From Pegea sp. RAD2-039 (Eukaryota > Chordata > Thaliacea > Salpida > Salpidae): a DNA stretch of 64,000 nt. Positions 1 to 64,000 of this stretch are shown here, piece by piece (position 1 is the first letter of the stretch; each line of letters begins with the position of its first letter). Below the pieces are notes generated by a model, which had not been told where the DNA came from, made no database searches, and was given only the letters and a program-made list of their open reading frames with translations. The DNA lies in assembly GCA_034620365.1 (NCBI GenBank), contig JAQGEQ010000192.1, positions 1,607,001 through 1,671,000 of the forward strand. The letters are read 5' to 3'. Position numbers and translations under genes: made by a program.

Positions 1-272
1 AAATTTCAAGAGATTTTTTCAACAATTTTTTTCTGTTCTAATTTTACCAAAAATTAAAATTCTTTACTCGGTACAAGGCTAAGAGTAAATGAACTTTGAA
101 TGAACGTATCAGATCTCTTAATCTTAATCTAATCTTCTTCTTTCCTTTTCTACTATTTCATGTTTGATTAGATCATTTTCTGAACGTTTTTTATTTCCTT
201 TTTGAGCAGACCGCGTCTTACTCTGAAGCGTCATCTAACAGTAGCACGAAAATCGAAATTTTGAATGAAAAA

Positions 273-2504
273 ATGAAAACATTAGCAACCAATCAGAATG
301 CAGATGCAAGTTACGTCATCAAAACGATCGAGATCATGACGTCATACTCACCGGTTTCCTTCTTCGATTTGATAACCACTCTATTGAGTTTGATGATATT
401 TAAATACATTCTGGACTTTTTGTGGACTCTTTACCACCGAAAACTCGCGAATGATCCCGATGCCGGTGACGTCATCAATCTTCCCTTGCCTCCTGGTTCA
501 TATGGGACCCCTTTGATTGGCGAAACACTCAGCTGGCTTCGACTGGTCAGTATTTTGTTGCTACTAACAACTAATTATAATTTGATGCTAACATAAAAAG
601 CACCTTCATGACGTCATCACCGTCGTACTGACGTCATCAAAATATTTTGATTTGAAAAGGTCATAGCAGATTGACCTCAAGATTTGAACTCAACTCGTAT
701 CATGCTTCACTGCTTCTTCTAAACTCACAATGACGTCAAGCATATATCATATCGCTGATGACGTCATATTTAACCTGCAATTTTGTGACGTCATTACTTC
801 TTTTTTACGCAGGGCGAACGTTTCAATCGATTAAGGCGACAGAAGTATGGTAACATCTTTGCAACCAACGTTCTTTTCATGCCTATGGTCAAAGTAACCG
901 GACATGATCACGTCAAAGAGGTCAGTGACGTCATCAGCGATGTGATCACTTCCGCTAACTTCAAACAATTTCAGATTTTGAGGAGTGAACACACCAAAGT
1001 GACCACCATTTGGCCTCGAAGTGTCCGGGACATTTTAGGGGCTAATGGTCTGGTCAACTCTTCGTCATCTGTCCATCGATTTAAAAGACGAATCGCGAGC
1101 AAAGCGTTCACTCACGAAGCATTAGATGGTTACTTACAGTCCATGTACCAGTTGTCAGATGCCAATGTAAGTCACTCTGATTATGGGTCAGTGGTCAGTA
1201 ACAAATGTGGTTTTCGACCAGGTCGCTGCCATGGCAACTTATGAACGTCCCAAAGTCTATGACATGATGTTGAGACAAACATTTGATATTGCGGTCAACG
1301 CCCTGTTGGGTCTAGACGTCACTGCTGGTCACGATCTTGACGAACTCTTTGTAACTTTCAACGATTTAGTTTCCAATATTTTCTGTATTCCTTGTCGAGT
1401 TCCAGGTTTTGGATACGCAACGGTGAGACGCGACTACTTTATGATGACGTCATCAATATTCGTCAAATTTCAGGGTATGAACGCGAGAAAGAAGATTTTG
1501 GATCTACTTCATTCTCACATCACGCGTAAGAAGTTCTGGTTGAAAGATGAAGTTCAAAGAAGTAAAGGAGATTTAAAGACACAAGGAAACTTAGGTGCGA
1601 TTGATATTATTCTACGGGAAGAAATGATGTCTCAACTAAAGTAAGATCACTTAAGATTGATGCAGAGATATTGATTGGATGCTAATGTAGATCAGGAAAG
1701 ACATCAGAAGTTAATGAAGATCAGGGACTGGATGAACTGACGATGAAAGAGATGTCAATTGAATTGATGTTTGCTGGCTACTTCACAAGTGCAAGTGCAA
1801 TCTCATCATGTGTCTTGGAGCTTGCTCTTCATCCTCATGTCTTCCAAAAACTTGAAGATGAATTGATCGATTTCGACTTCATCAATTCCGACCGAACCGC
1901 TTCTCAACCCTGCCCTCTAGTGGACAGCAATCTCATTAATCAGATGACTTATTTAGACAAAGTTGTGAAAGAGACTCTAAGATTACGTCCCCCAGTTCTT
2001 GGAGCGTATAGAAGAGCATTGAAGACTTTCCAAATCGGAGTAAGTGATCCTTATCACTGATCTCCATCTTCTAATTTATGTCTCTCAGGATTATCGAATT
2101 CCAAAAGGTTGGATGGTGATCTATAACATCCGGGACACACATGACTTTGAATCAGGAGCCAACACGGACTTTGATCCTGACAACTTTGACAAAAACACTT
2201 CAGGACATAAATACAGGTGAGCACGTGACTGATGACGTCACAGATGTATGAGGTCATTCCTCTTCTGATCAGCTACATCCCATTCGGAGGAGGACCTCGA
2301 ATGTGCATTGGGCAAGAATACGCGCGACTTATTATCAAGATCACCATCATCAACATGATCCGTCATTACCACAAGTGGGAGCTAGTGAGCCGGAAGTCGC
2401 TAGAGATGAAAGCGATCCCTACACTACATCCGCGTGACAAACTGCCAATCAAACTCTTTCCTCGATCCTGCTTCGGGACAACTGATGATCTGCACTTCAA
2501 CTGA
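273..2504 (+). CDS. CYP26: CYP26-like cytochrome P450, first paralog (8 exons)
   Basis: Likely retinoic-acid hydroxylase of the CYP26 family, a haem monooxygenase of the ER membrane; substrate is inferred from family. Exons by splice sites and frame: 273-545, 813-920, 975-1166, 1222-1422, 1474-1640, 1691-2039, 2089-2216, 2273-2504, giving 549 residues (family about 500). Seen: N-terminal hydrophobic anchor, LPLPPGSYGTPLIGE hinge, WPRSVRDILG block, I-helix AGYFT (342-346), ExxR as ETLR (408-411), IPKGW, and haem loop PFGGGPRMCIG with ligand Cys484. The I-helix lacks the usual acidic residue, as I recall is also true of vertebrate CYP26B/C. Six of the seven introns are 49-56 bp and the first is 267 bp. 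Start chosen at ATG 273; an upstream in-frame TTG at 261 is not credible. Convergent with a second CYP26 gene. Confidence 0.93.
1911..1928 (-). promoter_or_regulatory. CTCF-like motif inside a CYP26 exon
   Basis: Minus-strand CCACTAGAGGGCA matches the core CTCF consensus as I know it. It lies in coding sequence of exon 6 of the first CYP26 gene, so the match may be fortuitous. Confidence 0.3.
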
Positions 2505-2720
2505 TGACGTCACCACTTAAAGTGATGATGACGTCATCAAGAAATCTTTTCTTGCCGATCTTCTCTTTGATAATTACTCATCTTCTTCTTCTTCTGCTTT
2601 TTCCGCCTTTTTTACCTCAACTCTTTTTCCGATTTCCTTCATCATTTGATGAGCTGATCTTTGATGAAGAGCTGATCTTTTAAATATTTTCTCTTTTTTC
2701 TTTCAAATTCGAAATTGCAA

Positions 2721-2746
2721 AATAAAAACTGAAAACTCGAAATAAA
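2721..2746 (+). terminator. Polyadenylation signals of the first CYP26 gene
   Basis: Two AATAAA hexamers, at 2721-2726 and 2741-2746, lie about 220-240 bp past the stop codon. The 3' end must fall very close to the end of the convergent CYP26 gene (stop at 2772), so the two 3' UTRs probably overlap. Confidence 0.5.
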
Positions 2747-2762
2747 AAACTTAAAACAACAA

Positions 2763-2780
2763 CAGCGCCTCCTAGTGGTG
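2763..2780 (-). promoter_or_regulatory. CTCF-like motif at the CYP26 convergence point
   Basis: Minus-strand CCACTAGGAGGCGCTG is a very close match to the CTCF consensus. It overlaps the stop codon of the second CYP26 gene and sits between the two convergent genes. Occupancy cannot be judged from sequence. Confidence 0.4.
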
Positions 2781-5700
2781 ACTCTTAATCTTCATCTTCA
2801 CACTACGATGTGGCTTAGTCATCGGCTTATCAATGATGTGTAAAGATGTAGAAAGATCAACTTGACTGCTCCGAACAAGCTCAAAGAGCAAGATCCTTAG
2901 AAAAAGTAGTCCGTAGTTCTTCCCCGCACACATCCTAAGACCTTTTCCGAAAGGGACATAACCGAAATGGGAAGAGTTTTGGGAGCAATTCCGATCCAAG
3001 CATTTCACTTTGGGTCGAGGGTTCCGTTTGCATGGACAGTAAAAATACTGAAAAGGATCAAATGCACAATTTGGTCCATTTTGTAAGACCTGACCAGCCA
3101 CGTCTTCATGAGTCATTCGTATACTGTACATCACTTGCCAGCCTTTTGGGACCTGAAACCCCTGTGGACACAGATGTGGTCACATGACAAAGTCATCTAC
3201 ATCAACTAATTTTAAAAGAAATTTTAAGAATAAACTAATCGATTGAAAAATATCGGATTAAAAGATTTGTTTTCAGTTCGAATTGATTAAAGTAAATGAT
3301 CGCCGTCGGCTATATAACTTCCACTTACATCAACTAATTACTGTAAACCAACTATAATATCCGATCAGCTGGTTTTTTATATCGTTGTTTAAGGTTCAAT
3401 AAAACCAAATAAAACCAGAATTAAATTTGACCATTTTTGTAGCTTAGTTTAGTTTCAGTTGAATTATTTAGTTTGAAACATTCTTAGAAAACTTCAAATT
3501 AAAAAAGAAAGTTTTTGAAGAACATCTAACTTAAAGATTCAAAAGAAGATTAAAGAACAATAAAAGTGACGATGATCTAAAATTTGAGATCAATTAAATG
3601 TTAAAAATCATACCCCGATCTCAAATGTCTGAAGAGCAATTCGAATCCCACCTGGGATTGTTGGAGTGACTCTCAGAGTTTCATCCACAACTGCATTTGA
3701 AAGAGTCAACTTGTTTAATTGATCCTGCTCTATTTCCTCAAGAGGAGTATCCCACATCCCATTTGATTTTATCTCTTCCCGGATTTGATCCACAATCTGA
3801 TGATGTGATCAAAAAATTTGATTCATATTTTTTTAAGAAGTTTGAAAAAATAAAATCAAGAAAAAAATATTTGATTCAAATTCGATATATTTAGTTTTGA
3901 CATTTTTATCTGACAAAGATCTTTGATATTGATCTCTACCTCTGGATGTTGACTCATATGAACAATCATTGAAGAAGAGGCACATTGAAGACTCTGTGTT
4001 CCAGCAAAGATAAACTCTAAAGACACATTTTGAAGATTGATTAAAGATATTTGATCAGCTGTTCCTTCAATTCGTGCTAGCTTTAGAATGGTCACGAGGA
4101 CACTATCAACAGCTTCATCACTGGTCAGGAGGTCTTTTTCCAGGTTTTGTTCAATTTTATATCTTAATTTGCTCTCCAGTTTCTCAAATATAAGTTTCTT
4201 TGCCAGTAAACCCTGAACATCAAAAAGTCGATTTTATTTTTATGAATGAAATCTTTTTTATCCGCTAGATGATGCAATTGAGTCTTAACAAATCATGTAT
4301 TAAGACCTGAGCCATTTTAGAGATGATAAAATCATTAAAAGTACAACCATACATAAGATTTCAGAATATTTTTTATCATTATCTGCTGTATATCACAAAA
4401 TGCAACAATTTCACAAATATTGAAAATCTTAAACAGTTCTAAACTCGTTTTTTTAGAAATTGTGGAATTTTATTTAAAATACTAATTATAAGATAAATTC
4501 AAAAATATAGAAATAAAAAATAGATTAAATTTTTTTGAGGTCTTAATTATTAGGAGAATATTTTTGTGATTAGCAAATTTTTGATTTCAATTTATGAGTT
4601 TTGAAACATTTTTTATCGCAGAAAATATAAAATTCGATATTTCGATAATTTCTTCATATCTTGCAGCTGTTTTTATGAAACAAATTAAATTTAAACATTT
4701 AGGTTGAGTTCATATAAATGTATTAAAAATCAATTTGATAATAAAATTCTACAAATATTTATCATCATTTCGTCTCATCAACTTTCCAAACTTATATCTA
4801 CTTCAACATTAAAATATTTTGTAAATCATAAAACTAAGATAAAAAAAGATGAATAATCTAAAGAACGATTTAAATTTTTTTAATAATTTATAGAAACTAA
4901 ATCAGAATTTAAAAAAATTATTAATTCTCATCAACTATATGACTTGACCGAAGATTTTACAAAATTATTGAAAAGATTTATTCAGAGGTATCAATCTGAT
5001 GAAAAGATCATTTTGATAACTCAACAGAAGAAGAAGAGATGTTTTTTTAAACCATAACCAACTTTTGAAGTAATTATTGGAGTTCTAAAGATTGATGTTT
5101 TAAATCAGGATTGTTCATCAATTGAAAAGACATTTAGTAATTGAAGTTGGAATTAGTAGAAATTTTTACAATAAATAAACGAAAAACGTCCTTGAGGTTG
5201 AGAAAGAAGAAGATATTTTGAAGAAGATAACTTTAAAATCTTCAATTTTATCTTAAGTATACCAAACAAACAAATTAAATGTTGACATTAAGAAGATTGT
5301 ATAAATGTTGTTTGAAGATAAACAAAAAATCCACTTTAAAAGTAAAACAGTTTTTCTATTTCAAATCGAAACAAATAGTTCCGTTTTTCAGGAGATTTGC
5401 AAAAGTATGAAAAAAATGTCAAATTGATCAACAAAGGTTTTTATATCAAATTTAAAACTCAAATATTTTTCAAACCTTGTGAAACTTGCATCCGGGTAAG
5501 TCTAATGGGAGCGTCAAAATACTATTGATGATATCATCAGCTGCTTGAATATAAACCTGAATATCTGGATCTTCCTGATTAATCCCTAGAAGAATTGACA
5601 TCATGATCTTTGAGACCATTTGTTTACAAGAATCTAAGATTGAAACTTCCTTGTTCCTCTTCCAATCCTAAACATATCTTTAAAATAACAGCTGCACTTG

Positions 5701-6811
5701 ATGAGATTGCTTACTTTCAAATGATTAATAATTCCTAATTTAATAATTGGTGTGTAATTGTGCATATATTTGGGCGAAAAGGCTTTTAATGCGAGTCGTT
5801 TGATGAGTGAATGTGTGTGAACATCTCCATTTACAATTCCACTTGTCCCTAATATTCTTCTGGTTGTACTAGGCCAGTATGTTCTCACAAGAACCCCTGA
5901 AAAAAAATAACTTCCTTGATTAAATTTTGAGATCCTTATCAAATTTTTTGATCTCTAATCTTTGAATCAGTTTATATTGATTCTTTACCTTCTCCAAGGA
6001 GAATCTTTCGGACATTTTCACTCCCAGCCACAAAGATTGTGGGTCTTCCAAACATGTGAGTTCGATAAAGCTTTCCAAACTCTTTGATTCTTTTACGCTG
6101 ATAATTAGCTCCCTGAAAAATAGGATGATGTCATCTAAGATCACTTTAGTCAGCTAGTCTTGAAAAACAAGATTATTAAAGATTGTGTCTTGTAAGCTAA
6201 GATGAAAATTGAAATTCGATTTAGATCAAAAGTTTAATTCTAATTGAACTAGAAAATTTAAATTTGTTTTTTATCTTGTAAATGATCTGAAAAATGATAA
6301 AATGTCTCAAAAATAAACCACAAAACGTGTTTTCAAATAAGTAGCCTCGACAAAAAAAAAAGTAAAAGAAGAAGAAGAAGAAGAAAAAAATCGAAAAAAT
6401 TGAAATTTTTATTAAAGTTTTTATTATTTTAAAAATTAAATCATAAAATAACTAAAATTAACAAATAATACAAACCTTAATAAAAAAATGAAACATCTCC
6501 CCTACAAATGGGTACCCCATTTTTCCAGGAGGCAAGGGAAGGGATGATTTATGATCACGTAATCCTATACAATACAGCTCCCAAAAGTAGTTCATCAGAT
6601 TCCAGAGAATGTAAGGAATAAGAAAATATTTAAATAAAAGAAACAACCAATCAGAGTTGTTAAACAAAGCGAAAAAATCCGTCCAAATTATTGTTTGATT
6701 GATCATTGTCGAAGTTAATAGAGCGGCAGGCTTTGATAGTTCTTCCATTACATCACTATTTGTACAATTGGATGTGATTTTCAGAGAGAAATTCTTATCA
6801 AAACTTTTCAT
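2772..6811 (-). CDS. CYP26: CYP26-like cytochrome P450, second paralog (7 exons)
   Basis: Second CYP26-type P450 on the opposite strand. Exons in transcript order: 6811-6476, 6112-5989, 5896-5715, 5667-5476, 4212-3940, 3796-3614, 3161-2772; all phases agree and give 559 residues. Seen: membrane anchor, LPLPPGKMGYPFVGE, YWPSTTRRILG, I-helix AGTQS (348-352, Ser in place of the usual Thr), ETLR (408-411), VPKGW, and haem loop PFGKGLRMCAG with ligand Cys508. Just before the haem loop there is a longer, basic, four-Cys segment (Cys472, 474, 484, 489) that the first paralog lacks. Three intron positions match the first gene (after the hinge exon, before GLLAKK, before GFQVPKGW); others do not. One intron (4213-5475) is 1.26 kb. 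Retinoid activity is inferred from family only. Confidence 0.9.
6361..6387 (+). repeat. GAA-type simple repeat
   Basis: Run of GAA trinucleotides within the first intron of the second CYP26 gene. Nothing else is seen there. Confidence 0.6.
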
Positions 6812-8540
6812 TTTTTCTTTTCTTTATCTTCAAGCTCTCGTTTTCGATAAATCAACAAGAAAAATCTGAAGTTAAATAAAAACAAGAATGAATTTAAATA
6901 ATCAAAAATTTTGTAAAATTAAAATTAGACTTAAAGATGAAGTAAAAAAGACTTTTCTTCCTTGATTTAAACTTCATTCTTCCAAATATAATTAGCTTTT
7001 TTAATTTATATTTATTTGCAAGTAAGCAAAATACATATATTTTAAAAAAAGGAATATTAGAAAATGGAAACTTAAGTTTATTAAAACTGAACAAAAGCAT
7101 TTGATTTATTTACTAATGACTTGCAGAAAAGACATGACAGTTTGCTTAAAGGTCCTCTTTACATCTAATCACCAAAATACGAATAAGCAGACGTTATTTT
7201 CTTTAAATCAAAAACAATCTAAACACTAAAAACTTTTATAAAACAACTAAAGTTATAATCTTCTTTAAAAACCCAATGAATAAACGATTTCAAGAACAAT
7301 AATAAAATAAACCATACTGGATTTAAAAGAGAAAAATATAAGCTTCTAAAAACAACTTTATATGAGATTTGTTTGAATTTAATTTCTCATGAAAAACGTT
7401 TGTTAAATTTTCAACTCTTTACAGAAGAGCTGACTTCTTTTTTATCTTTGTTAAGAGTCTTTCAACAAATCTTTTCTGTTATCTGATTGAATGATTTGAT
7501 CAACAGTTGCAAAAGCAACTTCAGAACAGAAGTATCAAACGTAATAAATTTCAATTTATTTTGTGTTATATAAACAGATTTTATGATAATAAATATAAGA
7601 TAAAGTAATAACAACTAATGAATGTTTTTAATGAGTTTTGCGATAAGAAGTACATCCAAATTAAAAAATATTTGTTGAAAATAACAAAAATTGAAAAACA
7701 GAACTTTAAAATAGTTTCTGTAATTGTTCAAAATTTATAGATTAATTTTCCATATTTTATAACTAATTACAAAGAAAAGTAAAACAGAAATTAGTTTTTA
7801 TATTACTAGAAATACAATTCCAATATAAATTAATGATGACAGAACAATATTTTATACAAACTTTTTAGCTTTAACAGTTCTATTTGCTTTCTTTACTGAT
7901 TTACCTACAGCTTTAACAAAAAACAAATTAAACTTATTGAACTGTAAGCAAAGTTTGGAATACAAAACCAAATCAACATTACTTTTAACTTCATTGCTAT
8001 ATTCTCAATTTTGCAATGAAAACAAGGAAATAATTGTATTACAAGACACAATTTATTATTCTATATAAACATTTACCAAGAAATTGAATTTACATAGTCA
8101 TTTATTTGATAAATATTTAAACTTTATTGTAAATATTACAAATAATAAATGTTGATTTTCTTTTGTTAAAAATAGAGCTTTGAATAAATATACAAACTAA
8201 GCAGAAATAATTCACCTTTTCAGTTCTATTTTCTGTTGTTAATTCTAAATTTGATATAAGAAATAAATCTACAATCTTATTTTTTATAAAATATTAATAT
8301 CAACTTAACGACTAGTTAATTAGAAACTTAAAAATCAACAATTTTCACAAATAAAGTTTGAAATAAAACAAAATAATTATCAAATTTTTAAGATATCATT
8401 AATATGCAATTAAAGTTATTAAAATACTTTGAAAAAATAAAAATTATCATCAAAAAAAGCTTTCAACTTCAAAAAATAATTTTTTTCTTTTTTTTTTCAA
8501 GTCAGCTAAAGCGTTTAAAAAGTTTTTAAAATTATCTTTT
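6812..8540. other. Gene-free AT-rich stretch
   Basis: Upstream flank of the second CYP26 gene. Only short chance ORFs and homopolymer runs are visible; its promoter should lie near 6812-6900 but I see no clear TATA or initiator. Confidence 0.5.
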
Positions 8541-8544
8541 CAAC

Positions 8545-9020
8545 AAAACCTTAAATTTTTCTCTTCTTTAGAAAAGCTCATGATTAAGACGAATTGATGT
8601 ACGATGACGTCATAAGGGCTCGATTCCATCTCCGCCACAGTGATAAAAGTATTGGAAGCTAGAAATACAAAAATAACATTTTTTGTAACAAAACCTGTTT
8701 TCCCGAGCGACGTGATAAAACTGATGTTTAATTTGAAGGCGTCATCTTTTAACTTATCAACTCTAACTCCACCAGTTGACCATTAATTGTGAGACTTTGT
8801 TTAAGATCAATAGAAGAGTAAGATAATTAAAACTTTAAAAATCTGCGAGAAATAAATTAAAAACTAAATGATTGTAGCGAGCTGCTTAAGTTACGATTTT
8901 ATTATTTTTTTTATGTTTCAACAAAAGATTTTATTTCAGGAAGTAACGATTAACGATGACGTCATCACTGGATTTAGTGGCGTCATTAAACAGACATCTT
9001 ATGATGACGTGCGCTTGAAA
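8545..9020. other. GC-richer block(s), possible exons or regulatory elements
   Basis: Two patches (8580-8790 and 8937-9020) stand out in base composition, and each holds a TGACGTCA palindrome (8605-8612, 8957-8964). On the minus strand about 79 codons are open from 8781 down to a stop near 8545, but without an early ATG. On the plus strand an acceptor-like TTTCAG at 8934-8939 precedes an open stretch. I recognise no protein in either reading, so coding status is unresolved. Confidence 0.25.
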
Positions 9021-9119
9021 CAACTAATTACATTGGTTTTGAAATTAAATATAAACTTTAATTTTTTCGGTCGAAATTTGAAATTAAAAAAATATTTTGC
9101 AAAAAAAATGTTTTAAAAT

Positions 9120-12100
9120 TTAAAAACAAATTTTAGATAAATGATCAGAAGGTAAATAAAATGATAAAATTACTTGCTGCTATTTAGAAGAAGAAAAAAA
9201 ACTTATCAGTAAAGTTATTTTTAAGTTATTTAAAAGAATATTCAGTTTAACTTAAGCGTTAACCTTATTTCATTGTTCTAAAAGATTAAATTTAGAATAA
9301 AAAAAAATTTGATAAATAATTCTTTATGTTTAGTTATGCTGAATTTTAAATCCATTACAGATTATGACAAAAAATTTTAATCTAAAAGTTATTCTAAATC
9401 AGTATTTAATTTTCAGAAAACAGAATTACTGAAAAAAACAAATTACTATTTTCAGTCACTCAAAATTATCAAATAGAGTTTTAATATTCTTATTGCAGAC
9501 AAAAAAATCAGTTAGTAGATAATTAAATTATATTGAACAGTTGGTAGAAAGTCGTTATTTTATCACTTTAAGTAAAATGTGGTGTAAATTTCTAACACTT
9601 ACATGTCAGGTATCAGCATTTTGATGGACTTTCAGCTGATAAGCAAATATTAGCTTACATATAACACTCAAGGTATGTGTACATAAAAACCAAAACAAAT
9701 TTCAGATATCTTCAACTGTATCAAGTAATTACTATTAAATCTGGAATACTTTGCGTTTGTGAAGGTTATCTCATTCAATAAATTTTTATATTTATCTCAA
9801 CTGAAGGTTAAAATGAATTGAGTATTTTAGGAGAATATTTTTAGAAAATTTTTTAAAAATAACTCAATTGCGTAAATTAAAGTCAAAAGTTAAAGTTTTA
9901 AGTTTGATACAGAAATGAGTTTCGATAAAAATCTACTCAAAAACTAAGAAGATTTTAATTCTTAATTTTCACCAAGATTTTTTTTGTTTTTGACAACAAT
10001 TAATTTATTTCTTAATTTCCTCATAATTGAATTATAGTTTTAAATTACAGTTTCAATATTCAATCAATTTCATTTAAGTCCTAAGATTTTTAAAAACTTG
10101 TTAATTACTGAAATAGCAATTTCATATGACCCTACCTTTAAAACTACAAACAAATTCTCTTTAAATCTAAACTCTTTTCTTTCTAACTGTTTTTTGGTGA
10201 CAGTTATAACTATAAAAGTCTTAAATTAAAGATCTTATCATTACTTGACAATTTCTTATCAACTTAATTGGCAACTAGGAGGGTGAAAGCATCGAAATAT
10301 TTCATCCCGATGAAAACAGATTATCTCAAAATAAGAACTTGCATAAAAAAATGTAAAATAAAAAGTTGGCAAACTGAAAGATAACTTCTCCGGAGTTAAG
10401 AAAAGTTAATAGATATTTTCCTTGATCTAACTTCCAGATAACATCATAAAATTTATGTTAACATCTGGATAGAGGTTATTGCTAAAGAGGCAAGACAAGG
10501 GATGATGTCTTTAAACATTATTCATTCTGTAAAGAAGATTTAAAGTTCGATCTTTTAAGAATCCTTGAATAAATCTCAGTTAGAAAAATCTTCATCAGGT
10601 AGGTTTGATCCAAGATAAGATTCTTCTATAGACACAAATTATGTTATCATTGGTGGGGCAAGTAGGTTCAGATCGAGTCTTATGTGATCTACAAGAGATG
10701 TTTAAAAAAGTTTCCAGGAAGAGCTGAGCTTCAGAGAGAGTCCGAAGAAGATGCAGATTACTCGAAGCTTTGGTTTAGATGAAGTTCTAAGAAAGATTTG
10801 TGATTTGTTCCCAATAGAGATTGAGTCCTACTTTCAAAGAAAAGCTAACAGTTTTATTTATAAACATTTCTTTACAAAAAGATCTGTTTGTCATAAAAAA
10901 GAAAATTGAAATTGTAAAGGAACGTGTTTTTAAGATTGCTAAACAAGGAAGATCGATTTGTAGCTGCATCTGTCGATGTATGGATGTTTAATGAAGATGT
11001 TTAACCTCTTGTGGGTCAACATTCAGAGAAAGTCAATAAATAAGGAAACAAGAGGTGATTCACATCGACACTTTTAAAAACCATCACCAACCATTTTCCT
11101 TTCTCTAGGTGCTAGGGCAAAATTTGACAAAACGTTTAATTGTTGGAGATACTTAAGAAATGAAGTCAGCGGTCAAAAGGTCAATGATCAAATAATTTTA
11201 GGGGTTTTGGTTTCTTTTCACAATATTCTGAGTCTTGTGGATTCTAAATTTCTTAAGAGCTACTTCAAGTTTTGTTTGTATATAAATTGATAAACGTTAA
11301 TTGAAAACATTTTAATATAAATATTGAAAATCTATTAAACTAAATATACAGCACAATAAATAAATATACAACCATGTTTTCAGTAATAATCAGTTTTATC
11401 TATTTGCTTCTGAGACATATAAACTTTTTAAGTGAGACCGATTGATCATATAGATTAAAAATGTCTGGTAAAAAGTTACAATTTTACATTACATCATAGA
11501 AGTTAATTCATATAGTTGTGCTTTTGGTTTTGAATATTTAAAAAAAAATATTCTGAGTACATGTACAATTTACTTATCTGATTTTAAGAAAAACGTTATT
11601 ACACACAGCAATAAGCCTGATTTATGAATTGATTTCGTTTAGGTTCATTTATTTTTTGATAACTTGATTCATTGGTTAAAAAAGGTATAATGTTAAAAAA
11701 TAATTAAGTTAAATGGACTGTAAGAATAAATGATTAATCAAATTACAATCTGTAAACATTTGAAGTTACAATTTTTTCAAGTATTTCCTATATTTGAAAA
11801 ATAAGAGGTCAAATTATTAGATCAAGTTTCACAAAATTGCTTTTTCTTTCATAGAAAGTTTCTGAATAAATCTTTTTATGATCTCTTTCTGATCTCAAGT
11901 AACTAATTCTAATGATTGTAGAGAGATATGTAACCTACCAATTATTGAAAACTTTCTTTTAGTTGAATCATTATTCTGAATTGATTCAATTTTTTTACTC
12001 GAATTTAAACAGAATATTGAAAAGATTTTTTCTCTTGAATTGAAATCAAACCAATTTCTATAAAAAATAAAATTCATATTTAATAAGTTTTGTGATTTTT

Positions 12101-12520
12101 CAACAAATTGTTTGTGGACTTCTTCAAACTATCTAAATTTATAAATTCAAATTTATCAGATAAAAATCTTTCTAATTTTCCTAATTTATAATTTCTCAGA
12201 TTTCTTTGAAATTGAAAAATGGATCATAATTTAAATGATAATTTGAAATGATGACAAAAGACCCAATCTTCAAAAAATCCAGGAAGTTTGCTGAATCTTC
12301 AGGAATCTATTTTAGCAAAGTAAGAAGATTTTGTTTAGTTTTGAAGATTTATTTCCAAATTGGAACGAATGCTTCGCGTAAAAATATTAAATTTCAAAAA
12401 TATACAAAAAGCTTCTAAAAAAAAAACGCGAATAGATAAATTGCTTCTACGCTTCACTAACTTCTACTCACGTTCTGACAAATTCTCTTTCTATTATCTG
12501 TTTTTAATGAGATTCAAACT
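9120..12520. other. Gene-free AT-rich stretch with one imperfect palindrome
   Basis: No supportable gene. An imperfect 35-bp palindrome lies at 10434-10468 (CCAGAT..CATAAA / TTTATG..ATCTGG). ORFs of 60-76 codons here are expected by chance at this composition. Confidence 0.5.
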
Positions 12521-12523
12521 AAA

Positions 12524-12778
12524 CTATTTACTTTTTGTTAACTCATTCAACTTATTGTTTGCTTTCTGCTTATCAATCAACTTGTTGTAGAGTATGTTCG
12601 ACTCGAAACTTGATCTAAATTTGAAGAACGATGCCAACAGGTTAACAGCAGCGTGTGGCCTTATTGAGTAGGGTAGATCGGAAAATATAAAGTTCATCTT
12701 TGTTTGGTTGGTTGTCACAAGACAGCCCGATAAAAGTTGAATAGGTTGAAGAAAAGGAAAATTTTCAGTAGTTCTCCT
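12524..12778 (-). other. Unassigned open frame downstream of the 301-residue gene
   Basis: A frame stays open for about 84 codons on the minus strand, with an internal ATG at 12718, and is locally less AT-rich. It could be an alternative last exon of the gene at 12804-14199, but the acceptor-like CCAG at about 12778 gives a phase that does not join the preceding exon cleanly. I recognise no domain. Confidence 0.2.
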
Positions 12779-12803
12779 GGTTACAAATATCCAAAGAAAT
12801 CTG

Positions 12804-14199
12804 TTAAGACATCAAAAGTGAATTTCCATTTTCAGATTTAGTTTTTCGTTGACTCACAGCTTGTCCATTACTGCTGGTGGAAATGGTTGATGACGTCACT
12901 TGCGGCTGGTAACCTAAAATAGCTCGTAGTTAAATATCACAGAAACTGATGACAACATCAACTCACCACAAGTTCTGATTATTTGGTTGAGAATATTCGA
13001 AATTTTCGGCTGGTTGACCTGGGTCCACTCTAAAGTATACCGATTAAGATATTGATGACGGAAAAGACTTCTGCTGACGTCATCAGAAGACTTAATTGCT
13101 AATAAAAGAAGAAAGTTCATAAAATATAGAAATTGGTTGCTGTAACTAACAGTGGATTAACGCTCCACTCATAAAATCTTCAACACTTTTTACAATATTC
13201 GTCATCTTTAAAGGAGTCCCAATATACATAAAAAGCCGGAGAGATTTTTCGTCTTGGGTTTCACAAAAATAATCTACAAAATATCATATTAAAAAATGAT
13301 GAAATTTGCGTTTGAAACTAACCATTTGGTAAAGAACATTTCATTAACATGAGAATGATCTCGTTGATATTGTGCTGTAAACTTTTGATATACTCCAACA
13401 GTTCATCTGCTACTTTCTCACAGATGATTTGATCTAAATGAGGTTTTTTGGTTTCATCTGTCTTATCATTTGCATCAAATTACCTGAGAGCTGCTCTTTC
13501 TTGAGATGTGTCTCTTTCACAGTTTTCAGCCACTGAATTACTTCCGATCTTATGTCCCTCATCATTCTTTGAACTATTCCATTCTTTACATTTTTCCAGG
13601 TTTTAAAAACTTGCAAAAAATTTTTTAATTTCATTTTTTTTTTGAGGATCAAGAATACCTTTTGGAAGAATAGAAATCAGAAGACTTGTGAGACTTTCTC
13701 TCAGATTTTTTGACTGATAGCTGGTATTCGAAACTGAAAAAAATTATAAACTCGATAAAAATAATCTCAAAACTATTTAGTGTACTTTTATTAAAAGAAT
13801 TCTGATTAGCTCAAAATACCCTTTTGATAGAGTATTTATAGTTTGCTTCATATGTTAAGAAACTCAATAATTTTTACATTAAACAATTTGAAAAAAATGA
13901 ATTTTGATTACCGTTTTTCCTTAATAGTAGGTCGACAATTATTTGGTTTGTGGATTCAATTGCAGATAAGCAATGACTCATAAACTGATGCAATGTCTTG
14001 CAAAGTTCATTTCGTTTGATTTCTTCTTCACGCTCTACAAGTAGGTTTCAAAGTTATGAATGAAATAGCGAAACACAAGCAACACATACTTACCGTCTAC
14101 CGATGAATACATTTCTCGTTGTACATTAAGATCTTTTGTTTTTTGGTCATTAGAAGGTGATGAGTAATCCATTAGTTGTCGAAAGGTCGATACGGACAT
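12804..14199 (-). CDS. Unrecognised 301-residue protein (8 exons, all introns phase 1)
   Basis: Not recognised. Exons in transcript order: 14199-14094, 14034-13912, 13733-13659, 13609-13484, 13433-13323, 13273-13151, 13098-12967, 12913-12804. All splice sites are GT..AG and all seven introns are phase 1, which supports a real gene. The protein begins MSVSTFRQLMDY, is mostly predicted helical and charged, has no signal peptide or membrane segment, and carries the block TLEWTQVNQPKI late in the chain. The last exon either reads through to a stop at 12804 or is spliced at a GTGAGT near 12857 to a short alternative end. ATG 14199 follows an acceptor-like CTACAG at 14228-14233, so a 5' non-coding exon or trans-splice site is possible. 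A soluble cytoplasmic or ciliary role would be a guess. Confidence 0.75.
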
Positions 14200-14229
14200 G
14201 TTCTTATTAATAAAAAGTTTTTTGAACTG

Positions 14230-17200
14230 TAGTTTTCGAAGAAAAATAATAAAGAAGTTTAAAAGAATCTGAAAAGCAAGTCATTGTTAAACTTTTGAAC
14301 TCAAATAGAAATAATAACATTCGACGGTTTAAAGTGTAATAATTGAAAAATTGTTAAATATTTAAGAAAACTTTTTTTAAGAACTAACTAAAAACAAAAC
14401 AGTTCTTATAACTTTTTTAAAATCTATATCTAAATACTCACTGCTAGCTGATTAAGAATATATAAACTTTTATATATAAATGTGCTTACGACTGTACAAA
14501 TTCAGTTATTAAAAAAAAACAATTTTATGTAAAATTTTCTTTCATAATAACATCTATTTAAGGAAAGATAAATACTCTCTGTCAAGTACCAACTAATAGT
14601 TTGATTAAATATAATTAGAAAAAATACTAACTGAGTTTCTTAAAGCAGAAAATGTGAGTTTATTTAAAGCTATTTTAAGCAAAACTTCGAAACTGAAAAC
14701 GTTTTGAAACAAGATTCAAACTTCTTCTCATACAGTTTATGCTGTTAGACTAGGAATTACGAATCCAACGAACAAAATAAGGATAAAATTGTTGTTTTTA
14801 AGACAAAATATAGTGCAAAAATATCTCATAAGATTACAGTGAATATATACTTGCACGCCAATTTGAACTGTATCAAAAGAACTTAACATTTCCAACACAT
14901 CTTTCTATTACAGTCTGCAATGCGTCAAAAGTGAACAGCGTTTGACAGAAGAAGAAAATTGGACTAGTTGGCGCCACTCAGAATAAAGCGTCTCGTTCAG
15001 TACGAAACATAGATTTCTTGATGCTAATTTTTACAGTTGCTTTTTTGAAACATTCTAATATGACTTATTCATATCTTGACTAGTATAAAAATTTCTTCCC
15101 ATTATGAAAAACGACAAAACACCTGAGATTCTACAAGTCTAAGAATAGCAACTTACTTTATAGTTTACTAGCATCTGAGCGATTTGTTTTTACAGAAGAA
15201 TCTTTTTTCTATTGTGACTCGTTTTTTGTTATAAGAACCTAATGCAACTAAAAAAAAAACTGTTTAAACATTAAGTTTTCAGTTTAATTTTTCTATTTGA
15301 TGTTGTGTCTGTTTAAGTGTTCCAATTTTAAAACAAAGTTTATCTTTATTATTTCTACCAAAGAAATTTTGAGAGTAACTCCAAAACAAATAGAAAATAA
15401 CAAAAGAAGAAATATCATTCTTTGTCGCTTGCAAGCTAAATTTGTTGTGAAAAAAAACCAACTGAAAAACTGAGAATAAAAGCAAATTTTAAAAATAAAA
15501 CTAAATTATGTTTAAATTGCATAAATATTTTGGTGTAAAACCATTTTCAAGAAGCCAAATAAAATAAAAATAGAAAAAAGTTTAAGCAAACAACTTGAGC
15601 TTAGGAAAAAAAAAGTCTTAAGAAGTTTCAGTGATTTTTGCAAATAATGAATTGACAAACCAGCTCTTACTCATATTCATCAGCTCGTCCTGTTTCACAT
15701 AAAAAGGAACTTTTTGCAGGTGATTAATCATTTGAAAAAGATTTTCTCTTCAGTAGATAGTGGATAAGAAAATGTTGATGTAGTAGAAGTTGCAGTAGAC
15801 AACTGTTTCGCTTGAATAGAAGTAGATGAGATAAATTGTTATAGATTTTATGTTTGCATCAAATTTTCTAGCATCACAAAATTGTATATTTACTAATATG
15901 TCAATATATTATTATTTTCATTTCATCATAAGTTCAAACGGCAAGCTTCTGCAAATGTTAAACATCTTATATTAAGAAAATATAAAAGCTTATTTAATGA
16001 GGGGTTTTACTGCGGGCTTAGACTTAGTTATCGCTCAAATTAATAGAGTTTTAGAGGCCAAAATACTTTAAAATACTCCATCATTGTTGATAAGTTAGTA
16101 GGTGGCTACAAGCAGATATAGATAACAATTTTCGATAGCTGTTGCGTTCATTCATTTGAAACTTAAATTAGTTGAGATAAAAGCAAAACATTTTTCTTTT
16201 AGTTTCATATAACAACATCAAATTTTTAGGAAGTTTTAAATTTAAAAAAATGTCTTCATTCTGGTAATTGGCATTGCTGGAAAGTATGGAGTTAGATTTT
16301 AAAAAGTTGAAAAAGTAAATAAAGATGATGTAAAAGCAACTAACAGTAGAAGTTATTTAACATTTCACGTAACTGCAAACTTGTATTTACTTTGTATCTT
16401 AACTTTTCATTGTAATTGAAATTTTGCTTATTCTCATTTGTTTAAAACAAATATCAAAATTGAAACTCTTTATTAGCTCTAGCAAAACCTTAATTGTAAA
16501 TATTGAAACTAAATACATCTAGCTTATGATGCTATTTAAAACAACATTATAAAAGCACAAAGATTTTCATTTGACATTTTATTTTGTAATAGCATAATAA
16601 GAAAATAAGATTTTACTTTATTTGCTGTCAACAAATAAGCTGATATCTATATAACTTTATCAATTGTTCTATAAATTATTATTAAAACCTAAAAATGAAA
16701 GAATCATTTTAATCTAATATTACAATGAGACAAAATTTGATCTGAAGTAACTTACACAAATTGAATAGGTGAACAGGAAATCTTTTAGCAATAATTTTCG
16801 AAAGTACAATTAGTAGTTTTTCCAAAAGTCCTTTCACTTTCTGGCACCAATGTTGTTGTTGGCATAATTAATAGTCACAGAGTTCTACAGGTGTGAGTAT
16901 AAAGTCATAAAGTTCAAAAACTTCCAACCATAAAGTTCAAACATCTGTTAACTACCTTTTATACTTTGACAGATAAAATGGTACACATAACAGTATACAA
17001 ACAACCAATTGCTTCGTATTTTTTTAGTATAGAAAATTAAAGTTGTTTTTTATATTCTTTGTGGTGAGCAATTGGTCATATTTAAAATAATATATTTGTC
17101 AATATGTACATACAACAAATGTGTCTACTGGAGCTTTTAAATTTATTTTGATAAAAAAAAAGGCTGTTTTTATTGATTTATTTGAAAAATATCATTGTTT

Positions 17201-20200
17201 GTGTAAATTCAAAGCTATAATATTCAATTACACAAAGTTGAAATCCAAAGTTGTTTTTAATCCTAACAAATAAGAAAGACAACAAAAATCTTTAACGGAT
17301 TTTCATCTTAAATTGAGTTAACTTTCATATAATCATAAGTTTTTCTTAATCATGAAACGTTTTAAAAAAAATCAGGATTCTTCAAAATAATGTAAACAGA
17401 AATTTTCCAAAAATATCATGATAGTGAAAAAAAATTGTTATTTATTAAAAAAATCTGTAAAAATGTTTTGGTATTTCTTCAATAACTATTGTTGTTTCAA
17501 CCCTTAAGCTCTTCAATTGAAAAAAATTGAAAATCACGAATTGAAAAAAGCTTCTAAAACCAACTCTAACCAAATTCGCATTTTAATGAAGATAAAGTAG
17601 AAACTATCAATGGTGCTTGTCTACTTAAATTTACGTAAAGACTTTACAGTATTATAAATCACAGTATTTCTTAAAAGCTATCTCTAAAGGTTATTTCTGT
17701 TAACTAAATGCAGTTTTTGTTACCACCTAAAACGCTGTTTATTGAAAAATAGTAAATTTCTACTTCAAAAATATCTTATCGTTTGTGAGCTTCAAGCTTC
17801 ACTGAACTGTTATATCTTGGGTTTTATTTTTTTGTTTTTTAATTCTTTGCAACAATAACCCATAAGATTTATACTTAAATAATTAATAAGAGTTGTCATT
17901 TTTTTAAATTATGAACGATTAGTTTGAATAATTTTCTATAGAAATTCATCTAATTGAATATTAAAAGTATTAAATGAAGATAAATTGGTTTTCCAAAAAA
18001 TCTTTAGTGTCTTAGATTAGAAAAAAAAATGTTACCAAAAAATATCATAAAATTATTGATGTTAAATGATAAAAATTTATGTTTTTATTACTTGTGAAAA
18101 AGCTTACTTTTTCTATACTAATTTCTTTTTATATGTCACTTATTTTATTTTTGCTGATAATATTTGAGAAGTTTTGTTTAAAAACAACTATCATAAGCAG
18201 AAAAGAGTTAATTCAAAAGTATATTAAAATTATGAATTATTTATTGAAGTCTTTTCTTGATAAATATATCCAAACATATAAATTAGATAAAGTTTTTGAA
18301 AAATTTAAAGTTTTGATGAGCTTTTGAAGATCTTATTTATTTAATTTATTAAAGGTAGAAAACAAAAAATATGATTTATAAGAAAAAAAATTGTTAGTCA
18401 AAAATGTGTGTTTACAATGAATAAAAATCGTAGATCTTTTATTGATATTTAAAAATTGTTTTATAAAAATTGGTTATTAGTCCGTAAATGAAATTAGTTA
18501 AATAAGTTTTTAAAATATATATCATAACAATATTTCAAGCTTTGGATATAAATTTATTTGCAAAATTTTATAAGATTCTGAAAATGTTTCCAATCCAAAA
18601 CTAAATAGTCCTAAAAAAAGGTTGTTGAATTTGTAATATTGTCAAGGACAAAAAGTTTTATACAATTAAATGAATATAATTATCTATTTAAAGAACAGAT
18701 ATCACATATTTAAAATCTATTATATCTCTAAACTACTTTAAATTAATTTTATCAAAATTTTAATTGAAACTCTAAAATTTAAAAAATGATTATGCCAAAC
18801 TTTACGAAATCTTGTATAAAATGCAAAAAACAAAATTTGACTATTATTTGCAGCCAAAGTGTACATTAAACATTCAAAAAGCAAATTTAAAAAAAAAGAT
18901 TTGAACCTTGAGTTTTAGGTTTTAAGTTTTTTAGTGATCTTTCTCTACTAATATGGCTTTTATATTCGAAGTGGTTTAAAAACTTTGATAAAACTCAAAG
19001 CTTGTCATATTGCTTTAAGTGTCAACGTATAATACAAACTCCTATTGATAAAGTTGCAAGCGTTTTACAGAATTTTTTTGTTTTATAATCAATGTATATG
19101 CAATCAAAAACATTTAACTAATTATCAGGCAACAGCATAAAACAATAGTGTTTCCAAATAGCCAAAAACAGAATTTTTTAGTAAAATAAACAATGAATAT
19201 TGAAAGAATAATCTTTAGCATGTGTCTAAGAGCTTTAAATATTTTTTCCCTTTTAAAACAAACATTTTAATAGTTTTACGATGTATCATTTACATTTCTA
19301 TTGCAGTTTAAAAAGGACTTTGCTGTTACTACATTATCACTTTTTAACCTTTTTATATTATCTTATTCAACAATAATTATATTGTATGGGAACTACTGAA
19401 ATACCATATGTAAAATATTTTTCTTTCTAAAAACTGTATCCTATTAATAGGTATCCTTATACATAATATTATTTAGGAGAATGTGCGTCAGTAAGAGGTG
19501 TTAGCACAATCCTTCACGTTTATTATAATAAAAAAATAAAAAGTTTTTAGCTTCAGCTGGAGTTTTTGCTGCTACATTAAAAGTATTTTTACAGCATTTC
19601 AAACCTGTTTATTCACGTTTGCTGCACCTACTTTCAAAAAATGTAAAGTCAGCCGTAATCTCTATTTGTAGAATTAAAATCGCAATTAAAAAATATTTCT
19701 AAATGATTGAGAAAAGTGTTCATTTAAAAAACGGCTACAAATTTTATTGGCATTTTTAATTTTTAAATTTAAGACATTTTTGTCATCAACTATAATCAGT
19801 ACATGGTAAACTATTCCTTGTTAAAGTGCCGTTTATAGTAAAATCAGTTTTTAGTCATTTATGTTTAGACGATTTTACATCTAGTATGAATTATCCTTTT
19901 ATGATTTTATTCTTAGATTATGAATAAAAAAATTAGAGTATTTATTTGGTTCTAGTTGACTAAAATTACATTATATTCCTTTATTTCACTGTGATTTGAA
20001 ATTCTGATTATTTAATTGAGTAATTTTTATATTATCTATTAATATCTTTGGTTATTATTAGTGATTATAAACAAATAAGATATAATGAGTAAAGCAATTT
20101 AATTCTTATAATTTTAAAATTTTATACATTAAATTTTTATTTAAATATAGAAATGTGTTACTTTTTACTTGTTTATTGTATATATTTTTCACAATGATTT

Positions 20201-20450
20201 ATAAAATATAAATTTTCATTGAATCTACAATTAGATATTTAATTTTATGCTTGTTTGTTTCAAATATTTTTATTATTTATTCATTTTTAACTTTAATATT
20301 ATAAAAGAATTTTTTTATTGCATTTTTTTTATACTTATTTTATTGTTAATTAGATTATTCATGATTTTACAAGACAGTACTTAATTCTATTGTTTATCAG
20401 TTTATAGATTTCCAGAAAACTCAGATAGATATATAAAATCATATTTTTTT
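14230..20450. other. Gene-free AT-rich stretch
   Basis: About 6.2 kb with no supportable gene. The only GC-richer point is 14925-15010, holding GTTGGCGCCACTCAG (weakly CTCF-like) and perhaps marking a promoter for the minus-strand gene at 14199. An 82-codon hydrophobic ORF at 18079-18327 is rejected as chance. A TATTTATTTATT simple repeat lies near 20716-20750 inside the first SNW1 intron. Confidence 0.5.
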
Positions 20451-20465
20451 TATTAGTTTAATAAA

Positions 20466-23003
20466 ATGTCTGGATTGACAAAGTAAGATTTTTGTTTTTA
20501 TTTCTGATGATAAAAAATATTTATGAAATCTTTTTGTATCATGAATTTATTTTATTCATGGCTGCAAATCACAAATTATATAGCTCTTATAGATCGAGAA
20601 AAAATATGAAAGAATGAATAAATTTCCTTGGTTATAATAATTAATGTAAAAAAATATAAACACTGCAGAGGCATAAGTAAAAATTATGAATAAAATAATT
20701 GATTTTAGTTATTAGTCTATTTATTTATTTATTTATATATTTATTATAAAAGTTTTAATTTTTACGATGATAAATTGTTTATCATATAATTAAATAAATT
20801 AATAGTTAGTTTATCTATAAAGTGATTATTATCAAAATTATTTCAATTTTTTTTCATATATTAACTTAAATAAAATAAAAATATAAATTTTAAAACCAAC
20901 ATCAATTCAATTTTTTAGAATTCTTCCTCCTGTTGTCCAGCCACAGCCAGAAACTTTTGAAGCTCCTAAAGTCTTCTCAACTGCTTTAATAACGACATCA
21001 TTTGAACCTCCTCCTTATCAGCAACGAAAATCTTTCATCCCAAGATCAGAGAATGATTTTGGTGATGGAGGTGCTTTTCCTGAAATTGCTATTGCTCAAT
21101 ACCCTTTGGTTAGTTCATTTTTCTATCTTCTTTTTTCAATCTTTCAATATTTTTTGGGTTTCTTAGGGAATGGGCAAAAAAGATCTTCAAAAATCCAACG
21201 CTTTATCAATTCAAGTCGATGCCGAAGGAAATATCAAATATGACGCAATTGCCAAATATGGCCATAGCAAAGACCGAGTGGTCCACAGCAAATTCAAACA
21301 GCTTGTCCCAAAAGGTGTCCTAGATGATGATGATCCGGAGTTACAAAGACCTGATGAAGAAACTATTCAAAAAGTAACAATTTGTTGCCATTAACAGCAA
21401 TTTTATTTTAATATTTGCAGCAAACTGAAAAAACTCGTTTAGCGCTAGAAAAATTGACCAATGAGAAAGTGTCTGCTGCCATGCCAGTGAAGAGGGCGGA
21501 AAGAAGGGGTCCGACCCAACATATCAGGTAATGAAGGAGCCTCAAATGACATCTATCTCAATTGGTACTCGTCAGATATACTCCATCTCAACAAGGAGAA
21601 GCTTTTAATTCTGGAGCAAAACAGAGAGTCATCACAATGGTAGAGATGCAGAAAGATCCGATGGAGCCTCCAAAATTCCGGACCAACAAGAAGATCCCTG
21701 GAGGACCTCCGAGTCCTCCTCCACCAATCATTCATTCTCCCAACAAAAAGATCTCAGTGACAGAGCAGCAAGCCTGGAGGATCCCACCATGCATCTCTAA
21801 CTGGAAGAACGCAAAAGTAAGATGAAGAAACTAGCATCCAGACACTGATCTTCATCATCTACTACAGGGACACACAATCCCTCTTGACAAGCGGTTAGCA
21901 GCAGATGGAAGAGGACTTCAAGATGTCCACATCAACGAGAACTTTGCTCAGTTATCCGAAGCTCTTTATATTGCTGATCGTAAGGTGATGACTACCTCCA
22001 TCTAAAGACGATCTCTTCTTCATCCTCTATCTTTTTAGGCTCGTAAGAATGTCGAGATGCGAGCTAATGTGGAAAGAAGCATCGCGGCTCGCGAGAAGGA
22101 AGCAAAGGAGAGACAACTTCGTCAACTCGCCGAAGAATCGCGAAACAAGCGAGCCGGTTTCCGTAAAGAGGACAATGGTGAGTGACGTCATCATCGCTTC
22201 TCGTGATGTAATCGATTGTGTCGCAGAGGAAGTGGTTGAACGCGATAAAATTCGTCACGAGCGAGAACGCGACCGTGCACGAAGGAGAAACATCGAAAGA
22301 GCAGCTCCCGAGAAGAAGTAAGATTTCGGGATGTCCTGATGACGTCATCAGTGTTGATGTTTTCAGGAATCGTTTACGTAACGAAGATCGGGACATCAGT
22401 GAGAAGATCGCTTTGGGAATTCCAAACAAGAGTCGTGGTCAAAACGATACTCAGTTTGATCAACGACTTTTCAACAAAACTGCGGTGAGTTGACAAGTGG
22501 GTGGTCACGTGACTTGAGGTACTAATTGGTGGTCACCAGGGTATGGACAGTGGCTTTGCTGGTGGTGATGATGAAGGGTACAGTGTCTATGACCAGCCCT
22601 GGCGTCGTGAGGGACAAGCTGGGAATATTTACCGACCATCTAGAAATAAAGACTCCGAAGTTTATGGAGATGAAGATATTGAAAGACTTAAACGAAAGAA
22701 TCGGTAAGTAGGATGAAGATTAGATGAAAGATGCTGATGTTTGATGTTGTCTTCAGTTTTGTTCCTGAGAAACCGTTTAGTGGTGCAGATGATGAACAAG
22801 GCCGAAGAGATGGTCCTGTTCAGTTCGAGAAGAAAGATAGTTATGAAGATGTGTTTCAACTGGATAAGTTTATGGAGTTGGCTAAAAGGGTTAGGAATAT
22901 TTGATTGTTGATTGAGGATTTTGTTGATGAAGTTTGTTTGCAGGCTGGTAAACGAGGAAGCGAAAAGGATGATCATGATAAGACTAAAAGAAAAAGGAAT
23001 TAA
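20466..23003 (+). CDS. SNW1: SNW1/SKIP splicing and transcription co-regulator (12 exons)
   Basis: Nuclear SNW/SKIP protein, component of the activated spliceosome and coactivator (family knowledge). Exons: 20466-20482, 20919-21108, 21167-21373, 21421-21527, 21576-21816, 21868-21984, 22039-22177, 22227-22317, 22367-22484, 22540-22703, 22757-22889, 22944-23003; phases agree throughout and give 527 residues, near the human length. Seen: DFGDGGAFPEI, SNALSIQVD-like block, YTPSQQGEAFNSGAKQR, PGGPPSPPPPIIHSP, the signature CISNWKNAK (about 246-254), ADGRGLQDVHINENFA, GMDSGFAGG and a basic tail. The first exon holds only 17 coding bases and is separated by a 436-bp intron; the remaining introns are about 50 bp. 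Fully intact. Confidence 0.97.
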
Positions 23004-23053
23004 AACTATTTGTTCGTATTTGGCTTGTAAAAGTCCAAGTATTATTGTGTATG

Positions 23054-23059
23054 AATAAA
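23054..23059 (+). terminator. SNW1 polyadenylation signal
   Basis: AATAAA 51 bp after the SNW1 stop codon; a second AATAAA follows near 23090. Confidence 0.6.
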
Positions 23060-23099
23060 TTTCATTTTATATATTGTAAAAAGTTCACAATAAAAATGA

Positions 23100-24600
23100 A
23101 ATCTTTAAAAGTATAAAAGATAAATTTCTGAAATTAAAATAAAAAAGAGTTAAAAATAAAAGCTTTGAATCACTAAATGAAGATTCAGTTCAAATAGAAT
23201 CTAGGCTAGATTGAGTTTTTGATGTTTGCTTATCTAAACCAACAATATCTTTGATAATAAAGATGAGTAAATGATCTTTAGTTCAAAGATTTGATGTAAA
23301 ATACAATTAAATAATTTGGAAAAATTTCAATAATTTATCGATAAGAAGATCAATTCAGGCAGAGGTGTGAACAAAAAACTAAAAATTAATTCAATTTTGT
23401 TGAAGAAATCTTCATAATTGACTGATCCAAAAACATAAGATTTTTCTTTACGATTAATGAGTCAACAGTGTATAAGTAACTTCTTGAAAATACACTTAGA
23501 TAAAAATTGTCCACTTGTGAAGCTTGGTTTTCAATTTTTTGAAAAATTATGTTCGTACAATAGGCAAAAAATGGAAAATTAGACATAATTTTGTTTAAAA
23601 GATCTTCATGTATAACTGAAATGAGATGTTTGCTAGAAAATATTATTAAATACTTCAGGTCAATTAGATTTTAACTTTTTGAATAATTTATAAACAGTAT
23701 TAAAATTATTTCTATAAAATTATCATAAAAAACGAAAAAAACATAGTTCGAAAAAACGAAGTTCAGAGATGTATAGGATTATGAATTAGAAAAAGAATAT
23801 AGATGTTTTAAAATAAATCTAAAACCAACATGCCGGTTTGTTGAGCTTTAAGTTTACAAGAATGTAATTTATATTTTCAATACTTAAAACTAAAAAAGAT
23901 GGGAAGTAAAATTGTTTTACTTGCAAATGATAATTATTAAAAAAACAATAATATTTAGGTTTGTGATGAGTTGAAATGATAAAACTGTAACAAGCTTAAT
24001 GTTGAGAACACAATGTTTATATTCCAACGTATTTCTAACTTCAGTAATTATGAACTGCATCAATTTAATGTGTGGAATAAATTCAGAAATACTTTCAAAG
24101 CTGTAAAATTTTGCTTTTCAACAATCTTTTAGAGAAATTTTTTGGACAGTTTGTTTGTTAAAGCTCTAAGAAATCCTTAAAAGTTGATGATAAAACCGAA
24201 AAAAAATCTGAAAAAGGGTAACATCTCTAATAGGTACTTCTAAAAAATCATTTGAAAACTGCTTTACAAAAATTTATATTTCTTAATTTACATTTAAGAA
24301 AATGGCTGGATTGAAATAAGTTAATTCTATAATTTGTCCTACTAAAATAAAAACATTTAATTGTTTGATGTTTTGAAAAACATTTTCATGAAATTCAATT
24401 TTTGAAACTTTTATGTTTAAATAATTTAGAAACCTCTGAAATTGATTAAAAGGATAAGTTTTGTTGCTGGTTCCTACCTTTAATTTATTCATCATTTAAT
24501 ATTCAGAAGCTTAAATTTTAACTATCTTTTTAAAAAGTTGATCAGATTTAGAATCGAATAAAGACTTTTAAACTATGATGACTTGTTACATTTTATAACT
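23100..24600. other. Gene-free AT-rich stretch
   Basis: I see no gene, RNA or organised repeat here. Confidence 0.5.
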
Positions 24601-24675
24601 GATCATATATGTTGGTTCATTTTATCATATAATTTTAATTCTAGGAAAGGCAGAACTCCAAATTTACAACCGAAC

Positions 24676-24879
24676 TTAGAGTCTCGTAGACATTTCGTCA
24701 CTGTCCTCAGTGTCGTTCTGGCAACTCCTGCGACGCCAGTCGGGCTTATCTGTCTCAGTTCGTCTGTTTCGCTGCATAACCTTGTTGACATGAAGAGACC
24801 TACTGCATGGGCTGCAACTGGACCTCCGTAATTTCTGCCCTGGCTTGCAGCACGGCCGTTCTCGGCTGAAGCAGGCCAT
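24676..24879 (-). CDS. Putative small Cys/Arg-rich protein in a GC-rich island
   Basis: An intronless 67-codon frame starting MACFSRERPCCKPG. It has seven Cys and about twelve Arg, with a C-x2-C pair, a basic middle and an acidic end (TEDSDE). Base composition is about half G+C and changes abruptly near the ATG, unlike the AT-rich flanks on both sides. An upstream in-frame ATG at 24954 would add 25 residues, but that part has the AT-rich background composition, so I prefer 24879. No family recognised. It could be a small basic nuclear protein, part of a larger spliced gene, or a non-coding GC island: the plus strand of the same DNA is also open (24583-24831). Confidence 0.35.
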   Translation of the reverse strand: MACFSRERPCCKPGQKLRRSSCSPCSRSLHVNKVMQRNRRTETDKPDWRRRSCQNDTEDSDEMSTRL

Positions 24880-24889
24880 TTCTTCTATT

Positions 24890-26960
24890 TTTTTTAAAGC
24901 ATTTACAAAAAGAAAAACAAAACAACTATTTAGGTGTATTCTAATTGCTTGCATAGAATATTTAACCGCTTATTACTGGTTACAATAAATGAAGATTTTG
25001 TCAAATCTTACTAGTGATCTAGTTCTTTAATACTCATCACCAAACATAAAAATGTGTCTGTGAAAAACCTTGGCTGAGTTTTTTGAGGTTTTGTAAAGGT
25101 CGAGGCACTAGAAACATAAGTTTTTCTTGGACCTAAATTAATCAACCATAGGAGGCTTCTTAGGAATAAGAGTTGTTATCATTCGAATGAAAGCATCAAA
25201 AAGAGTTATATTTAACAAATTGTTTCTATCAGATTATTTATTTCTTAAATTTAAAAAATGTTCATTAATTAAAAATCATAAAGTGTACTTTGTTTCACAA
25301 ATAATGTAATCATACACGAAAAAATAAATAAGAATATATTAAGTTAAATTAAATATTTGATTTAAAATATAGATTATTGTTGTTAAAATTGCTAAAATAA
25401 TTTGATTTTGAAAGCTTTACAAATAGTTTCTTTTCAAATCATTCTTGTTTTAGAAAATAAAGTAAATTTTTATTCAACATTAATTTTCAACTTTTGTAAA
25501 AGAAGTTTTATTAAAAAATAAACCATTAACTTTAATGAAGAAGCCGCTGAAAATAGAAATGTCCTCATAATGAAACAAATTAGTTACAAGTTTAGAAACT
25601 TTTCAATTATAACTAGCGGTTTAAAATTGTTATTTAATTTATCAATTTAAGCTGTCAGATTCTAAAAAGTAAATAAAAAAGTCTTATTACAACCATTTTG
25701 TTTATTGTTTAATGAGTTATATTTACTTAAGTTCTGTTTAAATAAGTCTAGAAACACCATTTATCATCAACTGCTGTTAACATCGAGTAAATGAAGAAAA
25801 ATCAAGAAATTTATTCTTAATCTATCAAAATCTTATGAAACTGAATTATTTATCTAAATATTTACATTTACTTTAACAATAATTGTAATTTTCTAAAAAC
25901 TTATCGATAGCTTGGTTTTTATTTCTGATGAAAATGTTTAAGCTTTTTTTGTTCAAGGGTTGTAAAAGCTTAATATTGTATAAACACAAGTAGATACAAC
26001 AAAATAACTTAGTACATGATGTACTTTCTAACCAATTAGAAGCAATTAAAGAAAATGGAATCTTTACTTTACAATTTTTATATCTTAAAAATATCCATAA
26101 CCATCATGAGCTTCTAACTTTCAAAATATCTTTCAAGAACATCTTTGTTATCATTAGCTAATGGAGGTGTAAATGAAGTTAAATCTGTATATGAATCTTT
26201 AAAAGACATCACTTAGTCATCTCAATATATAACAATAACATTTAAATATACACCTAGCACAGCTGACCTTTTAAATAGAATTATCTTGATGATGTAAAAA
26301 GTTGGACAAAGTGTTACTATTAGTAATCATAATAATTTATATTTGTTTTATGATATACTTTTTGAAATTCTAATAGTAGATAAAACTGAAAAGTTATTAG
26401 TTGTGTGGAAAATAATAAAACGAGAAGATGTCAAAAAGGAACTTTCTGATTATTGAGAAATTGCAGATAAATGAAACAAGTTTTTTGAGAGAGTTGCAAA
26501 AAACGATTCCAGGAAAATTAGTTTTAAAAACTGTCAAAAGTTTGTTTAAAAAATTTAAAGTTTCAAGAAGTATAATTAGGATTTAAATTTTGTTATTGAT
26601 TGTTATTAATTGAAATCTGAAATAAAGCTGAAAAAACAAAAAAATTATTTTTTAAGTATCAAAAAAAAGCAATTTGAATTAAATGAAAATTTTGAAACTT
26701 TATTTTCAAACTATTTTAAGTTTAATGTTTTTAAAATTTGTGATCAATTCTTAAGTTTCACAAGATTTTTTATTCTTTAACGCAGCTTATATTTTCTTAA
26801 TTAAAATTTTAACGAAAAATTAAAACTAAAAATTCTGAGTATCCAAAAAAAATCAAAGATATAAAAAATTAAAAAAGAAAATTTAAGATAAATAATTTAA
26901 TGAGGAAATTAAATGCATTGATGCATAACCTTAATGGTCATGACTGCAACGTGTTGTAAA
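24890..26960. other. Gene-free AT-rich stretch
   Basis: I see no gene, RNA or organised repeat here. Confidence 0.5.
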
Positions 26961-27046
26961 AACATCAAATTGAATCTATCACGCGTCGGCCACGAGCTCT
27001 AGCATGCTGTCACGCCAGAAAATTTCGTAACTTTATTTTTCGGCGT
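26930..27046 (+). other. Possible 5' non-coding exon of the PP1-subunit gene
   Basis: A GC-richer, CpG-containing patch (CACGCGTCGGCCACGAG near 26981) ends in a good donor, GTAAGT, at 27047-27052. The next strong acceptor in the same direction is TTTCTTTACAG ending at 29074, 59 bp before the ATG of the PP1 subunit. A 2.0-kb 5' UTR intron would connect them. Inference from position and splice signals only. Confidence 0.35.
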
Positions 27047-29133
27047 GTAAGTATAAGTCTTCTTACTTCATTCAGATCAAATCATTTGAGAAAAAATGAG
27101 ATAAGAGCAATGACCTAAAAAAAGATCATTTTTAAATATTTAATAATTATTAAAAATTACTTTTACATTATTAAGTCTAGTTTTTTTTCTGAATATTTTT
27201 CAGAGTTTGAACTTATTAGTATTAGGCTTAAAAGTTATTGTTTAACTTTCAAATCTTAAATTTATCTTTTTTTAAATTTATGTTTTATTTTATTTTACTT
27301 AGTAAGCAAATTAGAAATTTATCAAACTTGACTTTTAAATACTTGTAAATAATTTATAAGCAACATCAATAATTCATTTTATCTCGATTATTTAGAAATT
27401 TGTCAATAATAATACTGACGGTTATAAACATTTGTGCAAATTTTGCAGCTGAACTAAAAGTTTAATAGCAAACTTTTTATCTAATTAGTCAACTACTATT
27501 ACATTGCAATCTGTTAAGACCACTTAATTACGATAGGAATAAAATAAACATTTAAAGTAAGAATTATTGCTCAAAATATTTTTACAAAACAATATTTTAG
27601 CAGAAGATTTAGCAGCTTTTTTTTTGTCCATTATTCTAACAAAAATCGATATTTACTTTTTAGAACAAGCACAAAGTTGCAGTTGTTCAGCAAATTTAAA
27701 GTTAGTAACAATCTAAATTAAAGATAAGAGAACATAACACAATTACATATTTCCATGTTTCAGTCTTACTATTTTGTATAAAAAAAAATTAAAAGCTTTG
27801 CAAAGAAATTAGAATTGTTCAAGAAAGAATTAATTCTTAAATAAATAAGCAACACTATTTGTTCTTAGATATTTTGCTTACTTAGTCAGGCTCAAGCTTT
27901 TTTACTGGCAGAAAAGAAATTTAAACTAAATATTGAATTTATTTTAGTATATTTGATTGTAACTTTTAGTGTTATTTTCTTAAAGTTGTTTATAGCTTTT
28001 TCTAACAGATAAAAAGTTTACAAAAGTTATTACTTGGATGTTTTTAAATTATTTTTGAGTCGTGTTTAGAAGATTTAAGTAAAAATGGCTTTATATTCAA
28101 ATGTTTTATTTTCATTTTTTTCTTTTAAAGTTTTCAGTTGATAACTTTGTAATCAGATTAGTTATCGAATTTTAAACAATTTCAAAACAGATTTTTTCCG
28201 AACGATTTTGTGCCCTTAAATAAACTTTATCTGCGTTTTCTAAATATTACTATTTCGAAATTCAACTTTGCTAAAATAGGATACTACGTAGTTCTTACAT
28301 ACGTCTGTATAAAAAACATTTTGATTCATCAAATGTTTTAGACCAACTGAAATAAACGATTTCAAAACTAACATTTTTTCTTAACTTAATAATTTTATGA
28401 TGGTAGCAAAAACTAACCTTGCAAATATATTTTTTCAGAGTTAGCTTGGTTTGCACTGTGGGATCTTATATCTTTAAAGAAACTTGAAATGTCACTTTTT
28501 TACCGCTATGGAGCTCAATCATGTAAGATTTTGTCAATATATTTTATGCTGTATCATTTTGATAAAATAGTGAAAGTAATGGCCCAAAGGTTCAAAGTAA
28601 ACAACACAAATGAGTCATGAGTGACATCAATGACAATTTAGTGACTACAGGGCTATCTACAATTAAATGTTTAATTCTTTTAGTAGAAACTTATTTGTGT
28701 AAAGGGTTTTTTATTTAAGTAGCAACTTCTGGTTAGTTTTTAAATTGTTTTCTTAAAACTTTTTTTTGAGATAATTCAAGGAACTAACAAAAAGTTCAAC
28801 AGATTAATTTTACTAAAAACATTTCTCAATAAATCTTCGCAATATTTTTTCTTTAGTTTTTTTTTAATTAAACTTTAATCGAGTGCTTTTTGAAATCCTT
28901 CGTTGATTTAAGATTTCAACAAACTTTCGAAATTTCGCGAAATTTAAGAAATCAATTGTAACAGAGAGAAACGTTTTTTCAATTGATGAGAACCTTTTAG
29001 ACACGAAGTTTTTTTTGCAAATAAAATAAATTTAACTTCTTGATTATTTTTCTAATTTTTATTTTTCTTTACAGTAGACAATTTCAAATCAAACTCAATC
29101 GATATTAGAGGAGAAAATATTCTGAGTGAAGAA

Positions 29134-30126
29134 ATGCCCTCTCTGATATTTGGAATCAGCCCCACATTTTATTCACTCAATGATAGATCTTATCTAGCTA
29201 TGCAATCTTCTAGAGATCAAGCTTCACATGGAAATTTTTCATCTTCTTTTTACGTCATGAAGCCTGATAACAACTCATCAAAACCCTCTCATCAGCGGCG
29301 GCCATGTTTGAAAAGTCCTACATCGAAGCCTCTTTCTGATTCCTTCCGGGTTGAAAAGACAAATGTGCCGCTGAATCCAATAACTCACTCGAAGCATGTG
29401 ACGTTTGCTGATTCAAAAGGTTTTGAGCTGACGCGTATCAAATATTTGTACGAAACTCCTAATGAACCTCCAAGATCGTTTACTGAGGGAGAATCTTTCT
29501 ATGAAGCCTTGAAAAATCTAAGATTAACTCCGAGCGACGAGAAAACTCAAACATCCAAACCCCAAATGAACCCCCTGACACGATTCCATCTCACGTTTCC
29601 CCAACCATTTGCTGATTTCCAAGACTTTAAACAAAGATTAGAAGAGGGAGGAGTTGCTTTAGAGAATTGTAGCATCGAATCAAGCGGGGTACTAAGTGGG
29701 TCGATAAAAGTGAAAAATTTAGCTTTTGATAAGGAGGTAGTTGTAAGAATCACATGTGATCAGTGGAAATCTTTTGTGGATCGCTTATGTAGCTTCGATG
29801 TTAACTCATCTAGATGTGATCCATGTCATGATACTTTCATCTTCAATATCAATGACTTGGCTCGAAGTCTTCCAATTAATTGCACAAGTGCCCACTTCTG
29901 CATTAAGTACACATGTGCGGGGCAGGAATTTTGGGACAGCAACAAGGGCGCCAACTATACTATTAATGTGAGTCAATCACCTTTGGACCAGCGCCTTAAT
30001 GTGTCATCAAATCGGTTGAAATCAGAGTATAAGGGTCTGAGGAAGACGCCGTTGACATATTCAGAGTTACCAACGCCTCAGCAGAGCGGCTGGAGTAGTC
30101 TAGATGTAGATTTACCTTTCTATTAG
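29134..30126 (+). CDS. Glycogen-targeting regulatory subunit of protein phosphatase 1 (PPP1R3 family)
   Basis: 330 residues in one coding exon. The family tethers PP1 catalytic subunit to glycogen particles and promotes glycogen synthesis (family knowledge). Seen: the PP1-binding RVxF-type motif KHVTF (87-91) followed by ADSKGFEL; a CBM21 carbohydrate-binding module over about 150-280, including TFPQPFADFQDFKQR, VLSGSIKVKNLAFDK and the closing WDSNKGANY (267-275). This order and size match the PPP1R3B/C/D group; which vertebrate member it is closest to cannot be decided by eye. The start follows an acceptor-like TTTACAG at 29074, consistent with a spliced 5' UTR. A possible AATAAA lies at 30616-30621. 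No defect seen. Confidence 0.9.
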   Translation: MPSLIFGISPTFYSLNDRSYLAMQSSRDQASHGNFSSSFYVMKPDNNSSKPSHQRRPCLKSPTSKPLSDSFRVEKTNVPLNPITHSKHVTFADSKGFELTRIKYLYETPNEPPRSFTEGESFYEALKNLRLTPSDEKTQTSKPQMNPLTRFHLTFPQPFADFQDFKQRLEEGGVALENCSIESSGVLSGSIKVKNLAFDKEVVVRITCDQWKSFVDRLCSFDVNSSRCDPCHDTFIFNINDLARSLPINCTSAHFCIKYTCAGQEFWDSNKGANYTINVSQSPLDQRLNVSSNRLKSEYKGLRKTPLTYSELPTPQQSGWSSLDVDLPFY

Positions 30127-30129
30127 CTA

Positions 30130-32225
30130 AAAACAGATCTTGTTGAAACTTGTTGAAGTCGGTGTAAATATCGACACTAAATGGCGCTATAAAGAGCTGA
30201 TCTGAGCACTGTTGGACATTGACAAGATGCAAGTGATCTTCTAGTATCAAAACTGTACTTACAAATGAAAGTTTGAAACTTATAAGTATCTTTTTACTCG
30301 TTTATTTGCTGCATCTTCAACCAAATCATCTTGCTTGTGTGAAATTATTTCACTTTTTTCATATTTGTTTTACTTTTAGATGTACTTTGAATGTAAAGTA
30401 CCACATTAGATGAACTAATACTATCAAGTTAGTAAACAATTAACTTATCACTGTTTATAAATTATTAATTTATATTACTGATCAAGTAGCTTTGTATGTT
30501 ACTTGTATCATATTCTTGTTTTTCTTTTTCGCATTTTTCTTACTCAACAAATTACTATCGTAAATATCACAGTGTTTTAACTTGTTCGCAATACCAACGT
30601 AATAATGCACTTACTAATAAAATTTATGTTATATCCAAAAAACTTTTCTATTTTGCTTATATGTTTATTTTACGTTGAGACATGGGTGAAAACAAACACA
30701 AAACTTTTGTGTAATTTGAATGACTAACTTTCAATCTAAATATTTGAACTTGAAGATATGTAGACAAAAAGCAAATTGATAGTCAATTAGATAAAGGTGA
30801 CATGCTGAAGTAACTGTTGATGGTTACAGACTTTAAAAATATATATAAATCGTCTTGATAAGAAGCAAATGATTTGAAATACTTCTGAATAATGTTGATC
30901 TGATAAAAATCTGAAACAGCATACTAAACAAAAATAAATTCTTTTTTTATAAATATTGATTTATTGTGTAAGTAAAAAGGTTATTTCAAATACCATAAAC
31001 TTCAGAAATATGAACTCAGTGACCAGCAAATATAATTGAATAAAAAGTTTGAATAAATTCAGCTGAAATCTGATAAATATTTTTAGGGTTTAACAGTAAA
31101 GTTGGAGCAAATTATTAAATCATTTTTTATCAACTTAATTAACATAAGACCAACAAGTCGAAGTTAGTGTAACGATTACTAACACACTAAATATATTATA
31201 ATAAAAAGTTTAAGATTAAATTGCTATCAATGTAACTAAATATAAGTAATGATATAATATGAAAAAAATGATTTTTATCCAATAGGAGATATTATAAGTT
31301 TAGAATAAGGACTTTATCTTCCCAAGAGATTTACTAGATGTTGCAAAACAGAAGTTATATAAAAGAATTTACAAAACACCCCAAAGTTGAAATTAAGCTT
31401 TAAAAACTAGGTGATAAAACTAAAGATAAATTTTTTGAATAAAATCGAAAGTAGTTTTTAGTTAAGTAGAAATTTTTAGCAGGTGATAACAAAAATTGAA
31501 ACTTTTAGAAATTTTGTCACTAACTAATTTTGATTAGATCATCATTCTATTATGCAAAATAATTTTCTAGATTTAATCGTTTGATGATAAGTAGGTTTTT
31601 GAGGAGCAAAACTATTAGTTATTCGACCTTCAAAAATAAATTGTGAAAATTCGTTTTTTAAATGTTGAGTAAATTAATGGAATTAAACACAAAAGTTAAT
31701 AATTTGAATTTTTTAATCAAAACAGATTTCATTTGTTTGAAATCAATCGGAAATTCGTAATAATCACAGTTACATTTGACTAATTTCAGTAAACATAGTT
31801 TGTTCATATTTTTACTAAAGAATTTCCGGTTACTGAATATTCACTGAGTTTAAAGTCCTGGTTGTATGAAAAGTTCAGCTTTTGTAACTTGTTGCTACGA
31901 TGTTTATTCTTTTATTTAATTTTCTAAGCTGGCAGTTTCAGAGGTCAGTTTTCAAATCGATTCAAGTAACTTTCATCTTAAAAACTTTACTTTTAAACAA
32001 CTTTTTAAGAAATTTTTATCTTAAAGTAAATTTGCAAAAACTTATTTGCATCATAAATTAAATAGTATTTGATAATTGAGACAAAATACTTTTCAAATCG
32101 TAGAAACAAAATTAAAATACTGATTACATTACTACAAAAGTTTTATAAATGTTATTTCACCAAATATCTGTAACTTTTTTACAGAATATTATATTGAAAT
32201 AAATAAAAAAAAACTAACCACTTCA
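30130..32225. other. 3' flank and gene-free AT-rich stretch
   Basis: Holds the probable 3' UTR of the PP1-subunit gene (AATAAA at 30616-30621). Nothing else recognisable. Confidence 0.45.
30616..30621 (+). terminator. Possible polyadenylation signal of the PP1-subunit gene
   Basis: AATAAA about 490 bp after the stop codon; the closest clear one I see. Confidence 0.35.
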
Positions 32226-32230
32226 AAAAT

Positions 32231-32329
32231 GTCCGGATGGCCGAGTGGTCTAGGACACCAGACTCAAATTTTCAATTGGTGTGTTTTGGTCCATTTAAGA
32301 GGCCGTGAGTTCGAATCCAACTTCTGACA
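32231..32329 (+). tRNA. Degenerate intron-containing tRNA-Leu(CAA), probably a pseudogene
   Basis: The order matches eukaryotic tRNA-Leu(CAA): box A TGGCCGAGTGG, CCAGACT-CAA anticodon arm, an intron of about 15 bp after the base 3' of the anticodon, a long variable arm and TTCGAATCC of box B. The acceptor stem pairs (GTCCGGA with TTCTGAC) except for one C-T mismatch. The T stem has two mismatches and the D stem at least one. TTTTT follows at 32334. Both internal promoter boxes look usable, so Pol III transcription is possible, but a functional tRNA is doubtful. It could also be the head of a tRNA-derived SINE, but I see no body downstream. Confidence 0.55.
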
Positions 32330-32339
32330 CAAAGTTTTT

Positions 32340-35300
32340 GAACATAAATATTTTATAAAAACTAATTTTTTAAATGTGATTTATTTGTAATTCTAAAGTT
32401 AATAAAAAATACTTTTGAAATACAGTCAGTAGTAAAGAAAATACAATTTAGTAAAATCAATACTATAAACAGAAAATTGTTTCTACTTTTTCATAAATTC
32501 AGTTTTAAAGAAAACTAAAGCGAAAAAAACACAAAAAATCTTGTTAAGACTTAATAACCTTAACAATTTAGTTTTATGAAATAAGTTGTTAAAAGTGAAA
32601 ATAAAAAACTTGAAACTTTTTTAATCCAAGTTTGGTTGGTTTTAAAATTTCTAAAATTCAATTAATATAACAAATGTAAGCAAAATATTCATTTGATTAA
32701 TTTATCATTTAGATAATAAAAACTATTTTTCAAATTTTCACTTGTTGCAAAATCGAATAAAAGTTTGAAATACAAAAAATGTTTTTAAATCTTTTTTTCA
32801 AGTGACCGTTTGTTACCTTTATAATTCTTGAATAAATGTCCAATTTGCAAATACTTTTGTAATTTAACAAAAGAATTAATCTTATTTTCAAAAACCTATT
32901 TTCTAATTTCTTATTTTCATATTTCAGTTTGTTAAGGAATTTATAAACTAGATAGAAAACTTGATAAACAATTTTTTCAGTTTATTAATTTTACTAACTA
33001 AGAAAATCAAGAAAATCTTTGAAAAAACTTTCGATTTGTGAGAAAAAGAATTTTATTGTTACCATATCAAAGATATTTTATTAAGCAAATAGAAAATCAG
33101 TAAAATTAAATTCAAAATGAAAATAAATTTTCAAAAATCAATACTACTTGAATGAAATCATTTCAAATTTTTCAAAAGTATTTAATTTTTGAATATTTAT
33201 AACATTTCATGAAAAAATATGATATAAATTATAATATTTTTAAAGTAATAATAATAAAAACTTTAATTAGATTAACTGATAACCGTTTTTTGTTATGTTT
33301 AAATTGAATTTTCCTCAAGATTTACTTTATTAAAATAATAAGGTTTTTTGTTATAATCCTGTATATCAAGTTCACAGATAGAAAAATTAATAGTTTTTGA
33401 ACAACCGAAGATGCTGCAATGACTAGTTGTATATAAAATATTTATTTTCTACTTTTTGATAACTTGCAAATCAACTGACAATTATCGATTGCAGAGTTTG
33501 CAGTCTTATTTGCTGCAACGAGAAGTCAGTCAAACGTGACGCTGTAAGTTTTAAAACATTTTCACTTCATTTAAAATGAAAACAACATTTCTAAAAGCTG
33601 TCTGCTGGTAATAAAGAATTAATATTTGTTTCAGTTTGTAAATATCATCAAAAAAGAGATCATAAAAACTAAAATTACTGAAACATTTCAAAACAGGAAA
33701 AGAAACAGTGTTTATCATTGTTTAAGTAACAAAGTTTTGTATTTTGTATTGTAGGAAATTTTTATCGATATATCTTCAGTAGATAATACAAAGTTTGCTT
33801 AAAATATTTTAGAATCATCCCTTGTTAACAGGAAGTAAGTTAAACAAAATGATGACTATCATTTTAACAAAAAGTTTTTGCAAACAAAATACTTTATCAA
33901 TAGAATTTAGAAAAATTACAAAAAAGCATTTTTTGTTTTGATGTTAGTTCAACAGATCTATTTTCAATGGTTTAGTAATTAAAAGTTTCTTAATAAAACT
34001 CAAACCTAAGAAATATGGTTTGTCTTATTTCTGTTTCTAAATTCTTTTAATAGTCGAAATAATTTTGATGTAAAATGAAGTTTACTTATTTTCCTAAAGA
34101 CATTTTTAAGAAAACGTTACTGATTAGAAAACTTAAAAAGACATGATAATTCAATAAAAGTATTTTTAATATTATGATTTAATCCAAAATCTATTTCACT
34201 AATTACAAACTCTACAGGATATAGTTGTAAAATTATTTAAGCTTGTTTGAACTTTCAATTAATTCAACAAAATGAAAGACAATAAATTAAAATTTGTTGA
34301 AACTTCAAATCATTTAAAATAATTATTTGTTTAAAAAAACCAATGACAAAAATAACGTTTCGGAAAGAATATTCAATCGAACTGAAAACCAATTTTAAAT
34401 ATTTATAATGTGACTATGTTAGAAATACGGTACTGCCTAGTTTAGTAAAAAATAAAACTTAAATGATTAGAAGTGTTTTTAAGATTGGAAAATCTAAAAG
34501 TTAAAATTTGGATTTAAAAAAAAACATAATAAAAAAACCCTTTTAATATGAAAACTAGTCAAATTGGTTGAAATGATACAAATGTTAACTAATTACAAAT
34601 TCTTGTTGAAATTGTTAAGTTAATAAAATCGTTTTTTATCAAAGTTCTATTTATAAGAAGAATAAATGAATCATATAAAGTTTTTATTCTGATTAAAGAA
34701 AAGTTTTAAGAGTTTATTTGAATTGTTTGCTTCTAATCAAGAATTGTAATTAGATAGAAATTATCAGATTAGTTGGAAGTAGTATCTTTAAACTGTATTT
34801 GGAACTGCTAAAGATTAATTAAATCTCATTCTTGAACAAACCCTGTAAAAACTTGAAACAAATATATTTGTTTTATTTATTAAGTTTCAATTGTTGACCC
34901 TTATTGAGAAAATTGTCGAAAATTTCGGAACACAAATTATGTGTTTGATGTTTTATTAATCAAATATTTGCTTTAAAACTAATAAAAAATTAATAAAATG
35001 ATTCTAAAAACATAAGTATACAATTTGCTAATTACTATTCATATATTTATCTATTTTAAAATATTTTATACTAACGTTTACTTAAACCTAATTACTCTAA
35101 ATCAAATTTTCAATATAAAAAACGAAATGAAATTATACTGTGCATATTCTAAAAGTTTTTGAAAATAGCTTTTTTGTAAACCTATTATTTTATGAAATCA
35201 AATTAACTAAATACATTTGTTCTTAGCTTTTAGTAAATTTGAAGTTTTAATTCTTATTAGGAATCTCAGTAATTTTGATTGTAAAAAACTAAAATTGAAA

Positions 35301-36470
35301 ATCAGTTAAATTTTCAACAAATTATTTGAAAAACTCTTTGTGTAAACACTTCGTAGAAAATAACTTTTTTAGTTCAACTTCAAAACTGAATTATTTTTGG
35401 TTGATAAAGTCTAAAATGAAATGTAGAAAAGGGAAGTAATTGAAAAGTTTAAATAACAAAAATAGTAGATTTAATTTAATTATCTATATATATTAAAAAC
35501 TTTCAAATTAATATTTAAAAAAATGATAAAAATCTTTGCTCATCTCTGTATGCAAGGACACTTCTAGGAGTAGATCTTTTATGAAAGAAGATAAATTAGT
35601 TGAAAGTTACTTTTGGAGCAGAAAAGATGTTTCAGTTTTATAAGTTTGATTTTAAAGTAAATTTTAAAATTTCTTTTTCTGACTCAAGATATCTTTGAGA
35701 CTTTCTGCAGCATCCAAGATTAGGAAACTTCGAAAGCTTCCTTGAGCAAACATAGAGTTAAAAAATATTCTAATATCAAAATTAAAGCTACAATAATTCA
35801 ATTTGTTTAATTTTCTTTTCGGTTCCTGTACAAGATTTCAGTTTTGATTTCTACAATTGTAAATGTAAATCTAAATTCTTTATATTTTAATAATAAGAAG
35901 AATCAGATAAAAATTATCTGCAGAGAGATCTTATTCATATAGATTTAATACTATTGTCAACAAAGACATTTTTCTATTTGATTAAATCATTTAAATCTTC
36001 TTTATACAAAAATTGTTTTTAAATTCGTGTTTTCATTTTTTCACCCACTCAAAGTTCACCACAAAAACCTGTTTAGAAAGCAAAGTACAAATTACAAGAG
36101 ATTGAAAGTTTGTTTACAAGCAACATTGCTTATCTAGAAAAGAGGTAGAAAGATTTGAAAATGATTTCTGAAATTCAATTCATCACTTTTTCAGGTTTTA
36201 TTCTTCTTTTTTGAGTTTTTTTGATAAAATATCATAAAAATCTATTCAACAAATAACAATTATTTGAATATTCAACTTTTAGACTTGATAAAGTTGAAGA
36301 AATTTTCAGAAATCTAGTAAACAAGCTTAAATGTTTTTAACCATAAAAAACTGAATGAAAGAATACACAGTAAAAGATCACAGTTTAAAGATAAGCTGAC
36401 CACAAAAGCAAAGTTATTGAAGACACAACAAACCAAGGTCAAACTTTTCATGTAGCTGCAGACAAAAAAT
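32340..36470. other. Gene-free AT-rich stretch
   Basis: No supportable gene. A small GC-richer segment at 33495-33543 is bracketed by acceptor-like GATTGCAG and donor GTAAGT, and could be an exon of a non-coding transcript, but nothing joins to it. Confidence 0.45.
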
Positions 36471-36501
36471 AAATTGTTCATCAAATCCGTTTTACAAATA
36501 A

Positions 36502-36517
36502 CAGCGCCCTCTAACGG
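36502..36517 (-). promoter_or_regulatory. CTCF-like motif
   Basis: Minus-strand TTAGAGGGCGCTG at the edge of the 36.5-36.8 kb GC-rich island; good match to the right half of the CTCF consensus. Confidence 0.35.
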
Positions 36518-36684
36518 TAACTCTGAATCTTGTTTACAATCTCATGTTTATCTTAACCGGGCTAGACAATAGTTTCGGAGTAGCTAGCTGTAAATTTATC
36601 AAAAAAATGTTGAACTAACCGATGTAGGGATACCTTGTCCAACCACGCGTTTGCTGCGTGTACAACTCGTGGTAGACTCGAACC

Positions 36685-36698
36685 GTTGCTATGGCAAC
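36685..36698 (+). promoter_or_regulatory. RFX X-box-like motif
   Basis: GTTGCTATGGCAAC differs by one base from the symmetric X-box GTTGCCATGGCAAC bound by RFX factors, which typically control ciliary genes. It lies in the GC-rich island, 11 bp from the perfect palindrome ATGCATCGATGCAT (36709-36722). Confidence 0.45.
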
Positions 36699-36779
36699 TA
36701 TGTACAAAATGCATCGATGCATCGTCAAACGAATTATCACGCGTGAAAGATTCAATGATCTAAAAAAACAGCAAAATGA

Positions 36780-39700
36780 TAAATTCTTGAGGTTCAAAAA
36801 ACCTAATTGTTGTTGAAACATGAAACAGAAGAAACATTTTCTTGAAAAAAAAACGTTTTTCTTCTTTAGATGAAAATGAATTATGACGAAAGTTAATTAA
36901 TTTTTTAATTTGAATTTTTATTTTCTTTAAAAGCTCACAAAAATATAATTTGAAATTTCATAATTTCATTTTAGATGGTTTAAAACTGCATTACTTAAGT
37001 AGACTTTTATAAAATTGTTTTGAAACTAAACAGAGATTCAATTCCTTTCAATGTTTGCATAACTAGCTGTTAGTGGTTTGGTCACGTACACAAAAATTCC
37101 AAATTTGAGAAAGAATTTCAACTACCAGTGGAATCAAACACGATAATATTGAATCAATATTTCAAGATAGCTAAATATTTACTGCTAATATTGAATTAAT
37201 CATTAAAGTACTTTATATATTTTTATTATTCTTTTTTTTTAATAATCAGCTGATAAATTTTTGCAAAAAAGTTTCTATTGGTGCTCGGTGAAGCGTGAAA
37301 CGGATTTTGAAAGAATTTTTGATTTTTAATAAAAGATATTTTTAGCAGAAATATTTCTGAAAGAAAATGTAAAACAAAACAGTAAAAAGAAATTATTAAG
37401 ATTTACTGATATGAAATTCACTTTAAAAATAGATATATTTTATCCTTTTTACATTTTAGAAATAAACAAATTTGTTGACTAGAATGAGAAAAGCAATTTT
37501 ATGTGCTGATAGCTCAGTAAATGACACAGCAAGTGACCTAATACCCTAAAAAATGAGGAACAAAACTATCTAGGTTGCTAAGTACACTTAAAAATGACGA
37601 TTAGAGATTTTTACAGTATTCTAAACTTATTTTTCTGAATTTTGCATTTTTATTTGAGTTTCTTTTTTTTAAATACTTCAAAATAGTTTAACTTAATCGT
37701 ATAAAAGATTACTTCAAATTGTTTCGTATTGAAAATGAAAATACAAGACACACATAATTGTTTAATATTAGAAATATTTAAATGTTAAAATACGAGTTTT
37801 AAAAGATGAATTTAGAAATTGTATCTAATCAATTTGCAGAATAAATTTGAGAAATAAAAAAATAACCAATCAAAACTTCGCACTAGATAAAATGGAATCA
37901 CCAAAATAGAAAAAAGGTTTTAGAAAAGTTTTTAGTTTTCTAATAAAATAATTTTCAGTGAAACATTTTGGAAAAACCAATAGATTTTGGTTGATATGGT
38001 TTTAACCCACTTATACCCAAGGAATGTAAAAAGATAAATTATTTTATTTAATATATAAGGTAAAAAGCAATTTCTTTATCTTTATATCTTCTTTACATCT
38101 TCAAAAAAAAGATTTTTATTTAAATCCAACTTTTATCAAATACTTCAATAGCGAGTCAAATGTTAAGTTATTAATAAGATTGGTTAATCCAATTCAATAA
38201 AACTATTTTTGCTAAACCAACGAAATTAGTTAAATGTTAAAGTTACTCAACCATAATTCAAAATTATCTTACAAAACTTGTTTATCAGGAAAATTACAAT
38301 TCGATTTTCTAATTTCTTTATAAATTTAAAATTTATTTTTTTTAAATGTTCTCAATTACTAAAACTTAAGTAGAAATCATAGAAGTTTTTAACAACAAAA
38401 TTTTGGTGGATTTAATTGTATTCTAAACAAATGTTTTTAATTCTATTTTAACAAACTTGACTTTAACAGCCAATAGTATCCTTGACCATGTTGATACTAA
38501 TCTAATGGAGATAACAATTGACATCTTCTAGTAGATCTTGAAAATATTTCAAATAAAGAGATAAAAATATCTTATCAGTTAAACTTTAAACAAATCTGAT
38601 TTATAAAAAGAAAAATGTTTGAAAAACTTAATTCTAGAAAGAAGTTAACTGAAATTCAATTTTTTTATCAGGTAACATTTGATCATATTATTTATTGTAA
38701 AAAGAAATTTTGAATTTTTTCAGTAAGAACAACATAAAAAAGACAATCTTAAAAAACTTGTATTTAATAGCGTGAATTTTTTAATTGATTTTAAAAGTAT
38801 GAATAATTTAAGTGTTTTAGCTTTTTGTATTGAATAATTAAGGACAATTTTTTTGTTGGATTTTTACTTGATTATAACCGTCATTCTTGTAGTTGAACAA
38901 TTATAGGCTTTAAAGCTAGAATCAAAATTACATGAACATTTTTATCGTCAGACCAACTTCTGCTAAAATTAAAAAATTAACGTCTAGCGCCACTTAGCGA
39001 AAACACAAAATTTGAAAGAATAATAAATCTTGAACAAACATTTTTTTAAACATTTCTTTTTTACATTTAAATATTAATTTTTCAAGTTTCCAGAAATTCT
39101 AACAAAAGTTAAACCAAATTTTAAATATAAAATATTTTACTTATATATCAACCAATAGTTTAAAAAATAAACAGTTTAATAAAATATTTGCTACAACTTA
39201 ATCATTGTCATTTTATTAAAAACCCAATTTGAAAGTGACCATTTTGTTGTAAGCAATAAATTGTGATATTTATTGAACTTGAATGTTTATTTAGATTCTA
39301 CTTTTGAATAAAATCAAATCTGAATTTTAGAAATGAAAGAAAAACTTTATCTCAAGACTTAAAAAAAAAATTAAGCAGACTTATAAGCAACCAATTTTCA
39401 TAAAACACTGAACTAAGTTTTTTTTTAATTGCTAGTGGTTGAAAGAAATTTAAAAATAATTTTTAAATGATAAGCTAAAAAATATAAATAATTGCTAATA
39501 ACCTTTTCAAATATTCAGGTGTGTGGATACTTTTTTCAACAACTAGTCAATTTTGAATTACATCCATGTTGTTTTCATCTTCTGTAATTAGAATTTTTAC
39601 AAAATTTTTCTAATTATGCAATCAGCATTTTAAATAAACACAAAACTTATGATGGAGTCTTTGGGACCTAACAGTAAGCTTCAAAACTATATTTAAAATA

Positions 39701-41055
39701 ATTTTAAGAGTGTTTATTTTAATTTAATCAAATTAACTACAGAAATTAGTATTTCAAATTGATCACTAATTTAAAACAAATTGTTTACATTATAATTAAT
39801 AGATTTGAGGCTAAAAGATAAACAATTTAGAATTAAGAGTTTTGATGAGACCAGTAGTTGGTTTTTGAAATCTTTTTATAAGAAATTATTAAAGCAATGT
39901 TATAAGCTATTAAATAAGTACTAATATATATTAATTTAAAAATTAGTTAAGTAAATAATTACTACTTTTATTTTATAAAATAACAAGGTTATAACTTTTG
40001 ATAAAATTGGTATCTCTAGTGAACTAAAATCTTCTTAAACTTTATAGTTATAATTTTGTGTAGAAAAATTCATTTTTCAATTATACTGTTGTTTAATATA
40101 ATAAAATTTTAACAATTAATTATCAATAATAATTAAGCAGTATAGTTTTAATATCTAAAATATTTAAATAAAATAAATATAAAGGTCAAAGTTCAACATT
40201 TTTAAAATTTTTGACTCGAATAAAATTACAAAATTACAACAAAAAAATATATTAATACCCACTACTTAAGAATACTAAAAAAGTATCTATAAAACAAAAA
40301 ACTTACCATAATCAAGATTAAACAATTAATTTAATTGTTGCTCTGTAAGTTTATTTCATAAATCAAATAATAACAACATTGAAACTATTCTGCTTCTATC
40401 AGGTAGAATATAACAAATATTTATTTGAAAACTCAATATCCAATGAGAGATGGAAACATATAATGTTATGTAACTAGTTGTTACATAAATACTGAAAATA
40501 CCCTAATAAGAAAAATAAACTCCATAGGAATTTAATTACAATTATCACTGCGTTTCATTGCTTTATATAATTTTTTACTGTAAGGGAAGTTTACTATTTT
40601 TTTAATGTTTAGTTCAAAATTGTTTCTAGCTTAACTTAGTTCATCTCTCTTTTGACAAAGTATATACAAAAATTTTTTATTATGTTTATTTAATGTGTGG
40701 TTCACCACAAAGAAATAAATAGAATTATAAACAAATACGCAACATTTTACAAAAACACTTAACCATAATACACAGAGCTTCATACAATCCAACATTTAAA
40801 GCATCCTAAAGGCTGAATTACAGGCGAACGCCACCGCGCGCAGGCGTTCATAAATGGTAGTTAACCATTATTATTGAATTACAAAATGTATTTGAATCAT
40901 TAGGTAAAATACCACATACTAAAAATATAATAATTCGATAATGATATAAAAATGGCATAAAGTAGATAGTATCCATAATAAACAGACACTCACCAATATT
41001 GCTATACGATATAAGGCTAAATTAGTTAGTTGAAGCATCATCAGTAGGTAAAACT
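36780..41055. other. Gene-free AT-rich stretch left of the tRNA array
   Basis: No gene seen. It contains a CTCF-like site at 38985-38999 (minus CGCTAAGTGGCGCTA) and a GC-rich hairpin at 40826-40849. Confidence 0.5.
40826..40864. repeat. Two adjacent short inverted repeats
   Basis: GAACGCC (40826-40832) pairs with GGCGTTC (40843-40849) around the loop ACCGCGCGCA. Immediately to the right AATGGT pairs with ACCATT around AGTTA. The direct repeat TGAATTACA flanks the pair (about 40814 and 40875), which could be a target duplication of a tiny element. It lies about 190 bp left of the tRNA array. Confidence 0.4.
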
Positions 41056-41394
41056 TAATTATCTTTTTGCTTTCTTGTTCGCATTTAGACGAAGTAAAAA
41101 AAATTAATTCGTCAGATCATATAAAAGCGCCGATATCTTCCGAAGACATAACAGATGCTCGTTTTAAAATCATTTAAAAAATTTTAAAGTAATATTGGGT
41201 CAGCAACACATGTCTGTTTCACTTTAATTGTCATGCTGAATGGTTCAGGGCAGATTCCATCATACTCAACTGTTGCCTTAGTGTTTGTGTGAAATCGTTT
41301 CATCATGTTAAAGTGATCTTGTGGAGAGCCACTCTTCAATAGTATCGAGAACAGCTCTTACAGCATGACTGTTCTCAACTAAAGTAGAAAAAAA

Positions 41395-41466
41395 TGAGCC
41401 CGACGTGATTTGAACACGCAACCTTCTGATCTGGAGTCAGACGCGCTACCGTTGCGCCACAGGCTC
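41395..41466 (-). tRNA. tRNA-Trp(CCA), copy 1
   Basis: 72 nt. Acceptor stem GAGCCTG/CGGGCTC, D arm GCGC/GCGC, anticodon loop CTCCAGA, T arm GCGTG/CACGT with loop TTCAAAT, discriminator A, then T7. It closely matches vertebrate tRNA-Trp and appears functional. Its upstream flank (41467 onward) is the next RT spacer. Confidence 0.95.
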
Positions 41467-42119
41467 ATCACGCTCTTCTTAGTTCTTCAGCTTCTTCCTA
41501 AGTATAGAGCATCATAAAGAACAATCTGTTGCGACCTCTTTGTAAATGTTGGCATTAAATTTGAGCCGAGGCAAACGTAATCATCTACAATCTCAACTTC
41601 ACAGCCATCGAAGTTGTTTAGTTGTGAAACTTTAACATTTTAGTTTTGAACTTTTGTCTTTTGACTGATATTTATTCTAAAGTCTCTAGAGGCTGATGAA
41701 GATTGGTTCATAAGCATCTGCAATTCTTCTACAGGATGTACAACAGTTGCTGCCTCCTTGACAATACGTAACCCAAATATGATGATCTTTTTTACTTTGG
41801 TGTTCGCCTTTAAACGAGGTGCATTAAAAAATATTCGTCAGATCTTAAATAAACGCCGATATCTTCTGAAGACGTATGAGACGCATGTTTTAAAATCATT
41901 TAAAAAATTTTAAAGTAATGTTGGGTTAACCACACATGTCTGTTTCACTTTAATTGTCATGCTGAATGGTTCAGGGCAGATTCCATCATACTCGATTGTT
42001 GCCTTAATGTTTATGTGAAATGGTTTCATCTTGTTAAAAAGATCTTGTGGACAATCACTCTTCCATAGTATCGAGAACAGCTTTTTCAGCATGACCGTTC
42101 TCGACCAAAGTAGAAAAAA

Positions 42120-42191
42120 TGAGCCCGACGTGATTTGAACACGCAACCTTCTGATCTGGAGTCAGACGCGCTACCGTTGCGCCACAGGCTC
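42120..42191 (-). tRNA. tRNA-Trp(CCA), copy 2
   Basis: Identical to copy 1 in the tRNA body. The Pol III terminator is T6, the shortest of the array. Confidence 0.95.
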
Positions 42192-42842
42192 ATTACGCTC
42201 TTCTTCGTCCTTCAACTACTTCCCAAGTAGAAAGCATCATTAGGAACAATCTGTTGCGATCTCCTTGTAAATGTTGACATTAAATTTGAACAGAGGCAAA
42301 CGTAATTATCTACAATCTCAACATAAAGCCATCGACGTTGTTTAATTTTGGAACTTTAACTTTTTAGTTTTGAACTTTTGTCTTTTGACTGATATTTATT
42401 CTAAAGTCTGTAGAGGTTGATGAAAATTGGTTTATAAGCATCTGCAATTCTTTTACTGGATGTGCAACAGTTGCTGCCTCTTTGACAATAAGTAGCCCAA
42501 ATATGATGATCTTTTTTACTTTCGTGTTCGCCTTTAAACGAGGTGCATTAAAAAATATTCGTCAGATCTTAAATAAACGCCGATATCTTCTGAAGACCTA
42601 TGAGACGCATTGTTTTAAAATCATTTAAAAAATTTTAAAGTAATGTTGGGTTAACACACATTCTGTTTCACTTTAATTGTCATGTTGAATGGTTCAGGGC
42701 AGATTTCATCATACTCAATGTTGCCTTAGTGTTTATGTGAAATGGTTTCATCATGTTAAAGAGATCTTGTGGACGACCACTCTTCAATAGTATCGAGAAC
42801 AGCTCTTCCAGCATGACCGTTCTCGACCAAAGTAGAAAAAAA

Positions 42843-42914
42843 TGAGCCCGACGTGATTTGAACACGCAACCTTCTGATCTGGAGTCAGACGCGCTACCGT
42901 TGCGCCACAGGCTC
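42843..42914 (-). tRNA. tRNA-Trp(CCA), copy 3
   Basis: tRNA body identical to copy 1, followed by T7. The RT spacer just downstream has a one-base deletion relative to the other units. Confidence 0.95.
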
Positions 42915-43570
42915 ATTACGCTCTTCTTCGTCCTTCAGCTACTTCCCAAGTAGAAAGCATCATTAGGAACAATCTGTTGCAATCTCCTTGTAAATGTTGG
43001 CATTCAATTTGAGCCGAGGCAAACGTAATTATCTACAATCTCAACGTCACAGCCATCGAAGTTGTTTAATTTTGAAACTTTAACATTTCAGTTTTGAACT
43101 TTTGTCTTTTGACTGATATTTATTCTAAAGTCTGTAGAGAATGATGAAGATTGGCTCATTAGCATCCTAAATTCTTTTACTGGATGTGCAACAGTCGCTG
43201 CATCATTGACAATATGTAGACCAAATATGATGATCTTTTTTACTTTCTTGTTCGCCTTTAAAAGAGATGCATTAAAAAATAATTTTGTCAGATCTTAACT
43301 AAACGCCGATATCTTCCGAAGACATATGAGACGCTTGTTTTAAAATTATTTAAAAAAGTACCAAGTAGTGTTGGGTTAACAACACATTTCTGTTTCACTT
43401 TAATTGTCATGCTGAATGGTTCAGGGCAGATTCCATCATACTCGATTGTTGCCTTAGTGTTTATGTGAAATGGTTTCATCATGTTAAAGAGATCTTGCGG
43501 ACAGCCACTCTTCAACAGTATCGAGAACAGCTGGTTCAGCATGACCATTTTCGACCAATTTAGAAAAAAA

Positions 43571-43642
43571 TGAGCCCGACGTGATTTGAACACGCAACCT
43601 TCTGATCTGGAGTCAGACGCGCTACCGTTGCGCCACAAGCTC
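43571..43642 (-). tRNA. tRNA-Trp(CCA), copy 4 (acceptor-stem variant)
   Basis: One change from copy 1: C to T at position 5 of the acceptor stem, turning a C-G pair into U-G beside the existing U-G, giving two consecutive wobble pairs. It is probably still foldable. It is followed by T7 and the subtype-B RT spacer. Confidence 0.92.
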
Positions 43643-44296
43643 ATCACGCTCTTCTTAGTTCTTCAGCTACTTCCCAAGTAGAAAGCATCATTAGGAACAA
43701 TCTGTTGCAATCTCCTTGTAAATGTTGGCATTCAATTTGAACCGAGGCAAACGTAATTATCTACAATCTAAACTTCACAGCCATCGAAGTTGTTTAGTTG
43801 TGGAACTTTAACATTTTAGTTTTGAACTTTTGTGTTTTGACTGATATTTATTCTAAAGTCTGTAAAGGTTGATGAAAATTGGTTTATAAGCATCTGCAAT
43901 TCTTTTACAGGATGTGCAACAGTTGCTGCCTCTTTGACAATAAGTAGCCCAAATATGATGATCTTTTTTACTTTCGTGTTCACCTTCAAACGAGGTGCAA
44001 TAAAAAATATTCGTCAGATCTTAAATAAACGCCGATATCTTCTGAAGACGTATGAGACGCATGTTTTAAAATCATTTAAAAAATTTTAAAGTAATGTTGG
44101 GTTAACAACACATGTCTGTTTCACTTTAATTGTCATATTGAATGGTTCAGGGCAGATTTCATCATACTCGATTGTTGCCTTAGTGTTTATGTGAAATGGT
44201 TTCATCTTGTTAAAGAGATCTTGTGGACAATCACTCTTCAAAAGTATCGAGAACAGCTTTTTCAGCATGACCGTTCTCGACCAAAGTAGAAAAAAA

Positions 44297-44368
44297 TGAG
44301 CCCGACGTGATTTGAACACGCAACCTTCTGATCTGGAGTCAGACGCGCTACCGTTGCGCCACAGGCTC
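44297..44368 (-). tRNA. tRNA-Trp(CCA), copy 5
   Basis: tRNA body identical to copy 1; T7 follows. Confidence 0.95.
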
Positions 44369-45020
44369 ATTACGCTCTTCTTCGTCCTTCAACTACTTCC
44401 CAAGTAGAAAGCATCATTAGGAACAATCTGCTGCAATCTCCTTGTAAATGTTGGCATTCAATTTGAGCCGAGGCAAACGTGATTATCTAATCTAAACTTC
44501 ACAGCCATCGAAGTTGTTTAGTTTTGAAACTTTAACATTTCAGTTTTGAACTTTTGTCTTTTGACTGATATTTATTCTAAAGTCTGTAAAGGTTGATGAA
44601 AATTGGTTTATAAGCATCTGCAATTCTTTTACTGGATGTGCAACAGTTGCTGCCTCTTTGACAATATGTAGCCCAAATATGATGATCTTTTTTACTTTGG
44701 TGTTCGCCTTTAAACGAGGTGCAATAAAAAATATTCGTCAGATCTTAAATAAACGCCGATATCTTCTGAAGACGTATGAGACGCATGTTTTAAAGTCATT
44801 TAAAAAATTTTAAAGTAATGTTGGGTTAATCACACATGTCTGTTTCACTTTAATTGTCATATTGAATGGTTCAGGGCAGATTCCATCATACTCGATTGTT
44901 GCCTTAGTGTTTATGTGAAATGGTTTCATCATGTTAAAGAGATCTTGTGGACGACCACTCTTCAACAGTATCGAGAACAGCTTTTTCAGCTTGACCGTTC
45001 TCGACCAAAGTAGAAAAAAA

Positions 45021-45092
45021 TGAGCCCGACGTGATTTGAACACGCAACCTTCTGATCTGGAGTCAGATGCGCTACCGTTGCGCCACAGGCTC
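45021..45092 (-). tRNA. tRNA-Trp(CCA), copy 6 (position 26 variant)
   Basis: G to A at position 26, between the D and anticodon stems. This position is unpaired, so function is probably kept. T7 follows. Confidence 0.93.
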
Positions 45093-45744
45093 ATCACGTT
45101 CTTATTAGTCCTTCAGCTATTTCCCAAGTAGAAAGCATCATTAGGAACAATCTGTTGCGATCTCTATGTAATAGTTTGCATTAAATTTGAACAGAGGCAA
45201 ACGTAATTATCTACAATCTCAACATAAAGCCATCGACGTTGTTTGGTTTTGGAACTTTAACTTTTTAGTTTTGAACTTTTGTCTTTTGACTGATATTTAT
45301 TCTAAAGTCTGTAGAGGTTGATGAAAATTGTTTATAAGCATCTGCAATTCTTTTGCTGGATGTGCAACAGTTGCTGCCTCTTTGACAATAAGTAGCCCAA
45401 ATATGATGATCTTTTTTACTTTCGTGTTCGCCTTTAAACGAGGTGCATTAAAAAATATTCGTCAGATCTTAAATAAACGCCGATATCTTCTGAAGACGTA
45501 TGAGACGCATGTTTTATAATCATTTAAAAAATTTTAAAGTAATGTTGGGTTAATCACACAGGTCTGTTTCACTTTAATTGTCATATTGAATGGTTCAGGG
45601 CAGATTTCATCATACTCGATTGTTGCCTTAGTGTTTATGTGAAATGGTTTCATCATGTTAAAGAGATCTTGTGGACGACCACTCTTCAACAGTATCGAGA
45701 ACAGCTTTTTCAGCATGACCGTTCTCGAACAATGTAGAAAAAAA

Positions 45745-45816
45745 TGAGCCCGACGTGATTTGAACACGCAACCTTCTGATCTGGAGTCAGACGCACTACC
45801 GTTGCGCCACAGGCTC
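45745..45816 (-). tRNA. tRNA-Trp(CCA), copy 7 (D-stem variant)
   Basis: The second base of the 3' strand of the D stem is T instead of C (GTGC for GCGC), making a G-U pair. Still foldable. T7 follows. Confidence 0.92.
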
Positions 45817-46470
45817 ATCACGTTCTTATTAGTCCTTCGACTACTTCCCAAGTAGAAAGCATCATTAGGAACAATCTGTTGCGATCTCTATGTAATAGTT
45901 TGCATTAAATTTGATCAGAGGCAAACGTAATTATCTACAATCTCAACGTCACAGCCATCGAAGTTGTTTAGTTTTGAAACTTTAACATTTCAGTTTTGAA
46001 CTTTTGTCTTTTGACTGATATTTATTCTAAAGTTTGTAGAGGTTGATGAAAATTGTTTTGTAAGCATCTGCAATTCTTTTACAGGATGTGCAACAGTTGC
46101 TGCCTCTTTGACAATACGTAGCCCAAATATGATGATCATTTTTACTTTCGTGTTCGCCTTTAAACGAGGTGCATTAAAAAATATTCGTCAGATCTTAAAT
46201 AAACGCCGATATCTTCTGAAGACGTATGAGACGCTTGTTTTAAAACCATTTAAAAAATTTTAAAGTAATGTTGGGTTAACCACACATGTCTGTTTCACTT
46301 TAATTGTCATGTTGAATGGTTCAGGGCAGATTTCATCATACTCAACTGTTGCCTTAGTGTTTATGTGAAATGGTTTCATCATGTTAAAGAGATCTTGTGG
46401 ACGACCACTCTTCAATAGTATCGAGAACAGCTCTTCCAGCATGACCGTTCTCGACCAAAGTAGAAAAAAA

Positions 46471-46542
46471 TGAGCCCGACGTGATTTGAACACGCAACCT
46501 TCTGATCTGGAGTCAGACGCGCTACCGTTGCGCCACAGGCTC
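46471..46542 (-). tRNA. tRNA-Trp(CCA), copy 8
   Basis: tRNA body identical to copy 1; T7 follows. Confidence 0.95.
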
Positions 46543-47196
46543 ATTACGCTCTTCTTCGTCCTTCAACTACTTCCCAAGTAGAAAGCATCATTAGGAACAA
46601 TCTGTTGCGATCTCCTTGTAAATGTTGGCATTCAATTTGAAGCGAGGCAAACGTAATTATCTACAATCTCAACGTAACAGCCATCGATGTTGTTTGGTTG
46701 TGGAACTTTAACATTTTAGTTTTGAACTTTTGTGTTTTGACTGATATTTATTCTAAAGTCTGTAGAGAATGATGAAGATTGGCTCATAAGCATCTGCAAT
46801 TCTTTTACAGGATGTGCAACAGTTGCTGCCTCTTTGACAATATGTAGCCTAAATATGATGATCTTTTTTACTTTCGTGTTCGCCTTTAAACGTGGTACAT
46901 TAAAAAATATTCGTCAGATCTTAAATAAACGCCGATATCTTCTGAAGACGTATGAGACGCTTGTTTTAAAACCATTTAAAAAATTTTAAAGTAATGTTGG
47001 GTTAACCACACATGTCTGTTTCACTTTAATTGTCATGTTGAATGGTTCAGGGCAGATTTCATCATACTTGATTGTTGCCTTAGTGTTTATGTGAAATGGT
47101 TTCATCATGTTAATGAGATCTTGTGGAGAGCCACTCTTCAACAGTATCGAGAACAGCTTTTTCAGCAAGACCGTTCTCAACTAAAGTAGAAAAAAA

Positions 47197-47268
47197 TGAG
47201 CCCGACGTGATTTGAACACGCAACCTTCTGATCTGGAGTCAGACGCGCTACCGTTGCGCCACAGGCTC
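47197..47268 (-). tRNA. tRNA-Trp(CCA), copy 9
   Basis: tRNA body identical to copy 1. Its downstream RT spacer is nearly the same as that of copy 11, including a shared DLINMM variant. Confidence 0.95.
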
Positions 47269-47923
47269 ATTACGCTCTTCTTCGTCCTTCAACTACTTCC
47301 CAAGTAGAAAGCATCATTAGGAACAATCTGTTGCGATCTCCTTGTAAATGTTGGCATTCAATTTGAAGCGAGGCAAACGTAATTATCTACAATCTCAACG
47401 TAACAGCCATCGATGTTGTTTGGTTGTGGAACTTTAACATTTTAGTTTTGAACTTTTGTGTTTTGACTGATATATATTCTAAAGTCTGTAGAGAATGATG
47501 AAGATTGGCTCATAAGCATCTGCAATTCTTTTACTGGATGTGCAACAGTCGCTGCATCATTGACAATCTGTAGACCAAATAGGGTGATCTTTCTGCCCTA
47601 TTGTTCCCTTTTAAACGAGGTGCATTAAAATATATTTTCTTCAAATCTTAAATAAACGCCGATATCTTCCAAAGACATATGAGACGCTTGTTTTAAAATC
47701 ATTGAAAAAAGTGCCAAGTAGTGTTGGGTTAACGACACATTTCTGTTTCACTTTAATTGTCATGTTGAATGGTTCAGGGCAGATTCCATCATACTCTATT
47801 GTTGCCTTAGTGTTTATGTGAAATGGTTTCATCATGTTAAAGAGATCTTGTGGATAATCACTCTTCAATAGTATCGAGAACAGCTCTTCCAGCATGACCG
47901 TTCTCGACCAAAGTAGAAAAAAA

Positions 47924-47995
47924 TGAGCCCGACGTGATTTGAACACGCAACCTTCTGATCTGGAGTCAGACGCGCTACCGTTGCGCCACAGGCTC
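47924..47995 (-). tRNA. tRNA-Trp(CCA), copy 10
   Basis: tRNA body identical to copy 1; followed by the subtype-B RT spacer. Confidence 0.95.
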
Positions 47996-48649
47996 ATTAC
48001 GTTCTTATTAGTCTTTCAGCTTCTTCCCAAGTAGAAAGCATCATTAGGAACAATCTGTTGCGATCTCTATGTAATAGTTTGCATTAAATTTGAACAGAGG
48101 CAAACGTAATTATCTACAATCTCAACTTCACAGCCATCGACGTTGTTTGGTTTTGAAACTTTAACATTTTAGTTTTGAACTTTTGTCTTTTGACTGATAT
48201 TTATTCTAAAGTCTGTAGAGGTTGATGAAAATTGGTTTATAAGCATCTGCAATTCTTTTACAGGATGTGCAACAGTTGCTGCCTCTTTGACAATAAGTAG
48301 CCTAAATATGATGATCTTTTTTACTTTCGTGTTCGCCTTTAAACGAGGTGCATTAAAAAATATTCGTCAGATCTTAAATAAACGCCGATATCTTCTGAAG
48401 ACGTATGAGACGTTTGTTTTAAAACCATTTAAAAAATTTTAAAGTAATGTTGGGTTAACCACACATGTCTGTTTCACTTTAATTGTCATGTTGAATGGTT
48501 CAGGGCAGATTTCATCATACTTGATTGTTGCCTTAGTGTTTATGTGAAATGGTTTCATCATGTTAATGAGATCTTGTGGAGAGCCACTCTTCAACAGTAT
48601 CGAGAACAGCTTTTTCAGCAAGACCGTTCTCAACTAAAGTAGAAAAAAA

Positions 48650-48721
48650 TGAGCCCGACGTGATTTGAACACGCAACCTTCTGATCTGGAGTCAGACGCG
48701 CTACCGTTGCGCCACAGGCTC
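48650..48721 (-). tRNA. tRNA-Trp(CCA), copy 11
   Basis: tRNA body identical to copy 1; spacer like that of copy 9. Confidence 0.95.
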
Positions 48722-49375
48722 ATTTCGCTCTTCTTCGTCCTTCAGCTACTTCCCAAGTAGAGAGCATCATTAGGAACAATCTGTTGCGATCTCCTTGTAA
48801 ATGTTGACATTAAATTTGAAGCGAGGCAAACGTAATTATCTACAATGCCAACGTCACAGCCATCTACGTTGTTTAGTTGTGAAACTTTAACATTTTAGTT
48901 TTGAACTTTTGTCTTTTGACTGATATTTATTCTAAAGTTTGTAGAGGTTGATGAAAATTGGTTTATAAGCATCTGCAATTCTTTTACAGGATGTGCAACA
49001 GTTGCTGCCTCCTTGACAATACGTAGCCCAAATATGATGATCTCTTTTACTTTCGTGTTCGCCTTTAAACGAGGTGCATTAAAAAATATTCGTCAGATCT
49101 TATATAAACGCCGATATCTTCTGAAGACGTATGAGACGCATGTTTTATAATCATTTAAAAAATTTTAAAGTAATGTTGGGTTAATCACACAGGTCTGTTT
49201 CACTTTAATTGTCATGTTGAATGGTTCAGGGCAGATTTCATCATACTCGATTGTTGCCTTAGTGTTTATGTGAAATGGTTTCATCATGTTAAAGAGATCT
49301 TGTGGAGAGCCACTCTTCAACAGTATCGAGAACAGCTTTTTCAGCATGACCGTTCTCGAACAATGTAGAAAAAAA

Positions 49376-49447
49376 TGAGCCCGACGTGATTTGAACACGC
49401 AACCTTCTGATCTGGAGTCAGACGCGCTACCGTTGCGCCACAGGCTC
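49376..49447 (-). tRNA. tRNA-Trp(CCA), copy 12
   Basis: tRNA body identical to copy 1; T7 follows. Confidence 0.95.
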
Positions 49448-50102
49448 ATTACGCTCTTCTTAGTCCTTCAGCTACTTCCCAAGTAGAAAGCATCATTAGG
49501 AACAATCTGTTGCAATCTCCTTGTAAATGTTGGCATTCAATTTGAAGCGAGGCAAACGTAATTATCTACAATCTCAACGTCACAGCCATCGATGTTGTTT
49601 AGTTGTGAAACTTTAACATTTTAGTTTTGAACTTTTGTCTTTTGACTGATATTTATTCTAAAGTCTGTAGAGAATGATGAAGATTGGCTCATAAGCATCT
49701 GCAATTCTTTTACTGGATGTGCAACAGTCGCTGCATCATTGACAATCTGTAGACCAAATAGGGTGATCTTTCTGCCCTATTGTTCCCTTTTAAACGAGGT
49801 GCATTAAAATATATTTTCTTCAAATCTTAAATAAACGCCGATATCTTCTGAAGACATATGAGACGCTTGTTTTAAAATCATTGAAAAAAGTGCCAAGTAG
49901 TGTTGGGTTAACGACACATTTCTGTTTCACTTTAATTGTCATGTTGAATGGTTCAGGGCAGATTCCATCATACTCTACTGTTGCCTTAGTGTTTATGTGA
50001 AATGATTTCATCATGTTAAAGTGATCTTGTGGATAACCACTCTTCAACAGTATAGAGAACAGCTCTTTCAGCATGACTGTTCTCGAACAATGTAGAAAAA
50101 AA

Positions 50103-50174
50103 TGAGCCCGACGTGATTTGAACACGCAACCTTCTGATCTGGAGTCAGACGCGCTACCGTTGCGCCACAGGCCC
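50103..50174 (-). tRNA. tRNA-Trp(CCA), copy 13 (array edge, altered 5' end)
   Basis: The acceptor stem starts GGGCCTG rather than GAGCCTG, giving a G-U pair at position 2. Array homology stops here: DNA upstream of the tRNA (50175 onward) is unrelated to the other units. The gene therefore lacks the shared upstream flank and may be expressed differently. The downstream spacer is subtype B. Confidence 0.9.
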
Positions 50175-50870
50175 GCTACAGTTGTTTCTAAAAGCTAATG
50201 ATTATATTTTTATAAATTTCTGTATTAGATATACAATTATCTTTGTGTTTATTTTATTTTGAAAAACTGACACTAAAAGGTTTTTCGGCTATTGTATACT
50301 TTAGGCCATTTGCACTACTTTAAACTCTTCTGAACATATTTGGCTGACAAATTATTCTTCAATAATTCCTTTGACTTTAAAACTATTAATGAATCTTAAC
50401 AAGATTGTATATAAATAAACTCTTATTTGTAAATTCACAAATTTTCTATAAATTTTTAATTGAAGTTAATTAATTCAAAAATTCTTCACTTTTACTGAAG
50501 ATAGTTTTAGATCTCGTTATAATCACCGTTTTGTATTTATGTTGAAATAAATTTTGTAGTTTATTCATATTTATTGCGAAACTGGCTTTATAAAGAATGA
50601 TATAATTGATCAGAAACACTGTTAAGCACACGATAAAAGTATGTATAAAGCAAAATGCAACAAATTGTTCGAAACCACAAAATGTCAAAAAAAAGATGTT
50701 AGAAAATTAGAAAAGTTGATATCTTTTAGAAAGTTTTAGCTCCAAGACCTATAAAGAAAATTTATAAATTAAATTAATCTTTTATTATTCAATTATCTAG
50801 ATAGAAGCTATAATAAATGTTAAGCTAATAATAAAACACTTCGCAACAAAACACGAATAGTTTGATAAAT
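50175..50870. other. Spacer between the tRNA array and MED8
   Basis: AT-rich, no gene. It holds the probable MED8 3' UTR, with minus-strand AATAAA at 50781-50786. Confidence 0.5.
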
Positions 50871-50875
50871 ACTAT

Positions 50876-52502
50876 TCAAGGTTTAGCAAATTTCAATTCT
50901 TTATTTGTTGCAAACATAAACCAACCATGCTGAACGATTCCAAAGATAAGATAAGTTGCTAGATGGTTTGTTGTAGGCAGAGCGGTTCTTGGAACTTCAC
51001 TAATCACTTTGCTGTTGGCACGTGCATTTTGAACCATATTAAACACCTTTTGACGTTGTTTGTTAAACGTTTGAACTTGTATTTGCTATAAACAACAATA
51101 TTAGTAAGTTTTAAAGAGGTAACAACTAATTACTGTGTTGTGAGAATGTTCGTTTGCAGGTACAGTCGAAAGAACTTGTTGCAGAGCTTGCTCTACAGAA
51201 GGATCAGGTTTAGTTCGCAAATAATCAGGTACCTCTGCATGGGACAAAGCTGGCAAACGTCCATTTGTCAAACTCTGTCAATCAGATTTTGTTATTATAC
51301 CATCTAGTGAAGTTGATATAGTACTAAATAGGTTCCAAATAGACTATACTTCAATCTTATTGATAAATAATTATCATATCACAAATATTTGTCAAGTTTA
51401 TCAATCAAAGTCGTGTAGATAAATTAAATAAAACTAAAGTTTTGTAGTAATAATAATAATAGATTAAATCATATTGTTTCAATATCGGTGATTGATTTAA
51501 TAATATAAATATTTTAGTTTAATCTTTATAAGTTATTTGAAAAATGATTGAAATAATTCCATCAACTTATAGAAAGTAGAAGAGATAATTTATCAATAAA
51601 CAAATTTCAAACACATTGCTGTAATCAAATATCAACTTGATTATGTAATAAATAATAATAATAAATAATATAATCAGCTTCAGTTTAATCTGAATACAAA
51701 AAATAATGAATATTTGTAAATAATAAATGAAATTTAATAAAAATTATTCTTTTTCATCTTTTTTATTCAATATTAAAAAAGTAGTTATTATAAAAAGATG
51801 CTTGTAATAAAATCTTGTTTTAGTTGATCTCAAAAAAGATTTCAAATCATTAGAAATAGACTTTTTAAAATCTGCTGTTGAATAAAGTTTATGGGATTTT
51901 TTACTATAATCTTAAAAGAAACAAAATTTAGAAAAATCAAATTAAAAGGTTTTGAAAAAACTATAAACTGACTAATAAATGAGGATCAGAATCTTGAGTG
52001 AGTTTAAGAGGAACAAGAGGATAATTCCGGAGTAAAGGAGTTTTTTCAGATCTTAAATCAGCCATCAAAGAAGTAATCTGTCCTGAGAGTAGGGCAAAGT
52101 TGTCCAGAGCTTTTGGCCTAAAAAATAGGAAAATGTTCATGAAAAGAACAATCTGATAATTAAAAAATTAAATCTAAAAAATTCAAAAGTATGAAATAAA
52201 TGAATATTTTTTCTACAAAAATATTCAAAAGTTTATAAATCATTTGATCAAAATTACCATTTTAGTGTGGCGTGCTCATTATCAATCTTAGCAAGCAAAT
52301 CTTCAGTGGACTTTCTGATCTCCTTAGCTCTTGTGATAATACTTTCAATAGATGCATCAAAGTGTTTTGCTGATACATCCTAAATAATAATAAAAATAAT
52401 TATAAAAATAATTTTCAATGAAATCAGAAATAATCTTACCTTTACAGGAGGAATAATAGGAGCAGAATAAGTAGCAGATGATGGGAGTTGATTGGAGGAC
52501 AT
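50876..52502 (-). CDS. MED8: Mediator complex subunit 8 (5 exons)
   Basis: Head-module subunit of the RNA polymerase II Mediator (family knowledge). Exons in transcript order: 52502-52440, 52379-52258, 52117-51973, 51274-51134, 51085-50876; phases agree and give 226 residues, versus about 268 in human. Seen: the N-terminal helix region [20 protein letters not shown] and [12 protein letters not shown], then [51 protein letters not shown], and [16 protein letters not shown]. This order matches MED8. The C-terminal Gln/Gly-rich tail of vertebrates is missing, replaced by a short end [17 protein letters not shown]. The third intron is 698 bp. Intact. Confidence 0.95.
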
Positions 52503-52509
52503 TTTGTTA

Positions 52510-53470
52510 AAATCACTTCTTACAAAAGAATTAAAAAATATTCTTATTTTGAAGATTTTATTTATAAATTTGATGATAAAGTTTCAAAACTAATCACTTA
52601 TATTTTGAAGCTATGATAATAATTTGTTTTTAATAATAAATATATTTCTTAAATTAGATCTGGAAATTGATAAATTTATTTAAAAAATACTTTTCAATTT
52701 ATAAAATAATTTTATATATATTATTAATAGAATAAATAAAAATTATAATCTACTTAAAGTAAGAATAATGTACGATTAATAATTTTTAATAATGAAAATA
52801 ATACAATATATAATCAACTATTAATACAAATTTAAGTTTTAATAAATCTCGATATAAATAATTTTGTAAAATAATTTTTAGAACATAAAAATATTCATAG
52901 AACATTTTAACAATTTTTATTAGCTTACACAAGCTTGTTTTAATCTTATTACTATAAGCAAATCAAATATAGCTTACTAAGAAAATGGCGTAATTTAAAC
53001 ATGAAACTTATAATTGTTTTTTTTTATTCAGCCGTTTAAACTTTTTTAAACAATTAAAATTATCATACTTGAACACTGTTTACAGCTAAGATAAATTTTT
53101 ACTTATAAACTTGTTTCAAAAAGTTTTGAAAGCCTATTTAAAACTCAAATGCCATAAGATCTGAAAACTATTTTCTAGAACAAGTTTAAGTAAAGAAAAG
53201 AAGATTTAAATACTATTATATCTAGAATATTTCCAATTTTCTAGTTGTACAAATTTTTAGTTTATACAAAGACACATAAATAATTCAATTCGCCGTTCTG
53301 CCGGGAAATAGATATAGCAGTAAATGTAAAGTTTGATAATAAATGATATATTTCTGATTTAGTTTCTTATCGGTACTAAAAATTTATCTGCTTACTGTAC
53401 CACCGTATCAGAAAACCTCTTCATACGAAACATATTCCGAAAGCTATTTCTACGCCTGCAATTATGATAA
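52510..53470. other. Gene-free AT-rich stretch upstream of MED8
   Basis: Probable MED8 promoter side; no motif I can defend. A GC-richer bit (GCCGTTCTGCCGGG near 53291) may be the ragged 5' edge of the retrotransposon remnant that follows. Confidence 0.4.
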
Positions 53471-53479
53471 CATTAAGCT

Positions 53480-53800
53480 ATTTCTTGAAAATCACCAGTT
53501 TCCAACACCCCTGATCGGATCCCTGCTTTGTTTTTAAGAAAACTACTTCCTCTTTATCACTACTTTTATCGCCACTCTTTAACATCACTCTGAGTCGAGG
53601 AAGAGTTTTACAAATTTGGAAGAGAGCTATCATTGCTTCTATTCATAAAAACGGTCCCAGAAACACTGCATTTAACTACAGACCAGTTTCACTGACTTCA
53701 GTTATCTGCAGAACTAAAAAACACATCATTCACAATCATATGAGCAGTCATTCGATGGAGCACCATTTAATATCTGATATCCAACATGGCTTTGTTCTGC
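53480..53800 (+). pseudogene. Non-LTR retrotransposon RT fragment, frameshifted
   Basis: Reads as the N-terminal part of a non-LTR RT: KSPVSNTPDRIPALFLRK (family KSPxxxGPDGIPxxxLK), a frame change, then GRVLQIWKRAIIASIHKNG, NYRPVSLTSVICR and LISDIQHGF. At least one frameshift lies near 53550-53610, and similarity stops just after QHGF. The style is CR1/Jockey-like. It covers an RT portion N-terminal to the array fragments, so the two need not be the same element. No ends or target duplication identified. Confidence 0.75.
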
Positions 53801-53829
53801 TTTATTTATTTCTATAGGAAATATTCAAA

Positions 53830-55205
53830 AATAACAGCTTTTAAAAGTTTTACGTAATGCAATAGTTCATTTACTTTGGATATTACACAATAAAGTATTT
53901 GTTTTCGTGATATGTGTACTTCAACATTCTTTATTCACTATTTCTCTAATTACTAGTATATTTATCAAATCAATGGATTAAATTATCTTAGCTTACCGTG
54001 ATTGTAATGATTTCGAAAATTTTTTTATATTTACCTAGGATTTTATAAACCAGTATTGTTTCCCAGAATTCTCAGTTAATGATTTTTTTATTGACTCTTC
54101 ATAATTTAAACACCATAATATTATTAGACCATATTGTTACCAAATATTTACTAAACAAAAAATTATAATCTTGCTTTAGGTTAAACAATGTATATTTCAT
54201 TGAAAATTTTTTATGATTTCTTTAAAGTAAAATTGTTCATTAATGTTAAATATATACTTATTCATTAATTTTAAGTTTTGACTGAACAAATTACCATAGG
54301 TTAATTCCAGAATTATTCATATTTTAATTATATTAAGTTATATTTATTATATTAAATGAAACTGATTTGATAGCCTGTTGTAATAACTTGCTGATTTTTG
54401 AGTAAATAGATATATTTAAAGACTTATAGAAAATCTATTAGATAGAAACTTATCCAACAAATAGAGTTTTTTCAAGAACCTTTTTAAAAAATTAAAAGCT
54501 TTTAGCAAAATTTAAAGATTTTAATTCTTTAAAGATAGATAATTGTTAAAGTGTAATTGTGCTATAAAATATTCAAATTTTAACTATTAAGAAACATTCT
54601 AATCATATAAAGTTATTTTATATATTCAAGTTCATTATATTTACTTTTATAATTATTGTTTTGATTATTATCATATTTAAAACAACTTTTTATTTGTTAA
54701 TTTTTAGCTTTGAGTAAATTATTAGTTTAATTATAGTTTTATCTTTATTTAAATATAATTGCAACCATATAACAGCTTTTATGTCTAAATAAGTTGCTTA
54801 GTCTAAATCATTTAAAACAATTATTTAACTTACTTGATAAATCATACTTATGTATAAATTACTTTTAGTTTAATCTTTCAAAGCTATAGTTATAAAACTA
54901 GTGCTCCTTAAACTCTTATGAATCTAAGATCTTTTATTAATGAATCTAGAGAATCTATTTTGACATAAAAAATCAACAATAACATAAAGTGTGAATGCTT
55001 GTATGAAGTTATTTTTTATTTCAATCTTTTTAGATAAAGAAGACTTTTGTATTAAGCCAAAGTTTTAGTTTTACATTTCTAATAGGTATTAGTGTCACTT
55101 CTATTAAACAAGTTTTCTAGTAGCATATTTAGTTTGTTTATATTTGTTGTCTTTCAAATCAACTTTATTTAAATCATTTTTATGGTATATTTTATGTGTT
55201 TTTAT
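53830..55205. other. Gene-free AT-rich stretch upstream of TMEM9
   Basis: I see no gene or organised repeat here. Confidence 0.5.
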
Positions 55206-55212
55206 AGATACA

Positions 55213-56339
55213 ATGAACTCAAAACTAATAATACTTCATCTACTTGTTTTGATTTCATTTTATTTTTCTTCTGCTTCTGCTGAAGGGTCTCATGATGTAA
55301 GATGCAAATGTATTTGTACTGATTACAACAAATATAAGATTCCAGCAAAAGTAAGTGATTTTATCAGAAATCTATTTGCTCGTTTTTTATTGTAACTAAC
55401 AACAACTTGTTTATCAGATTTACTCGAAGAATGTGATACATGAAAATTGTAACTGTTTAAATGTTGCAATTCCACAATTAAATATCACAATTTCAAATGA
55501 TGATTTGGAAACATTCTGTTTACATTGTGAATGTAAATATGAAATCAGAAGCACTGGTACAATGCATGTAAATAAATAGTTCTATTATTTTAATCAATAT
55601 TTATCATAGTTTAAGTAGAATGAGAAAGATGAGAAGCCTTAGAAGTATTGTAAATTATCAACAAGTTTTTTTTTACATCAGTTTTTATGCTAAACAATTT
55701 TAAGTAGAAAATTTTCCAATGGTAATATTGCAACAAATCTATTTTTGTTAAAAGCAATCTGGGTTCATTAAGCGCCCTATTTTTTAACCTCTTCTATTAA
55801 TATATACCTGTTCTTGATGGTTAGGGGGTTTTTAGATTTATTTTTCTTATTATTAACTTGATTTTTAAAAAGTTTTTAGTGAAAAGTATTTCCAAGATAC
55901 TTTTTTCAAATTATCATTGTTTAGTTCTAACTTCAAACTATTTTTTAGGTTGTTGTTTGTATTTATTTGACAATAGTTTTTATATTGGTTATCTATATGA
56001 TATATCTGCAAATCATCAGCCCATTAATATCGAAATGCCGAGGAAATCAACATGAGTTATTAGAAAATGAAACTGAATTAACCTCATTTTCACCTCGTCG
56101 TGAATCAACATCTGTAAGATTATTTGAAAATTTTTACTTAAAACATTGATATGAACAACAAATTGACTACAATGGAATCAATTGTTTGATTCAAATATTG
56201 AATTAAGAGTTTATATACCTTGCAGACTCGTCATCGTAACTCTGTGATTGAAAAGATGAGTTCGGTTCAAATGAAATGGCAAAGAAAGGTCGAAAAACAA
56301 AGATCAAGTGTTTTTGAAAGAAGAGAAGTCCTCCAATGA
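55213..56339 (+). CDS. TMEM9: TMEM9-family endosomal/lysosomal membrane protein (4 exons)
   Basis: Type I membrane protein of late endosomes and lysosomes; family members have been linked to ClC transporters and V-ATPase regulation. Exons 55213-55350, 55418-55567, 55949-56113 and 56226-56339 give 188 residues (human TMEM9 about 183). Seen: signal peptide 1-23; Cys-rich luminal domain with KCKCICTDYNKY, ENCNCLNV, DLETFCLHCECKYEIRST; one membrane helix at about 97-119; then the conserved tail SVQMKWQRKVEKQRSSVFER near the C-terminus. Start chosen at ATG 55213, which opens directly into the signal peptide. TMEM9 and TMEM9B are not separable by eye. Confidence 0.94.
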
Positions 56340-56474
56340 TCTTATTTTCTTGATTAATTATATGTAGCTTTTGGATTTATTGTAACTTAGAAATTTTCTT
56401 ACATTAATGTCAACAGATTGAAAATTGTTCTTGATTTTTATTTGTGAGTGTATAAAAAGACATTTTTGTAGAAA

Positions 56475-56480
56475 AATAAA
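56475..56480 (+). terminator. TMEM9 polyadenylation signal
   Basis: AATAAA 136 bp after the TMEM9 stop codon. Confidence 0.6.
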
Positions 56481-56499
56481 GTTTTATTTTCAGATTATT

Positions 56500-59400
56500 T
56501 AGTTTTTTTTAGTTTGTTTGTTTGCTACATTTGATAAAAACTCAAAAGTCATAATAAAAAGAAATTTGGTTTGAAAGCTTCATAGTAATTCAGGATTTTC
56601 ATTAATGAGTTTATTAAATAACAAATTCGTTTTTTGTTGTCATAATTTCGAGTATGTTAGTTTGTTCTTTGATAAATATTCAAATAAACTTGGTAACATC
56701 ACCTGACCTTCCCATATATTCTGGTGTCTCATCTACTTTTAGTAATAACAGGATGTAGAAAGCGGTTTAACTCTGCAAGTAAATCTCTTTAAACCTTTTT
56801 GACACAAGGTTAAAAAATCAGCAAATCTAAAAGAAATAAGTAAAGGAGAGCAATTGAATCTAAGTATATTTTGAAAAGAAGAAATTCACGTTCTACACTC
56901 ATTTGATCGACCAGAAAACTATTTTTACTGAACTTATTTTTATGTTTTCAGCAAGCTTTATACTTTGTATACGTTAAAACGATTTTTACCAACACGATTT
57001 ATTTGAAGAATTTTATGATACAAGCCTATTATCTGCTGATAATATTTTGTGAAACTTTCAAGGAATATTTACAGTATTACCACTTTAAATTAAACTTTAC
57101 TAATAATAATGAATTTTGTTTAAACGAAGATAATTTGGTTTAAATGTTTCATGTAACCCTAAACCTTTTACTGGTTAATATAAAAATATTGATTAAAAGT
57201 TTGTATTTATTTTAATATATGGCTTAACATCAAAAGTGGAATAAATTTGAGGTTTCATTATGATTTTCAAATGTTTTTTTGTAGAACAGTCGCAGAAGAA
57301 TCAATATTTATAAGCAGAAGTTATCTTGTAAAATCGATCTTTAAAACGATAAAATATAAACAATAAGTAATTGTTTGTGAGAATGTTATTCTTTTTAGTT
57401 TACACATCTTTCTAATTCTAGACTAAAAGTAAAGGTTTTTAGACAAATTTTAAAACAAAAAGGAATTCTAGTTGAAGTAGTATTTATATGAAATTTCAAT
57501 TTTATGGAAGCAGTTATATTCGATAGCAGATATTTTTATTTTTAAAGCAGTTAAGTTATCTTTATTTAAAAGGCAAATAATTAAAACTAACAAAAACTAC
57601 TATCTGATTTTTTTTTAATTATATGGTACCTACATCTTATATCAGCTTTGTTTTATCATAGAACTTTACAGGAAACCATCACAAACATTAGAACACAATA
57701 ACTATTTACAAAAATCTAATATTACGTTGATCAATTATAAAACATAAATTTCAGCCAAAATCTTGTAATTTATCTTGGCTAATGACTCAAATGAAAGACA
57801 TTTAAGCTTAAAACTTGAAAATTCAGACTGGTCAAAAGGTTTGATATTTGTATAACGTTAATAAATTGCATGCTGCTTTGTATAACAGCCTTATTGGTAG
57901 TTGATAATGTGACCTAGCCAACCAGTTTTAGTCACAAGTAACGTACAACAGAGCATGTAAACAACAAAAAACGTAGTTAGTTCCGGAATTTGAATAATCT
58001 ATACACCGATTTGCTAATTATGTATACAACTTTATTGTTTAAATGAAGCCTGAACATTAAAAGATGATTTATTACACTTTTAAGTAAATTACAAACAAAT
58101 TTTAACAGTTTTGTCAACAAAATTTGTGATTAGTGTTTTTGTATACATAAAATAATTAGATATAAGTATTTTGAGACTTTTCATCCTAAATGGTTCAAAA
58201 GATGATCATCTATAACTTTCAGCTGATGTGCCAAAAGTTATCAGAGTTGAAATATTATAAATCAACTATTTCATGCAAACAAGATTATTAATTTGTGAAT
58301 TTATAAAAAAATCGAATCATGATGATGAGCAGTGGTCCAAACTATATCTGGAATTAACATCTTTATAAAGTGGAAAAGCAACTTAAGTTGTAAGATAATA
58401 AAATGGAAAATAAGGGAAGGTTTATGAATATATATTAGTGGTAAATTTAAGAAATTAATAGATAATGTTGTGTGTAACTTAATCGAAATTCAATCTCAAA
58501 TATTATTTGAAATTTATCTTAATTTGAATAATTTAAGGTTAAGAAAAGGTAGAAGAAGCGTTGCAAAAATATTGAAACTGGTAAAAAATAATATCTTTGT
58601 ATAACTCTTGGGATACAGCTAAATTTTTTCATCAACATCAAAGTTATTTAGAGGGTAGAATATAGAAAAGAGTAATTACACAAAATTATTTGTGTAATTT
58701 CTGCAGAGTAGCCTACCATTTATTCTAAAATTTAAAAACTATTCTCAAATAATGAATTATTATTTTTCATTTTTATGGTTTTTGAATACACAAAGAGTTT
58801 TCTTTTTTCTAAAATTTATTTTTTATAAATTTAAGGGCTTTTTTGCTAAATGAAAAATGGTTTCTTGAAAGTCTTTAAGACTTTATAATTACTCAAATAA
58901 ATCTTTTTAAAACTTCTGTGTCTTATTGCAGATCTCTACATTAAAGCTAAGAATCCTTTAAAGGTTTGAAGTTACTATCTTTTTACAAAATGATTACGGT
59001 AATAATGTGACTTTATCTCATTTTGTTTGATTATTCGGTTTTAATAGACTAATTCTACTTTTCAAGGGCCAAAATAACTAAAACCTTAAATTCAACAGAT
59101 AACTTCAGCTTAATGAGATTTATTTATCTCAATATATGTAATATATCAAAAGCAAAGGAAAAACTGCAAAATTTATTCTGAATAAGTTTACATAACTTTT
59201 TTATGCAACATTTTTTGAGATATAATAATTTCAAATTCTTGAATTATGAACAAAATAAAGCTTAATGAAAAACCTAAATTTGAGAAAGATACATAGGTTT
59301 TTGGGACAAGTAAATTAAAAGAGATTTTGATGATAAATAGTTTAACTTTTTCAAACTGTAAGGAATTTTCGATACTTTGAAAAATATTGATAACTTTATC

Positions 59401-61370
59401 TCATAACAGCAACAAAAATGTAAAAGAGCTGGAAATATATAACATCTCCACCCAAAACTTGGAAATAAAGCAAAAAGAGATAATGTGTGATCTACAGTAA
59501 TAGATAAAACTCTTTTAATTAACAAAGCTACAGATCTTATAAGTATATTAATATTCTGTGAAAGAACAGATAAAACTATGATTTTTAAAGGCGTTTTTAA
59601 GTAGTATTTCTCCTGAAAAATAAGCTGAAGAAAAACTTTTATGATCAGTTTTTATATCGTATTTTTCAGTATAAAATGTGTATGACATATTTACACATAG
59701 CAATTTGTAACTAAAAAGTATTAAAAATATTATAAAAATTTTTCTCATTTGGTGATTGTTGAAAAACTACTTGTGATTTACTGATGCGTGAAATCTATGA
59801 TTAATTTTGATGTTTTTTTATTCAGAGATTAGTCACTAAATAGTCCTTCCTCGTTAAACTTGGACACTTTGGCAAGTTTAATTAAAAATTACTAGTTAAT
59901 TGATAAATTAGATTTGTGTAAGTTAAATTAGAATTTTTGATTTAAGGAAGTTACTGTAAGTATTTGTCTAATTACTTATGTTGAATTCAGTAATTATTAA
60001 ACTTTAATTTATTACACTTTTTGTCTTCATATTTCAGAATAGTTAGATATTTATATTTTTCATTTGAAAAATTTCTTACTTTAGATAAGTTTTATTGATA
60101 GCTATAATTATTATTAACTACATTATTCATTTGTTCTATTTTAAGTGTTTAAAAATAGCTTTTTAGTATTGTATAATTGAATATTTTCAACTAAACTAAG
60201 TAGTTACTTTAATTATAATGTGAAATATTTAATCACCCAAAAAATTTTAAATTAAAAGATTAAAATTACTTATTTTTAAAGCTAAACATTTTCAAGTTAT
60301 TATTCATATATAGGTTGATATTGAAAGTTTTTTTTAAAGATTTATGAAATGTAAAACTGTTATTTAAACTATCATGTGATGATTATTTTAGTTTGCTGTT
60401 TATATTACTAAGTTGTTTAAACCTACAAAACTTAGACTTTGTTTAAATGTATTCAAAATGTTGTTTACAATGGTTTTCAACTGCAAAATACTTAAATTAA
60501 TATCATTTTACTTCAACGTTGTTTAAGAGAAAGTTTTATCTTATTTTCTACTAAATTTTTAAGTTTAAAATATCCATAAATGTTTTATCAGAAATTTATA
60601 ATATAATATATCTATATTACTTTTTTATACTCAGTTTTTTCTTTTAATTCCTTTGTAGCAATGATATTTTATTAGAATTTCTTGAAATATGTTTATAGCA
60701 TTTCAGTTACTTATTTAATTATTACATTAGTTTGATCACTAAAATTTTAACTTTTAACCAAGTTTATAAAATAAATCAATGGTGTTTATATTAGATCTTT
60801 TTTTATCTAGTTTTGTAAAATTTTAAAACTGTTTTAAATCTTTCCAATCTTAATTTAAAGATAGTTGTATAATACTCTTCAAGTAAACAAAATATAAGTT
60901 TTGAGAAAATTATCTAACTTTTCTCTTGGTGTTTAATTCATATAATAATTTGTCTAATTATGTTTTTATTGAACACAAATAATGAGAGTATGTAATTCTA
61001 TTTTATCAAAAGTTTTGTAATTTACAGTTTTGCTTTTAACAAGTTTCAAATGTTTGTTATAGTGAGATATTTTTAAAATCTATCCCAGTAGATTGTGTTT
61101 AATGTGATTTATTCCTTTAATTTTTCAGATTATTTGTTGTTTTATTAGTTATTTTAAAAACAAGTTTTATTTTAACATTAAAGAAAGGTCCAGTAAGTTA
61201 TATTGGTTAATACTTTATTTTGTAATAATTAGCTATTTATTTATTATGAATAATATTTATGTTTTTTTGATGAATAATAATTATTTATGTAGATTTATTT
61301 CATAATTGTAATATATTCTTTTTCCTATTAACTAATCTAAATTTGATATTGTTGTCATATTTTTTTAATA
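56500..61370. other. Gene-free AT-rich stretch between TMEM9 and the myosin gene
   Basis: About 4.9 kb with no supportable gene, RNA or organised repeat. The myosin promoter presumably lies at its right end; composition gives no clue. Confidence 0.5.
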
Positions 61371-61376
61371 GTTACA

Positions 61377-64000
61377 ATGGCTAAACATCATTGGCAGAGT
61401 AATAATGTAAAGACCAGTGGCTTGGATGACATGGTCTTGCTTACTAAGATGACGGACTCTGCAATTGTTGATAATTTAAAGAAGCGATATATGGATGATC
61501 AAATTTTTGTATCCTTTAAGATATCAGTTAACTGTTCAGTAATTTGTTAGATTATCATCTGGTATTATTAAATCATATTTTCCAAACTTAATAGTTACTT
61601 GTAGACTTACATTGGACCTGTGCTTGTATCTGTCAATCCATTTAAACAAATGCCTTATTTTACTGACAAAGAAGTTGATATATATCAAGGAGCTGTAAGT
61701 TAATCATTCTTATAAAACATTTCGATTTATATCTTGATATTAAATAGTTGTTGGTTACAGGCTTCTTATGAAAATCCTCCTCATGTGTACGCTTTAGCAG
61801 ATGACATGTACAGAAATATGTTGATTGACTCTGAAAATCACTGTGTTATTATTAGTGGCGAGTCTGGTGCAGGAAAAACTGTTGCTGCTAAATTTATTAT
61901 GGGATATATTTCTAAGGTCTGACTCATTTTTGATTACTGTTAACTTCAAATCATCGTTTTTTCACTTAACTTACTGATGATGTCATCATATTATTTAAAG
62001 AAAAATAAGATATTTATTTATTTTATCTAAACATTCACTTAGCTTCTAACTTAATAGCGACCATAATTTCCTGGTTTTCAAAGTTTTCAAAAAATCATTT
62101 TAATTGTTCTGAAACAGGTTTCAGGCGGTGGGGAACGTGTTCAGCATGTTAAAGAGATTATTTTGCAAAGTAATCCTCTCTTGGAGGCGTTTGGTAACGC
62201 TAAAACTGTTCGAAATAACAACAGCAGTAGATTTGTGAGTAATAGACAACTTTCTTCACCGGCTTCTAATCACTATTTCATTTTATTCAAAAGGGTAAAT
62301 ATTTTGAAATACAATTTAGCCGAGGTGGTGAACCTGACGGAGGCAAAATTTCCAACTTTTTGCTCGAAAAGTCGCGCGTAGTACAACAAAATATGGCAGA
62401 GAGGAACTTTCACATTTTTTATCAACTAATTAGCGGTGCAGATGAAAATATTAAAAGTGAGAAGCTTCTATTCAACTCTTTCCTTCGATTCTTTTATTTT
62501 CACAAAATCTCTTCATGTTTCCGGTTCGCAAAATAAAAACTTTTTAACTTTCCGTGACTTTATTCAACTTCCGGTTGTAAGATTGATAATTAACTAGCTA
62601 AACGTGAATTTACGAGTTGAAAATCAGTTTATTTGATTCTTTCTTCCAGCTGAGCTGGGACTTGCATCCGCTGAATATTTTTATTATTTAAATCAAAGTG
62701 GTTGTTATGAAGTTGATGGTACAGATGATAAAGCTGAGTTTCAAGAAACAGTTGAAGCGATGGGGGTGATAGGTATTCTCCTATTTCATCTCATCAATCT
62801 TTATTTGATCTTTATCATCTTTTATCAGGTTTATCACCAGATGATCAACAGATGGTCCTACAAATCACTTCCAGTATCTTACATCTAGGCAATATCAGTT
62901 TTGTGGAAAACGGAAATTACGCTCAAGTAGAGAATCAAGACTGTTAGTTCCACCAACCTGATCCACTAATCTTGTTTTCGTGTCTTTTATGAAATTGTTG
63001 ATGAGTCAACGCCTTGTTTTAATCCATTAATCTGATTGGTTGTTTAAAAACTGTTGTCCTCAGCAAATATTCAGTTTTTAAGGAAGTCGTTTTAATTTTT
63101 ATGACTAGTAATAAGTCACGTGTTCACTGTTGTGGTTTGCTCAACCACTACTAATCTTTATTATCAATTTTATATCAACATTTCTTTTTTAGTCTTGTCA
63201 TATCCTGCTTATTTGCTGGGAGTGAACGAAGATGATTTACAAAACAAACTGACCAGTCGTAAAATGGATAGTAAATGGGGAGGAAAAAGTGAATCAATCG
63301 ATGTAACGTTGAATGTAGAACAAGCTTCTTACAGCAGGTTACTCACCAATACCAACTTTCACCTCAATTCTTTATTGCATTCAAACAAACCACTTTTTGC
63401 GTATCAGGCGGAAATACAAACTGCTTCTAACTTTCATTGCAAATTTCTTCAAACAATACTTGCTTTCATTTTCTATTTATTGTTGTAGAAGCCAACACTA
63501 AAAATATACTTGTTTCAACAACCAGTCTCTGCTGCAAATGGTTGTTTTAACAACCAGTATCTGGTGCAAATGGTTGTTTCAACAACCAGTATCTGCTGCA
63601 AATGGTTTCAACAACCAGTAGCTGGTGCAAATTGCTTTTTCAACAACCAGTATCTGGTGCAAATGGTTGTTTCAACAACCAGTATCTGCTGTAAATGGTT
63701 GTTTCAACAACCAGTATCTGCTGTAAATGGTTGTTTCAACAACCAGTATCTGCTGCAAATGGTTTGAACAACCAGTATTTGCTGCAAATGGTTTGAACAA
63801 CTAGTCAGCAACTGGTTTATTTACAGACAGTGAAAGTTGCAAATATCGCTGTAATATAAACAAACTTTTATCTTACAGAGATGCTCTCGCAAAAACTCTA
63901 CATTCGCGATTATTTGACTTCTTAGTTCAAAGTGTCAACATCGCTATCCGGAAAGATTACAACGAACTCAACATCGGGGTCTTGGACATCTACGGATTTG
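61377..64000 (+). CDS. MYO1E/F: Long-tailed class I myosin heavy chain, MYO1E/F type (5' part, runs off window)
   Basis: Actin-based motor of membranes and endocytosis. Exons: 61377-61508, 61605-61694, 61761-61916, 62118-62234, 62294-62456, 62650-62772, 62829-62942, 63193-63337 and 63879-64000 (continues). About 387 residues of the motor domain are present. Seen: [19 protein letters not shown] start as in MYO1[11 protein letters not shown]-loop GESGAGKT (107-114), switch I NNNSSRF (159-165), [20 protein letters not shown], and switch II beginning DIYGF at the window edge. Exon 1 uses an unusual donor, GTATCC. Intron 8 carries a minisatellite. The tail, which would decide between MYO1E/F and others, is outside the window. 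Confidence 0.94.
63509..63813 (+). repeat. Minisatellite (29-32 bp unit) in myosin intron 8
   Basis: About nine full copies plus a partial one of a unit like GTTGTTTCAACAACCAGTAT + CTGCTGCAAATG, with 29-bp shortened variants. Most units contain the near-palindrome GGTTGTT-TC-AACAACC, able to form a 7-bp-stem hairpin. The repeat also stays open in one frame (63510-63767), which is a by-product of its period and not a gene. Confidence 0.9.

Follow-up and report, generated by a model that had tools for sequence, protein, structure and literature searches.

Tandem arrays of tRNA genes have been published for Entamoeba and Hydractinia, in line with a sequence-only reading of the present locus, which had noted such arrays in other eukaryotes. 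For the animal Hydractinia, the portions of PMC11067881 on these arrays describe tRNA genes that are almost identical to one another and lie at regular intervals, separated by similar spacers at least several hundred bases long, and they also report arrays of other RNA genes, a combination found likewise in the genome studied here. However, the Hydractinia arrays comprise tens to hundreds of copies, against 13 in our case, and the same portions mention no retrotransposon-derived spacer, as is present here. Entamoeba (PMC2652664) also has tandem tRNA units, with retrotransposon sequences frequent in the array flanks, but its units hold up to five tRNAs instead of one, and short tandem repeats lie between the genes, whereas here every unit contains a fragment of an element. 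A further likeness is offered by the tRNA/LINE-1 and U6/LINE-1 chimeras, in which, according to PMC13174262, a small RNA is joined 5' to a LINE that may be truncated or full; the tRNA chimeras, though, are mostly half-length, antisense and at separate loci, while the tRNAs described here are complete, in sense and in tandem.

The window, i.e. the whole stretch of 64,000 nucleotides that was analysed, contains 13 tRNA-Trp(cca) genes, all on the minus strand between 41394 and 50174, as identified by ARAGORN; the Rfam tRNA model also found all 13, with 63.2-68.7 bits (cut-off 29 bits). The genes are arranged head to tail with a start-to-start period of 723-728 bp, which bears out the number and spacing given by the sequence-only reading. 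Each unit consists of one intact tRNA-Trp and a spacer derived from a reverse transcriptase (RT), with 12 full units and a partial terminal unit, u1; the locus is a tandem tRNA gene array, situated within a 4.5-Mb contig. The upstream edge coincides with the 5' end of a tRNA within about 2 bases. At the other end, the similarity of u1 to the other units ceases at ~41040, 355 bp into the spacer, and is followed by unrelated DNA, close to the boundary of 41061 proposed earlier. The features, from the upstream edge, are:

50103..50174, minus: tRNA-Trp(CCA) of u13, upstream array edge (ARAGORN, Rfam; base 2 A to G, pairs as G-U)
49448..50102, minus: u13 spacer, dead RT fragment
49376..49447, minus: tRNA-Trp of u12 (ARAGORN, Rfam)
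48722..49375, minus: u12 spacer, dead RT fragment
48650..48721, minus: tRNA-Trp of u11 (ARAGORN, Rfam)
47996..48649, minus: u11 spacer, dead RT fragment
47924..47995, minus: tRNA-Trp of u10 (ARAGORN, Rfam)
47269..47923, minus: u10 spacer, dead RT fragment
47197..47268, minus: tRNA-Trp of u9 (ARAGORN, Rfam)
46543..47196, minus: u9 spacer, recombinant of u11 and u10
46471..46542, minus: tRNA-Trp of u8 (ARAGORN, Rfam)
45817..46470, minus: u8 spacer, dead RT fragment
45745..45816, minus: tRNA-Trp of u7 (Rfam; base 22 C to T, pairs as G-U)
45093..45744, minus: u7 spacer, dead RT fragment
45021..45092, minus: tRNA-Trp of u6 (Rfam; base 25 of the 72-mer G to A, unpaired)
44369..45020, minus: u6 spacer, dead RT fragment
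44297..44368, minus: tRNA-Trp of u5 (ARAGORN, Rfam)
43643..44296, minus: u5 spacer, dead RT fragment
43571..43642, minus: tRNA-Trp of u4 (Rfam; base 5 C to T, pairs as G-U)
42915..43570, minus: u4 spacer, dead RT fragment
42843..42914, minus: tRNA-Trp of u3 (ARAGORN, Rfam)
42192..42842, minus: u3 spacer, dead RT fragment, reference for comparison with dispersed copies
42120..42191, minus: tRNA-Trp of u2 (ARAGORN, Rfam)
41467..42119, minus: u2 spacer, dead RT fragment
41395..41466, minus: tRNA-Trp of u1 (ARAGORN, Rfam)
41040..41394, minus: u1 spacer, partial, ~355 bp of RT, most diverged copy

Nine of the 13 tRNA-Trp genes are identical over all 72 bases, while u4, u6, u7 and u13 carry one substitution each, of which three convert a pair to G-U and one is unpaired, so that all fit the cloverleaf. 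Among u2-u12, only 3/72 columns vary in the tRNA versus 150/653 in the spacer (Fisher p 5e-5, a column test that assumes independent sites), and the least variable of the 582 windows of 72 columns starting in the spacer has 7 variable columns. Mean pairwise identity is 99.2 % for the tRNA (u2-u12) and 92.5 % for the spacer (u2-u13), although gene conversion alone could homogenise the tRNA copies. A run of six or seven T follows the tRNA in 13/13 units, resembling the Pol III terminator ascribed to each gene before. The u3 tRNA contains a B-box-like string and has no match to a strict A-box pattern. With the cloverleaf kept, the T runs in place and little variation, the tRNA-Trp genes of the array look functional. 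Each having its own T run, and no tRNA-RT transcript being indicated, the genes are better called separated by RT sequence than fused to it, as they had been termed.

The spacer had been read as about 650 bp of sense-oriented non-LTR RT, and homology to dispersed copies agrees with this. It aligns at 65-76 % with dispersed places in the same genome, which jointly cover ~610 of its 649 bp (positions ~33-643, in two adjoining segments). From 16 such regions, fetched because of their match to the spacer, six open pieces were scanned, and four matched the Pfam RT domain RVT_1, one of them (L047) at 31.7 bits and thus, as the only one of the six, above the curated cut-off of 29.6 bits. Comparison of the spacer with RT families, a check suggested beforehand, was positive by this route and blank in a direct Pfam scan, where 0/2 array pieces matched at E 0.1; the link to RT rests on the dispersed copies, through which the spacer shares homology with the RT domain. 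Its assignment to the non-LTR type is presumptive. The homology begins after a KAFD motif of the dispersed copies, presumably motif A, and most of the LINE-derived spacer corresponds to RT coding region; 410-460 bp present in the dispersed copies are absent from the spacer. None of the 12 full units has a sense frame free of stops, the minimum being four per frame; the array RT has no intact coding capacity and is dead.

Evidence on the spacer ends is more uneven. At 6/17 places the element has a match to the last ~75 bases, lying 430-525 bp beyond the RT match on its downstream side: none of 400 shuffles reached the score at four (L045, L051, the second place of L052, and L055), p was 0.0125 or less at two more (L043, L057), and 11/17 were not significant, the lowest control values being 0.0225 upstream and 0.175 in antisense. 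When only the ~200 bp nearest the RT were compared, neither the last 36 nor the last 60 bases had a consistent match among 11 copies (L043 gave the lowest shuffle p, 0.016 before correction). Likewise, the ~27 bp after the T run had no consistent place in the element among eight copies, with L045 alone giving p 0.005, at two unrelated places.

Full spacers differ by 3-11 % pairwise, and u1, at 84-88 % identity to the other units, has diverged most. The first quarter of the u9 spacer is 100 % identical to u11 and its last quarter 100 % identical to u10, i.e. u9 is a clear recombinant of the two. With like spacers between units (the mean identity given above) and this recombinant, the array displays concerted evolution, and amplification of the composite as a unit, already proposed by the sequence-only reading, is supported by the same recombinant and by the array structure.

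Genome-wide, the unit had 54 matches, i.e. 13 in the array (86-100 %) and 41 outside it (at most 76 %, to the spacer part only). Among the 40 of 67 candidates that were scored in the 105.7-Mb assembly, there was no second copy of the tRNA-RT unit, and ARAGORN predicted a tRNA at 0/16 dispersed element loci, one of them with incomplete sequence. The same genome has other tandem rows of RNA genes, i.e. tRNA-Cys, Phe/Lys/Asn and 5S. The tRNA-Cys rows repeat tRNA genes as the Trp array does, but with spacers of mostly ~125 bp, and contain no match to the Trp unit. Of three stretches scanned for long ORFs, one, a Phe/Lys/Asn stretch, contains an RT ORF in one spacer, without a match to the L047 piece, as well as short pieces resembling the element of the Trp spacer. 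Therefore, while its copy number holds, the array is less exceptional than first presented, since other tandem tRNA rows occur in this genome, one with RT sequence. As such rows are also already known elsewhere, the unusual part is the RT-fragment spacer. No tRNA array with such a spacer was found in the open-licence PMC literature, in keeping with the sequence-only reading, though this is weak evidence of absence. A search of relatives with an ORF that continues from the tRNA sequence to the RT gave 589 matches, of which 120 were listed; the five inspected were translated tRNA with no RT by eye and are thus uninformative on the composite. A COX1 search had no match, and the CBM21 gene has a relative at 89 % on a short contig.

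Judging from its sequence, the array very probably represents working tRNA-Trp genes separated by a passive retrotransposon fragment and amplified by unequal exchange. Pol III, we infer, would read each tRNA-Trp from within and stop at its own T run, leaving between the genes a passive, internally deleted non-LTR piece of ~610 bp. As to the order of first events, we infer that a tRNA-Trp gene, or a pair, and a truncated, already decaying element became neighbours, and that the tRNA-element pair would then have multiplied through unequal exchange. Exchange and conversion among the units would have continued during RT decay, with selection as the presumed cause of the tRNA sequences staying intact. 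The locus would then exemplify a tRNA array with a retrotransposon fragment as its repeating spacer, in a genome with several tRNA rows.

That the unit is a mobile composite, such as a tRNA-derived SINE, lying in tandem here by chance, is the least credible of the alternatives: SINEs in general combine a tRNA head with LINE sequence, a layout that the unit shares, but dispersed tRNA-headed copies were not found among the candidates scored, all 13 copies occupy one locus, none of the 16 element loci fetched has a tRNA, the LINE part starts in the RT coding region instead of the 3' tail, and the tRNA is conserved more than the spacer. Tandem repeats are frequently misassembled, and a falsely expanded repeat is scarcely more probable, given that the pairwise spacer differences could let long reads place the units and that the array lies inside a large contig. 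We also consider it very improbable that the spacer is retained for a function, e.g. as a chromatin boundary or replication barrier accompanying the tRNA genes. The same spacer does recur in 12 full units, and PMC2888827 treats tRNA genes as possible barriers; however, common descent of the units accounts for its presence, almost a quarter of its columns vary and stops break it.

Chimeric retrotransposition is unlikely. The RT of the element would have switched from its own mRNA to a tRNA-Trp transcript, joining a full tRNA in sense to a 5'-truncated element, and tandem amplification would have turned the product into a functional tRNA family; if so, a mobile element founded part of the genome's tRNA supply. 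Consistent with this, the tRNA is full-length, 5' of the element and in sense with it, a T run marks the junction, the upstream array edge falls at the tRNA 5' end, and small-RNA/LINE-1 chimeras are on record (PMC13174262). Against it, those with tRNAs are of the mostly half-length, antisense kind, no target-site duplication is visible by eye in the flanks of the array, whose downstream end is truncated, and ~27 bp without clear element homology separate the T run from the element.

Moreover, the outer flanks of the tRNA-Cys rows become unrelated near tRNA borders (five multi-copy rows, by eye), which offers another possible explanation for the upstream Trp edge. Two of the five rows have a common downstream flank, and so not all are independent; the downstream Trp edge, unlike theirs, lies well inside a spacer, pointing to an exchange history that was not simple. 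Edges near tRNA borders, as in the tRNA-Cys rows and on the upstream side of the Trp array, are the expected trace of exchange between tRNA genes, which would help explain both changes in tRNA copy number and the carriage of intervening mobile-element pieces.

The array consists of 13 tRNA-Trp(cca) genes between positions 41394 and 50174 of the window, all on the minus strand and the only tRNAs that ARAGORN found in the window. Rfam RF00005 recovered the same 13 genes (63.2 to 68.7 bits). The tandem array of tRNA-Trp genes with reverse transcriptase (RT) spacers described by the sequence-only reading is real and properly described. The tRNA starts follow each other at 723–728 bp, and every one of the 13 genes is followed by a run of six or seven Ts. 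Twelve units are full; the partial unit u1, at the low-coordinate end, retains around 355 bp of spacer. Upstream, the array ends within about 2 bases of the 5' end of the u13 tRNA, and the downstream edge lies inside RT sequence, not at a tRNA border. A frame running through a tRNA-Trp (window 47641–48015) encodes WRNGSASDSRSEGCVFKSRR; the five database proteins examined contain this or a close string, and such entries therefore look like translated tRNA-Trp genes.

A search of the 105.7-Mb assembly with the unit gave at least 54 matches, i.e. 13 at the array locus (86–100 %) and at least 41 elsewhere (65–76 %), these counts being lower bounds because scoring covered 40 of the 67 first-look candidates. 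We fetched 16 regions for their high-ranking outside matches, which contain 17 of the 41. Jointly, they match the spacer from around 32 bp after the tRNA to around 80 bp before the next one; individual copies cover less, with main matches of 177–495 bp (best E 8e-46). The last 75 bp or so of the spacer, ending around 7 bp before the next tRNA, represent a second element segment, present at six of the 17 matching places and located there 430–525 bp farther downstream in the same orientation. Compared with the dispersed copies, 410–460 bp are missing from the unit, as estimated from match positions in L045, L051, L052 and L055. The element thus accounts for about 610 of 649 bp, and the approximately 27 bp after the T run are the sole stretch of the spacer for which no consistent element match was found. 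Where the array flanks matched the 16 element loci, the matches were short (36–55 bp, E 4e-6 or weaker). The claim that the fragment lies in the same (sense) orientation as the tRNA was borne out; all three sense frames contain in-frame stops in each of the 12 full units.

A direct Pfam scan of two array pieces gave no match, whereas four of six open pieces from the dispersed copies matched RVT_1 (E 1.6e-7 to 1.5e-4) and two did not. Only the L047 piece exceeded the curated RVT_1 cut-off (31.7 bits), and a protein search with it returned five proteins, four of them with a precomputed RVT_1 domain. The RT identity of the spacer thus depends on the dispersed copies, and by this route is sound. 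Several dispersed copies encode a peptide of the type ..TKAFDLVSRE.LFSILLK.., which spans the start point of the array homology. The array fragment therefore begins past KAFD, the first catalytic motif of RT.

Pairwise spacer identity among u2–u13 ranges from 88.7 to 96.9 %, the maximum being reached by u10 and u13, which form a pair (88.7–92.6 % to the remaining units); the edge unit u1 is the most diverged (84–88 %). The u9 spacer is 100 % identical to u11 in its first quarter and to u10 in its last, which marks u9 as a recombinant. Element sequence almost abuts the 5' side of every inner tRNA and is absent before u13. A simple reading would be that two tRNA-Trp genes once had an element piece between them, or that a duplication broke at the 5' end of a tRNA.

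Among u2–u12, three of 72 tRNA columns vary, compared with 150 of 653 spacer columns (Fisher p 5e-5, taking columns as independent), and the 582 windows of 72 columns starting in the spacer have at least 7 variable columns (median 17). Nine of the 13 tRNAs are identical, the other four carrying one change each.

Changes in the tRNA 72-mer (minus strand)
Base 2, unit u13
Base 5, unit u4
Base 22, unit u7
Base 25, unit u6

On the structure used, three of the changes still pair as G-U and the fourth falls at an unpaired base; folding energies range from -25.9 to -23.1 kcal/mol. This is the pattern that purifying selection would leave, although conversion toward one tRNA sequence is a possible explanation instead. 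A strict A-box pattern had no match in the u3 tRNA, where a B-box-like string is present.

Hydractinia is described as having tandem tRNA arrays with even spacing that cover all 20 amino acids; according to the same account, arrays of this kind are unusual outside Entamoeba (PMC11067881). More than 10 % of the Entamoeba genome is reported to be tRNA arrays, with retrotransposon sequences frequent at their flanks (PMC2652664), and the degree of tRNA gene clustering is reported to differ widely among eukaryotes (PMC2888827). No tRNA array with an RT spacer was found in searches of the open-licence PMC literature. The Trp array is a kind of tandem tRNA array, set apart by its spacer. Its likeliest course would be that a tRNA-Trp and a truncated retrotransposon were brought side by side by chance, that the pair was multiplied through unequal exchange and that selection acts on the tRNA only. 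It is possible, but less favoured, that the unit began as a chimeric retrotransposition product; tRNA/LINE-1 chimeras are known and are described as mostly half-length and antisense (PMC13174262). The larger element share obtained by adding the 75-bp segment leaves the odds of both readings unchanged.

Other RNA genes of this genome also occur in tandem. In an Rfam tRNA search of the assembly, 63 of 8,798 candidates were scored, all above the cut-off, giving 30 loci, of which 21 were analysed with ARAGORN. Rows of three to five tRNA-Cys genes occur in at least five places on contigs C19 and C77 (L013, L016, L019, L021 and L025), spaced mostly at 195–197 bp, with some at 215–361. By eye, the outer flanks of all five multi-copy rows lose similarity no farther than about 15 bases from the tRNA or T run, the trace expected of exchange between tRNA genes; L016 and L025 have a common downstream flank. 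The Trp array resembles these rows in its upstream edge at a tRNA border, but differs in its downstream edge inside RT. ARAGORN also found one locus with repeated Phe, Asn and Lys tRNA genes, and two Phe/Lys/Asn stretches on one contig (11 genes in 10.0 kb and 12 in 9.5 kb) both lie inside direct repeats. One of them contains an RVT_1 ORF (L064:4213–5061, 283 aa, 72.9 bits). Across 92 aa this ORF shares 71 % identity with a piece at window 53515–53817, and it did not match the L047 piece, the relative of the Trp array. The same stretch carries short pieces matching the fetched element loci, one of which also matches the end of the Trp spacer (72 % across 65 bp, E 2e-4). Among 47 scored of 880 candidates for 5S rRNA genes, at least four stand in tandem in a stretch of 1.3 kb (L059–L062, C1:1385410–1386691; start spacing 365–430 bp).

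Elsewhere in the window, several cytochrome P450-like ORF pieces were seen by eye on both strands (1–6823), of which Pfam confirmed the one at 2772–3179 and gave no P450 match for the ORF at 168–596. GC skew at 22001–24000 is 0.265, strong compared with the remainder of the window. A gene for a CBM21 (starch/glycogen-binding) protein lies at 29056–30126, with an 89 % identical relative on a 1.4-kb contig. A myosin head exon (56.6 bits) is found at 62067–62381, and a minisatellite with around nine copies of a 32-bp period at 63510–63805.
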